Shown piece after piece: positions 1 through 64,000 of a stretch of DNA of 64,000 nt. Source of the DNA: Gautieria morchelliformis. Taxonomy: Eukaryota; Basidiomycota; Agaricomycetes; Gomphales; Gomphaceae. Under the pieces are notes generated by a model. The model ran no database searches and had not been told where the DNA came from. It saw only the letters and a program-made list of their open reading frames with translations. Location of the stretch: assembly GCA_015179125.1 (NCBI GenBank), contig WHVA01000058.1, positions 268,521 through 332,520 on the forward strand, in the 5' to 3' direction. The position numbers were made by a program, and so were the translations under genes. Within the stretch, counting starts at the first letter, position 1. Each line of letters begins with the position of its first letter.

Positions 1-118
1 CTGTGAACATTTGTTGGTTCACCTATTCGCCGAACGGCATACTTATTCGCACAAGTTATTCGGGCATTCACTGTGTTCACTAATACATGATATTAATGCC
101 TAAAAACCAATCTTGACA
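1..118 (-). repeat. LTR-like repeat, inverted partial copy
   Basis: This segment is the reverse complement, at roughly 90% identity by eye, of the first ~117 bases of the repeat that begins at 464. Read on the minus strand it starts with TGTCAAGATTGG at 118 and runs off the window edge. With the copy at 464 it forms an inverted pair around 345 bp of unrelated sequence. The TG start and the presence of longer copies elsewhere suggest a solo LTR, but terminal inverted repeats of a DNA transposon are not excluded. Confidence 0.5.
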
Positions 119-463
119 ACTAGCACAGTACGACATGCTCGTATTACTGAAAGACATTCCCACCTTATGCATGTCCTCCACAAAAGATTTGACCCAACCG
201 AACAATGTGTTTAGCAGCTTGGCATTGCAGGACACGTTTTTCCAATGCACAACTTTCCCAGACCTCCAACCCCCTTGTGCCGACCACTTCCCCATCTCCA
301 GCACCATCAACGTCTCAACTCCCATGGCTGAGGAAACAGCAAAGAGAACCTGGCAGCAAGTAGATTGGACAAGATGCACGAGACATCCTTACCATATGTT
401 CAAGTCTTGTTACCATTACATTCCCAGAGGACAGCAGCAATCAGGGAAATATTGTCCAACAAG

Positions 464-1140
464 TGTCAAGATTGGTTTTTAGGCGTTAATATCGTGTATT
501 AGTGAACACAGCGAATGCCCGAATAACTTGTGTGAATAAGTATGCCGTTTGGCAAATAGGGTGAACCAATACATGTTCAGGAGATAAGAGGGCTGCCCGA
601 TCAGGGCTCACCCTATCTACAGTCATAGCGAAATAGCCCCTGGCACTTGACGATGTAACGTGCAAGGTGTCATGGAAAGGTTGTTTAAGTAGCAACAATC
701 CTTTCACCGGCGAAGGCGCTCCTTTGGAGCCCTTCGCCGACAGCACACATAATAGTTCGAAGGCTAAGGTAAGAAAGGTGAAGTATGAAAACTCACCAGT
801 GATGCTTAAGTCTTCCTCTGGTCGAAGATGGAAATCTATGGAGAGGGCTCAAGACGATAGTCACAGCGAGGTCAAGTTTTGCACAAGATGGACGTATGAT
901 AATTGAACTGGGGGATATACATGCGAATGTAGACTAGTTATACCGAATGCTCGTATGATGCTAGCGAATAGGAAAGAGGCCGTCTTGAGTCAGGGTTGGA
1001 CAGGGGTGTGCAGCCAGGATACAGAAAAGATGAAACACGTATATAATAGAAAGAAGGAGGAGTGCGAATGTGAAACGATGGGGGGAAAAGAGGATGAAGG
1101 CACATATGTACGAAAACACGCCTTGAGACCTGCATATATG
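464..1140 (+). repeat. LTR-like repeat, copy 1 (about 677 bp)
   Basis: A dispersed repeat starting TGTCAAGATTGG, shared nearly end to end with 4813-5491 (677 versus 679 bp). It holds an internal small inverted repeat (GGCGAAGGCGCTCC / GGAGCCCTTCGCC around 710-742). No open frame looks real. The TG start, constant length and dispersal fit a solo LTR of an element not otherwise seen here. The 3' end is set only by where the two copies diverge. Confidence 0.5.
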
Positions 1141-1213
1141 TTGCCCTGCACAGACTCTTTGTCTGCTGGGGTACCTACGGGTAGGGCACCCCATGAATGT
1201 GTCCTGGCCATAT

Positions 1214-1715
1214 GAACACCTAAAGGGGTTGCGTCGGCGGCCAGTGATGAACCATCATGCCGGGTAGAGGATGTCAATCGTGTTTGATGGTGTGCCTGCT
1301 GGCAAATGATGCGAGCAGCGAATGTGGAGAAGGGTGAATGCGGCGGTCATAGATGAGGTGTGGTTGGGGGCAGGGCGAAGCCGGGCGGACACGAAGGAGG
1401 AGTGGTAGAAGGGAAAACAGGGATAGCTGGGTGCAAGAAATACGCGGGTAGTGACAATCCAGCCAGATGAACATCCAAAGGGGGTTGAGCCAAGGGGGTG
1501 AGAGGACCAGTGATGAACTATCAAGCCAGCCAAAGGACGTCGATGGTGCTTTGATGGCGTGGTCATGGCGAATGACGCGAGTAGCCAAGGTCGTTTGGCG
1601 AACTCGGCGAAGGGCGATCAGAGCGAACATAGAAGTGGAGTGATGAAGGGGAGGACAGAGCTACTGGGTATAGGAAATAAACGCGTCATGACACGAGCTA
1701 GCTAAGTGCCCCAGA
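1214..1715. repeat. two diverged tandem copies of ~255 bp
   Basis: Segments 1214-1468 and 1469-1715 align along their length. Both begin AACAYCYAAAGGGG, both contain CCAGTGATGAACYATC followed by a TTTGATGG motif, and both end with a purine-rich stretch. No coding potential is visible. The duplication lies between the LTR-like repeat and a LINE fragment. Confidence 0.45.
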
Positions 1716-1718
1716 CCG

Positions 1719-2255
1719 AACGAGATAAATGAGGCGAGGGAGATAGAGGAACATTTGACCTCACTTGAGATGGCCATCAACACGATAGTGGAAGCCATCA
1801 TACTGTTCTCTGTGCAGTCCCCATACACCACAAGGTGGTGGACCAAAGAACTGAGCCAAGGCAGATCTAGAATGCAGCGGGCAGCTAGGTATGCCAACCG
1901 AGCTAGAAATGATCTGTTACATCCAGCGCATCAGGGGCATTGTGAAGCACAGAATGAATACATGGATCTAATATGTGCAACCAAGCAGGAGTTCTGGTCC
2001 GACTGGCTGCAGAATGCGGATGAAGCCAGCGTATGGACAGCCAGCCGTCTAGTGTCAGGGCAATCAACTGATGGAGCTCGCACGAGGATACCTCCCCTCA
2101 GAGTAGTGGGCGATGCTGGGACAGAGACCAGAGTCACAGACAACGGAGAGAAAAGCAAGCTGCTGTTTAAAGCTTTCTTCCCCTCACAAGGAGTTCAGCT
2201 ACCACAGCACCAGGCACCCGCATTCACCGCCAGACTCCCGGACGGGGGGAGAAAG
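1719..2255 (+). pseudogene. LINE ORF2 fragment (endonuclease-RT linker)
   Basis: An open stretch of about 180 codons matches the region between endonuclease and reverse transcriptase in Tad1-like LINEs. It has the RWWTKELS motif, a helical Arg/Ala-rich segment, DEASVWTASRLVSG, TRIPPL and KLLFKAFFPSQ. The same order is seen in the large LINE at the right end (RWWSRELS, EKTVWTAHRY, ARVPTL, EMLFTAFFP), so the two are distant relatives. No endonuclease precedes it and no RT follows. After about 2255 the frame continues by chance into unrelated sequence. It is a dead, doubly truncated copy. Confidence 0.65.
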
Positions 2256-2436
2256 TACAATGACGTGTTGGGGGTGCAAGAAGGGTGTAAATGTGAGCAT
2301 CGCGCAGCGCGCAGAGGAGGACTGAGGCCGAGGCGCAGGAGTAGAACAGATATGGAATGTTTGGATTTAGCCCCTGGTTTGGGGTGCTCTAGTCTAGTGT
2401 GTGCGAGTGGGCGCGGCTGTGACATGCGGCGTGATT

Positions 2437-2927
2437 GGTCTATTTATATACACCACCATCTGTCCGAGGCTCTGCCCCTCCGCTCACGTGATGACGGTTT
2501 CTCCCACGACCCACGTGACCCGCACCGGCGTCCTCCCAGTGAATTCTGCCCTGCGCATGGCGGCCACGTGTCCGAGGCTGTAGCTTCAGGTTCCTGGCTA
2601 CATATTCTGTCATTTCCTGGCTTCTTCCGGTCTCTTGGTAACTTGCTGCGAGGGCGCTTCTGCCCCTGTCATGCTGCCGCTGTCAATCGGAATTTGGCGC
2701 TGGGTGCTTCCATTACTTGCTTCTGCTGCTTCTGCCATTTCTATGCGCCGGTGTACATAGCTCCTGTGCTGACTTGCCAGTGTACAGCACAACATTTTCA
2801 TGTGCGCACTCCATGCAGGAGTGTGGAGACATTTCTGTTCTAGATTGTCCTCGCCATCTTGCAACCTTTTTTATTTTCAGTTTTAATTCTTATCACACGA
2901 CTGTTCCTGCCAATCACAGGTAGAATA
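2437..2927 (+). repeat. dispersed repeat S, copy 1
   Basis: About 490 bp shared with 6655-7185, starting at the TATATACACCACC stretch and ending near CCAATCACAGGTAGAATATA. Both copies hold CACGTGACCCGCACC and a TTTTTTATTTTCAGTTTTAATT tract split over two runs. The small frames inside are Cys/Ser-rich but differ between copies, so coding is doubtful. Here it follows the LINE fragment; at 6.6 kb it follows the 3' block of the ~5 kb unit. Confidence 0.5.
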
Positions 2928-3255
2928 TAATACATCATGGGGATCATTTTTGTATGCTTGTGACAATGCTCCCCAATGGCAAGTTTTATTTTGTGTAAAA
3001 TTTGATTATTTTATGTTGGTGCAGGCTACTCACTCAAATTGCCAACGTAGCGACTGCCTGTCGCACTGGGAGAATCCCCAGAAGAACCACTGTGGGAAAA
3101 CGTTAGCGATGAGGAGGAAAGGAGCAACTCCCACTGGGCCCGAGGGCGGGGTGGAATGGAGCTAACCCTAACCTGAAAGGTCACAACCGCCCAACATATG
3201 ACATTCAAGCCAACCATGCTGAGAACGTTTTGCGACGAAGGAGACGGGAGTAGAA

Positions 3256-3520
3256 GAATCCTAAAGAGGGGTCAGCGGGTTCAGGGGGAATAGAGGAAGA
3301 GACGGACCGACACAGGGAATGATGAGCCAGATGAGGGCGGCGGAGGCAAGGACCCAGATGTCCCCTGGGGAGTAGATGCACCCCATGGTCGGGTTGTAGA
3401 GGTAACATTGGATGGACTCGGCTGGGGAGCGTGGCTCAGCATGGCACCAGAGCACTCGCGGGGGGGGAGTACTTACAGTTCGCATCATAGGCGATGTTCA
3501 CCATGATGGGCTGGGTGGGG
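3256..3520 (-). pseudogene. possible host membrane-protein fragment
   Basis: On the minus strand a short start (MVNIAYDANC) is followed, after a one-base shift at a run of seven C, by a plausible protein with HAEPRSPAESIQCYLYNP and a hydrophobic segment DIWVLASAALIWLIIP that could be one membrane helix. A GTAAGT lies at the junction, so splicing rather than a frameshift is possible, though no acceptor at a normal distance was found. I do not recognise the family. It may equally be a chance frame. Confidence 0.25.
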
Positions 3521-3539
3521 GACACGAGATTTTAGACGG

Positions 3540-4812
3540 CTAAGACAAAGGATGGTGGTTAGGGCGTGCGTGGGGGATTGGAATGGAGCAATCGCCCATG
3601 GCAGCCCTGGCTACCTGCGCCCACCCCTCGGGGCGGGGCGGCATGCCTGGGATCGCCGTCAGACGCATTTCATTTTTGGGCGGTCCCTCCCTGTCACGTG
3701 TGGCAATCCATCCCCTACAGTCACGTAACATATACCTTAGACTCCCATGCGGGAGGCTATCGACAATGTCCCTCACTGACTGTTATCATCCCCGTTATCG
3801 GCCCTGACCGCCTATCATCCTCCCACGAGGCAGACATCCACCAACCCTCTGTATGCAAGTTTCCTCCAATCCCGTCTCTCCTGTTCCCAAGCCCATTCCG
3901 ACTCATCGCTGCGACAAGCTTGCAATCCGAAGTCCATGACACCATCACTCCATCATGCCCCACCCTACATGTCACTGTCTAACAGCCTGGACCACAAGGC
4001 ACGGGTGATATTCGCCTGCATTAATATGTCCGACATCAGAGGGAATGACGCAGCGCCAAGTAACTCTGCTTCGGAAGCGGGGCAAAATAATACTCTCTTG
4101 TCCGAGCTCGACGAAGAACCTTGAGAGCAAAATGCCAAATTTTGCTCTCACACCCTTTCTTGTCACCCGAGATAACACTGCCACCGGCGTACCAACAGGG
4201 TACGCGCAAGCTCTGGCGCTCGAGAGCTGTCCTGGTGGATGCTCCAAAATCGAGAAAGGCACAACCATGTTGCCAAGCATGTCCTGGGGGGTGTTCGTAG
4301 TTAGTGGCGATGTGGTCGATCACACACTTCGGTACACGTTCCTGCTTCACGGATATACGTTCACATCATACATTCGCCTCATTCCCGGAAGGGCCCACTT
4401 ATTCCAATCGTCTTCTGCCATCACACAATCGTACAAAATATCTGCACTCCGAAGCAGCACCCCCGCATTCGCATACCATGCCCAGGCAAACATAGCAACC
4501 CAGCATGCCGGTGTATGGTTGGTTTGTGGACATTGGACGCATAGAGCCCACTACTGATTCAGTCCGCCGAAGTTCATGAATTACCGTGTGCATCTCAGTA
4601 TGCAGCACTGAAACCTCATCCTATCCACATATCCTGGACCGTTCCGGCACCCCAGGAATGCTTACTGCCTTCTGCAGCGTCACCATGCGGTGTCCCAATC
4701 TCACTGGGTCCACGGGAGTCACTTCAGGTTAGTACACACTTAGGTTCAAAACGACGCATATATTTCCTAATCACAAGCGCAGAGAGCAGAAGATTTGTGA
4801 TGTAATGGTCAC
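3540..4812. other. no feature recognised
   Basis: I see no gene, repeat or element end in this stretch. The open frames on both strands overlap one another, have no recognisable motif and no consistent codon bias. The sequence is not strongly biased in composition. Confidence 0.5.
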
Positions 4813-5491
4813 TGTCAAGATTGGTTTTTAGGCGTTAATATCGTGTATTAGTGAACACAACGAATGCCCGAATAACTTGTGCGAATAAGTATGCCATTCG
4901 GCGAATAAGTGAACCAATGAATGTTCACGAAACAAAGGGGTTGCCCGAACGGGGCTCGCCCTGTCTACAGTCGTAGCGAAACAGCTCGCAGTACTTGACG
5001 ACGCAACGTGCAAGATATTACGGAAGGGCTGTCTAAGTTTCGACGGTCCCTTCGCTGGCGAAGGTGCTCCTTAGGAGCCCTTTGCCAACAGCACAGAAAG
5101 TAGTTCGAAGGCTAAGGTAACGAAGATGAAGTATGAGAACTCACCAGTGATGCCTAAGTCCTCTTCTGGTTGAAGATAGAAATCTCCAGGAGAAGGCTCA
5201 AGACGATGATCACAGCGAGGTCGAGTTTGCACAAGATGAACGACGTATGATAATTGAACTGGGGAATATACATGCGAATGTAAACTACTTATATCGAATG
5301 CTCGCAAGGTATTAGCGAATAGGAAAGAGGCCGTCGTGAGTTAGGACCGGATCGGGGTGTGCAGTCATGATACTAAGTAGATGGAATAAACATACAATAG
5401 AGTGAGGGAAGAATGCGAACATGAAACAACGGAGAGTAAAGGGGGCGAAAGCACTTATGGACAAAACCATGTCTTGGGACCCGCATACATG
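4813..5491 (+). repeat. LTR-like repeat, copy 2 (about 679 bp)
   Basis: Second full-length copy of the repeat at 464-1140, again starting TGTCAAGATTGG and keeping the internal CGAAGGTGCTCC / GGAGCCCTTTGCC inverted repeat. It has no partner in direct orientation within reach, which fits a solo LTR. It lies directly upstream of the zinc-finger gene relic at 5.55 kb. Confidence 0.5.
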
Positions 5492-5651
5492 CTAGCAGCA
5501 CCAGCCGCCCACACTCACGGGGAAATCCCGCAGTAAGCCGTCGCGTCGGCACCCACCAATGGTCTGCGCCAACGCGCGTTCGCGTGGAGGAGCTCTGACG
5601 GGTGGCTGTGCGGCTGCGACCTATGAGAGCTGGTATGGTGTTCCCTGGCTA

Positions 5652-5687
5652 GTGGAAACGACGGTGATGGACCACCGTCGTTTCCAC
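5652..5687. repeat. fold-back palindrome, 15-bp arms
   Basis: GTGGAAACGACGGTG at 5652-5666 is matched by its exact reverse complement at 5673-5687, with 6 bases between. The zinc-finger gene relic changes orientation here. Confidence 0.8.
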
Positions 5688-5759
5688 CACCCGGGCGCGT
5701 GGCTACCCGTTGGACCCCGGCTCTGACCCGCCACGACCGCTGTACAAGCCGAAAGGCCC

Positions 5760-5788
5760 GAGCACCGCCTAAGCCTTAGGCCGTGCTC
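5760..5788. repeat. fold-back palindrome, 14-bp arms
   Basis: GAGCACCGCCTAAG is followed almost at once by its reverse complement, with one mismatch. It lies where intact family members go straight from the KPKG segment into the VIILSTDE segment. Confidence 0.7.
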
Positions 5789-5978
5789 ATGCCTCGTGGA
5801 CAAGATGCTCAGTAGTCATCTGGTCCACGGACGACCCGAAGAAAATCCACGAGAAACTTGAAGGGTCCTTGGAGCTATTTGAGGTCAAGGGTCCCGTCAA
5901 AGTCGCAGAGAAATCATGCCTGTGTAGTAAATGTGGCCATGGATCCTCCCGTGAAGAGGAGGTGAAGCGCCACATACT

Positions 5979-6032
5979 GCGGAGGATAGGGTAATGCGTC
6001 TCTATATAGAGACGCACTACCCCACCCTCCGC
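5979..6032. repeat. fold-back palindrome, ~27-bp arms, no spacer
   Basis: The sequence up to the central TCTATATAGA is an imperfect reverse complement of the finger-encoding sequence that follows (GAGACGCACTACC, CACCCTCCGC). Intact copies have only the right-hand half, so the left half is an inverted duplication. Confidence 0.75.
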
Positions 6033-6165
6033 CGGCTGTGCTGGAATCCAACGTGCACGAAGCTTTTTGCGGGGACAGATTCTGCCTTGAAGACACTCGA
6101 AGTACAGGGCTAAAAGTGTAAGGGGGAGGACGGTATGCGGCGAGACTCCGAGGGTGCTGAAGAAG

Positions 6166-6654
6166 GGGAACGAATATATGATTCAAATGAGTGAGGAGAA
6201 TCGGAAGGACTCGAACGTGGGTACCCGTCTTGTTTATTAATATGTATTCCTTCTGTCGACATGTAGCCAATATCGTCCTGCTGTTCACTTACGCCTCCAT
6301 TTCTCTGCGTGTGTGGCCATCAGCAGCCCAGGGACGCATAACGTAGAAGCACTTAAAAGCCATTCTCTCATAGCTGCGCATGTCAGTACCATACGCAACC
6401 ACGGCTTAGATTGGATTGCGGATTCAAGGGAAGAGTCGAAACCTGACAATCTAGAGGGACCGAAGGCAACGTATATAGTAGCAACGGCAGTAATCTCTCC
6501 ATGCGCGGCACGCGGGCCAGGGCCTGTGTGTACGAGAAGTACCAGAAGGGCAACATGACCAGGAAATGAGAGCATATATATAAGAGTGATCCCAACACAC
6601 AATATAATAAAAAATAAAAAATAAAACACAAAACGCGAGGAAACCCAGCGATCC
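6166..6654 (+). repeat. block V (3' flank of the ~5 kb unit), copy
   Basis: Downstream flank of the zinc-finger gene, also found at 38312-38920 and 43354-43930 (+) and at 11000-11590 and 20400-20990 (-). Marker sequences are TCGACATGTAGCCAATAT, GTTCACTT.CGCCTCCAT, AAAAGCCATTCTCTCA and TTGCGGATTCAAGGGAAGAG. It probably includes the gene's 3' untranslated region (AATAAA-like strings, ATTAATA). Here it is followed by repeat S instead of block U. Confidence 0.6.
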
Positions 6655-7185
6655 CCCACGTATATACACCACCGTCTCTGCATGACGACGGTTTCTCCCA
6701 CGACCCACGTGACCCGCACCAGGCGTCCTAATTCCGCCCTGCGCATGGCGGCCACGTGTCTCGAGCTCTGTTCGTTCGGCTTCGGGTTCCTGGCTACATC
6801 TTATGTCATCCTGGCTTCTTCCGGTCTCTTGCTTGCCGCGACGGCGCTTCTGTCCCTGTCGTGCTTCCGCAGCTGTCAATTGGAATTTGGCGCTGGGGGC
6901 TTCTTGCTTCTGCTGCTTCTGTCGTTTCTATGCCCCGGTGTACATAGCTCCCGTTGTGACTTCCTAGTTTACGGCGCAACATTTTCGTGTGCGCACTCTG
7001 GGGACTGTGGAGACGTTTCTGTTCGAGATTGTTCTTGCCCGCCATCCTTTTTTATTTTCAGTTTTAATTCTTGTTCCTCTCCACACACAAGGTGATCCTT
7101 CTACGCCAGGTACCGCTCGTTTGTTCCTTCCTAAAAATGTTTTTACTTTGTATACTGCTCCCGCCAATCACAGGTAGAATATAAT
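6655..7185 (+). repeat. dispersed repeat S, copy 2
   Basis: Second copy of the repeat at 2437-2927, with the same TATATACACCACC start and CCAATCACAGGTAGAATATAATA end. It is about 40 bp longer because of an insertion (around 7080-7135) before the final CCAATCACAGG. It directly precedes the Ty3/gypsy element and could contain sequence captured with it. Confidence 0.5.
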
Positions 7186-7426
7186 ACCTTCCGTCCAGCA
7201 AATGACAATATTACTTATGAGGCGTATATGTTACAGTCCTTCTGATCGACAGCTCTCTTGTCGCTCGGGTGCACTCAACTCGGGCGGCGGAGAAAATGGC
7301 TGCCAATTGTGCCCCACCAGGGGACTATTTCAGATGTCCCACCACGTTTGCACCAACGCAGCTGCCATTGGGCTCTCCTGAATTTATGAGAAATGGAGGG
7401 CGCGTGAGTCGAGCTCGAGGGATACA

Positions 7427-8869
7427 ATGTTAACAGTAGACGTACAGACTGTCACCTCCCAAACTGACGAGCTGCTTGCCCAACAACCCCATGTAGAGCT
7501 CAACGGTGCTGACCCAGATGATGCCAATAAAAGAAAATTGTCAAGTGTCCTCCCGGGGGTTTATCAGCTCAGACAATTGAAGCCCGGGGATAGGGAAACA
7601 GCAATGACTACTTACCCATTCCTGACTCACACTATGGACCAGATCCCGGTCCAAAGCTACTTGGCAAATATCTTCAAGGGAAGAACAACAAAGCACCCCA
7701 CAAACCAGCAATACGACTCGGATGTGTCCTCGGCTAAATCAAGTGACCCACCTAGCATGTACAAAGCCAAAATACTTCGAAAGAAAGCTTACCGTAAGAA
7801 ACTGAAAGAAAGACTTGCAGACACGTCCCATGTCAAAATCTCGGAGCCAGACCCATACAACGGCTCCGCAGACTTCGACGCGTTTGAGCAGTGGACATTT
7901 GAAGTAAATAATTGGTTCAAAATGACAAAATTTCCATCACATTTTCATGTAAGACACATGAAGAAATTTATGAAAGGAAAAGCAACGAAATACTACATGA
8001 CATTCGTGGCCCCTCAACCTGACAACTACACGGTAGAATCCCTGGGAAAGGAGCTATTGGACTTCTGTTTCCCAGGACACATTAGACAACAAATACGTCA
8101 AAAATTCTATGAAGCTCACCAAGGCAAGAAAACGATACGAGAATACATCAGACACCTGCGATCTCTGGCAACGCGCCTGCCGGATATTACGGAGTTCCAC
8201 ATTGTTCAACAGCTATGGAATGGAGCCAACAGCTACCTTCACCTAGAATGGACTAAGGCGGGTTTGTCTGATGAATACACAGATCTCTTGACATTAGAAG
8301 AGACCGCTGAACGATTCGAACAGGCTGAACATTTACGACAATACGAAGAAAGGTGGAACGCCTCCCTTCCAAAAACAGAACCCAAACGACCTTTGAGGAA
8401 TAGAGATGTATATCCACGCCCGGCGTCCCCAACAGAGGCACTCAGGTCACGAACCTCTCCATCTAAATGCCACAACTTCCACAATTTCAAGCCTAGAGAT
8501 AGAACGACAAATGATAGCAGATATAACTCCAGCGTGAAAAGAAGATCCCGCTCACCGTCCCTAGCCAATAGGCCCAAACTCTCTGATGCGCAAAAAGATG
8601 ACTTACGTGCCAAAGGACTCTGCTTCCTATGCAAGGAATCGGGCCACCTCTCACGCAACTGTCCTACACGCACAACGGTCCCGACTAATCGCCACCTGAA
8701 GCCCCCCGGCGTACACGCAGCAACCGTTGAGATACCCGACCCTGTCGCTGCTCTAGACCGCTTAGCCGCTGAAAACATCATGTTGGAACTCAACATGATA
8801 GAGCAATGGGAAGATCTAAATGACACACCAAACGCCTTGGATATCCCACAAGTTTCTGGGATGCAATAA
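7427..8869 (+). CDS. gag: Ty3/gypsy Gag, CCHC nucleocapsid
   Basis: A 480-residue open frame encoding the structural protein of the element. Residues ~140-300 form a retrotransposon gag domain (DFDAFEQWTFEVNNWFK, then RKFYEAHQGKKTIREYIRHL), which packs the RNA into particles. A basic Arg/Ser-rich segment follows. One zinc knuckle CFLCKESGHLSRNC (CX2CX4HX4C) sits near residue 410 and binds RNA. It ends in TAA at 8867-8869. The pol frame is already open before that stop in the -1 phase, which may reflect programmed frameshifting. Gag looks intact although the rest of the element is decayed. The start at 7427 is simply the first Met of the frame; the upstream frame at 7294 could extend it. Confidence 0.8.
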   Translation: MLTVDVQTVTSQTDELLAQQPHVELNGADPDDANKRKLSSVLPGVYQLRQLKPGDRETAMTTYPFLTHTMDQIPVQSYLANIFKGRTTKHPTNQQYDSDVSSAKSSDPPSMYKAKILRKKAYRKKLKERLADTSHVKISEPDPYNGSADFDAFEQWTFEVNNWFKMTKFPSHFHVRHMKKFMKGKATKYYMTFVAPQPDNYTVESLGKELLDFCFPGHIRQQIRQKFYEAHQGKKTIREYIRHLRSLATRLPDITEFHIVQQLWNGANSYLHLEWTKAGLSDEYTDLLTLEETAERFEQAEHLRQYEERWNASLPKTEPKRPLRNRDVYPRPASPTEALRSRTSPSKCHNFHNFKPRDRTTNDSRYNSSVKRRSRSPSLANRPKLSDAQKDDLRAKGLCFLCKESGHLSRNCPTRTTVPTNRHLKPPGVHAATVEIPDPVAALDRLAAENIMLELNMIEQWEDLNDTPNALDIPQVSGMQ

Positions 8870-10222
8870 GTCAAAGCCTATCCGATGGTGTCAGTACCGC
8901 CCACTGCCTCGTGCCCCCAGATTGTCCCAGATCAAAAAGATTTACAACGATCCCAGTATCTATAGACACTGTACTGATCAATGACCGTTTATTCAACATG
9001 CATTACTCACTGACCGTGGAGACAATCCTGGACAATGACTTTGACTGTGTTGCCTGGATAGAATTCGAAAACATCCAAAGACAAGCCAAAATAACCCCCG
9101 CAATTGAACCTTTCTCAGAAGATATGTGGGTGGATACCAGATGAGTGCTGCGAGCCTTCTCAAGGTTAGGTACTAGATGGAACAGAGAAACCTGGATCAA
9201 CTCACAGGATAACCCACAGCACCTAAACCGTCAACAGCTCACCACACAGAACACTGAGCGTATAGCAAATAACCGCCGACTGGGGGAACTAGAGGATGCT
9301 CAGGATCCTACAAACAGTGAGGATGAGTACTCATTCACTTCAGAAGAAATGGACGGCCCTGAGAACGAAACCAAACACTTGGATGATATCCTGCGGACGA
9401 TCGTCCCCCAGGAAGAAGAGGACATATATGCTTCTATGCCTGGGCTAGTACCCATAGAGGACGAAAGTGATGATAAGGAGTCCCCATCGAATGAGAATGA
9501 GGAGGTTCAAATACGCATGGCAGCGGCGTCTCCGGTGTCTAACACTATAGCTGCCAAATCTCAAGGAAAAGTTACAAGGAATCCTCAGAAGACACAGGAG
9601 ATGGAGCGCAATGCCGGTAAACCTAAGGACTTCAAATGACTAATACCTAAAGCCATCGTCATCACAGTACAAGTCAATGGAAAAGACATACGGGCTTTGT
9701 TAGATTCCGGGTTTCTAGCCAACTTCATCTCTTCCCTGTCAGCTTGCAGCCATGGGCTCCCGCACGATGATCAATTGCTCCACAACGGTGGAATTCACAT
9801 ACCAGGAAATACTCGAAAGGAGACCATTCGACGTTATTAACTTGGAAAATTATGATATGATATTGGGTACTCCCTTCTTGTTCCAACACAGGGTTATGTT
9901 GGGATTCAACCCCTCTAGAGTCTCTATAGTGTCGAATATGGCAGAAAAGATTGGTAGACCTGACGTAGCCACCGTAACATCAATGGCAGCGGACCTGGTA
10001 GAAGATGGACTACAACAGATATGTACACAACTTCGTGAATACGCGACGGATATCTGTCATTCCGCGGATGAAATACCACTGCCACCTCTGAGGTCCATTA
10101 ACCATTCCATACCGATAATATATGAATCAAAAACTTACAATTGGAGACCATCGCGATGTCCTGAAGCGGTAAAAATCCTATGTCGAGCAAAACATGACAA
10201 CTATCTGAAAACACGTTGGTGA
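8843..10222 (+). pseudogene. pol: Ty3/gypsy Pol remnant: protease, start of RT
   Basis: The frame opens in -1 phase relative to gag and runs through an acidic linker to a retropepsin with VNGKDIRALLDSGFLANFIS (9660-9730; LLDSG is the catalytic motif) and ILGTPFLF (from about 9866; second conserved motif). An RT N-terminus follows (LPPLRSINHSIPI, WRPSRCPEA). Damage: in-frame TGA at 9142-9144 and 9637-9639, a one-base shift at about 9733 that splits the protease, and truncation after 10222. It cannot make an active polyprotein. Confidence 0.75.
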
Positions 10223-11531
10223 CGATTCAGGCCTGGATGCAACGCAGTACCTAAGATAGAGGACACTCTAATAGGGCACCCTTACATAATCTACTTTAGC
10301 CCAATATTTTGAGCTCAATAGATGTTCACACGGTCACTTTTTCACCACTTTGCCTCCTACAATCCATGCAAGTAACCTCTAGAAATGAGTCCCAGGAAAC
10401 AGAATATTATTTGAATAAAAAAACGCCATGTTGCATGTGCAGTGGCCGTAAGGCGTCTCGGTAGTTTCTGGGCGGGGAAGTGAGGGTGAGATGACTCGGG
10501 AGCAGGGGATAGACTAGGGATCCGTGTTACATAAAGCAAAGCTAACGGCCTGGGTCGTCAACCTTGTGCATGACCTATGTCCGGGACACAGGGCCAAGGG
10601 CGTACCTGTCGAATATGTTCTCGCTTGAATATGTAATCCAATTGTGGGACACAACGCTTGTTAGCGAGGTGAGCGGCAGAGCACATCATTCCACTTCAGT
10701 CAAGGATCTGCCAGCTTCGCGAAGCTGATACGCAGAACGAGAACCCATCAACGCGAAACACACCTTCTGCTTCTCGCCACGTGCATGATTCAATCTCCGA
10801 CGTAGTCACCCACACGGACCCACGACCATCGCCCGCCCGACCGAGTGACAATTAGATGACTCGCCGGACCTTTGCGCCATGTCTCACTGCAGTGAACAGT
10901 TGATGTTCGCGTAGCAGAGCTAGCACTCTACGCGTTCTTTGACGTGGAACTCAGCGTAATCCGCACCCCAGCACGCGGATCCGGATACGCCCCTGAGCTC
11001 ACGGCCGACATGCCTGGCCCCTCTCCCGCTTGCTCGCGTTGCACCTCCGGCGCGGTGACTGTGAGCAACCCAGTGTGCACCCGATGTGTGGTTATCGGTG
11101 CGTTTCCTTGCGTTTTCTTTCTGTTTTTTTTTGTTTTCCTGTGTTTGCTTTGATATTGTGTGTAGGGATCACTCTTATGCCGTCATTTCCTGGTCATGCT
11201 GCCCTTCGTGTGCATTTAGCTCCCCCCTGACGCGCAAGAGACTAGTGCTGTCGCTACTACATACGTTGCCGTCGGTCCCTGAGCCGTTGACCTCTGGAGG
11301 ACTAGATCGTCAGGTTTCCACTCTTCCCTTGAATCCGCAATCTAAGCTGTGGTCGCGTATGTTATTGACATACGCGGTTGTGAGAGAATGGCTTTTTAAG
11401 TACTTCTACGTCACGCGTCTCTGTGGTTCTGATGGCTAGACAGGGAGAGACATGGAGGCGCAAGTGAACAGCAGCACGATATTGGCTACGTGACGATGGA
11501 AGCAATACTTATTAATAAACAATTATACACG

Positions 11532-13576
11532 TTACCCCGAGTCCTTCCTATTCTCCTCACTAATATCTACCCATATAACTTTTGCGAGCATATAACCAGC
11601 GCCATCCTCGTCCTTTACCTCCCCAGCGCCACCCTCGTCCTTAACCTCCTCAGCACCACCATCATCCTTTACTTCACCATCCTCGTCCTTTACCCCATCA
11701 GCACCACCATCATGGTTTACCACTCCAGCACCATCCTTGTCCTTTGTATTCTCAGCGCTAGCCACGTCCTTTACCTTTACCACCATCGCAGTCTCATCAG
11801 TCACCGCCGTCCCCTGTGGAAGGTTCTCCCGGCACGAAGTGTGTGTAATGTGGCGCAGGACAGAATCTATCCGCGCCAAAAGCATCGGGCGTGTTCCCGC
11901 ACAGGTACCGGACGTCGTGGTGCGTCAGTATGTGCCGCTTCGCCTCCTCCTCGCGGCCGGAGTCTTTGGTACAATTTTTGAAACTACACTTCCACCGCCA
12001 TTTTCCTTCAGCTGAGGCCTTTTCGGGGAGCTGGACCTTGCATTCTATCGTGGATCCCCCGCGGAGGCGCTCGAGCTCTTCCGCAGTCAAGATGACTGGT
12101 GCGCGTCTGCCATCCCCGGTAGGTCGAACGGTCTTCCCTTTCGGCTTATGAACCCTGTCGTGGTGGGTGGTAGACTGGCCTCTAAGGGCAGGCATGCGGC
12201 GGGCTGGCCCCGGGGTTGTGTGTGTGGGGGATTTTGGGGAATGTCCCCGGACTCGTCGTCGGAGGCCTCCTCGGGCTGGGCAGCTGCTGCACGACCCCGC
12301 CTCAGCGTGGCAAGTCCCTCAAGGACGGCTGCCTGGCTGCGATCCTTGACAGCTCGTATCTTCTGTCTGGGCTTGGGCTTGGGCGGGGGCGTGTGCGCAG
12401 TCGCCCCCGATTCCTCGACGGTGGTGTCCGCATGGTCTGCGCGAACGCGCGTTCGCGTCCAGGAGGTCTGACGCGTGGCTGCGCGTCTGAGACCGTTGAG
12501 GTCTGGTACGGTTGGGGTGGCGAAACGAGGGCGGTGGGTGGGAGGGTGGGACTGAGGTGTGAAGCGGGATGGCACCGGGAGTGTGTAGGGAGGGGGCGGC
12601 GGCGGCGGCTGTGCAATGTCGCCGCGTTCCTCCTCGTCGTTGCCGTTGTCGGGTGGTGGCCCATCCGCTGGGGCAGATGGTGTGTAAGGTGGCAATGGAG
12701 GTGACCCCGGGCGGAGCTCGTACGGGGACGGCTGTGGAATGACGCCGCGGTCCTCCTCGTAGGTGTTGTTGCCAGGTTGTTGCCCATCCGCTGGGGCCGA
12801 AATTGGACCGGTGGGGAGGGGAGGTGACCCTGGGCGGGGCTCGTACGGGGCCGGCTGTGGATTGTCCCTACGCACTTCTTCCTCCATCAATGAGGGGACG
12901 GAGGATGCGGCGAGTGAAGCCTGTTCAGGGGGAGTCGGGGCCGCAACTTCTACATCGATGGCATCCGAGAAATCGGAAGGGAGCAGCGTCAACGGCGAGT
13001 CTTCGGGGCTTGTAGTTCCGAGGGGAACGGGCTCCTGGTGTGGCTCAGACGCCTCGCTCGCCTCAGACTCCTCCACCGCCTCAAACTGCTCGTTCGCCTC
13101 AAACTGCTCGCTCGCCTTATGCGGAACCAACGTGATGTGATCAGCAATGGGGTATCTAAGGACGTTGTATAACTCACAATTTCGCCCGACCAGTTTGTCG
13201 AAGCCTCTTCCGCCATCGAATCCTCTTCCCCATTGAATCCTTTTCCTCCATCACGGGAGAGAGGCCAGACGGGACGTCTGTCACCCGCGATGGGCCACAT
13301 AAGAGGAGGCCCTGTAGATAATCCCTCGTGGCCGTGTTCTCCCTTAAGTAAGGCTTGAATGCGCTCTCACACTGATAAGCAACAGGGAGGCAAATGAGCT
13401 GAGTGAGGTGGAAAGAACGCAAGTCACTCACGGAGCATGTGCGGGAAGTGGCATACGTTGGGCGGAATATGTTCGCCCCAAGGCCGGATGACGCACCGTT
13501 GGCTGAGGATGCGCAGAGGCAATGCGTGTCGACGTTCATGGGGTGGGAGGAAGTAGAGGGACGACGAGGATTCCAT
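11532..13576 (-). pseudogene. proline-rich acidic C2H2 protein, copy M1
   Basis: Start ATG at 13576-13574 (MESSSSLYFLPPHERRHALPL). Exon 1 ends at 13432; intron 13431-13372 is 60 bp with GTGAGT...ATCAG, the same length and phase as in copy P1. Exon 2 encodes a conserved domain (MWPIAGDRRPVWPLSRDGG, GFDKLVGRNCELYNVLRY), then a long disordered Pro/Asp/Glu-rich part with repeated PYEPRPGSPPLP and DDESGDIPQ motifs, then a C2H2 finger (CSFKNC...HILTH) and a second partial finger. Acidic VKDEDGAG repeats (~30 bp period, 11590-11770) follow. Defects: TGA directly after the intron unless a 3' site 6 bases further (TGTGAG) is used, a missing G near 13240, and a frameshift near 11885. Only these three lesions separate it from a ~660-residue protein. 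Fingers of this kind usually bind DNA; the true role is unknown. Confidence 0.65.
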
Positions 13577-14929
13577 GTTACATTAAATTACTTATACATA
13601 TGGGCAGACAAGGGGAATTCGCGAATACAGTTCTGTGGACTAAATGAGACTGATGGTTCCGACGTGATGGCCATCAGTCCACAAAAACTGTTTTGCGTTT
13701 GGACCTAAATGGTAATTGCCTCCGTGGCGCCGGTTGTCTACGAGGTCCACGTAAGAACTTGAGGCAACGGCAGCTCACGTGCATCTGGGTTTATAGGAGC
13801 TGCAACGTTGAGCGAGGCTTTGTGTGGGCGCAGTGCCAAGGGCGAGTGGTACTTGCGAAGAAGATCAAAGGGTGCGCCGATCGGCTGGGAATGATACGAC
13901 ATTAGCTGAGCGCTTAGATTTGAGATAGCTAGGATGTACCGGACGAAAATACATATGCTCGCTTAGCCCGCTTCTCTCGAGAAGCTTTCATTCAGAGTCC
14001 GCTGCCGACGCCTGTTATTCAATCGTAAGGATGACGTAATGGGGCTCGACCCGGCCGCCGTTGTCCACGGACGCGTCATTGACGCGTCCATTGTGGCGAC
14101 TGCAGGGATGTCCAGTTTATGTGGGCGGAGGGGTCTTGTCTGAAGACGCTACTAGTTGCAGGGGTGTGGGGACTCCGACCTAGACCTGGATACTGCCATA
14201 CTCTGCTGCTGCATCTTATTGTTATTGCTGTTATCGCACCACTAACGTTTTTCCGACAGTAACAGCCGCATCTCCCTCCTTCCCACGCTGCTAGACTCCC
14301 CCGTGCTCACGGGCCTCCACTGGAGTCCGCTCGTGCACGGTGCAACGCAGCGCGATCTAAGGGCATGTGGATGCGTTGGGGGAATCTGAGTGATCGGTCT
14401 GACGCGCATGCCCAGTGAGATGGACAACGACGTGCGTGGAGCCCAGACCGCCCCGCAGGCATGGGCGGGGCAGCAGAGCCGCCGCACGACGCAGACTCCA
14501 CGCATTCCTCACCGTGGAGCACGCGGACCTGGCAGATACGTCCCTCGCGGCCAACACGCCCGCTCCCCCCGCCCGCTTGCTCGCGTTGCACCAGCGACGC
14601 GGCGACTTTTGAACAGCACCACGCACACCTCGCGGGGTACAGCGCGGGGTGGCAGGGCGGTAACGAAGCGGGGGTGTCCGGAATCCGTGGCTTTTCTTGC
14701 CTCTCGCGTCCTCATTTCCTGGTCATGCCACGCCTCTGGTACTTCTCGCCTGGTTTTTTTTTTCGCTTTCCTCGCCGCGCCTCATTGTTCCACATCTTCG
14801 ACTTACTCTTCTGTACCTCCTCGCTTGTCATTCATTCAGGTGGCTGCTCTGTCCCAGTTCTTTCTGTCGGTTGTACTTCTGGAAGACCCAGAAAATAGTG
14901 TTGCCAAAGTATTGGCAGGAAAGTGGGGG

Positions 14930-15530
14930 GCGGGGGTGGCTGAGGAATGCCCCCTGATTCCTCGTCGTATTCCTCTCCGGATGGCTCCTCGTAGGTGTCG
15001 TCGTCCGACGGCGGCTGGGGAAAGTCGCCAGATTCCTCCTCAGAGGTGTCTTCGTCGGCGTCGTCCGTTAGTTTCCCATCCGCTTGGGGGTGGGATGGTC
15101 CAGCCGTGGGCGGAACGAGGTCGGATTTCTTGTCCGAAATGTCCCCGTCGGCTGGGTGCCCATCCGCTGGGGCCAGCCTACACGAACGCAGGGGAGGGCC
15201 TGACTGGGCGACCAGCTTGATCAATCAAGGATCGAACAATCGCCGCTGCGATCCTTGAGAGCTCGTGTCTTCTCTTGTGCTTGTGCTGGGGCTTCTGCGA
15301 AATCTCCCAGATTCCTCGTCGGCCGTGTCGTCGCGCGGAGGCGTTCAAGTTGAGGAATGATGCCGGGCTCCTCGTCGGAGGCCGGATTCCTTGTCGGAGG
15401 GTGGGTGGCTTTTAGCGTAGGTGGATGCCGCAGATACGGTTTGACTGCTCGTAAAGACTGAAAAGTAGGTGAACTACTGAGTGAGATGCGAGGAGCGGAC
15501 TCAAGTGACTTGTGTTGGAGTAACAGACAC
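14930..15530 (-). pseudogene. W-type gene remnant in unit M1
   Basis: Exon 2 of the small W gene (complete exon structure at 39434-39815) is recognisable from the TTTTCAG acceptor and TCTTTACGAGCAGTCAA, followed by Asp/Glu/Pro-rich coding (TSEEESGDFPQPPSDDD, EEYDEESGGIPQPPPPP). Exon 1 with its ATG is missing; the upstream sequence has been replaced. It runs into block Z at about 14930. It shares the DEESG-IPQ-PP motif with the zinc-finger gene, so the two genes of the unit are paralogues in part. Confidence 0.5.
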
Positions 15531-15724
15531 GTGACTACCCGCGCGTGATGCAAGCTCGTTTGTTCTCTATATTTAGGTATATGCGTCTCTGTTATGAGAC
15601 ACCCCTTTTGTTTTCTCTTTTATTCAAACAATAGCAATAGAAACTATAAGTAACGATAGTTAGGACCGCTCTCCTCACTCGTTTGACACGCCATCGCGTC
15701 CAAACAGAGATTACTGTATCGGTT

Positions 15725-15891
15725 TGTTGCGCGCAGGACTGAGTTCGAAGGGAAAAGTGATAGGATTACTATCTGCTCAGTGAGTATCTAACAGTACGTA
15801 CCTGAGTTCGAAGGGAAAAGTGATAGGGTTTCCCTTCGAACTCAGACTACTATATTGGTCGACTGCGTCACGTGACCTCGCACGAGCAACA
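15725..15891 (-). repeat. copia 1 LTR (3' LTR, minus strand)
   Basis: A 167-bp LTR, among the shorter ones known for copia elements. It holds GAGTTCGAAGGGAAAAGTG twice, and the second copy pairs with TTTCCCTTCGAACTCAG to form a 17-bp-stem hairpin. It is nearly identical to 19907-20073 (one visible difference, GTTCGAAG versus GTTCAAAG), so insertion is fairly recent. Confidence 0.9.
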
Positions 15892-15913
15892 CACCCCCCT
15901 GACGCGGTCAACC

Positions 15914-18900
15914 TCAGAAGAGTCCCATGGCTCGTCTATGCCGTTCCACTGACTCGCGAGGCAGCGCTTTGGTCAGCAGATCCGCTGGCATATTATTCGT
16001 GGGTACGTAGCCGATCTGAATGACTTTATGAGCGACTTTCTCTCGCAGCCAGAAGTACCGGATATCCAGGTGTTTCATGCGTCCATGATGTTCGGGATTT
16101 TTGGCAACAGAGAGAGCAGACTGGTTGTCAATGAATAGGTGAGACGGTCCTTCGACTTTTGCGTTAAGCTCATCTAATAGGTTCCGTAACCAGACGATCT
16201 CGGTTCCTGCCAGGACCGATGCAACGAATTCAGCCTCGGTTGTGGACAAGGTAACGATATTCTGCAATTTGCTGGCCCAGCTAGCGGCTCCGGTTCCGAT
16301 CTTTGTGAGGAATCCGGAGGTCGACCGACCGTTGTCCGGGTTTCCTCCGTGGTCAGCGTCAGTCCATGTTTGGAATGACCTGGCTGATAGATCGGGCGCG
16401 TATGTGAGTGCTAGGTCGATTGTCCCTTGTAGGTAGCGCAAGAGATGTTTTACTGCCGTCCAGTGTGTCGGGCCTGGGTTTGAGTTAAATCGTGCGAGGC
16501 GTCCAACAGCGTAAGCGATATCCGGGCGAGTTGCGATAGCTAAGTAATTCAGCACTCCAACCCCATTTAGGTAGGGCACATGCTTCATTTCCTCCATCTC
16601 TTCCGGTGTTGATGGTCCCATGGCAGAGCTCAAATTCGGACCTGGGGCCATAGGTGTGAATACAGGTCGGCAATCCGACATCTGGAACCGATCAAGGAGT
16701 TCTTGAATATACTGCTTTTGTGAGAGCCTTAGTGTTTTCTGTGTGCGATCATACTCCACTTCTACGCCTAGCAGTGATGTTGTCAGGCCCAGATCCTTCA
16801 ATTTGAAGATTTCGCTTAGTTTGCTTTTGACCTGGTCCAGTTCCGGCTTCAAGTCTGATACTAGGGTTAAATCATCGACGAAAACGGGTATGATGACCTT
16901 GGTGGTATCGCTCATCCAGATATAGACGCTTGGCGCAGATTGAAGCCGCTTGAATCCCATGCTCTCCAACACAGTCCCAAGTCGTTCGTACCACAATCTT
17001 CCACTCTGCTTCAGTCCGTACAGTCCTCTCTTCAGTCTACATACCCAGTTCTGATCCCCCTTGATGATAGCCCTCCGGTTGCTGCATATATATTTTTGCG
17101 TCATCGTCAAGTACTCCATTCAGGTAAGCGTTCGATATGTCTACAGATTCGATGTGTGCTCCCTGAAGCGCTCCCTGAGCTAATATTGTGCGCAGGGCTG
17201 CCCATTGTGGGTAGGAGCAAAGACTTCGTCGTAGTCAATCCCTGGTCGTTGAGTATATCCCTTTGCTACCAGACGGCTCTTGTATTTATCTAGAGAGCCA
17301 TCTGAATGGAGCTTGATTCGGAAGACCCACCGAGAGCCAATGGCTTTCTCTCCAGGCAGTAGTTTTACCAGTTCCCACATCCCATTGTCCAGGAGGGCTT
17401 GGATTTCTGCATCTGTTGAGTTCTTCCACATTGGTGCATCGGAGCGTCGCATTGCTTCGGCGAATGTTTTAGGTACGCGATCATTTTTTATTGTCACATT
17501 CAGTGCCGCTCTGATAACGCACGGTGAAATCATGTTTGTATCAGTGGTGTCTGATCCATCATAGATGAATTCTAGGGCCTGAATGACTGAAGCGTTGGCT
17601 GCTGCACCCCCCTCAGGGCCTGGCTCGTCATGATCAGGAGGGGGTCGAGGTCGGAGGAAGGGGTCGTGGAGGTGACGGTAATCGATGCGGGCGGTTGTCC
17701 TACTGGAGCGGTGGGGTGGTGGGTCAGGGTCGGCTGGTGGGTCAGGGTCAGCTGGTGGGTCAGGGTCAGCTGGAGGGTCAGGGTCAGCTGGTGGGTCAGG
17801 GATGGCTGGAGGAGGATTTGGAGCGGCTGGCGGGTCAGGTACAGCCTGTGGGCCGGGATTCACAGGGAGTTCAGCATCTTGGTCTGGCTGTCTTTCTGGT
17901 GGAGCTGCAATCTGGTCAGGAAGTAAAGTGGGTGGTAGAGATGATTCAATGGCATTTCTAGTCATGGTGAGGCCTGGGAATTCGGATTCATCGAAGATGA
18001 CGTCTCGAGATATGAGGATACGTTTTGTGATAGGGTCCAAGCAGCGCCAACCCTTATAACCGTCCTCAAAACCAAGGTAAATGCATTTGCGAGATCTGGG
18101 TTGCAGTCCTGTTCTCTCATCCTTTTGCACGTGGACATAGGCAGTGCATCCAAAAGTACGTAGCATCCCGAGGTTTGGTTTGTAGCCAAACCAGGCCTCA
18201 TATGGGGTTTTGTCTACAAGTGCGGAGGTTGGAGTGGCGTTGATGATCCGAACCAATATTTTCAGGGCTTCTCCCCACATCGACGCTGGTAGATGGGCTT
18301 GCTGTAGTAGTGCGACCGTTCCTTCAATGAGGGTTCGATTCGTCCGTTCTGAGATCCCGTTCTGCTGTGGTGTGCCCTTCGTAGTACGTTCGTGAAGTAT
18401 ACCTCGGTGCTGGAAATGCTGGTCCCACTTATGACCTATATATTCCCCGCCTTTGTCATCTCTGAAACGCTTCACTCTCAAGTTTAACTGGTTTTCCGCT
18501 AGTGCTTCGAAGGCTCGGTAGGCATCGAATGCCTCATCCTTTGTCTTCAGGAGATAAACAGTCCTGTACCTCGTGCAATCGTCCGTGAAAGTGATCCAGT
18601 ATCGGTATCCTGATGGTGTGCGGACTGGGAGAGGCCCGTGTACGTCTGAGACAACGAGATTGAGTGGGTTGGATGCTCGGCTATCACTCCTCTTTGGAAA
18701 TGGGTTGCGGTGTTGCTTCGCAGCAATACACGGTTCACAGATATGGGGAATGGTCGCATCTGAATTTAAATGTATTCCGTCGACCATGCCACTCTCTAAA
18801 AGCTTCTCCAGCCATGCCTGTCCGATGTGTGCTAGTCGTCTGTGCAATAATGGTCGGTCTACAATGGGTGAAGAGGTGGTAAGAGCCAGTTCTTGATTTG

Positions 18901-19300
18901 GGATTGTGTTCCCAGTTAAGAATCCCGTCCTGTTCCGTACTGTGGCACAGAAGCGCAGTTTGTTATCCTGGATGAATGATATGCGGCTGTTCACAATGCA
19001 GACTGTGAAGTTATGGTGTGTGGTAAGGTGGAGGGCCGCGAGTAGGTTGTTCTGTAGTGCAGGTACATGTAGAACTTGCGAGAACAAGATACTTTGCGCC
19101 GCTTTCCCATCAATGATGGGAGAAAATAGTACCTGCCCTCGCCCGGCTGAGTACACTATTTCATTCGTTGCCAGCCGGATGGGTACTCTGTAGTGCTCAT
19201 AATTCCGTAGCCAATGACGGTGAGGGGTCATGTGGCTAGTGGCCCCTGTGTCCGTGTTCCAACACAGGTCGGCGTCTCCGCTGGTTGGTGATGAGCGCAA
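15914..19300 (-). pseudogene. pol: copia 1 Pol: protease, integrase, RT, RNase H
   Basis: Read from 19300 downward. Protease has WNTDTGATSHM. Integrase has the HHCC zinc domain (HRRLAHIG...CEPCIAAK) and the D-D-E core (VVSDVHGP, FRDDKGGEY, GTPQQNGISERTNRT). A spacer follows with six 18-bp repeats (17700-17815) encoding DPPADP. RT has KYKSRLVAKGYTQ, YGLKQSGRLWYE and VFVDD; RNase H has TDADHGG, LSTTEAEFVA and FIDNQSA. Between about 17215 and 17060 two opposite indels put ~50 codons out of frame and create stops; the frames before and after are the same. With the TGA in front of pol this copy is inactive, though the domains are otherwise well preserved. Confidence 0.85.
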
Positions 19301-19303
19301 GGG

Positions 19304-19888
19304 TCATAGATTCGCATTTCTGGCGAGCTCCTCTGTGGTACCACTTGACATGCTCTCTTTCACTCGCTTCGCATTCTGCCTCCTCGGCAATCGTGCTTCC
19401 TCATTTCTTCGTGTTGGTTTGAGGCACGGGTGAGCGAGCCGGCATTTTTCCGCTGAGTGGCCTTGTCTTCTGCATACTGTGCATGCTGTAGTATTCCATT
19501 TTTCTATGGACGTGGGTGAGGACGCTTGTCGCTTCAGGTTTTCGTTTCCTGTGGCGACAGTGTTTCGATTGAGGTTGCTACTCTTTAGCTTTTTCCACAT
19601 TTCAAAGGGATTTTCCATGATGTTCTCGACGTGGGCGTATTGTGTCGGAGCGAGGGATTCGAGTATGATGCCAGCGGCCTCCTCCCTCTTCAGGAGCCAT
19701 TTCTCAGCTTCTCTTGCGTCCATCGGCCTTTCGAGGTCTTCGGTGACTATTTGCCATGCGTCTACTGTTACGAGTTTCTCCTGCATTTCAGTTGCCCAGG
19801 TATCGTAATTCGTGCCCGTAAGTTTGACGCTTTTCGCGCGACCTTCAGTTTCCGATTTGGGCATACTGAGATTTTTTTCTTCGATCAT
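19304..19888 (-). CDS. gag: copia 1 Gag
   Basis: About 195 residues from the ATG at 19888-19886, just downstream of the primer-binding site. KLTGTNYDTWATEMQEKL and LESLAPTQYAHVENI are typical of the copia UBN2/gag domain, and the zinc knuckle CTVCRRQGHSAEKC (CX2CX4HX4C) is intact. It stops at TGA (19306-19304), and pol continues in the same frame after that codon (PLRSSPTSGDADLCWNTDTG). This is either a nonsense mutation in a single gag-pol frame, the usual copia layout, or a readthrough signal; mutation is more likely. Confidence 0.8.
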   Translation of the reverse strand: MIEEKNLSMPKSETEGRAKSVKLTGTNYDTWATEMQEKLVTVDAWQIVTEDLERPMDAREAEKWLLKREEAAGIILESLAPTQYAHVENIMENPFEMWKKLKSSNLNRNTVATGNENLKRQASSPTSIEKWNTTACTVCRRQGHSAEKCRLAHPCLKPTRRNEEARLPRRQNAKRVKESMSSGTTEELARNANL

Positions 19889-19906
19889 AGCGCGGGGCCC
19901 ATAACC

Positions 19907-20073
19907 TGTTGCGCGCAGGACTGAGTTCAAAGGGAAAAGTGATAGGATTACTATCTGCTCAGTGAGTATCTAACAGTACGTACCTGAGTTCGAAGGGAAA
20001 AGTGATAGGGTTTCCCTTCGAACTCAGACTACTATATTGGTCGACTGCGTCACGTGACCTCGCACGAGCAACA
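19907..20073 (-). repeat. copia 1 LTR (5' LTR, minus strand)
   Basis: Second LTR, 167 bp, with the same TGTTG...CAACA ends and the same hairpin. On the minus strand it is followed by GGTTATGGGCCC, which is complementary to the anticodon stem-loop of an initiator methionine tRNA of the GGGCCCAUAACC type, as in Drosophila copia. Confidence 0.9.
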
Positions 20074-20990
20074 CAGTTATTACGCGATCTTTACAACTTG
20101 GAACACAACGCTTGTTAGCCGGGTGAGAGGCAGAGCACAGCATTCCACTTCGGTTGAAGATCTGCCGGCTTCGCGAAGCTGATAAGCAGAAGCGAGAACC
20201 CATCAGCGAGATACCTTCTCGTCACGTGATCAGTTCAATCTGCGACATAGCACCCACACGGACCCATCCCACGACCATAATCCCTCACGCCCCGAGATGG
20301 AGCTCTAAGCCGGACCCTTGCACCATGTCTAACTGCAGGAACAATCGATATCCGCGGAGCAGACCTAGCACTCTACGTGCTCTTCGAAGTGGAGCTCAGC
20401 GCACTCTGGTGACTCCGCCCGCCAACACGCGGATCCGGATACGTCCCTCCCGGCCGACATGCATTGTCCCATCGCCGCTTGCTCGCGTTGCACCTCCGAC
20501 GCGGTGGCAATGACCATCCCTGTGTACACAAAGGCGGGGTGTGTGGTTACCTTGCGTTTTCGGTTTTTTTTTTTTTTTTATACTGTGTGGTCGGATCAAC
20601 TCATATGCCGTCATTTGCTGGTCATGCTGCGCTTCTAATACTTCTCGTACCCACAAGCCCAGGCCCGCCTGCCGCGAATGCAGGAAGTATGCTGCTGCCA
20701 CTACATACGTTGCTGTCAGTCCGTGAGGCATCTGCAGGACTAGATCGTCAGGTTTAGACTCTTCCCTTGAATCCGCAGTCTAAGTCGTGGTCGCGTATGT
20801 TATTGACATGCGCAGTTGTGAGAGAATGGCTTTTAACTACTACGTTATGCGTCTCCGTGGTTCTGATGGCTAGACACCGGGAGACATGGAGGCGCAAGTG
20901 AACAGCAGAATGATATTGGCTACATGTCGATGGAAGGAATACATATTAATAAACTAGGCGGGTACACACGTTCGAGTCCTTTCGACTCTC
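20074..20990 (-). repeat. unit M2: blocks V and U, cut by copia 1
   Basis: Minus-strand block V (20990-20400) then block U (20330-20074), interrupted by copia 1. Block U contains GCTTCGCGAAGC at 20168-20179 and AACACAACGCTTGTTAGCC. Removing the copia element joins it to block W of unit M1, giving head-to-tail units. A run of 15 T lies near 20565. Confidence 0.7.
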
Positions 20991-20991
20991 C

Positions 20992-21510
20992 TCACTGATT
21001 GGAACCTGATATCCACTCGATTTTCACGGGGGTATATCCATGCTCCTTCTTTAGCACCCTCGGAGTATCGTCCCTTACCGTCATCCCGCTTGGAATTTTA
21101 GCCCTGCACTCCGGAATGCCTGCGAGGTGGCGCTTGGCAGAGTCTGTGCGCGCAAAAAGCGTTGTGCAATCTGGATTCCAGCACACCAGGCGGAGGGTGG
21201 GCTCGTGCTCGTGCGTCTCTATGTGGCGCTTCATTTCCCCTTCGCGGCGGGCGGTATGGCTACATTTACTACACTGCCACAAAGTCTCTGGGACTTTGCT
21301 GGGACCTTTGAGCTCAAATACCTCCAAAGACAGTTTACCGCGGATTTCCTTCATTTCGTCTGTGGACAAGATGATTACCGAGCGTCTGGGCCTGGGAACT
21401 TTAGGAGGTGTTTCCCTCGATCGTGCCTTTCGGCTTGTACACCCGGTCGTGGTGCGTGGGAGGCGGGGTACGACGGGTAGCCATCCGGCGGGATGGACCC
21501 GGGCGCGCAA
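20992..21510 (-). pseudogene. C2H2 protein C-terminus, copy M2
   Basis: The last 172 codons of the zinc-finger gene are open here. There is a basic linker (RTTTGCTSRKARSRETPPK), the conserved VIILSTDEMKEIRGKLS and LEVFELKGPSKVPETLWQC segment, finger 1 CSKCSHTARREGEMKRHIETH (split C-x2-C-x12-H-x3-H), finger 2 CWNPDCTTLFARTDSAKRH and the family end GYTPVKIEW. The N-terminal two-thirds is absent; the sequence upstream (21520-21790) is unrelated. It is a 5'-truncated copy whose finger part has survived without damage. Confidence 0.65.
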
Positions 21511-21534
21511 AGGGATGGCGTCTCACGCACCCAA

Positions 21535-21759
21535 GCAATGGAAACCATTTTACAGAGCCGTATTTGGGGTGTTGTTCACTTTCCAGTCATCGGTGAAGTT
21601 GCGGTAGAGCAGGCCGATTTGGGAAAGAGTGTTGATCCGCATGAATATGGGAGGCCGGGAGTAAAAGAGGAGGAAGAGATTGGAGTCGTCTTCTGCCCTG
21701 ACGGTGAATTGTCAAGCTTTTTAGATGAGGAGGGAAATGAGGTGATCGTCATAGATTGA
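21535..21759 (+). pseudogene. C-terminal fragment of unknown acidic protein
   Basis: A plus-strand frame ending at TGA 21757-21759 has the look of real coding: IGEVAVEQADLGKSVDPHEY, then KEEEEIGVVFCPDGELSSF, then LDEEGNEVIVID. I do not recognise the family. Its true start cannot be placed because the sequence before ~21535 belongs to the minus-strand zinc-finger copy. It is probably the 3' end of another gene or element brought next to unit M2 by rearrangement. Confidence 0.35.
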
Positions 21760-22068
21760 GCTATCGCAATCTGCTAATGCCGCACGTATCTTTATCTCTT
21801 GATAGCAGACTGAAGCATCTGTATTTTTTGCTAGTAGTACCATGCTTTATCAAAATTGTTAGTTTTGAGCCGGTTATGTACAGTGGAATATAGGGTCCAT
21901 TGCGAAATACGGATGACCCTCCTCACCGCTGCCTCCTCACCGCTGCCTTTCCACCGCAGACCAGGCCAGGCCACAGCCCTCCATCCTAATACGGTCCCGC
22001 GCACCGATTCACCAAAACCCAGTGAAAGATTTATTACCGCTGAAGTAGCTGCACGTGTCCACGAACGG

Positions 22069-22275
22069 CAAAGGGGGAGACGCGAGTGTTCAGCGAAGGC
22101 GGCGTTGTGGAGCAACAAGGCACTCACCTTAGCTGTGATGCGAGTAGCCAGAAGAACACACCAAAATGTGCGAGTGAGATCCAAGGAGGAGGGTATATCA
22201 CGAGCGGAAAAGGGGGAGGCGCGAGTGTTCAGGTGTGGAGCAATTAAGGCACTTACATTAGCTTTGATATGGCGT
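22069..22275 (+). repeat. diverged direct repeat, ~80 bp, two copies
   Basis: AAAGGGGGAGRCGCGAGTGTTCAG followed by GTGGAGCAA..AAGGCACT..C.TTAGCT occurs near 22070 and again near 22206. The lead-in CGARCGGMAAAGGGGGAG is shared as well. No coding signal is visible. Confidence 0.5.
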
Positions 22276-22539
22276 TTTGCGTCGAGTGTGGATGTAGGCA
22301 GGGCATGTTGGTCACCTCCTTGAACAGCGAGGAGGATAGATGGAGTCTGGAGCAGTTTCTGCGGCGCGGAAGACATGGTGGTCGGAAATGGTTCCTATGG
22401 ACCCTTATGGTCTCTTAGGGTTAAGTGTCCATGACGCATCAGTGACCCATGTGCGTGCCGGTTCGTCCTCAGCTCTGACTCATCGTCCCGATTACTAACA
22501 CATAATACGGTATTCCGTTACGTAAATAGCAGCTGCAAC

Positions 22540-23420
22540 CTCCATACCTTGCTGTTTCTGCGACATACGCCCCCTTGAGCAAGATAGCCGTTTCACATTG
22601 AATAGTATTGTTTTATCTCGCGGCCATCCTGTGTCCGATGCAACAACTGCTGAGATTATATCGTCTCCACTCTGTCCGGCATGCAGCCTGAGGGGCCTGC
22701 AAATAGTACTGCAATGAATCCCCCGGTGTCTGCATTACACACGCGGATCATGTGTAATCAGATCCGGAGACGATGCCCTTGCCAGCCTGCGAGAATGCTA
22801 CCGACGTGCCGAAGCCGGTGTGGCCCTCGAATGGTGCTGAAATGGATGAGGCTGTGAACAGCCACGCGGTAGAGCTGGACGACCTCAGCATTCCACTTCA
22901 AGACGGAGGATATATCATATGCCGCTACAATGCATCGCTCACCCGCTATATGTCCACATGCAGTTCTCGTACAACGAGGCGTGAGATGCACAAGCCGTCA
23001 CCCGCCGGTTCTTCAAAATAATGGAAGACAGCCATACTATCAAATGGTGTGCCAGGCATTTCTTGAATACGGCACTTCGGTGCGCTGAGGCCGCGTAACT
23101 CGGGGATCCGTGCGACGGGCGCAGGAGATAAGGGGAAGGGTGCACATGGAGAGCAGAAAAGTACAAGGAGAAGAAGGGGTAGACACGGGGTGCAGCAATG
23201 GGCTTTTGGTATAATTAGAATCTCCCTGTATATTTAAGGCAGCGACTAAGGTCGCTGTTGAGCATCAAGAGTCACACGACTCCAGCGAGTTGCACAACTG
23301 TAATGGGACCCTGCCCTTCGACATATTACCTCTCCTTCGACCATGATACCGACCCATCCCTGCACTCGCTATCTTCATTTCCCCCTACCCATCTCGTGAG
23401 TCACCGCCGCCGCTGCCGCC
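22540..23420 (+). repeat. block T, copy 1 (contains LTR-like part)
   Basis: About 880 bp repeated at 56380-57330 (+) and, in part, at 44830-45235 (-). Markers are TTCTGCGACATACGCCC, ATCAGATCCGGAGACGATGC, CATATGCAGTTCTCGTACAA-like sequence and TTTAAGRCAGCGACT. The right half (ACGGCACTTCGGTGCGC, AAAGTACAAGGAG, TAGAATCTCCCTGT, TATTTAAG) resembles the LTR of copia 3 at 27911. It may therefore hold a solo LTR of that family. Confidence 0.5.
22773..23021 (+). CDS. small hypothetical protein in block T
   Basis: An 82-codon frame starting MPLPACENATDVPKP, with acidic middle AVELDDLSIPLQDGG. The other plus copy (56590) has the same start (MPPPSCEDATG) but is frameshifted. In all three copies of block T a different phase further on reads RRFF.I.E.SHTIKWCA and HFLNT, which looks more protein-like than this frame. 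I cannot tell which frame was ancestral. Function unknown. Confidence 0.3.
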   Translation: MPLPACENATDVPKPVWPSNGAEMDEAVNSHAVELDDLSIPLQDGGYIICRYNASLTRYMSTCSSRTTRREMHKPSPAGSSK

Positions 23421-23539
23421 TTCCTCTGCTTGTCCTCGTCTCCTACACACTCCGTCATAGTGCTGGGAAGCCCCCCTGCTGTGACGACTCCTACGTCAAG
23501 TCCCACACTCATGTACCAATAGAGACGGGATTTCGGGAT

Positions 23540-24180
23540 GTGGTTTATCTGCACGGGGTTCACCTGCACGCCCAAGGTGTGGTATTTCAGCTGCGCATAC
23601 CGCAGGCATAGGCTGTGCGAATGGAATTGTTTGACATACCGTCAGCGACAGGGGCGGACAAAGACGTACTTCGAGAAAGCCGTGGCAGTAGCGGCGTCCT
23701 TGCCCCCGCGCCCGCATTTGCGCGCGTAAGCCCTCTGGTGGACAAGATGCGTCTGGGAACATAAGGTTCCCATACGCTCAGTAGTCATCTTGTACACGGA
23801 TGAGCCGAAGAAAATCTACGAGAAATTTGAAGGGTCCTTGGAGCTATTTGAGGTCAAGGGTCCCGTCAAAGTCGCAGAGAAATCCTGGCTGTGTAGTAAA
23901 TATATGTGGCCATGGCTCCTCCTGCGAGGAGGAGGTGAAGCGCCACATACAGACGCACTACCCCACCCTGCGCCGGCTGTGCTGGAATCCAGCGCGCACG
24001 AAGGTTTTTGGTCGGACAGATCATACCAAGCGCCACGTCGAAGACACTCAAAGTGTAGGCTAAAAATCCAAGGGGGAGGAAGGTACGCGACGAGACTCCG
24101 AGGGTCCCAAAGAAGGGGAATGAATATATCCCCGTAGAAGTCAAGTGGATATATGATTCCAATCGGAAGGGCTCGAACGT
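23540..24180 (+). pseudogene. relic of C2H2 gene 3' half
   Basis: Matches the family from KKIYEKFEGSLELFEVKG through both fingers to the family end. Finger 1 is shifted (CSKYMWPWLLL instead of CSKCGHGSS, with an ATAT insertion). The spacing in finger 2 (LCWNPARTKVFGRTDHTKRH) has lost the second cysteine. A 12-bp-arm palindrome at 23749-23777 interrupts the segment before VILYTDEPK. It closely resembles the relic at 5.8 kb, and both carry GAGGAGGTGAAGCGCCACATA. Confidence 0.6.
23749..23777. repeat. fold-back palindrome, 12-bp arms
   Basis: GCGTCTGGGAAC at 23749-23760 and GTTCCCATACGC at 23766-23777 pair with one mismatch across five bases. It sits at nearly the same gene position as the palindrome at 5760-5788. 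Confidence 0.6.
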
Positions 24181-24923
24181 GTGTACCTCAGGTACACACA
24201 GGGAGACACGGAGGCGCAAGTGAACAGCAGGACGATATTGGCTACATGCCTATGGAAGGAATACATATTCAATAAACCGGACATCCTCTTGTTTATTGAT
24301 ATGAATTCCTTCTATTGACACGTATCTGACCTTAGGGCTAACGTATTCAGCCCCACGTATGGCACTTCCGTTACATGCTTCGTGAGTGAATTGTGTTCTT
24401 CGCATCTCACTCAGATCACTTGCCTCCATGTTACTTATCAGCGTGAGCGCGCATTCAAGCCTTATCTAACGCAGAGAAGATGTTCCGTAAATAATTCCGG
24501 GTGCCTGGGTTCTTATGTAGCCCATCGCGGGCGACAGACGTTCCGTCTGGCCTCTCTCCAGTGATGGAGCAAGAGGATTCGACAAACAGGTCAGGCGTAA
24601 TTGTGAGTTATACAACGTCCTTAGACATTTGTTGCTTATCACATCACGTTGGTTCAGCATGAGACGAACGCGCAGTTTGAGGCGGGCGAGGAGTCTGAGG
24701 TACACCAGGAGCTCGCTCCCGTCAGAGCTACAGGCCCCGAAGACTCTCCGTTGACCCCGCTCCCTTCCGATTTCTCAGATGTCGTCGATGGAGAAGTCGC
24801 GGCCCCGAATCCCTCTGAACAGGCTTCACCCGCCGCATCTTCCGTCCCCTCATTGTTGGAGGAAGAAGTGCGTGGGGACAATCCATAGCCGCCCCAGTAT
24901 GAGCCCCGCCTGGGGCCCATCCG

Positions 24924-24973
24924 CTAAGGCCGAGATTGTACCGGTGTCCCCACCGGTACAATCTCGGCCTTAG
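24924..24973. repeat. perfect palindrome, 23-bp arms, 4-bp spacer
   Basis: CTAAGGCCGAGATTGTACCG and the next three bases (24924-24946) are exactly reverse-complemented at 24951-24973. It is the first of two orientation switches in the copy at 24.3-25.4 kb. Confidence 0.9.
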
Positions 24974-25102
24974 GGGGTCGTGCAGCAGCTGCCCAGCCGC
25001 CTTCCTGCGAGGAGACCTCCTCCGACGATTCCGGGACATTCCCCAGACCGTCTTCCGGGCGTGTGTGGTGTGGGGGCGTCTGGCAATACACGCCCGGGGC
25101 CA

Positions 25103-25288
25103 GAGCTCGATGGTGCGCGTCTGCCATCCCCGGTAGGTCGAACGGTCTTCCCTTGGCTTATAAATCCTGTCGTGGTGGGTGGCAGCCTGCCCTTCGATGC
25201 CAGTCTGCCACCCACCACGACAGGATTTATAAGCCGAAAGGGAAGACCGTTCGACCTACCGGGATGGCAGACGCGCACCATCGAGCTC
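25103..25288. repeat. large fold-back, ~84-bp arms, 19-bp spacer
   Basis: Left arm 25103-25185 (GAGCTCGATGGTGCGCGTCT to GTGGTGGGTGGCAG) and right arm 25205-25288 are reverse complements with only a few mismatches and a small length difference in a CCCTT run. Intact family members have just one arm (the PFDLPGMADAH region of copy M1). Confidence 0.9.
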
Positions 25289-25639
25289 TTCCGCGCGGGA
25301 CCCACGAAAGAATGTAAGGTCCAGCGCCCCGAAAACGTCGTAATTGAAGGATCATGGCGGTGGAAGTGTTTCAACAATTGTGTGTTGGGCAAAGGGAGGA
25401 GGGAAAGAAGGACAAGCACCAACATGGTATAAGTCAAATCGATCAAAAGATAGTGACACTGCCCAACAAACGGAAGAAAATGATTTTGCATTTACCGCTG
25501 ATGACGCAGTTCTTATCTCTATCTCAACGTCAGATTGGCTTGCTGACTCGGCGGCAACCACGCATATAGCCCGAGACCGCCATTGTTTTCAACGTACACT
25601 GAAGAAAATTCTACTATTAATCACTGCAGGAAGCGCGGG

Positions 25640-25835
25640 ACCTGAACTTCAGTACCTGGCGAACCGAAATATCAGTTCTGGATGTACTGAAGTTCAGTTC
25701 CGCAGAGCTGAAGTTCAGTACGCAGAGATATGGACAGCTTGTTTGACCCGTACTGAATTTACAGAGCGCCGATGTCACTTGACGTGCTTTTTTGCACTTA
25801 AGTACAGTTCTGCAGGCACTGAAATTTAAGGTATT
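25640..25835. repeat. cluster of CTGAAGTTCAGTAC-like motifs
   Basis: Short near-palindromic strings of the form CTGAASTTCAGTWC recur at least four times (GAACTTCAGTAC, TACTGAAGTTCAGTTC, GCTGAAGTTCAGTACG, CGTACTGAATTT, AGTACAGTTCTGCAGGC) within about 190 bp. They lie directly after the copia 3 protease fragment. I know no function for them. Confidence 0.4.
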
Positions 25836-26183
25836 TAGAACTGGAAAAAAGTTCATTTTATTTCGATAATTCAGTAACTGGATACAGAGCCGGATATCCT
25901 CATAATCCCAACCCAACACCGATGTGTCTAGTCGACAAGAGCCGTAAGTGCGCAGTGCCAGTGAGTCGAGGCCGGAGAGCCGAGAGTGTGCAAGAACGAG
26001 TGAGTCGACGAGAGCCGAGATTGCACGAGAACGAGTGCATGCAGATGCGAGTCGAGAGCATAACTGTGAGAGCGAGAAGCCAGCATGCGAGTTGGTACCT
26101 AGATAAATTTATTGCGGATGCAGGAGCGGGGCGAACGGATGCGGGAAAATGTCGGAGGGCCATGGCCAGAGATAAATAGCGGT

Positions 26184-26825
26184 CATTTCTTCTTGGATTT
26201 GGAGCCAGAGGGTGCATCGTTCATCTGATGCGTGCGATAATAAGCAGAAAGATCAACGCTGGATAGAGACTCAAGCTCAAGCGAACACGGGCAAACGCAC
26301 CTCAAGGACCTTTTTGAAAGGTTTGGAGATTCTTTTGCTCTGCAGCGCAATATCAATGTGTGTATTAGAATAGTAGTAAAGATTTACTTGCCTGTTTCCT
26401 AGGCGGATCCATTTCGATGCACTCCTAACGAAGTAACCGTACGGTGAGCTAATAACAATGAGAACAAGGATGACTCACCAGAGCGGTCGGTGCACGCTCG
26501 GCCTATATTATGTTCGAGGGACCAGCCGGTGAGCATGCATGGATAAATATCCATCCTTCGGCAACTGCAGTGCCATCGGGTGGTGCTTGACCGTGAGTTT
26601 TCGCTTTTTTCCATTTCTTACCCCTGGGTTTCATACCACGATCTGAGTCAGTTGCGACCGTATGAGGGTGTTTGGCGTTCCGCAAGTTCCTTGCCTCTTT
26701 GAGCGCACGAGTGAAGTCGCGAGTGGCCAATTGGTATTGGTCTCGGAAACTACGCACGATCCCCGGCGTGCAATAGAACTCGAGCCGCTGTGGGTAGGCA
26801 GCTATGAGCTTGTCCAGGACGTTAT
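26184..26825 (-). pseudogene. host gene remnant, TPR-like helices
   Basis: On the minus strand from 26825 the frame reads DNVLDKLIAAYPQRLEFYCT, then SFRDQYQLATRDFTRALKEA, a pattern like a tetratricopeptide-type helical pair. A Lys-rich stretch (MKPRGKKWKKAKTHG) follows. A donor GGTGAGTCATCC at ~26478 and a separate downstream exon ending SVDLSAYYRTHQMND...SKSKKK and TGA (26186-26184) suggest a multi-exon gene. Phases do not join cleanly, and its 5' end is replaced by copia 3 sequence at 26826. I infer a host gene broken by retrotransposon insertion. The TPR assignment is by pattern only. Confidence 0.35.
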
Positions 26826-27010
26826 CTACAACAGAGGCTGAGTACATTGCCATCACCGAAGGAACTAAAGAACTTATCTGGCTTCAGAGAGCGCTCCAGG
26901 AACTAGGTCTTGACCAAGCCCAACCGACTTCTATCAGATCCGATAACTTAGGCGCGATCACACTTTCCCATGACGCGACCTACCATGCCAGGATCAAACA
27001 CAACGCACGC

Positions 27011-27784
27011 GGGATCCCATACAGACAAACGCGCCCGTGCCCGCTCATGCATGCACGCGTGGCCACAGGGGGACCTCAGTGTCATTGTCCCACAGCGAGG
27101 CGAGGGTGATGCCACTGGGAGAGCGGAATCCAGCGTTAGAAAGGGCTAACCAGTGCTTGTCCTGCTTCCTTGGAAGACCCTCGAATGTTTCCGTTGATAA
27201 CTGAAGTGGTGGGCGATTTATCACTCATCGAAATCGACCGTCGTGCGCGGCCAGGTGCGAACAGAGACAACGTGGGACCAGAAGGACCATCGGGGATAGG
27301 GACAGACCTCAGCCAGAGATGGAGGGTTCACCAAATCTGTCTACTATTCTTGTGGATGAAACTGTTTGCCTTCTGTCGATGGGGGTCGCGCGGCACCGTA
27401 TGCATCTGCATGCGCTGCGCAGGACTGTCGTTGCCCTCGCCGTATCGCGGATGGGAGAAGCCTGCATCGTGGGGCATGACGAGGGTGTTGTGTCGGCGAT
27501 GCAGGTCATGGTCATGTTGCCCACGCACGCAGTCACCCTCGACAAGGTCCGGGTATGTAGCGTGGCAATCGGCGAGCCGTCGGGCCTGCATGCTATGCGG
27601 GTCTCTCGTGGCGGCGTCATCCGTGAGTGGTAGTGCAACCTCGCGCCATGTGTCTGTGTATGCGGTACACATAAGCCGCGCGGTGGCGATGTTGTGTCAT
27701 GACTCGTTTATTCTGCAAATCATCCCTCAACACACAGCGAATGACCTCCTGAACCAGCGAACGACTTCCCGAACCAGCGAATAC
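27011..27784. other. unassigned insert within copia 3
   Basis: Between the RNase H piece and the C-terminal piece of copia 3 lie about 770 bp with no recognised element end. A 104-codon plus frame (27319-27633, LVDETVCLLSMGVARHRMHL) is open but has no known motif, and an overlapping minus frame of similar length makes chance equally likely. Confidence 0.35.
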
Positions 27785-27910
27785 ATCGAAGGAAAACCCT
27801 GCGGATCTAATGACAAAGGGGCTTGAAGGAAATCAGCACAAATACTTACGCAATAAATTGGGATTCACCAAGGACAGGGGGAGTATTGGATTTGCCGAAG
27901 TGAGGGGGAG

Positions 27911-28130
27911 TGTTGAGTGAAACGGCACTTCCGGCGTGCTGACATAAGATGATGACGCGTACGAGGCACAAGGAGTCAAAGGTATGGGATGGAAAAGGAG
28001 CGCAGCAAAGTACAATGAGCTCCTTGTACTTTGCTGGACAAAAGGACATGTAGAATAGCATTTTTTGTATTTAAGACGGCACCTCGCATTACTATAGATC
28101 ATCGAAACGACAGAGCTCTTCACATCTTAT
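27911..28130 (+). repeat. copia 3 LTR (approximate right end)
   Basis: Starts TGTTGAGTGAAACGGC right after the polypurine tract GAGGGGGAG. It contains a 12-bp-arm hairpin (AGCAAAGTACAA, 8 bases, TTGTACTTTGCT, about 28003-28035) and a TTTTTTGTATTTAAGAC promoter-like region. The right end is uncertain because it merges with block U near 28130. No second LTR is visible upstream. Confidence 0.5.
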
Positions 28131-29280
28131 TTGTAAGCATCTTCGACCTACATGAGATGGTCGTGGGTCCGTGTGGGTGGTGGCTGCGGGGTGCGGGTGT
28201 CTATGTCGGAGATTTGAGCCGTGCACGTGGCGAGAAGCAGAAGGTGCATCTCGCGTTGATGGGTTCTCGCTCCGCGTATCAGCTTCGCGAAGCCGGCAGA
28301 TCTTTGACTGAAGTGGAATGATGCGCTCTGCCGATCACCCGGCTAACAAGCGTTGCGTTCCACAACTAAATGACATATTCAAGAAAGAACATGTTCGAAA
28401 GGTACTCGCCCTTGGCCCTGTGTCCAGTACATAGGTCATGCACAAGGCTGCCGACCAAGGCGCTAACTTTGCTTTATGTAACATTGATCCCTCGTTTATC
28501 CTCTGCTCCGAAGTCCTCTTACCCTCACTTCCCCCATAAACTACGAGACGCCTTACAGCCACTGCACATGCAACATGGCGTTGTCTGACCTAGCCAAGGT
28601 CAGACGAATAGACGGGGCGGAATGCATCAGCGAGACAGCCACAACGTGATGAATCGGACATAAATCGATTAGGAGTTTAGATCTGATTCATCATGCTTGG
28701 TGAGTCACTTCCGCTCCTCGCATCCATCTCACTCAGCTCACCTACTTTCCAGTCTTTACGAGCAGTCAAGCCGTATCTGCGGCATCCACCTACGCTAAAA
28801 GCCACACTCCCTCCGACACGGCGACAAGGAATCCGGCCTCCGACGAGGAGCCCGGCATCATTCCTCAAACACCTCCGCGCGACGACACGGCCGACGAGGA
28901 ATCGGGGGAGATTGTGCAGACGCCCCCGCACAAGCCCAAGAGAAGACACGAACTCTCAAGGATCGCAGCTGCGAAGCCATCCGTGGGGGCTTTTACGCCC
29001 TGAAGCGGGTTCGTGCAGCAACTTCCCGGCCTACCGACGAGGACACCTCCGATGAGGAGTCCGGGGAAATTCCCCAGAAGCCGCCACATCATATGCGCCC
29101 GGGGCCGTCCCGCTGCGTGGCTGCCCTTCGGTCCCAGTTGCCCACCCACCACGACCGTGCTTATAAGCCCAAAGGAAAGACCGGGGACACCTCCGACCAG
29201 AAGCCGCCACATTCTGCGCGCCAGGGTGTATCTCGCTGCATGCCTGCGCTTCGGCCATGCATGGGACGACAACGATGGAC
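28130..29280 (+). repeat. ~5 kb unit fragment: blocks U and W
   Basis: Block U (28130-28570; CTTATCAGCTTCGCGAAGCC-type palindrome at ~28272, CGGCTAACAAGCGTTGCG) followed by a W-type gene and a family-typical acidic region. It is a third, isolated plus-oriented piece of the unit, starting where copia 3 ends. Blocks Z, Y, X and A are missing. Confidence 0.6.
28575..29270 (+). pseudogene. W-type gene copy with intact exon 2
   Basis: Exon 1 starts MALSDLAKVRRIDGAE at 28575 but hits TGA before the donor. The intron (GTGAGTCACTTCC...TACTTTCCAG) ends at 28752. Exon 2 (28753-29003) is the best copy of this coding part: VFTSSQAVSAASTYAKSH, then NPASDEEPGIIPQTPPRDD, TADEESGEIVQTPPHKPKRR and RIAAAKPSVGAFTP. 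After the TGA at 29001 a different frame resumes with a segment shared with the zinc-finger gene (KRVRAATSRPTDEDTSDEES, YKPKGKTGDTSD). This suggests that the W gene was once longer and homologous to the zinc-finger gene in its middle. Function unknown. Confidence 0.5.
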
Positions 29281-29299
29281 GAGGTGACTATGGAAAGGG

Positions 29300-31320
29300 G
29301 TTGGACTGCGGACGTGCGGCGGGCTGTGGAAGTACGGCGGACTGCGTAAATGCGAGGGTGAGCTTGGAGTGGTCTGTATAGAGAGACGAGGAGCAGAGCA
29401 AGGAGGCGGCGGCGGGACCCCGAGACGGCCGGGGGGAAAGACAGATGACGGGTGGGGGGGTCGGTGCCATACGTGCTGACGTTGGGAACACGTTATACAC
29501 TCACCTATTAGACTCCACCATAAGGCACGCAATGCAAGATGTCATCCATCGACCGAAACTGGCATTCACATATCCACGCCTCCATCATACTCCAGCTCGG
29601 GCATGAAGATCGAACCGTGTGTGTGGCGCGAGCATGTTGATGGCATCTCGATCTGCTTATCAGCTCGCAGACTTTGACTCAAGCGCGTCACGCATCACGC
29701 TACCCATTGAGCCACAATTTGCGCCTACAAAACCGGGCGTCACGCCGAAAGGCCGTGAGCAATTGGTCGTAATACTTGTGCCTCCCTGAGCACGCGAGCT
29801 GGGTGTACTCTTCGCCCAAGCGCAGGCTGAGAACCGACCGACGCCTAGTAGGAGCCGCAGCGTGAGACGCCCAGTCTGAGCTCCAACCTGCACTGGCCAG
29901 CTGGACTGCGGACTTTGGGGTCGGGCTTCGACCCGGGACCGAGCTCATGCTGGTTTCCACTCATTCCCACGCGGAGTATAGTAAATTAGGCATCATACTC
30001 AGTCTATCTTAAGGTCTGTCTGTGTACAGTGCTGGACACCAAATGAGGCAGAAAATTCGGCTCGGGGTCTACTGGAGATATGCCGTGACATTGTCATCTG
30101 TGGGACTTGGACACCGACAAGCCGAGAAATTGAAACTAAGACCAGGATCTCGCGGGAGTCTGTACTTCGGAGTCCTATCAGTGTGTCAGTTACCACTGAA
30201 TTGAATACTTAATATACATCCAGCGGTTGCTAGCAGGTCAAGTGATATACACATGACATCGTCCTGCTACGTCACAATAATAATCGATCTTTAACATTAC
30301 TGTAAAATCAAACAGTAGACTTATAATTTTTTTTGTCCATTTCCCCGGTTCGAAGGCTACCAACTTGCCCAGGTGTGCCCGCATCGCGAATATTTTGCTT
30401 TACGAAATCAGTCGCTACGATACACACTCCGAACCCTGACTCAGAAGCGTTCGCATGCAGTGCGCTATATCGTTGAGGGTTGTGTACGACACATACAAGA
30501 GTTCATATGAACACATACTCTTGCAGCCGTTGATTTCTGCACTCAGCCTGCGTCTGAGCCGCCATTTCTTACAACCACTGCTTAGGTTCCTACTCCTCCC
30601 AGGCCCCACATCCGTACGCGCTACTTCTCCCCGCATTGGCTGCGCACGTGCTCTACATGCCATTCGCCGCAGCATGACTGGTTATAACCTACCGGTTGGA
30701 CCCAAATTGTGTCGCATCGCAAAGATGCCTGTAAGAAAATTGCACTGGGGGAAAGCTGTCTATTGCTGGGCGGCAGTAAATTGCTATTATTACTAAAGCT
30801 TCAGCAACATAACGGACAGAAATCGAACGTCTTACCCTGGGAGCCTGTGTTCCAAAACCCCAATCGATCGATGTGCAGATGATAGGTCGTCTGACAAGAA
30901 CACGTTTTGGGGCTGCAGATCGTTGTGCATGACAACCGAATGGCGTGAAGGACTGTCCGGCTATTGCGACTATCTTGTTGATCACTGTGGGGAAAGATCG
31001 AATGGCATTGAGCTGCAGGCTTCCTGATATTGCCTGCCAAGTGGATGTGAACGGGTGCCCCCTATGCGGGGCCAGTAGCGCCCGTCGGCTGGTGTATTTT
31101 CGGGCTCGGTCCGACGCTTCTGACATGCAATGTCGGACCTTTCAGCACGATTGCGTTGCCATGAAGCTAAAGCCATTACTGTAAATCGATAAGCTGACCT
31201 CAGGGATACCTTGGTCACACGTGTGGTCATGCCCGATGCAGGATTGACGAGTACTTAGAATAATACTTAGTGTGATTGTGTTCTGCTCTCCCCGTGGCCA
31301 CTGCCTGGCACACTATCAGG
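29300..31320. other. no gene recognised
   Basis: Up to ~29480 there is a G-rich stretch shared with 44690-44800 (CCGAGACGGCC, GGTGGGTGGG). The rest (29480-31320) shows no element ends, no tandem structure and no frame with a recognisable motif. A tRNA-like string near 29690 was examined and rejected. It may be old degraded intergenic DNA. Confidence 0.45.
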
Positions 31321-31323
31321 ACG

Positions 31324-32846
31324 ATGCTTCTCTCTGAGTCACCAGCGGCACAGGATCAGTTGCTCGTCCTCGTTAGCGATTCCAAGGCGACAGAATACGC
31401 GATAGGTTAGCTTTTTCTGCTGTGAATATCTCCTCGTGTCTACTCAGCCTTTTCCTCTTCCTACAGTTGCTGCCACAGCTCTTCTCTAGTACGCTCAACA
31501 GATGAGTCTTGCAGTGGCAATGATCCGTTAACGAGGTTTCAGCTACGATAGTGTGTTGACGTTCTCTCAAGAGGTGCATTCCTCCCTGCCTTTTAACTGT
31601 TAATACGTGCTGTTGATACTTTCTCGTTTCAGGTGGATTTAGTCTGGAGGCAGCGCCTTGGCTGGGGAAAATTTCTCTATGTGCGTAAGCTGACATTTTA
31701 CATTTCCTGACAATACGTTGACGCAATGATGGCGATAGCTTGTAGTGGGTATCTTCTTAAAACTCCCAAGTGTTCACGTCAATCCTTTTTTCCCCCAAAG
31801 ATACGTTACTTTGCCCTCTTTTCCCAGACCTTTAACACAGCATGTTTGTTTATCTATGGAGATATTGATCGTGCAAACTATATCTCATGCTTATCCAGTG
31901 TATCTCAACAATACCGCCGGCCCTAAGGTAACGTTTACACTTTACTACAGGTTTGTTTCATATGCCTACCCTTCACACAGTTGTGAGTCCTTCCAAGACC
32001 ATGCCTAGCTTTGGACTCAGCTCCTGCAAGGTGTTTGTTCGCGGTACGTTTCAAAGTAGTAAGTGCAGGCGTGACCCTGTGGCTTGTAGAACTAAGTCTT
32101 GCGACAGTGAGTGGCTCGGGTCGAATGACGTTTACCTTAATGACAGCCTTACCAGAGAGTTTGGATATTATACAATCGGTCGCTCACACTCCTTCTCAGC
32201 TTGGGAGTCATCTATACGTGTACGCCTTCCTCCTTATTTACCACTCGAGCTATGTGTTTGCTAACGCTGAATATTTCTCTTTAGGTAGCATCGCAGCTGT
32301 GTAATATGGTTATTTTCTCCTTTTCTTGCATAGACTCACCCCCATACCTTCAAAGAACGTTCATAAATGTTGGAGCATTGCTGCACCACCCAAGTCAGCT
32401 CGTGTGTTTCTTCCTGATCATTGTACCATAATGACCACTTCTCTTGCCTCTATGAAGCCATTTCACGCCCAGGGTAATATTTACTGGACCCGTCTTCGTC
32501 GCAAGCTCACTCGTTCAACAGCCCTATCCTGTCCGGATGTTATTCTTCAGGTAAGGTCTTGTTCCTCTTCAAGGACTCATCACTAACCCTAATCATAGTC
32601 CCAAACTGGTACTACACCATAAACATCCCGCCCTTGTTCACAGCACGTCGTATTCACTTGGTCGGTTATTTCACAAGTCTCACCCATTCGCTATCCAGAC
32701 AGTGGTTCTTGTGATCCTCACAGTCCACAGAACCCACCAGGCAGCGAGATGTCTCGGATCAACAAGAGGGATGCCCCTAGTCGCCATATTACTCAGGGAC
32801 GGTTTATTGAACTTCTCTGCGTTCGTTTCATTCCAATCTTGATTCC
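31324..32846 (+). CDS. DUF6533-domain membrane protein, multi-exon
   Basis: Joining 31324-31405, 31467-31488, 31543-31573, 31633-31680, 31801-31843 and 31899-31927 gives an unbroken 85-residue N-terminus. Every junction is GT-AG and every phase fits. It reads MLLSESPAAQDQLL, then TEYAIVAATALLYYDSVLTF, SQEVDLVWRQRLGWGKFLYI, RYFALFSQTFNTALYLNNTA, which is the DUF6533 pattern (EV-LVW...K-LY..RY). The same family's C-terminal part, ILTVHRTHQAARCLGSTRGM and PLVAILLRDGLLNFSAF, follows from 32699 after a TATCCAG acceptor. Exons between 31928 and 32698 could not all be joined, so damage there is possible. DUF6533 proteins are fungal multi-pass membrane proteins of unknown function, often in large families. 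It is the clearest host gene in the centre of the window. Confidence 0.7.
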
Positions 32847-33167
32847 CAGCCTTTACGGTACTTATAAGGAGATCATTGATACCCACCCAGTGTTGCTGGT
32901 GAGCCGTGTCGCGAACACTCAGTGAACGTGGATGATTAATTACTTTACTTAAGCCATGCTGAGCGTCAACATACTGCTCTTTTATGTTGCACGTGTCACC
33001 CTCGTACCTCTCGGAACAGGGTGAGCAGTTTTTGTATTAGAGACTACGCCGTACTCGACGGGCCTCATGGATGCTTTTAGATTTATTATTGCGTAAGTGA
33101 TCACCTTGCATGCCATTCCGGAAAACAGGATGTAAAACCTCTGATCAGAGTTCCATGCATATCTGGG

Positions 33168-33420
33168 TCAAGGCTTTTCCTCAACGTGCGCCACGAAATC
33201 CTTCATCCAAATCTTACCACAGCCATACCCCTGGAGAGGCTTGTAATCAGGGCGTCTGGCCCTCCTGTGGAGGTTACTGAGCTGTATGAAATGCCGGAGG
33301 AGCATGTCGGCGAAGTGAAGGGGGGAATATCTGGCCATAGTCAAACGTGCTATCGTAGTCCTTGATAGCGCCTTGATCTCGTCCGCAAGCGCCAACGATA
33401 TACCCAGACTGCGACTATAT
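33168..33420 (-). pseudogene. possible host gene C-terminus
   Basis: On the minus strand, GRDQGAIKDYDSTFDYGQIF and, after a one-base shift in a run of six C near 33327, HFADMLLRHFIQLSNLHRRA...GYGCGKIWMKDFVAHVEEKP end at TGA 33170-33168. The text looks like real protein across the shift. I do not recognise the family. Either a single-base deletion has killed the gene or the C run is a sequencing error. Confidence 0.35.
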
Positions 33421-33429
33421 ACCTGTTGT

Positions 33430-34973
33430 ACAAATAAGCCTGTTTCATAGTGTAAACACAGTTCTCTATGGTGGACAAAGCAGGAATGAGGACGTAATGG
33501 AGACACGAGTTGAAGGTGAGTCGAGATTGTGTGTCTGGTAACGTAAATGAGAGTGCTAACTATGCTAGTGCGGGCCAGAGCGTGATATTGCCGGTAGCCC
33601 AAGAGTGAGTTGGATTCAGCGACATTGCATAATGAGGCCCTGAAACAAATGTTACGGTGATAACTAATCAAAATCGGCGTTAGGTCTGGGAGGAACACGG
33701 ATCTGTCCTAGATATTAAAGTGCCGTCTCGGTGAGCGATCAAGTACGAAAGACAATGGCTACTCCCGGTGATGATGAGGGTGTGATGACGCACGTGCGGG
33801 AGGCGTAGTGACCCCCGTGTAGAGGCAGCGCAGTGGAGTATGATGGAGGAGTGGACATGTGAATGCCAGTGGCGGTTGATGGAAGACACCATGCATTGCG
33901 TACCTGATGATGGAGTCGTAATAGATGAGTGAGTATAACGCGTTCCCAATGCCGGCACGTATGGTCTGATATACCGTATACGACGCTGCCTCTCTTGGCA
34001 GGCATAAATAACAAGCCTCGCATCCCTTCTCCTCATCCGACCGATGGCTGTGCTAAGCTGCCACGATGTCTTCGCCGCCGTCAATGTCATTTACGATTAT
34101 ATGTCGCATTATGGGTCAGAGCATAATAGTAAATGGGGTAACCAGAACCGGATCGACGCGCGCGAGGCGTCGTGCGCCACACTGAGCGGTTCGACGGTTG
34201 TAAACGGGGATCACTGTGTGGGTATCGTTGTCAGCGATGGTATGGCGTGCGTAAAACAGGGGTAAGTGGGAAGAGAAGCAACAGCGGAATAATGGCCAGA
34301 AATAAAACGATAAACACACGCATTGAAACCATCACCTCAGAAAGTATATATAACACACGACAGGCATGCACTCACGCCATTGCCAATAAATACCTCCGTC
34401 CGCGCCACAATCTCCATGTCCACCGCCAGCCTCGCGGCGGCAGTTCCTCGACCTCATCTTCCCATCCATGCCCAGGTCGTCCACCACTCCGTGCTGGCGC
34501 CGGAAGCTGAGGGTGCCCTGCGGCTCGCGAGTCGATGCGCATTTGCCTCGTCGGTCCGGTATCATTCGTATAATGACTCTCGTCAGGATATCGTCTCTCC
34601 ATACCCCGCTCAATCCACCCCAGCAGCACCTGGTCCCATCTGTTCGTACATGCCGTACGTGCCGTATTATATCATCGAGCGAGGGCAAACAGTGGCGTGC
34701 GAGGTCGGCATGGTCGGGGGGTGTACCTGGAGGAGAGAGTTAGCTAATGAGAGATGAGGGGAGAAAGCAATAATGAAAATGAAACATGGTGGGGTGAAGA
34801 AGCTGAGAGGGGCCAAAAGAATGCATAGAGGATGGCTGATATTAAAAGAAAATGACGAGAAGCGAGCTAAGGGAAGAAAAATCAAAAGAGAGAATGCATG
34901 TGCGATAAACTAAGCAGACGACGAGAAAAGGAAGCTTCGGGTGAAGGGACCGGAAGGAGAGATGGGTTAGGTG
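33430..34973. other. no gene recognised; purine-rich end
   Basis: No recognised gene or element. A short plus frame from 34044 (DVFAAVNVIYDYMSHYGSEH) could be an exon but has no support. From about 34735 to 34960 the plus strand is strongly purine-rich (GAGAGATGAGGGGAGAAAGC and similar). The ~5 kb unit starts sharply at 34974. Confidence 0.4.
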
Positions 34974-36218
34974 ATCCAATACTGTGACAACAAAGTTTTC
35001 TGAGTCTTCCGTCATCCAGAAGTAAAACCGAGGGGACGAACTGGGACAGAGCAACCACCTGAATGAAGGACAAGCGAGGAAGTACAGAAAATTAAGTAGA
35101 AGATGTGGAAGAATGACACGCGGCGAGGAAAGCGGAAAAAAAAAAAAAAAACATGGAATGAGATCAAAAGAACCAGGTGAGAAGTACCAGGAGCGCGGCA
35201 TGACCAGGAAATGAGGACGCGGGGGTGACGCCACAGACACAATAAAAAGACAGAAAGGCAAAAGAATGATCCCGCACACCCCCGCTTGTTAACGTCCTGC
35301 CACCCCGCGCTGTCGCGAGGTGTACACAGTGCTGCTCAAAGTCGTCGCGTGGGAGGGGAAACGCGAGCAAGCGGGCGAGGGGGCTAGCGTGGTGGCCGCG
35401 AGGGACATATCTGCCAGGTCCGCGTGCTGCGTAGAGTCCGCGTCGTGCGGCGGCTCTGCTGCGGGGTGGTCCGGGCTCCATGCACGTCGTTGTCCATATC
35501 GCTGGGCATACGCGTCAGACCGATAGTCAGACCCGCACCCGCAGCGTATCCCGGTGCCCTTGGATTGCGCTGCGTTGCACCGTGCACGAGCGGACTCCAG
35601 TGGTGGAGGCCCGTGAGCACCGGGGAGTCGAGCAGCGTGGGCAGGAGGGAGATGCGGCGGGTACTGTCGGAAAAACGTTAGTGGTGCGATAACAATAATA
35701 GAAAATAAGATGTACAAGCAGAGTATAGCAATACCCAGGGTCTAGGTCGGAGTCCCCACCGCCCCTGCAACTAGTAGAGTCTTCAGACAAGAACCCCTCC
35801 GCCCCTATCCCACAGCCTCCCCCATAAACTGGACATCCCTGGCAGTCGCCACAATGGACGCGTCAATGACGTGTTCCGTGGACAAGCGCTGCAGGGGTGT
35901 CCTCGTGGTCGATGCGATCGAGCGCCATTATGTCACCCCTACGATTCAATAAGAACGTGCCCGAGGATCTCTTGTTGTACGACGAACGCGTCGGCAGCGG
36001 ACTTTGAATGAAAGAGAATCGGGCTAAGCAAAAGCAGATCTTCATCCGATACATCCTCAGCCTTCTAGTGCATTTTCACAGCCTATGCATCGCAAATCTC
36101 AGCACTCAGCTAATAACGTATAGCGTTGTTGTTCCACCTTCCCAGCCATCGGCGCGCACTTTGATCTTCTTCTTCGTAAGTACCACTACTGGGCCCGCAA
36201 CCTCAACGTTGCGGCTAT

Positions 36219-36224
36219 TATAAA
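36219..36224 (+). promoter_or_regulatory. TATA-like box of zinc-finger gene P1
   Basis: TATAAA lies about 214 bp upstream of the ATG at 36433. The minus copy M1 has a TTTATA at the equivalent place (13787-13795). The stretch between it and the ATG is among the best conserved of the unit. Confidence 0.4.
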
Positions 36225-36432
36225 CTCCAGATGCACGTGAGCTGCCGCTGGTTCAAGTTATTCCGTGGACCTCCGAGGCCACGGAGGCAATTACCATTTT
36301 AGGTCCGACCGCATCAAACCACTTTTTGTGGACCGATGCACAACGTCGGAACCATCAGTCTCATTTAGTCCACAGAGCGTCTATCTCGCATTCCACCTTG
36401 TCTTCCCATACGTATAAGTAATTTACTGTGAC

Positions 36433-38312
36433 ATGGGTTCCTCCTCGCCCCCGCACTTCCTCGCACCCACACATGAACCAGACGCGTTGCCTCTGCGCAT
36501 CATCATCCAACGCCGCGTATGCCTCTTCTGGCACATGCTCCGTGAGTGACCTGCGTTCTTCGCATCTCACTCAGCTCACTTACCTCCCTGTTGCTTTTCA
36601 GTGTCAGAGCGCATTCAGGCCTTATCTAACGCGGAACACAGCCACTCGGGAGTATTTATCGGGCATTTTGCTATGTACGTCGATGGAGGAAGAGGATTCG
36701 ACAAACTGGTCGGACGTAATTGTGAGTTATACAACGTCCTTAGATACTCCATTGCTTCTCACATCACGTTGGTTCAGCATAAGGCGAACGAGCAGTTTGA
36801 GGCGGGCGAGGCGTCTGAGGCGTACGAGGAGCTCGATCCTCTCAGAACTACTGAAGACTCGCCTCTAACCCTGCTCCCTTGGGATTTCTCGGATGTCATC
36901 GATGCAGAAGTTGCGGCGCCGACTCCCCCTGAACAGGCTTCACCCGCCGCATCTTCCGCCCCCTCATTAGCATATCACCTCACCTTGGTCCAGCCTCCTC
37001 AGTACGAGGAGCTGCCACCCCTCAGAAGTACAAGCCGTGAAGGCTCGCCTCTAACCCCGCTCCCTTGGGATTTCTCGGATGTCATCGACGCAGAAGTTGT
37101 GGAGCCGACTCCCCCAGCCGAGCCCTCGGTTTACGTATCTCCAAGCGAATTGTCCAGTCCACCAAAATCCGGCGACAAAGTGGATGGGGACGCAACAACG
37201 CAGCCCCCCCAGAGATACCTATGGCACCCCGCACACTGTCAGGCCCGACCCTGCGCTCGTGTAGCCTCACCCGAGCCTCGGCCCCAGCTTCCGACGAGCA
37301 ACACGCCCTCGTTCCACCGACGGCTGGACCATCCCACCGCCATGCGGATGGGAAACCAACGGACGACGCCGCCGAGGAGCAATCTGGCGACCTTCAACAG
37401 CCGCCCTCGGACAACGGCACCTACGAGGACCGATCCGGAGGGGACTACGACGAGGAATCAGGGAGCAACCCCCAGCCGCCCGGGCCACCTATACTCCCGG
37501 GGAAATCCCGCCATAAACCGTCGCTTCGGCGCGACCCTCCCACCTGCCGCCGTCCTTTCTGCTCCACGCGAACGCGCGTTGGCGCAGACCATCCGGAAGA
37601 TACACACAAGGACACCGACGAGGACGCCGACGAGGATGTCAACGAGGAGTTCGAGGACATTCCTCTGGAGCCTCCCCATCACACGCGCCCGGGTCCATCC
37701 CGCCGCGTGGCTACCCGTCGTACCCCGGCTCCCAACCACCATGATCGTGTCTACAAGCCGAAAGGCACCAGGGAAACACCTCCAAAGATTCCAAGACGCC
37801 CAGTCATCATCTTGTCCGATGCAGAGCTGAAGGGAATCCACGAGAAACTTCGTGAAGGGTCCTTGGAGCTACTTAAGCTCCAGCTTCCCGTCAAAGGCGC
37901 AGGGAAATTGTGGAAGTGTGATGAATGTAGCCATACCTCCTTCCGCGATGAGGAGATGAGGCGCCACATGGAGACGCACATCCCCACCCTCCGCCAACTG
38001 TGCTGGAATCCCGCGTGCCCGAAGCTTTTTGCGCGGATAGATTCTGTCCAGCGCCACATTCAGAGGTGCACGGCTAAACTTGAAAGTGGAAGAACGGTTA
38101 GCGACGAGACTCGGAGGGTGCTAAAGGAGGAGACTCTGAGGGTGGTAAAGGAGAAGACTCTGAGGGTGGTAAATGAGAAGACTCTGAAGAAGACTCTGAG
38201 GGTGGTAAATGAGAAGACTCTGAAGAAGACTCTGAGGGTGCTAAAGGAGGAGACTCTGAGGGTGGTAGAGGAGACGAATGACTATATCCCCGTAAAAATC
38301 AAGTGGATATAA
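36433..38312 (+). pseudogene. proline-rich acidic C2H2 protein, copy P1
   Basis: Exon 1 (36433-36541) starts MGSSSPPHFLAPTHEPDALP. Intron 36542-36601 is 60 bp (GTGAGT...TTTTCAG). Exon 2 continues in frame without the TGA seen in M1 and P2: LSERIQALSNAEHSHSG, GFDKLVGRNCELYNVLRYS, EAGEASEAYEELDPLR, and a duplicated PLTPLPWDFSDVIDAEV segment. Near 37150-37250 the protein-like frame moves to another phase and stays open to 38312: DDAAEEQSGDLQQPP, DYDEESGSNPQPPGPP, finger 1 CDECSHTSFRDEEMRRHMETH (shown in parts: C-x2-C-x12-H-x3-H), finger 2 CWNPACPKLFARIDSVQRH, a set of LRVVNEKTLKK repeats and the end DYIPVKIKWI. It may need an unseen intron; the relic at 57.3-58.5 kb has the same phase change, which favours splicing over a random indel. 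About 600 residues. DNA binding is inferred from the fingers only. Confidence 0.6.
38105..38270 (+). repeat. in-frame short tandem repeats, P1 gene 3' end
   Basis: Strings GAGACTCTGAGGGTGGTAAA and AAGACTCTGAAG alternate about six times, encoding TLRVVKEK / TLKK. Copy P2 has only two such units and M2 one, so this end of the protein varies in length between copies. Confidence 0.7.
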
Positions 38313-39341
38313 GGTTCCAATCAGTGAGGAGAATCGGGAGGACTCGAACGTGTGTACCCGCCTAGTTTATTCATATGTATTCCTTCCATCGACATGTAGC
38401 CAATATAATTCTGCTGTTCACTTGCGCCTCCATGTCTCCCCGTGTCTGGCCATCGGAACCACAGAGACGCATAGCGTAGCAGTTAAAAGCCATTCTCTCA
38501 CAGCTGCGCTTTTCAACAACATACGCGATCACCACTGAGATTGCGGATTCAAGGGAAGAGTCTAAACCTGACGATCTAGTCCTGCAGATGCCTCACGGAC
38601 TGACGGCAACGTATGTAGTCGCAGCAGCATACTTTCTACATTCGCGGCAGGTGGGCCTGGGCTTGTTGGTACGAGATGTATAAGAAGCGCAGCATGACCA
38701 GCAAATGACGGCATACGAGTGATCCCACCACACAATATTGAAAAAAAAAATTTTACGGAAAACGCAAGGAAACGATTGATCCCCCATTTCCACCACGCCT
38801 CTGTGGACACAGGGCTGCTCATAGTCAGCGCCTCGGAGATGGAACGCGAGTAAGCGGCGAAGGGGCCATGCGTGTCGGCTGGGAACCGCGTGCTGGCGTG
38901 CAGTCACCGGAGTGCGCTAACTTCCACCTCGAAGATCAAGTAGAGTGCTAGCTCTCCTAGTCGAATACCGACTGGTCACTGCAGTTAGACATAGTGCAAG
39001 GTCCGGGGCAGAGCTCCACCCATTGTCATGCGGTATCGTCGTGGGATGGGTCCGTGTGGGTGGTACGGGTCTCTATGTCGGAGATTGAACCATGCACGTG
39101 GCGAGAAGCAGTATCTGAGACGCGTTGGGCTCTCGCTCTGCTTATCAGCTTCGCGAAGCCGGCAGATCAACCGAGGTGGAATGCTGTGTTCTGCCGCTCA
39201 CACGGCTAACAAGCGTTGTGTTCCGCAATTGAATTACATGTTCAAGCGAGAACATAAGCATCGAAAGGTACTCGCCCTTGGCCCTGTGTCCAAGACATAG
39301 GTCATGCAAAAGGTTGACGACCCAGGCCGCTAGCGTTGCTT

Positions 39342-39348
39342 TATATAA
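39342..39348 (+). promoter_or_regulatory. TATA-like box of the W gene
   Basis: TATATAA about 90 bp upstream of the W gene ATG, inside block U. The conserved palindrome GCTTCGCGAAGC (39149-39160) lies 285 bp upstream of the ATG and is present in every copy of block U. Confidence 0.4.
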
Positions 39349-39433
39349 CATGGATCCCTTGTCTATCTCACCCTCCCTTCCCCGCCCAATGCCCATAAAC
39401 TACGAAGCGCCTTTCTGCCACTGCACATGCAGC

Positions 39434-39815
39434 ATGGCGTTGTCTGACCTAGCCAAGGTCAGACAAATAGACCGGGCGGAATTAATCGTCCACAACGTGG
39501 TGAATCGGAAGTACGTTGGATTCATCATGCTTGGTGAGTCACTTCCGCTCCTCGCATCTCACTCAGTGCACCTACTTTTCAGTCTTTACGAGCAGTCAAG
39601 CCGTATCTGCGGCATCCACCTACACTAAAAGCCACCCTCCCTCCGACAAGGAATCCGGCCTCCGACGAGAAGCCCAGCATCATTCCTCAAACACCACCGC
39701 GCGACGACACGGCCGACGAGGAATCAGGGTAGATTGGGCAGACGCCCCCGCACAAGCCCGAGAGAATACACGAGCTCTCAAGGATCGCAGCCGCGATTGT
39801 TCGACCATTGATTGA
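39434..39815 (+). CDS. W-type gene of the unit, two exons
   Basis: Exon 1 39434-39533 (MALSDLAKVRQIDRAELIVH, NVVNRKYVGFIML), intron 39534-39582 (49 bp, GTGAGT...TTTTCAG), exon 2 39583-39815. The spliced frame is open for 110 residues. Compared with the copy at 28.6 kb, exon 2 lacks eight bases near 39650, so after SHPPSD the frame changes and the acidic DEESG-type part is read as Arg-rich sequence ending in TID. The short protein may thus be a truncated form. The unit therefore has two genes in the same direction, W upstream of the next zinc-finger gene. No known domain. Confidence 0.45.
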
Positions 39816-40129
39816 TCAAGTCGGTCGCACAGTCAGGCCCTCCCCTGCGCTCGTGCAAGCTGACTCCAGCCTCGACCCAGCGAATGGGGACCCAACCGAC
39901 GCGGACATTGCTGACAAGAAATCCGACCTCGTTCCACCCTTGGCTGGACCATTCCACCGCCAAGCGGATGGGAAGCTAACGGACGACGCCGACGAAGACA
40001 CCTTTGAGGAAGAATCTGGCGACTTTCAATAGCCGCCGTCGGACGACGACACCTACGAGGAGCCATCGGGAGAGGAATACGATGAGGCATCAGGGAACAT
40101 TCTCCAGCCGCCCGCGCCCCCACTCTCCC

Positions 40130-43100
40130 TCCAATACTTTGGCAAGAATGTTTTCTGGGTCTTCCGTGATCCACAAGTAAAACCAACGGAAGGAACTGGG
40201 ACAGAGAAACCACCTGAATGAATGACAAGCGAGGAGGTACAGAAGATGTGGAAGAATGACGCGGGGCGAGGAAAGCGGGAAAGAAAAAACATTGGATGAG
40301 ATCAAAAGAACCAGGGGAGAAGTACCAGAAGCGCGGCATGACCAGGAAATGAGGACGCTGGAGTGACGCCACAGACACAATAAAAACACAGAAAGGCAGG
40401 AGAACGATCCCGCACACCCCCGCTTGTTAACGGCCTGCCACCTCGCGCTGGCGCGAGGTGTACACGGTGCTGCTCAAAGTCGCCGCGTGGCAGGGGCAAA
40501 GCGAGCAGGCGGACGAGGGGGGAGGGCGTGTGGGCCGCGAGGGACGTATCTGCGAGATGCGCGTGCTGCGCCGCCCATGCCCGCGGGGCGGTCCGGGCTC
40601 CACGCACGTCGTTGTCCATACCGCTGGCCATGTGCGTCAGACCGATCGTTCAGACCTCGCACCAGCGACGCATCCCCATGCGCTTAGATTGCGCTGCGTT
40701 GCCCTGTGCCCGAGCGGACTCCAGTGGAGGTTCGTGAGCACAGCCTGAGGGGAGTCGAGCAGCGTGGATAGGAGGGAGGATGCGGCGGGTACTGTCGGAA
40801 AAGCGTTAGTGGTGCGATAACAATAATAGAAAGTAAGATGTACAAGCAGAGTATGGCATTACCCACGTCTAGGTCGGAGTCCCCACCCCCCTGCAACTAG
40901 TAGAGTCTTCAGACAAGGCCGGCCCCCTCCGCCCCTACCGCACAGCCTCCCAGAAACTGGACATCCCTGGCAGATGGACGCGTCAATGACGCGTCCGTGG
41001 ACAACGGCGGCCGGGGATCGAGGCCCATTACGTCATGCCTACGATTCAATAAGAACGTGTGTTGTACGACGCGTCGGCAGCGGACTTTGAATGAAAGCTT
41101 CTCGAGAGAAGCGGGCTACGCGATAGCATATTTTCGTCCGATGCAACTATGCATCTCAAATCTAAGCGCTCAGCTCATAACGTATCATTCCCAGCCGATC
41201 GGCGCACCCTTTGATCTTCTTTGCAAGTACCACTCGCCCTTGGCACTGCGCCCTGGCGCCACGGAGGTAATTACCATTTAGGTCCAAACGCAAAACAGTT
41301 TTTGTGGACTGATGGGCATCACGTCGGAACCATCAGTCTCATTTAGTCCACAGAATTGTATTCGCGAATTCCCCTTGTCTGCCCATACGTATAAGTAATT
41401 TACTGTGACATGGAATCGAGTCGTCTCCCCCCACTTCCCCGCACCCCATGAATTTCCAGACGCGTTGCCTCTGCGCATCATCATCCAACGCCACGTATGC
41501 CACTCCTGGCACATGCTCCGTGAGTGACTTGCGCTCAGCTCACTTGCCTCCCTGTTAATTATCAGTGTGAGAGCGCATTCATGCCTTACTTAAGGCAGAA
41601 CACGGCCACGAGGGATTATCTACAGGGCCTCCTCTTATGTGGCCCATTGCGGGTGACAGACGTCCCGTCTGGCCTCTCTCCCGTGATGGAGGAAAAGGAT
41701 TCAATGGGGGAAGAGGATTCGATGGCGGAAGAGGCTTCGACAAACTGGTCGGGCGACATTGTGAGTTATACAACGTCCTTAGATACTCCATTGCTTATCG
41801 CATTACGTTGGTTCAGCATGAGGCGGGCGAGGCACCAGGAGCTCTTTCCCCTCAGAACTAGAAACCCCGACGACTCGCCGTTGACGCCGCTCCCTTCCTA
41901 TTTCTCGGATGTCATCGATGGAGAAGTTGCAGCGCCGACTCCCCCCGAACAGGCTTCACCCGCCGCATCCTCCGTCCCCTCATTGGCGGAGGAAGAAGTG
42001 CGTGGGGACAATCCACAGCGGCCCCCGTATGAGCCCCGCCCAGGGTCACCGCCCCTCCCCACTGGTCCAATCTCGGCCCCAGCGGATGGGCAACAACCTG
42101 GAAACAACACCTACGAGGAGGACCGCGGCGTCATTCCACAGCCGCCTCCGTACGAACCCCACCCCGGGTCACCTCTCTTGCCCCTTTACACACCATCGGC
42201 CCCAGCAGATGGGCCACCAGCCAACGACGAGGAGGCCGCGGCGAAATTCCACAGCCGCCCACGTACGAACCCCGCCCGGCGTCACCTCTCTTGCCTCCTT
42301 ACACACCATCGGCCCCAGCAGATGGGCCACCAGACAACGATGAGGAGGATCGCGGCGAAATTGCACAGCTCCCCACGTACGAACCCCGCCCGGGGTCACC
42401 TCTCTTGCCCCCTTACACACCATCGGCCCCAGCAGATGGGCCACCAGACAACGACGAGGAGGCCCGCGGCGAAATTCCACAGCCGCCGCCGCCGCCCCTC
42501 CCCCGACACTCCCGGGGCGATCCCGCTTCACACCTCAGGGCCACCCTCTCACCCACCGCCATGGTTTCGATAGCGCAACCGTACGAGATCTCAACGGTCA
42601 AAGAAGCGCAGCCACGCGTCAGACCTCCTCGACGCGAACGCGCGTTCGCGCAGACCACGCGGACCCCACCGTCGAGGAATCGAGGGTGACTGCGCCCACG
42701 CCCCCGCACAATCCTAGACAGATGGATCGTAGCTGCGCAGCCGTCCTTGGGGGCCGTGCCACGCTCAAGCGGGGTCGTGCAGCAGCTGCCCAGCCGCCTC
42801 CCTACGAGGAGACCTTCGACGAGGAGTCCGGGGACATTCCCCTGGAGCCGCCACACACGCGCCCGGGTCCATCCCGCCGCGTGGCTCCCCGTCGGACACC
42901 GGCTCCCACCCACCACAACCGGGTGTACAAGCCGAAAGGCACGAGGGCAACGGTTCCAAGACGCGCAGCAATCATCTTGTCCACGGACGAGATGGAGAAA
43001 ATCCACGAGAAACTTGAAGTTTCCTTGGAGCTATTTGAGGTCATTGGCCCCGTCAAAGTTGCAGAACTGACATGGCAGTGTAGTCAATGTAGCCATACCT

Positions 43101-44270
43101 CCCGCCGCGAAGAGGAGATGAAGCGTCACATAGAGACGCACTGCCCCACCCTCCGCCGGCTGTGCTGGAATCCAGCGTGCCCGAAGCTTTTTGCGCGAGC
43201 AGATTCTGCCAAGCGCCACATTCCGAAGTGCAGGGCTACACTTCCAAGCGGGAGGACGGTACGCGACGAGATTCCGAGGGTGCTAAAGGAGGAGACTCTG
43301 AGGGTGCTAAAGGAGGAGGATGGATATACCCCCGTACAAATCAAGTGGACATAAAGTTCTAATGAGCGAGGAGAATCGGAAGGACTCCAACGTGTGTACC
43401 CGTCTGGTTTATTAATCTATATTCCTTCCATCGACATGTAGCCAATATCGTTCTTCTGTTCCCTTGCGCCTCCATGCTCCGCCGTGTCTCGCCATCAGAA
43501 CCACAGAGACGCGTAGCGTACTACTTAAAAGCTGTTCTCTCATAACTGCGCATGGCAACAACGTACGTGATCACGACTGAGATTGCGTGATGATCTAGTC
43601 CTGCAGATGGCTCAGGGACTGACGGCAACGTATGTCACGTCGCAGCAGCATACTTTCTACATTCGCGACAGGAGGGCCTGGGCTTGTGCGTACGAGAAGT
43701 ACATGACCAGCAAATGACGGCATATGAGTGATCCGACCACACAATATTAAAACAAAAAGAAATTACGGAAAACGCAAGGAAACGACCGATGTCCCCCTCC
43801 ACCCCGCTTCTGTTTACACAGGGCTGCTCATAGTCACCGCGTCGGAGGTGCAACGCGAGCAAGCGGCGCCCTGCCCTGCGCGTCGGCCAGGAGCCATGTG
43901 TTCGTGCTGGGGTGTGGATTGCGCTGTGTTCCACCTGGCCTGCTACGCGGTCGTGGGATGGGTCCGTGTGGGTGGTGGGTGGTGGGTATCTATGTCTGAG
44001 ATTGAAACATGCACGTGGCGAGATGGCACTGTTGGCAGAAAGTGCATCTCGCGTTGATGGATTCTCAGCGCTCGCTCTGCTTATCAGCTTCGCGAAGCCG
44101 GCAGATTTTCAACAGAAGTGGAATGATGTCCGCTGACTCGGCTAACAAGCGTTGTGTTCCACAATTGAATTACATATTCAAGCGAGAACATATTCCAAAG
44201 GTACGCCCTTGGCCCTGTGTCCCGGACATACGTCTTGCACAAGGTTGACGACCCAGGCAGCTACAAGGAA
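40130..44270 (+). repeat. ~5 kb tandem unit, plus copy P2 (partial)
   Basis: Second period: Z (40130-40400), Y (40400-40970), X (40970-41270), A (41270-41409), zinc-finger gene (41410-43354), V (43354-43930), U (43940-44270). It breaks off inside block U at about 44270; the W gene is replaced by a small scrambled piece (44340-44700). Palindrome GCTTCGCGAAGC is at 44088. Confidence 0.8.
41410..43354 (+). pseudogene. proline-rich acidic C2H2 protein, copy P2
   Basis: The ATG at 41410 is followed by a one-base shift in a C run (stop after MESSRLPPLPRTP), then the exon 1 text ALPLRIIIQRHVCHSWHML. Intron 41520-41565 is 46 bp. Exon 2 starts with the TGA also seen in M1, then MWPIAGDRRPVWPLSRDGG, GFNGGRGFDGGRGFDKLVG, the PYEPRPGSPPLP repeats (three copies of a ~110-bp block, 42190-42470) and, after two more phase changes, an intact end 42686-43354. 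That end has RGRAAAAQPPPYEETFDEES, RVYKPKGTRATV, finger 1 C-x2-C-x12-H-x3-H (CSQCSHTSRREEEMKRH), finger 2 C-x4-C-x12-H-x3-C (CWNPACPKLFARADSAKRH) and GYTPVQIKW. The finger part is the best model for the family. Confidence 0.6.
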
Positions 44271-44339
44271 TTTAATATACCAAGGCGATGGGCAGTCGCC
44301 TTAGCGGTGTCTACGTACTACATGGCAAACGTGTGCCTG

Positions 44340-44700
44340 CAATCGCCGGGGGCAATTAGAACAAAGTCAGACACAGATGGGGAAAGCGGGCGTCGAAACC
44401 ATCAGTCCGTTTGCTCCACAGGATCGTGTTGTCGCCATTCCCACATCCCACCCTGTCTCCGCATAGCCATAAGTAATCTAGCATGGATCCCTCGTCCGCC
44501 TTGAAGCGGGTTCGTGCAGCAACTGGCCGGTCGATCAGAAGTGTCCTCGTCGGTACTACCCTATCGACGAGGACGCCTCCGATGAGGAGTCCGGGAAAAT
44601 TCCCAGAAGCCGCCACATCATACACGCCCACCGCGTGACTGCCCATCGGTCCAGTCTCCCACCCACCACGACCGTGTCCATAAGCTGGTGGACTGTGGAT
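44340..44700 (+). pseudogene. scrambled piece of unit (A and W/C2H2 parts)
   Basis: Holds a worn copy of block A (AACCATCAGTCYGTTTGCTCCACAG, GCCATAAGTAAT) joined to the acidic part seen at 29.0 kb (TTGAAGCGGGTTCGTGCAGC, GACGCCTCCGATGAGGAGTC). No usable frame. Confidence 0.5.
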
Positions 44701-44829
44701 TTGCGGAGAGACGAGGACAAGCAGAGAAAGGAGGAGGCCGCGGAACCCCGAGACGGCCAGGGAGAAAGAAATATGGTGGGTGGGTGGGTCGGTATCATGG
44801 TCGAAGGAGAGGTAGCCTGGCAGAGATTG

Positions 44830-45235
44830 AGCTATGGCAACTCAGGACAGACCACTACAGGGTCACGCGGCAGTTGTGCAACTCGCTGGAGTTGCTTGAT
44901 TCCTAGATGCTCAACAGCGACTAAATATACAGGGAGATTCTAATTATACCAAAAGCTCATCGCTGCTCCGCGTGGTTTACCGCTTCCCATTGTACCTTGC
45001 TGCTCCACGTGTGTACCTTTCCCTTTGTCTTTCGCACCGTCGGAATGTATCCCTGAGTAGCGTCTGCGCACCGAACGTTTCTAATATTCAACAAATGCGT
45101 TGCACAGTACCGTACCTCGATGATATGACTGCCTTCTATCATTTTGACGAACCGGCGAGTGACAGCGTATCTCACTCCCCGTTGTACGAGAACTGCATGT
45201 GGAACTCTCAGCCACATGTTCACATATAGCGGGGG
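44830..45235 (-). repeat. block T, copy in minus orientation
   Basis: Reverse complement of the right half of block T: read on minus it gives AACATGTGGCTG, CCACATGCAGTTCTCGTACA, ATAGAAGGCAGTCATATCAT, and further on TTTAGTCGCTGTTGAGCATC. It places a third block T next to the broken end of the plus array. Confidence 0.5.
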
Positions 45236-45288
45236 GAGACTATTTTTGATTCTGGCCAGCGCTCATGCACATGATGCATGCCGATCTC

Positions 45289-46363
45289 GTCGCATGGCCA
45301 CCGGCGTTCACCACGCCAAACATCGAGGACGGGTGGCGTCATCACTAACATCCCTGTCAGCACCCGAAAAATATCAGTGGCGTTCGTGCTATGTCTCTGG
45401 CGACTTAGATTCCTCCGAGCCCAGCTTGCGAAGGTGGGACATCAACGTCACACCTTACTTGATTTTGAAGCCCGAACACCCAGCTGACGCAGCAGCTGAC
45501 GCAGCAGCTGACGCAGCAGCTGACGCAGCAGCTGACGCAGCAGCTGACGCAGCAGCTGACGCAGCAGCTGACGCAGCAGCTGACGCAGCAGCTGACGCAG
45601 CAGCTGACGCAGCAGCTGACGCAGCAGCTGACGCAGCAGCTGACGCAGCAGCTGACGCAGCAGCTGACGCAGCAGCTGACGCAGCAGCTGACGCAGCAGC
45701 TGACGCAGCAGCTGACGCAGCAGCTGACGCAGCAGCTGACGCAGCAGCTGACGCAGCAGCTGACGCAGCAGCTGACGCAGCAGCTGACGCAGCAGCTGAC
45801 GCAGCAGCTGACGCAGCAGCTGACGCAGCAGCTGACGCAGCAGCTGACGCAGCAGCTGACGCAGCAGCTGACGCAGCAGCTGACGCAGCAGCTGACGCAG
45901 CAGCTGACGCAGCAGCTGACGCAGCAGCTGACGCAGCAGCTGACGCAGCAGCTGACGCAGCAGCTGACGCAGCAGCTGACGCAGCAGCTGACGCAGCAGC
46001 TGACGCAGCAGCTGACGCAGCAGCTGACGCAGCAGCTGACGCAGCAGCTGACGCAGCAGCTGACGCAGCAGCTGACGCAGCAGCTGACGCAGCAGCTGAC
46101 GCAGCAGCTGACGCAGCAGCTGACGCAGCAGCTGACGCAGCAGCTGACGCAGCAGCTGACGCAGCAGCTGACGCAGCAGCTGACGCAGCAGCTGACGCAG
46201 CAGCTGACGCAGCAGCTGACGCAGCAGCTGACGCAGCAGCTGACGCAGCAGCTGACGCAGCAGCTGACGCAGCAGCTGACGCAGCCAGCAGCTGACGCAG
46301 CAGCTGACCGGGCCAGACCATCGGCTGCCCCAGTAAGACACCATCTCGTCCCACATTGGGACG
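45289..46363 (+). pseudogene. coding frame disrupted by the minisatellite
   Basis: A frame reading MATGVHHAKHRGR, YQWRSCYVSGDLDSSEPSLR and YLILKPEHPAD enters the 12-bp repeat in the ADAA phase. After the repeat, a 4-base insertion shifts it; the alternative phase reads RPSAAPVRHHLVPHWDA. The minus-strand frame at 50500-50820 has KPEHPADSAADQSRPSAAPV with just one repeat unit, which shows the ancestral join. The source protein is unknown, and this copy is disrupted by the expansion and the 4-base shift. Confidence 0.45.
45481..46312. repeat. 12-bp minisatellite, 67 perfect copies
   Basis: CAGCTGACGCAG is repeated without a single change from 45481 to 46284 (804 bp, 67 copies), followed by CCAG and about two more imperfect copies to 46312. 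Each unit contains the palindrome CAGCTG. The perfect uniformity means very recent expansion or strong homogenisation. Because 12 is divisible by three, frames stay open through it on both strands (ADAA, QLTQ, LRQL, ASAA, CVSC); the third plus phase hits TGA in each unit. Confidence 0.97.
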
Positions 46364-46396
46364 CCGCTTGCGTGTCCCCTTTGTGTTAACTATTTA

Positions 46397-47309
46397 AGAT
46401 AGAAGTCATCTTAAACTGGCACCTTTATGTAAGCGGGCGCTTAGGTCACGTGATGCGCCAAATCCTCGCCTTGGGGATTTTTTTTTTTTTTTTTCCCCTT
46501 TCAGAAGGCACCTTGGTGCAATGACATGTTCTATAATATAATTAGTGACATTGAATTATATTACATGAATTCCTTGTCCAACTCAGACATAATGTTTGGA
46601 GGTAAAGTATGATGGGCATGGTATTTACGGTTTTCCCAGACAGCTTGTGCCCCATTCAACCCTTTTTTGTAGGCATCTATAAATCAGGCCAACCTATTAG
46701 CATCCCTGTTGAGGAGTTAGAATCTGCTGATAGGAAACAATTCTCACACACCTCTGAATCTGTACAAAGGGGACATCATCTAGACAGCCGCAATCCCTGA
46801 GGCCTGAATGTGTGAATGGGGTCAAGCACAACCTGCCGGGCGGTCAAAGTGATGACTAAGCAAGCGGCCTGCAGTGGAACTCACCTAGTGTAAGGTTGTA
46901 CCTACCTAAACCCTGATTTAAGCAGTAGAAATGTGTAGCAAGGCCCCAGAGTGGTTTGAAGCTTTTTCCGTGCGTCGTCCAAAGGTTCGAAAGGCTGACA
47001 AATAGGTCACGTGACCTATCACGTGACCGCCAAATTCCATCGGTCCAAAAACCGAAATTGCAGGAAATCATTCTAGGACATCAGAAAAATAATTTGGTAT
47101 TTTTTCTATGTCACATTTTGGATGCTATATATCTCCTCAATAAATATAGATATATCCTAAGTCTCTCCTAAGGATTGTAGGTAGACATGTCCCAAAGAGA
47201 CTCTAGGAAGCCATTTGGCAAAAAGTGTTTGCCTTCGAGTGTTATTGAGCTCGCCGTTGGACTGTGCTCAGCTTATGTAAGGGGTGCCAGTTTAAGATGA
47301 CTTCTATCT
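46397..47309. mobile_element. TA-flanked TIR element, non-autonomous
   Basis: A ~913-bp element with inverted ends: left AGATAGAAGTCATCTTAAAC then TGGCACC, right end its reverse complement, at least 27 bp without mismatch. It is bounded by TA on both sides (46395-46396 and 47310-47311), as expected for Tc1/mariner-type insertion. The TIR itself contains a small palindrome (TAAGAT...ATCTTA). A T run of 18 lies near 46478-46495. The only plus frame of note (46609-46800, FPDSLCPIQPFFVGIYKSG) shows no DDE transposase motif, so mobility would need a transposase in trans. Confidence 0.75.
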
Positions 47310-47502
47310 TAGCAAGGCTCGACTCTATGGCCCGTAGATTCGAGCTCAATACTCTTATTCTAAATCTTGCTCACATACATCTAGTGTTCTCCGATGATGG
47401 GTTGAAGTAAGTGTCAAACAATATTTTTTTTCTTATTTCGGAGGGCTCACAAAGATAAATAGAGCGCACCTGGGATCAGTGGGTACAGCTAGCTCGTTCC
47501 CC

Positions 47503-48860
47503 ATGTATCCTGGTACACCCAAATATGCTACTGCTGCTGCTGCTGGTGCTGGTGCTTCCCTCAATGCCTTGGACTCGTCGCCCGGTTCATTCTCCCCTCG
47601 CTCGTCGCACTCCTCTACACCCTCTCTTCCTGACCTGGACGAGGTCACCACCCTTCGGTTAGAGACTTTTGGACCTTATCGCAAACGTATACGCATGGCC
47701 AAGATGATGCTAACGTGGACGCGAAACGGCGAAAAGGTTTATAATTGGTACGTTGCCCACCAGATTGAATCTTAACTACGATTAATAAGGATATGGCTAC
47801 AGGCCTTGCCATGCTGATAATCAGATATACACCCCTTACGAATTGCCACAGGCCTTCGAAACGCTTTGTCTCGAACTGCCAGAGTGCCCGTGCGCCACAC
47901 AGGAGACAGACCCCGATACCCGCCACTACTACCACATCTGGGTGGTCCAAACCGGCCAATATCGCGGTAAGGTTGCTGCCGCCTGTGCACAGAAGTGGCA
48001 AGGCTGCGGTACATGGAGTGAGTCATTCAATCTACATCTTTTTTCTACACTAACTTTTGTCAGTCTGCCTGACAGACTTCATTAGCGATAACCCTGGTTT
48101 ACCAGTGGAAGTGTACGCTGCAAGGCCAGACACCGAGACCGGTCCAGGTATTTTCTCGATTATTTTAGCTTAATACGACAGGTGATACTTAACAGTCATG
48201 CTAGGTCTCCCGGAATTCGATAGATATGGCCTCCTTCGTTCCTCCCAAATCCTGAGCAGTAAGCATTCTTCTTGTCTCCCTATGTTGGTTCTCATGCCTC
48301 GTAGCATCTTGTACTAGCTTGCCCTCGCCGATAAAACCACCACCTCCATATCATCAATATCACCGGCAAAGACGAGGAGGCTTCAGTGGGGGTAAGTAAT
48401 TATGTCATTGTATCGTGTTTCTATGCTACTCAGTGCGGTGGTTTTAGTTGTCAAACAAAGCAAGAGGGACTCGGGGATAAAAATGAAGGCCCAAATTCCC
48501 ACTGCGAGTGCTGACGACCCGTTTATTGTCAGTCCACATTTGGGAACACCATCCACGGCTAGCTCGGCGCTCTCCATTCCAGACCTTCCCTTACCATTGC
48601 ACTCGTCCTTACCATTGCACTCCATGACCCCCTCAACCTCAATGTTTACTATCCCAGATCTTCCACTCCCGTCACACTCCAGCCAATATCCAGCCTCAAA
48701 AGGACCTACAGTTCCGGCATCGTCGTTGGATATGCCGCCGTCGAACCAGCTTGCAGCATTTCACACTACGACTAACTCGATTCTGGCTACCAGTCGCCAC
48801 CCATGTACAACGGTGATACAGGAGCTATATAGACTACCCCACGTTCCAAAAGAAACCTAA
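47503..48860 (+). CDS. intact six-exon gene, unknown Cys-rich protein
   Basis: Exons 47503-47747, 47803-48017, 48064-48147, 48205-48258, 48305-48391 and 48448-48860 join in frame through five GT-AG introns of 55, 46, 57, 46 and 56 bp to give 365 residues ending in TAA. A sixth intron-like segment (48894-48950, GTATGT...CCAAG) lies in the 3' untranslated region. Residues 1-45 are Ala/Ser-rich (SFSPRSSHSSTPSLP), followed by a basic part (GPYRKRIRMAKMMLTWTR). The middle has a conserved-looking Cys/Trp core: CLELPECPCATQETD, HYYHIWVVQTGQYRG, CAQKWQGCGTW. The C-terminal 190 residues are Pro/Ser-rich and repeat IPDLPLPLHSS-like motifs. I recognise no family. The start could lie upstream if a further 5' exon exists. 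The clean splice structure amid decayed repeats argues that it is under selection or recently active. Confidence 0.75.
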
Positions 48861-49194
48861 GCTATCTAACTGACAGTGTCACTATAATGCCAGGTATGTA
48901 TATTTTCAATTAAGCTTTCTTCGACTGACACTTATCTACATTTGTCCAAGGAGACTGAAGGCACGGTGACACAGCGTGCCTGGAGTCCAACATACGATAT
49001 GTGATGTCGAGATGAGCAAGGCATCCAGTATGGTCGTACGGGGTCTTTCGAAGCCATGGTTTTTCATTTATAGGAAGGCCTTTTGCCATTTATTGCTGGT
49101 CATCTTTAGTTTTTCGTGCATCTGTACTTGTGCCACATTGACTTTGGAAGGGAATGGAGTAAGTATTTATTTCAATCTATCTATTAAATGTTTC

Positions 49195-49446
49195 CTACCA
49201 CTGTAGCAGCATGCGAGTATACACATTCAGTCCTGTTCCATGGCGCTTAATCCACCTCTTACTCCAACCATTTCCAAGATCATCCATATTCCGAAGGTCC
49301 AGTCGTTGAGCTTGCAACATACACGAGGCCTCTTGCTGCGAGTGCAGCTCATCAGAGAAAAGTCGATGGAAATTCGTGGCCGCATCGTAGTGTTGTTGAA
49401 TCTGTTTGGTCTGTGTCGCATCTAAATGGAGCATTTTAATATGAAC
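49195..49446 (-). CDS. last exon of minus-strand hypothetical gene
   Basis: From the acceptor CATACAG (exon start 49446) the frame reads VHIKMLHLDATQTKQIQQHY, DAATNFHRLFSDELHSQQEA, RLDLRNMDDLGNGWSKRW and stops at 49195. It looks like real coding, mostly helical. It is convergent with the six-exon gene, whose 3' region ends just before it. The preceding exon (CCACAG acceptor, TNSIPPEPHKPMMPAWRPCC, donor GTGAGC at ~49506) joins with a phase conflict, so the gene may be damaged or spliced differently. Family unknown. Confidence 0.45.
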   Translation of the reverse strand, partial: VHIKMLHLDATQTKQIQQHYDAATNFHRLFSDELHSQQEASCMLQAQRLDLRNMDDLGNGWSKRWIKRHGTGLNVYTRMLLQW

Positions 49447-49556
49447 CTGTATGTTCATGAATTGAGGATGAGTACGAGTTAATATAAATCTTAAGACAGC
49501 TCACCGCAACATGGCCTCCACGCTGGCATCATTGGTTTATGTGGTTCAGGTGGAAT

Positions 49557-50400
49557 ACTGTTGGTCTGTGGAAATTACCGTAGAAAATGGTAAGCAATCA
49601 TGGTGGCTCTGCAGATCAAAGAATATAACTTACGCTGGGAGAAGGCGGCTGTGTTGGTAGCGCACCTGTGTTGGTAGCGCACCTGTGTTGGTAGCGCACC
49701 TGGGGCCGAAGCTGAGAGCCGAGTGTCAGGAGCCAGCGAAGGGAGCGGCGGCGGAGGGGGCATAGCAGACGAGGACGGAATCCTGTTGATCTGTGGAAAT
49801 TACAGAAGAAAATGGTAAGCAATCGTTGCTGCATGACTGCAGATCAAAGAATATAACTTACACTATGAGAAGGCGGCTGTGGTGGTAGCGCACCTGAGGC
49901 TGAAGCTGAGAGCCGAGTGTCAGGAACCAGGGAAGGAAGCAGCGGCGAAGGGAACAGCAGCGGAGGGGGCATAGCAGACGAGGACAGAATCCTGTTGATC
50001 TGTGGAAATTACAGAAGAAAACGGTAAGCAATCGTTGCTGCATGACTGCAGATCAAAGAATATAACTTACACTATGAGAAGGCGGCTGTGGTGGTAGCGC
50101 ACCTGAGGCCGAATCTGAGAGCCGAGTGTCAGGAGCCAGGGAAGGAAGCAGCAGCGAAGGGAGCAGCGGCAGAGGGGGCATAGCAGACGAGGACGGAATC
50201 CTGTTGATCTGTGGAAATTACAGAAGAAAACGGTAAGCAATCATTTCTGCATGACTGCAGATCAAAGAATATAACTTACACTGTGAGAAGGCGGCTGTGG
50301 TGGTAGCGCACCTGAGGCTGAAGCTGAGAGCCGAGTGTCAGGAACCAGGGAAGGAAGCAGCGGCGAAGGGAACAGCGGCGGAGGGGGCATAGCAGACGAG
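49557..50400 (-). repeat. four tandem exon-plus-intron-like units, ~209 bp
   Basis: Units start (plus-strand CTGTTGATCTGTGG) near 49557, 49783, 49992 and 50201; spacing is 209 bp except for the first (225). On the minus strand each contains a GTAAGTTATATTC...TTTCCACAG segment of ~71 bp that looks like an intron, and a ~138-bp open part reading INRIPSSSAMPPLPLLPS, SLAPDTRLSDSASGALPP, QPPSHS. The exon length is a multiple of three, so added copies keep frame. The first unit has an extra local triplication of a 17-bp string (GTGTTGGTAGCGCACCT), which breaks that rule. Confidence 0.7.
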
Positions 50401-50499
50401 CCAATGGAGAGCGCAGAATGCAGAACAAGGTCTACCACCTAGCTGTACAAATCAATGAGCGATATCCAGAGAGCTGGTACCAAGAAACAAAATTACCTT

Positions 50500-50820
50500 T
50501 CAACAATGAATAGCCAATTTGAAGAACGCCGTTAAACATCGGACTAGAGGCCATAGGACTCGGTCATCCTTTCTACTGGAGGAATGAGCGGACTTGAGCA
50601 ACATCAATCCAAGGAATCTATTACTTACTTGAAGAGTTAGTATTGCTATATATAAAGTAGTGTCAGGCTGGCACCTGACAAGGGAGAGGGCCACCGACGG
50701 GACGAGGCGACGCTCAATGGAATGATGAGGGGTTTTGTATTTCCACCGAATAACTGGGGCAGCCGATGGTCTGGACTGGTCAGCTGCTGAGTCAGCTGGG
50801 TGTTCGGGCTTCGCACTCAC
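50500..50820 (-). pseudogene. frame paralogous to the minisatellite locus
   Basis: A 106-codon minus frame starting MSAKPEHPADSAADQSRPS and continuing KTPHHSIERRLVPSVALS. The first part matches the coding flanks of the minisatellite at 45.48 kb, but with CAGCTGACTCAGCAGCTGAC only once. GTAAGT...CTCCAG inside (~50635-50583) suggests an intron, after which the phases do not fit. It may be the 5' part of the gene whose tandem exons lie at 49.5-50.4 kb. Confidence 0.4.
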
Positions 50821-50829
50821 CTTACTTTA

Positions 50830-51096
50830 AGCCAAGCCATGGATTGGGAGCTACGGATATGACAAACGGCTTGGACGCTGGCTGGCTCACAGGCACCTAG
50901 GTAGCTTTGACAGAGCAAAGACATCTCTATCCACTGGAAAATACATTTTTAGAATCATATACAGGCACCAACTCTTCAGCATTTTTAACCGGCTCGGCTT
51001 GAAGCCATCGTGAATCGAGCTGGCTACCAGTGGCTTGGCTCGGCGCAGAGCGAAAGCCGAGCTGCCGCAACGCTACTCAGGCTTTTGTGACCGGGA
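50830..51096. other. intergenic, short GAGCCGAGC-type motifs
   Basis: No gene. Strings CCGGCTCGGCTTG, GAGCTGGCTACCAG, GGCTTGGCTCGGC and AAGCCGAGCTGCC recur within 100 bp before the copia 2 insertion site. Confidence 0.4.
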
Positions 51097-51442
51097 TGTG
51101 AGAATATAAGAACTATACGATAATGCTCAGTGCTTGCTTCGATGCAAAGTACTGATGATATTTTACCTATACGATAATGCTACAAATCGTATAGATGAGC
51201 TGAAGTGAATGCGAGACTAATAATGCTTTACTTACCTCAGTGCTTGCTTCGATGCAAAGTACTGAGGTAGAGTGAAGAAAATGCTAGCTACTTATAGTTC
51301 CTAAAGAACAATAAGAATTTACTACAATAAGGACATTTGGACAAAGGAAAAACATAGAACAATGAGACTGTGCATGCTTTGTCACAATGGGGTGACACGG
51401 GGTGATGCGGTTTGCCATTATGCTTACGCGTTCACTCCTACA
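51097..51442 (-). repeat. copia 2 LTR, short form (346 bp)
   Basis: Contains two copies of TCAGTGCTTGCTTCGATGCA AAGTACTGA-type sequence. It lacks one copy of the 110-bp internal repeat present in the other LTR. Confidence 0.92.
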
Positions 51443-51449
51443 CTCCCCC

Positions 51450-53990
51450 TCAAACCGTAGTCAGCCCTAGTTCAACCGCGAAGTGCTTTACCTTCGCAGA
51501 AGGCAACCCTTTGGTAAGCGTGTCTGCTACCATGTCATCGGTCGGGCAATAAACTAATCGAATTGCGCCTTTTTCAACGATCCATCGGATAAAATGGTAT
51601 CGCATGTCGATGTGTTTGGTTCTGGCGTGATACTGATGGTCTTTGGCAAGCGCGATGGCGGATTGGTTGTCGGAAAACAGCGTGGTGGGTAACATTTTCT
51701 TGTCAAAAAGTTGCTCGATCAGTGACCGAAGCCACAGGGCTTCTTTCGCGGCGTGTGCAGCAGCTACGTATTCGCTTTCCGTTGTGGAAAGGGATACTAT
51801 TGACTGACACTTTGCGCTCCAGGATACAGCTCCTCCATTGATGATGAACGCGTATCCCGATATTGCGTGCCTATCTTCGGCCATACTGCCATCGGCGTCA
51901 GCGTACCCAATCAACTCATTTTTCGTATGACCGTAAGTCAGCCATAGGTTCATAGAACCTTTCAGGTACTGAAAGATCCGTTTGACTGCACTCCAGTGAC
52001 CGGGGGCGAACTTGGTCGAATACCTGGATACGGCTTGTACGGCGAAGGCGATGTCAGGGCGGGTTCCGAGGGCGGCGTACATGAGTGATCCAACAGCCTC
52101 TCTATAAGGTATGTCTCGCATTTTAGCCCATTCGGCCGTGGTCTTAGGGGTTGGCGACATGGAGAGGAGTCGGCCACGGTCCATCGGCATCGATACAGGT
52201 TTGAGATCTTCGAAATTATACCTTCGTATAATTGACTCTATGTAGGATCGCTGTGAGAGGTGTATGGTTCGTCTTTCTCTGTCCCGTTTTATTTCAATGC
52301 CTAATAGCCAATGCAGCTCGCTGAGGTCAGTGATTTCAACATGCTTCGAGATTCCGACTTTGAATTGCTTTACTGCCATCTCCGACGTTGCAGCAATAGT
52401 GCAATCATCGACGTGTACCAGGACGATTGTGAGTGCATTGTTTGTGCATCGAAAGAAAACGGCCTGATCTACGTCGCAGCGGGAGAACAGTAACTTGGTG
52501 AGCATGATGTCAACAAGTTGTACCAACGGCGGCCGGATTGTTTTAACCCATACAGCGTCTTTTGCAGGAGACATACTTTCCCCGAGGAGCTTGGCGCAGG
52601 ATAGCCTGGTGGTTGAGCCATGTATATTGTTTCTTTTTCAGTGAGTTCACCATTCAGGTATGTGCCCTTAATATCGATCTGATGAAGCTCCATATCGTTC
52701 GCAGCTGCCAAAGCCAGTACGGTCCTAATTGAAGCTAGTTTTGCAACTGGGGCAAAGGTGTCGAAGTAATCGACGCCAGGGACCTGCGAGAAACCTTGTG
52801 CAACAAGCCGTGCTTTGTATCGCACAACGTTCCCAGCAGCATCCTTCTTTGCCCGGAAAACCCACTTTGATCCGACAATGTTTGCGCCGCTAGGGGCCTC
52901 GGTGAGTCTCCAAGTCCCGGCATCACGGAGTACCGCTAACTCTTCATGAATGGCAGTCTCCCATAGGTGCCAGTCAGGGTGTCGTCTTGCCTCAGCCAGG
53001 GCTCGAGGTTCGATTGCTTCGACCTCGCTTGTTTCTGCTACCAGTACGTACCCGTCCACTTCATCAGCGATAAGCATCCACTCAGCGGTTCCTTCCCCTT
53101 CCAGTGTATCTTTCTCTGTGATGGAGGGCATTTGAACTCCTTGTGGTATGGCAGGATCTGACGATCGGTGAGACGACGTTCCGTGCCCTTCGAGGATGTC
53201 TCTAATATGCTGACTGGGCTTTCGCAGACGTTTGGCAGGTGCCTCGGCATCGGAGTCGGACTGGGGTTCGCTGGTGTGGGGCACAGACGGGGCATTGGGT
53301 ATGGGTGCATTGGAGGAGGGGTTTTTGTTTACTGGTGCGTTAGTTTCCGTCTCGATTATTTGCCAGTTCTCCCCCTCGAGGTGAGAAGCTGACGCAGAGC
53401 TGTTGTCGAAGTGGACGTTGCGTTCCACTGTGACAGATTTCTTTTCAGGCCAATAAATTCGGAGACCCTTACTCCTTTCATCAACCCCTATCCAGCGGCC
53501 TTCAGACACTCGACCGCCGAGTTTGTCTCCCCCTTCAGTGCGTATCCCCACTCTTTCCCCCCATTCGCGAATGTGCTTAAGGTTCGGTTTATCTCCGAAA
53601 GCAGCCTCGTGAGGAGTTTTACCATTGACTGCTTTAGTCGTGGTACGGTTCATCAGCCAGACAACATGCCGAGCCGCCTCGCCCCACAGAAACCTTGGAA
53701 GCCCACTTGCATGGAGCAGGGCTTGTACACGTTCAACTATCGTGCGGTTGCGTCGTTCGGCCACGCCGTTTTGCTGGGGTGTGTCATGCACGGTAAGTTT
53801 TTGTGTGGTTCCTTTCGACTTCAAATGAACTGTGAATTCTTTTCCCAGATATTCACCGCCTCTGTCCGAGTGGAGCGTTTTGACACGAGCCTTCAGCTGC
53901 GCGTCACACCATGACTCATACTCCTTGTAGGCACTAAATGCCTCGTCTTTGGACGCAGCAGATAAAGGTGAGTTAAATGCGTCATATCAT
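51450..53990 (-). pseudogene. pol: copia 2 integrase core, RT, RNase H
   Basis: From ~53960 the frame opens with DEAFSAYKEYESW and the integrase residues TLHSDRGGEYLGKEF and DTPQQNGVAERRNRT. RT follows (RYKARLVAQGFSQVPGVDYF, TLYGLKQSGRRWYN), then a frameshift at about 52520, after which CDVDQAVFF, LVHVDD (active site), and RNase H (YADADGSMAEDRHAISGYAF, LSTTESEYVAAAHA, FSDNQSAIALAKDHQ, HTKHIDMRYHF) run to TGA inside the polypurine tract. Apart from the single-base shift the domains are complete and of normal length. Confidence 0.85.
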
Positions 53991-55806
53991 CCGTAAACGT
54001 GATATAGTAACGCTTCCCGGCTTTTGTTGTGACTGGAGCCGGTCCCCATAGATCGCTGTGGACTTCTTGTCCAAACGCCGTGGCTCTCGTGCCATCCCTG
54101 ATCTTTGGGAACGGTTTCCGTGTGGCTTTTGCATATACGCAGGATTCGCAAAAAAAGGGGTCGCCTGGCGGTAAGGTTTCAAGCTTTACTCCAGTTACAA
54201 AGCCCTTTGTAACTAATCTTCTGGCTATTTCAGGAGAAATATGACCCATTCTTCGATGGAATTGGTCCAGGGTAAGCACATCCTCGGCTGAGTTTGCTGT
54301 TTCCTGCTCATGTGATACGCGGTAGAGGCCGTGTCCGGTTTTTAGGACCATGCCAACAAGCTGATCATCTCGATCCCGTATGACACATTTGCCATCTGCA
54401 AATGATACAGCGAAACCAGCATCGTCGAGCCGTCCGATTGACACAAGAGTATACCCGACATCAGGTGAGTACAAAACCTCGGTTATATTAAGCTGGGATG
54501 TCGTAGCTCCATTTGGTACGTCAATCCTCATCTCACCCGTCCCGACTGCGCTGAAATTCTTTCTGTTTGCAGCTCGGAAGGATTTTGGCAGTATGGGGGT
54601 ATAACTTGTTACTGCGTCTCGGTATGGCGTTATGTGTCTTGTGCATCCGGAGTCGTAGACTTCGGTCTGAGGTGAGTTTTCCGCCGTGCTGTTGACCTCT
54701 GCGCATACTGCATGCGCATCCTCCTGATCAACGCTGACAAGTGAACAGGTATCACTTTTGTCGGCTATGGGCAACTCCTCGTTCTTGCGATCAGTTTCTA
54801 GGTCATCACCGACTTCAGAAAACCAGTCGCCTGCACAGTCCTCATCCGAGTCGGACTCGCAGTTCGTTAATAGTTGGGGTAGCTCGTCATCCGAGTTCCA
54901 ATCAGCGAAGAAGGTGGCACCGTCTTCGCCATCTGATTCCACAGCCGCATTAGCAGAGCCGCCACCTCTAGGTGAGTCATGTTTCTTGTCACCAGTGGCT
55001 TTAGCAGGTTTAGGACACTTATTCTTATAGTGTCCCGTGTCGCTGCAGTTCCAGCAAGTACCCTTCGGTTTGCGCTCAAACTTCTTTCCCTTTCCATTCG
55101 CTGATACGAACATCGCTTCATCCTTTTCTTCGCCTTTTCCACTAGTGTGCCCGGGGCGACGAGACTTGTGAGCAGCATGTCTCTCGTACTCTTCAGATAC
55201 TAACGTGATGAGCTCATCAGGGTCTACGGTCTTGGTCGTACTGTAGAGCTTGGCACCTGCTAGTAGGTTCGATGCGAAAGCGGAGAGGTGAGGGGGAAGG
55301 GATTTTATAATGGTTGACCGGTAACCTTTTTCCTCGATGTCCACACCGTACGTTGCTAACTCTTCCTTCTTGACATGTAGGCCATCAAGAAATTCATGCA
55401 CATTTCCTCTGTCGGGACATCTAGACTCCATGAGGTGAGTGCGTAGGTCTGCCTGCGCAAATGCCCCCTTCTATGAGAATTCGGTTACGATGAGTTCCCA
55501 TCGATCCTTCAGAGACGGCTTCCCATGGACGCGAATGAGAGTGGAGTCGGGAATTCGGTGAGTAAGGAGAGCTTTCGCCGTACGTTCATCTTTAACCCAT
55601 TTTGTAAGTGCTTCTTCTTCGTCAGTGGTGGGTGGGGTGCTGACTGATGGCTGAGTCGTAGTGCCGTCGAAGTGCCCCCACAGACCCTTTGCTTTGACAG
55701 CGTCTTGGAAACGCATCGAAAACGCAGTCCAGTTGAGACCGTTGGCCAGGAGTTTCGGGACAGAAGAGGGAAGAAGGTCGGTTGTGGTGAGGGTCGTGGT
55801 GGACAT
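53893..55806 (-). pseudogene. gag: copia 2 Gag, protease, integrase N-terminus
   Basis: Starts MSTTTLTTTDLLPSSVPKLL at 55806. The gag domain (LNWTAFSMRFQDAVKAKGLW) is broken by one TAG at 55473-55471 and resumes in frame (KGAFAQADLRTHLMESRCP). A zinc knuckle CWNCSDTGHYKNKC, a retropepsin motif YDSGCTRHITP, and the integrase HHCC domain (HRRMGHISPEIA...CESCVYAK) follow, with the first integrase Asp in EVHSDLWGP. The frame is lost at about 53960 through one indel. Everything before is well preserved, so inactivation is recent. Confidence 0.85.
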
Positions 55807-55871
55807 TGTAGAGCGGGAGCAGCGGGGAATGAGCTTGGGAAAGTGCTAGTGGGATGCGGGGCCCAATAACC

Positions 55872-56327
55872 TGTGAGAATATAAGAACTATACGATAATG
55901 CTCAGTGCTTGCTTCGATGCAAAGTACTGATGATATTTTACCTATACGATAATGCTACAAATCGTATAGATGAGCTGAAGTGAATGTGAGACTAATAATG
56001 CTTTACTTATCTCAGTGCTTGCTTCGATGCAAAGTACTGATGATATTTTACCTATACGATAATGCTACAAATCATATAGATGAGCTGAAGTGAATGTGAG
56101 ACTAATAATGCTTTACTTACCTCAGTGCTTGCTTCGATGCAAAGTACTGAGGTAGAGTGAAGAAAATGCTAGCTACTTATAGTTCCTAAAGAACAATAAG
56201 AATTTACTACAATAAGGACATTTGGACAAAGGAAAAACATAGAACAATGAGACTGCGCATGCTTTGTCACAATGGGGTGACACGGGGTGACGCGGTTTGC
56301 CATTATGCTTACGCGTTCACTCCTACA
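55872..56327 (-). repeat. copia 2 LTR, long form (456 bp)
   Basis: Identical in layout to 51097-51442 but with one more copy of a 110-bp internal repeat (from TCAGTGCTTGCTTCGATGCA to CTAATAATGCTTTACTTAYC). Length difference 456-346 is exactly 110. Confidence 0.92.
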
Positions 56328-56379
56328 CGGGACTGCCGTCTTTCATAATACGGCCTGCCGGCACCATCCTATTCCGTTA

Positions 56380-57330
56380 CGTAAACAGCTGGTTTCTGCG
56401 ACATACGCCCGCTTGAGGCCAGATACTTAACATTGAATATATCTCGCGGCCATTCTGTGTCTGATGCAATATTGCTGAGATTAGATCGTCTCCACTCCGG
56501 CCGGCAGCCTGCTCCTGCGAATGGTGCGGCAAGGAACTCGGTGTCTGCATTACACACACGGGTCGTGGTGTAATCAGATCCGGAGACGATGCCTCCGCCA
56601 TCCTGCGAGGATGCTACCGGAGTGACTCGGTGTGGCCCTCGAATGGTGCTGAAATGGATGATGCTGTGAAAGGCGGGACGCGGTAGAGCAGTGGTATGGC
56701 CTCATTCCACTTCAAGGCGGAGGATGTATCATATGCCCTCTTATGCATCGTTGTCACATAAGCTGATCCCGTTTGATCCAGATCCATCGTCCACATTAAA
56801 AATAGTCTCCCCCCGTTTATATGAACATGTGGCTGTTCCACATGCAGTTCTTGTACAACGAGGAGTGAGATACTCAGGCTATCACTCGTCGGTTCTTCGA
56901 AATAATAGAAGGCAGCCATACTATCAAATGGTGTGCTGGGCATTTCTTGAATACGGCACCTCGGTGCGCTAAGGCCGCCTAACTCGGGGATACGTGTGGC
57001 GGGCGGGGGAGATAAGGGGAAGGGTGCACATGGGGAGCAGCAAAGTACAAGGGGAGACACGGGGAGCAGCAATGGGCTTTTGATATAAATAGAATCTCCC
57101 TGTGTATTTAAGACAGCGACTGAGCTCGCCGTTGAGCATCGAAGAGTCAACGACTCTGGCGAGTTTGCACAACTGCTACGCGCATGACCCTGCCTACGTT
57201 GCAAAGCTTGAATCTCCGACATACTACCTCTCCTTCGACCATGATATCGACCCATCCCTGCACTTGCTATCTTCATTCCCCCCTGCCCATCTCGTGATTC
57301 GCCGCCGCCGCCGCCTCCTCTTTGCTCTGC
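56380..57330 (+). repeat. block T, copy 2
   Basis: Plus-strand copy of block T (22540-23420): TTCTGCGACATACGCCC, AGATCCGGAGACGATGCC, GGTTCTTCGAAATAATAGAA, ACGGCACCTCGGTGCGC, TATTTAAGACAGCGACTGA. It starts about 50 bp outside the copia 2 target site and leads into the C2H2 relic, as copy 1 does at 23.4 kb. Small indels break the frames seen in copy 1. Confidence 0.6.
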
Positions 57331-58539
57331 TTGTCCTCGACACACTGTCTTATCACCGCGGCATCTACGCCATCCCGCCGCACTTCCACGGGCCAGAAGG
57401 GACGTCTGTCGGTCGCGATGTGCGACATAAGATGGTTTGGTTTGTGTACACGCTGGTGGGTGGGACTGGGACCGTCCGCCGCACTTTCCACAGTCCACCG
57501 CATTTTCACAGTCCGCTTGTCCCTTCTTGTCCCATGCATGGCGCCGAAGCGCAGGCATGCGGCGGGATGGCCCCGTGAGTGTGTGGAGGGGTGTGTGGGG
57601 GGGCGCGGCTGAGGAATCCTCCCTGATTCCTGACGGGAATCAGGGAGCATTCTCGACGGTGGGGTTCGCATGGTCTGCGCGAACACGCGTTCGCGTGGAG
57701 GAGCTCTGACAGGTGGCTGCGCGTCTGAGACCGTTGAGATCTGGTACGGTTGGGTTGTGGAAACGACGGTGGTGGATGGGAGGGCCGCGCCGAGGCGACG
57801 CCTTACGGCGGTACTTCCCCGTGAGTGTGGGTGGCCGGGCCGCTGAGGGTTTCTCCCTGATTCCTCGTCGTATTCCCCTCCGGATCGGTCCTCGTAGGTG
57901 TCTTTGTCGGCGTCATCCGTTGGTTCCCCATCCGCTTGGTGGTGGGATGGTCCAGCCGTCGGTGGAACCAGGCGGGGTTTCTCGTCGGAAGCTAGGGCCG
58001 AGCCTCGGGTGAGCCTACACGAGCGCAGGGGAGGGCCTGACTGTGTGCGGGGTGCCAGAGGTATCTCAGATCCGCCATGGGGACTCCCCATCCACTTTGT
58101 CCTCAGATTTTGGCGGATTGGACGGTTCGCCTGGAGTGCAGCAGGCTCGGGCTCGGCCGCCGGGGAGTCTTGCCGCAACTGCTCCATCGATGGATGCTTC
58201 GGAGACATCCGAAATTTCCGCACGGCCTGTAGTTCTCAGGGGAGTGAGTTCCTCGTGCGCCTCAGGCTGAACCAACATGATGTGATAAGCAATGGAATAT
58301 CTAAGGACATTGTATAACTCCCACTTACGCCCGGCCAGTTTGTGCAACCCTCTTCGCCCCTCTCTAAAAAAGACGGGACGTGTGACGGTGGCGGCGTGGG
58401 ACACAAGTACACGTCCCCTAAAGCCCTGAGGGTTCCCGGATGTTGCATCAGATAAGACTTGGATGCCCGCACACACTGATAAGCAACAGGGAGGCAAGTG
58501 AGTTGAGTGAGATGCGAAGAACACAAGCTCACGAAGCAT
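57331..58539 (-). pseudogene. C2H2-family gene copy lacking the fingers
   Basis: Minus strand from 58539: exon 1 end (AGCATGCTTCGTGAG-type donor), intron with CATCTCACTCAACTC and TTGCTTATCAG. Exon 2 reads CAGIQVLSDATSGNPQGFRG, HKLAGRKWELYNVLRYSIAY, PSNPPKSEDKVDGE. A phase change then leads to LAPRTQSGPPLRSC, DKDTYEDRSGGEYDEESG and PYQISTVSDAQPPV. A palindrome at 57620-57646 interrupts the tail, and the sequence ends at ~57340 in block T without reaching the zinc fingers. The phase change sits at the same place as in copy P1. Confidence 0.6.
57620..57646. repeat. fold-back palindrome, 11-bp arms
   Basis: TCCCTGATTCC and GGAATCAGGGA flank five bases inside the relic C2H2-family gene. Confidence 0.7.
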
Positions 58540-58662
58540 GGATCGGAAGTGGCAGGCGTGGGGCCGAATACGTTAGCCCCAAGGTCTGATGACGCACGTT
58601 GTCTGACCTTGGGGCGAACGTATTCAGCACCACGTCTACCACTTCCGATCCATGCTTCGTGA
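58529..58662. repeat. large fold-back, 58-bp arms, 18-bp spacer
   Basis: 58529-58586 (TCACGAAGCATGGATCGGAA to GCCCCAAGGTC) and 58605-58662 are reverse complements with few mismatches. The arm sequence is exon 1 plus the splice donor of the C2H2-family gene, so the first exon is present twice, head to head. Confidence 0.9.
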
Positions 58663-58700
58663 GTGGAAATATACGCAGCACTACCAACCCATAAATAATA

Positions 58701-58874
58701 CCTGCAGCCGAATCCAATGTGGAAGAAGACAGCAATGTCTCATCAGATGACAACTCAGTGGCAGAAGAGAATGAAGCCGAGTCGGACGACAATGACTTTA
58801 ATCTTACAGTAGTTATGATGGCTATTGGTCGGCGTGATACAAGCCAGGATAGGATAAATGTTACAGTAATATAG
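58701..58874 (+). pseudogene. acidic protein C-terminus fragment
   Basis: A plus frame PAAESNVEEDSNVSSDDNSV, AEENEAESDDNDFNLTVVMM, AIGRRDTSQDRINVTVI ends at TAG. The acidic bias is strong and typical of real coding. It begins directly after the fold-back, with a stop upstream in frame. Origin unknown. Confidence 0.35.
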
Positions 58875-59123
58875 ACTGACATGTGAAGTGCTATGATGAT
58901 AGTTGAGCATCGGTCCAAACCCTAGTATGTCATTTACAACCTTACTAAACCCTAGTACATCAGTGACTGCCTTGGGAACACTAGTCTATCACTGGTCGGG
59001 AGTCCACACACTGACAGTTTCCCTATAAGGGCATATCAGCATGGTAGCAGGTCTGTATGCAGATGTGCAAGAGTATATAAGTCTGTCACATCACTTGCCA
59101 GAGTATATCAGTCTGTCACTAAC
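58875..59123. other. short repeats before LINE insertion site
   Basis: GAGTATATMAGTCTGTCAC occurs twice (near 59070 and 59100) and CCCTAGTATGTCA / CCCTAGTACATCAG twice near 58920-58955. No gene. The LINE tail begins at about 59124, directly after the second GTCTGTCACTAACC. Confidence 0.5.
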
Positions 59124-59339
59124 CTTTTTTATTTTTATTTTTTTTTATTTATATCCAATTTATCGTCTTTTGGGGCCAAGCCCTATGTAAGACGGATTCT
59201 ACAAGTACCCAGTCGACATGTGATTCCTTTCCCCCCTTTCGTTATCAGTCTCTCCTTGCGCTCAGTGGGCTAGGCCCCGAGCGATTCCGTGCCTGTGTGG
59301 GCGAGGGTTTGTATCTTTGCGCCTTGCGCCTCTGCTGTG

Positions 59340-60353
59340 CCTCCCTGTGTTTCAACCTCTCTCTCCGCCCTGCTCCTGTTGTAGTGTGAGGTCCCCATGC
59401 GTCCTCTCGAACCTGCGCATTTCGCTGATATACTTGAACAGGTGTTTCATCGCTTTGGGTCTTCCCAGGAGCATCCTCGTGGACTTCGCCTCCCTTCGCA
59501 TCTGTCTCTCGAGCTCCTTCCTCGGCGCGTCATAACCTGGGCATCTGAACAAGAAGTGGTAGACGGTTTCTTGGGCTCAGTTGCACGTCGTGCATAACGG
59601 TGAGTTCGCCTTTCCGATCCTATGTAGGTGTTTGTTGAGGCCTATATGTCCTGTCCTGAGCTGCACTAGTAAGCTGGCCTGTTTCTGAGGCAAATCTCTG
59701 CTTAGCTTGCCATACGCATTGGATGGCATGGATGGATTGGTCTTGTGCGCCATCGGAGCTCTAGGTGACTTTGCAAAGGCTGCTCTGGCTGTCCGTTTAG
59801 TGTCCTGGTGATGTCCCTGGAGCTCGGCTGCTTTGCTTCTGGGCAATATTCCTCTGCACTCGATTGGTATCAGCCTCTCTTCACTTGATGACCCCTTTGC
59901 CGCTTTTTTGGCTTCTGCGTCGGCCCTCTCATTCCCAGCGATTCCTGCATGCCCGGGGACCCATCTCATGAGCACGTTGACGCCTGGCTGCAGGCTTACC
60001 ACTCCTTCGATTTGCCTGTGCAAAGCCTCTACCAGGTATTGTCCCGAGATTGCCCTTTCCTTCCTTGTCGTCTGTATCGCCGCTTGACTGTCGGTGACGA
60101 TGACATACTTCTTTCCCCTCTCAGTGTTGAGGAGCTTTGCACCTATCGCCGCGGCTGTCAGCTCAGCTTCGAATACAGTGTGCTCACGCTTGGTGCCCAT
60201 ATACAGCCTAACCACCTTCACTGCCCTATCCCCTCTGTATAACACCGCTGCCGCTCCCACACCTCCTTCCATGCACGAGCCGTCCGTGTGGACCTTGACA
60301 TCCGCTGCCTCTCTGTTATTTTCTTCTGTAGCCTGGTCTTTATCTGGCGGGAC
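59340..60353 (-). pseudogene. LINE RNase H and C-terminal zinc-like segment
   Basis: RNase H acidic residues are all visible: KVHTDGSCMEGG (Asp), VFEAELTAAAIG (Glu), VIVTDSQAAIQ (Asp) and GHAGIAGNERADAEA (Asp). After GHIGLNKHLHRIG comes a Cys/His cluster CTTCN, then TGA (59579-59577), then ETVYHFLFRCPGYDAPR, the usual C-terminal knuckle of these LINEs. RNase H itself is intact and is read in the RT frame after a TGA at 60356-60354. Confidence 0.8.
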
Positions 60354-62034
60354 TCAGGTCTTGAAGGCTGGGGTCCATTTGGGCCCGTAGATTACCGTTC
60401 TGATCTTTTCCATCCTTTCTGGCTGGAGCTCGAACGCGTGCAGGATTTCGTGAATGGGCGCTCTATGTCTCTTTATGTATCGCTTGGCTGCGGTGCATAC
60501 GTCGGAGGCCAGAGGGTGGCTGTCGGGGAGGCAGGTGAGTCTTAGTGCGGCTCTGTGAACTAGCTTGGAGACCAGTAGTGGGAAGGGCAGAAGGTTCGCA
60601 TGTGCGTCTAGTACGTCGTTCGCCGTTGACCTCATGGCTCCCATTATCATGATTGCCACTTGCCGCTGTATTCTAGCCAGCTTGTTTATGTATCCCCTGG
60701 TCCCTTTTGTGTGCTCTGAACCTGGCACGAGGAAAACGTCAGCAGCGTACATCATTTTCGGAATTGTGACTGTTAAGTAGTATCGTCTCATGTACTTAGC
60801 TGAGACTCCTTTCGCTGGCCTCGATAGTCTTCTGTACTGGGCGATGTATTTGTCACCTTTCTTGAGCACATGGTTGACCTGCTCTTTGAAACGTAGTTCC
60901 TGATCCACAATGACTCCCAGGAATTTGTGCGAGCTTGTCGGCTTTATGCAGTGAATCCCAATCGTTATGCTTGGCCTCGCGATCGGTCTGGTTGTCTTGG
61001 CATTGGTGGGGTCCTTTCCTCTGCGCCTAGTCAGGCCCATCAGCCCGAATTTGTCCAGAGCAAAGTCGCATTGGTGCACGCTGGCCCACTCATTGGTGCC
61101 CCTGGGCCTTGTCATGATGTCTGACAGTTTGCCGAAGGCCTCCTTGAGGTCGACGCCTTCTGCCATGATAGTGGTGTCATCTACGAAACCCACGCAACCT
61201 TCGCCCTCGCCGCACCGCACTACTTCGAGCAGGTCAGCATTGTAGAATTGGTAAGCTACTGTGGATACCGGGCATCCTTGGTCCATCCCTCACTCTATCG
61301 GCATAGCCTGTGTGCTATGGTCGTCGAAGCTGATGACTGTGCTCCTTCCCTCCACCCTTCTTTGTATCCACCTAGTGTACTCTTCGGGAACACCCCTCCG
61401 TCTCATGTTGTGCACTAATCGGTTGAGGACAATGCTTGGGAAAGCTCCCTTTATATCCAGGAAAAGCACCCCCAGTACTTTCCCCTTCCTCCATGCGCGC
61501 TTTGCAGCCCCTATGGTGTAGTGCAGGGCATCAGTGGTTGTTCTTCCAGGGCGGCACCCGTAGTGGTTGTCCGGGAGTAACTGGTATCTTTCAGCCATCT
61601 TGACCAGGTCCTCTGCGACGCAAGCCGACAGGACCTTCCCTATTGTGTTGAGGAGCGCTATGGGCCTATATGCCCCGGGACTGTGTAATCGGCCTTCCCC
61701 GGCTTTCTTAGTACTTTGGTGATCGAGTCCCTCCATTCCGACGGGTATGTGTCGAGACTGAAGGTAGCTCTGTACAAAGGGCCTAGAAATGGTAGTAGCA
61801 CGTCAATACACTGCTTAATGATGATATTGGGGATACCATTGGGCCCCGGTGCCTTGAAGGGGTTCAGCCTGTCCACGGCTCGACGTATTTGGTCGTCGGT
61901 AACGGGTTGAAAATCGAATGCGGGGGTGGGGTATTCGAAATCTGCTGGTACTTGTTCCGCCTCTGCTCTGGTTGTTGGAAAGAAAGCAGTGAACAGCATT
62001 TCTGCTTTTTGTTCATTTGTGCTGGCCACCCATT
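60354..62034 (-). pseudogene. LINE reverse transcriptase
   Basis: Begins ASTNEQKAEMLFTAFFPTTR, followed by LNPFKAPGPNGIPNIIIKQC, YRPIALLNTIGKVLSACVAE, LFLDIKGAFPSI (first catalytic Asp), MDQGCPVSTVAYQFYNADLL and the active site GFVDDTTIMAEG. Thumb and linker (KFLGVIVDQELRFKEQVNHV, YLTVTIPKMMYAADVF) lead to RNase H. Lesions: frameshift near 61680 (TVPG to AYRP) and TGA at 61292-61290 between PIE and GMDQG. All core motifs are otherwise present. Confidence 0.85.
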
Positions 62035-62104
62035 TGGTGCCATGCGGGTTTTTAGCGGCAACGCAAATGAACTTGGAGACGCTGGCGGGGGCCCCGGGAA
62101 GAGT

Positions 62105-62423
62105 GATAAACTCGCTGGCCCTGTCAGTGTAGCGTGCGTGCGGCCCAGAACATCTAAGGGCATCACAGACCTGTTATTGCCTCCAACTTCCATCAGCTAA
62201 ACGCTGATAGTCCGTCTAAGAAGCCGGCGACTGGCCAAAGCCGGCCGGGCTATTTAGCATGGGAAGGTCTCGTTCGTTATCGGAATTAACCAGACAAATC
62301 ACTCCACCAACTAAGAACGGCCATGCACCACCACCCATAAAATCAAGAAAGAGCTATCAATCTGTCAATCCTAGTTATGTCTGGACCTGGTGAGTTTCCC
62401 CGTGTTGAGTCAAATTAAGCCGC

Positions 62424-62457
<34 letters not shown>
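62105..62457 (-). rRNA. 18S rRNA fragment (~350 nt) inside LINE ORF2
   Basis: On the minus strand, from 62457, the sequence is the universally conserved 18S stretch AATTGACGGAAGGGCACCAC, then GAGCCTGCGGCTTAATTTGA, ACACGGGGAAACTCACCAGG, GTGGTGCATGGCCGTTCTTA, CGATAACGAACGAGACCTT, GGCAATAACAGGTCTGTGAT and GTTCTGGGCCGCACGC. It ends near CCAGCGAGTTTATCAC. The variable stem CGGCCGGCTTTGGCC...CGCCGGCTTCTTAGA is of basidiomycete type. A few substitutions in invariant positions (AAGTTGGAGGC, GCACGCACGCT) mark it as non-functional. It has the same sense as the LINE and interrupts it between ARVPTL and VASTNEQ. Confidence 0.93.
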
Positions 62458-63611
62458 GTGAGTGTCGGGACCCTCGCCTGCCCGCCGTCAGTCGCGTCTG
62501 CCGACGTGTACCTGTGCGCTGTCCATACGGTTTTTTCGTCTATCTCTTCGAGGAAGGCGTCCCAGTGCAGCTTTTTGTTTCTTTCTATGGCATCGGCATA
62601 CTGGTTCCTGGCAATTTTGTAGTCTTCGTGGGCTTTGTCTGTCGGTTCCCCCTGCCTCGCGTAGGCTTTTCTTCCCAGACTCCTGGAATTGGATCTAAGC
62701 TTACTTAGTTCCCTGGACCACCATCTTTTCATATAAGGGGACGGCTTAGTCTTGGGTGCGAGTTCCTCCGCCGTTTCCAGTATTGCTGTGTTTATCTCCC
62801 TGAGGTGATGTCGGAAAGCCAGTTTGTCTGTGGGTGTCGGCTCGGGGATGCTGTCTTGCAGGCATTCTCCGAGCTTTTCAGTGAAAACCTTCCAGTCTAC
62901 CTCCCTGTAGTTGGGCCTCGGGGTGTAGCTGACTGTTGCGAAGGACATGTCGATTACCGTGTCTATTGGAAGGTGGTCGCTCTTCACTGGCATCTCCTCC
63001 GGCACTGTTTTACAACTGATCAGCCTCTCTAATAGTATAGTGGAAATGAAGACATTATCGGTTCTCGTGTAGTTTCCTGTGGACAGGGCTCGCAATGTGG
63101 GTATGGCCCTGGGTAGCGCCATTTGCAAGTCTTGTTCTGCGATTGCCTCTAGTAGCAGTTGTGCTGCGTCCAGATTGCTTCTGGTAAAGAGGTGTGCGTT
63201 TCGCTCGTCGTCCCACAGCGGGTGGTGGCGGTTGAAGTCGCTGAGCCATATGACTCCTTCGATGTTCTCCTCTTCTGTTTGATTCTGCTCTGCTCAATCT
63301 TGCATGTATCGTCGTATGTCGCGTATGCTGTCTGAGTTAGTGCAATCACAGTATATGTTGAAAATTAGGACTACACCCGTTTCTGTATGCATTTTTATCG
63401 CTGTAATGTCTGACGAGCCTACTTCGATTGCCGTCCATGCGCTTGTTGCGATTTTCTTGTTGACGAGCATGGTAGATCTGGTGCGCTTGCCCTTGTCCTT
63501 GTAATGGGATCCTGGGTAGACGGAGTACCAATGCGGCGATGCTTGAGCGTTCCCTAGGAAGTCCACGTATGGTTCCTGTATGGCTATTATGTCGTACCTG
63601 TCGGGTGGCAT
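62415..63611 (-). pseudogene. LINE AP-type endonuclease and linker
   Basis: From 63611: MPPDRYDIIAIQEPYVDFLG (catalytic Glu), then TGA at 63296-63294, then IEGVIWLSDFNRHHPLWDDE (Asp/Asn of the active site) and MPVKSDHLPIDTVIDM (SDH motif). These are the hallmarks of an apurinic-type endonuclease that nicks the target. The linker follows with YMKRWWSRELSKLRSNSRSL and EKTVWTAHRYTSADATDGGQ. The frame then runs into the 18S insert and ends by chance at 62415. The linker matches the LINE fragment at 1.7-2.25 kb. Confidence 0.8.
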
Positions 63612-64000
63612 TTTGTCAGTAAGTCTGTGACTGCGGTGAGGGATTTATTCATGTTCTGTTGTCTTATCTGCAATGTTTTTTCTCTCTTGTGCCTCGTTAT
63701 TCATCTGTGGCGCAGGCTTTGGTGGTCTTCCTCTCGTTGTTGGTCGTCTATCTGGCTCCCTCCTATTCCGAACTCATCTAGCCTTTGCTGTCTGTCTCCT
63801 TGTCCAGTCCAGCCCTGGTCTCTGTGCCCCCTCGGCGGGTTAGCCCTCTTCCTTCGTTGCAGCTGTGCCTCTCTGTGTTGGTGCTCAGGCCTTGGGTGTT
63901 AACAGGATCTGGCGGCGCATGCCATCCCGGGACGCTGCGCAGGCCTGTCATATTGGTAGGGTCCCCGTTTCTACGCCTGTGTCCGCAGTTCCCTGCTGTT

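Follow-up and report, generated by a model that had tools for sequence, protein, structure and literature searches.

Among the insertions found at breaks in yeast, which show trimming and microhomology, rDNA recurs as a donor; one insertion may hold several donors, and in growing wild-type cells rDNA was the donor in two of eight insertions, according to the available text of a preprint (PMC10802722). Human class 2 templated sequence insertions (TSIPs) are characterised, in the accessible part of their description, by a micro-deletion, microhomology and no target-site duplication (PMC5110952). Foreign RNA sequence joined to a LINE is known from a fungus in the chimeric retrogenes of Magnaporthe, in which the LINE, truncated at its 5' end, forms the 3' part behind a full-length copy of an RNA, with direct repeats around the whole; the same source, as excerpted, mentions mosaic LINEs that result from switches between LINE templates, so that a return to LINE RNA has a precedent (PMC2104539). 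In filamentous ascomycetes, rRNA pseudogenes are described in the available text as divergent paralogs of the rDNA repeat and attributed to RIP (PMC5555474). A literature search in which 18S rDNA insertion, non-LTR retrotransposon and basidiomycete were all combined returned no paper.

The locus described here lies in a 64,000-nt stretch of Gautieria morchelliformis DNA (the window), which forms the end of contig C648 in an assembly of 122 Mb and 1113 contigs. The final 4.9 kb of the window are a minus-strand LINE, with an A-rich tail near 59121 marking its 3' end and with its 5' end beyond the end of the contig. An Exo_endo_phos_2 endonuclease domain at ~62964-63266 and an RNase_H domain at ~59898-60302 were recognised by Pfam. 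The 311-aa piece submitted for the reverse transcriptase (RT) region gave no Pfam match, and the RT assignment was read from the sequence. Also present in the window are two minus-strand elements that look Copia-like by eye (15914-19969 and 51450-55470) and a long tandem array with several frames open on both strands (45455-46393). The features of the LINE and its insert are as follows:

59121..64000, minus strand: LINE copy with endonuclease, RT and RNase H (EN-RT-RNase H), from alignment to the copies in C482, C944 and C670 and from domain matches.
62457..64000, minus strand: 5' part of the LINE (endonuclease and linker), upstream of the insert, from matches in five copies.
62456..62457, no strand assigned: junction between the 5' LINE part and the 18S piece, with 1 nt of microhomology, base 62457 fitting both sides.
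62104..62456, minus strand: 18S rRNA fragment, Rfam positions 1151 to ~1521, in LINE sense, from the Rfam model and a match to contig C337.
62042..62103, minus strand (the strand of the LINE, not necessarily its own): putative second donor, ~62 bp, from genome, peptide and rRNA-family searches.
62041..62042, no strand assigned: junction between the second donor and the 3' LINE part, with 0 nt of microhomology.
59121..62041, minus strand: 3' part of the LINE (RT, RNase H and 3' end), from copy alignment, domains and private mutation load.

The limits of the insert were defined by copies of the same LINE that do not carry it. A genome search with 62000-62550 as query recovered at least six such copies (C482, C944, C215, C153, C670 and C211), with both flanks matching at 93-100%, and the 5' LINE part as a whole is 94.8-96.9% identical to five copies (the C482 match being in two pieces). 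When five of the copies without the insert were aligned base by base, all had 15 nt where the window has 415 bp, while the sixth had 13 nt between its two matches. The insert is therefore bounded at 62042-62456, and the LINE copy in the window has lost 15 nt at the insertion point, recipient sequence being lost there and not duplicated. The initial annotation had placed an embedded 18S piece at 62035..62500; the piece is indeed embedded in the LINE, within the narrower limits given by these copies. It had also read a stretch of shared frame (TLTIDGR) at the left junction as homology between LINE and 18S. Because the intact copies in C482 and C944 read TLTARRDDGTKW at this point of the linker, that frame was created by the insert, and the sequence shared at the junction amounts to 1 nt. 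Among the matches listed, the window itself was the sole locus to match 62000-62550 throughout. These copies also bear on the proposal that the LINE merely flanks part of an rDNA array, or has been rearranged with one, by recombination. LINEs do sit in 18S sequence elsewhere in this assembly (C337, C760, C872 and C999), and here the LINE continues on both sides of only ~353 bp of 18S as one copy; the copies without the insert contradict such a recombination, which we consider very improbable.

SSU_rRNA_eukarya is the sole Rfam feature in the window and lies on the minus strand, like the LINE (E 1.2e-99), in agreement with the original description of about 350 nt of 18S in the orientation of the element. 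The 18S part spans ~353 bp, with Rfam position 1151 at window position 62457 and recognisable sequence as far as ~62104 (GAGUUU, model position ~1521); its 3' limit falls between ~62080 and ~62104, the lower bound being judged by eye. An extension of the Rfam alignment to 61771 traverses LINE sequence and was rejected as spurious. Over 62195-62457, 261 of 263 bases are identical to an 18S piece in contig C337. The piece is cut at both ends, the LINE continues upstream as far as the contig end, and the recognisable parts, LINE and 18S, share one orientation. The native V8 region was not found in the assembly, and a 17-mer spanning the 18S end, GAGTTTATCACTCTTCC, matches the window alone; the exact end is uncertain because of the missing V8 region. 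The 18S part follows what we take to be the fungal pattern up to GAGTTTATCAC.

The ~62 bp between the 18S piece and the 3' LINE part were searched at several levels. Searches with an E limit of 10 gave no other DNA match in the genome, at the sensitivity of the tool used, and no hit in a further rRNA family, and pattern searches of viral contigs with the segment and with its 18S side gave 0 matches for either. The segment is open in the frame of the LINE, and its peptide weakly resembles LINE linkers. A peptide search returned the window and 90 other matches, which rest mainly on flanking LINE residues: 82 of the 90 begin at residue 14 or later, in or shortly before those flanking residues (GTKWVASTNEQ...), and the eight that begin at residue 13 or earlier have 29-47% identity and E values of 0.005-2.2. 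The best match, in C207, covers residues 16-41 at 69% identity (E 2.4e-4), much of it being flanking LINE. In a comparison of linkers at 17 loci (the window, 10 readable loci and six without linker output, C837, C637, C165, C1034, C211 and C820), the residues of the insert were present in none of the 10 readable ones (C207, C482, C1, C599, C375, C224, C892, C629, C219 and C198), C207 sharing VAAK. The segment had been thought to read as LINE over about 62035-62104; for 62042-62103 the DNA searches give no such source and the peptide likeness to linkers is weak, and an origin from a distant LINE source or another LINE subfamily is possible on the strength of that likeness. An origin as a fold-back copy of nearby LINE was also considered, and six tests with 500 single-base shuffles each gave uncorrected P values of 0.50, 0.078, 0.35, 0.012, 0.79 and 0.25, which is not convincing.

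The substitutions carried by the LINE and by the 18S piece allow their ages to be compared. Relative to the other five copies, the LINE in the window has CpG transitions at 26 of 249 CpG positions and other changes at 16 of 2300. The 18S part differs from the C337 piece by two changes in 263 bases, both CpG-to-CpA in the rRNA sense, giving 2/30 at CpG and 0/233 at other positions, rates that do not differ from those of the LINE (P 0.75 and 0.39). The ancestral state at the two differing sites was assigned from the CpG pattern, and the polarity of the changes is presumed from it; CpG-to-CpA changes would be typical of DNA that has shared in the decay of a surrounding repeat. By these counts the 18S part may equal the LINE copy in age or be younger, and they do not place it after the arrival of the LINE. 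The two sides of the insert were also compared with each other. Private CpG transitions were found at 10 of 116 positions on the left and 16 of 135 on the right (P 0.53), and private non-CpG substitutions at 7 of 1130 and 9 of 1196 (P 0.80). Given these equal loads, the LINE halves look like one copy, and the suggestion that two different copies supplied the 5' and 3' parts finds no support.

DNA searches with parts of the 18S gene recovered further pieces in C337, C999, C760 and C872, plus one in C233 at 85% identity, a list that is perhaps incomplete. In both C337 and C999 the 18S starts abruptly inside a repeat that reads, by eye, as an antisense WD40 gene and that continues differently in the eight other copies examined; with one joint in common, the two loci may be copies or alleles of a single event. 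The 18S of C999 also ends abruptly, running into a frame that looks, by eye, like that of a Gypsy integrase. The C233 piece (C233:165083-165302; 584-803 of that locus) is a decayed 220-bp fragment of the V4 region in anonymous sequence. Pieces of rDNA appear to land outside LINEs as well, some with abrupt joints, because 18S fragments adjoin the WD40-like repeat, the Gypsy-like frame and anonymous sequence.

The assembly seems to lack the native rDNA array and contains 18S in pieces only; none of the 39 candidates scored, out of 3550, was a 5.8S gene. One 18S locus runs into a gap of 5000 Ns and another begins beside Ns. Together with the position of the window at a contig end, these gaps and the absent array leave room for an assembly artefact, a false join between a high-copy LINE close to the contig's end and reads of rDNA that had escaped assembly. 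Such a join would have had to replace 15 nt precisely and to supply 62 bp found nowhere else in the genome. A freshly mis-joined rDNA read is further disfavoured because a chimeric join of current rDNA reads would not be expected to differ from the other 18S piece by CpG-type changes, as the insert does, and an artefact is in our judgement quite improbable.

The LINE that interrupts 18S sequence at the other loci is, in C337 (~1467-9591), ~8.1 kb in length and has two long ORFs and both RT and RNase H, and in C337, C760, C872 and C999 it sits in 18S rDNA at one common point, GAAAACGATCAGATACC; ~13-16 bp are duplicated at the insertion in C337 and C999, and in C760 a second copy follows the first head to tail. 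Among 12 copies with 3' flanks (from 40 matches), the flank was 18S in two and another LINE copy in one; among 28 copies with 5' flanks (from 36 matches), it was 18S in three and a LINE tail in one, the 5' flank of C999 being misplaced in this set and proving to be 18S when viewed separately. Most flanks lie elsewhere than in 18S (9/12 on the 3' side, 23/28 on the 5' side), which rules out a strictly 18S-specific LINE; judged by eye, the family prefers GAAAA-type targets, also in another repeat. In C760 (~1-1160 of that locus), unrelated sequence ending in GAATAAAAA precedes the 18S piece directly at CAATTGGAGGGC; it could be the 3' terminus of a further element lodged in 18S.

The insert in the window is probably a patch that was captured by end joining at a double-strand break in a resident LINE. 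In such a course of events, a LINE copy that had settled in the genome earlier would have suffered a double-strand break in ORF2; its broken ends, shortened by 15 nt, would have been joined through two foreign pieces, the 18S piece and the ~62-bp second piece, in an end-joining reaction that used next to no microhomology. The 18S donor would have been an rDNA fragment or a cDNA of rRNA, and the scar would then have decayed along with the repeat. It is the break, its timing after the LINE, the end-joining pathway and the DNA-or-cDNA donor that we infer here. The recipient shows a small deletion (15 nt missing relative to the five aligned copies), the joints are blunt or nearly so (1 nt and 0 nt) with no target-site duplication, and the 18S part matches a distant locus (C337, 261/263); no donor for the 62 bp was found in the genome. 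A patch is favoured over an RT that jumps away and returns because of the micro-deletion, the near-zero microhomology, the two donors and the multicopy nature of the donor. Against a patch, the 18S lies in LINE sense, an orientation that chance gives in half of cases and that RNA template switching favours, and the mutation counts allow the 18S to be of the same age as the LINE copy. An open LINE frame runs through the 62 bp, with a weak linker likeness, and a source in LINE RNA would favour template switching; there are few other 18S fragments, and they could have arisen in other ways.

The initial annotation had the RT jump from LINE RNA to 18S rRNA and back. A chimera does exist, its LINE and 18S parts being of one orientation and compatible age; the microhomology claimed for it does not, the LINE resumes 15 nt on as an apparent single copy, and a second donor follows the 18S. 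With the second donor included, template switching by the LINE RT during target-primed reverse transcription would have passed from the 3' part of the LINE RNA to a further RNA, to 18S rRNA and to LINE RNA again 15 nt upstream of the exit. The shared sense of LINE and 18S, the compatible ages and the readability of the 62 bp in the LINE frame, with their weak likeness to linkers, are all consistent with this course. Fungal LINE chimeras are documented (33 bipartite and one tripartite in the available text), rRNA is among the known chimera partners elsewhere and mosaic LINEs are a recognised product of switching (PMC2104539), and in mammalian L1 chimeras 83% of 28S pieces are sense-oriented, as given in the excerpted report (PMC13174262). 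Three jumps would nevertheless be required, the last of them landing almost on the base of departure and with no microhomology above 1 nt, and 18S fragments elsewhere in the assembly adjoin non-LINE sequence too. Furthermore, in the accessible description the foreign RNA of such chimeras lies at the 5' end and not inside the LINE (PMC2104539), and the pairing of a full-length 5' RNA copy with a 5'-truncated LINE is absent here. Template switching is thus retained as a tentative possibility, and a single four-part retrotransposition that combined the LINE, another RNA (perhaps of a LINE), 18S rRNA and once more the same LINE RNA, less 15 nt, is unlikely. If a return jump were true, it would follow that a LINE RT is able to quit its template and rejoin it nearly in register, which would be informative on how the template is held.

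Compared with the described systems, the window shares with LINE-mediated chimeric retrogenes, the tripartite WEIRD/Mg-SINE/MGL element of Magnaporthe among them, a fungal host and a LINE joined in the same orientation to sequence derived from an RNA gene, as far as their excerpted description goes (PMC2104539); it differs in that both ends of the rRNA piece are truncated and LINE sequence takes up again upstream of it. Mammalian L1-28S chimeras likewise contain, in the available account, an rRNA fragment of a few hundred nucleotides in the sense of the LINE (PMC13174262), whereas the fragment here is 18S and not 28S, and is internal with LINE on both sides. The rRNA pseudogenes of filamentous ascomycetes resemble it in having escaped concerted evolution and in decaying by C-to-T type changes, according to the part of the source available (PMC5555474); they are paralogs of the rDNA repeat, whereas the window holds a short piece in a LINE. 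What the locus offers is a well-delimited rRNA-derived patch whose joint is fixed to the base by insert-free copies in the same genome, and with it a warning that foreign RNA-gene sequence in a LINE copy does not by itself make that copy a template-switch chimera. A short patch of distant origin, a micro-deletion, little microhomology and no target-site duplication are held in common with class 2 TSIPs and break capture, in the accessible parts of both descriptions (PMC5110952, PMC10802722). Unlike those cases, the window presents an old scar in a retrotransposon with a putative second donor, at a presumed break. Ribosomal DNA is a known donor in break capture in yeast, in the preprint text available (PMC10802722), and the locus is most likely a tidy but ordinary genomic scar of this known kind.
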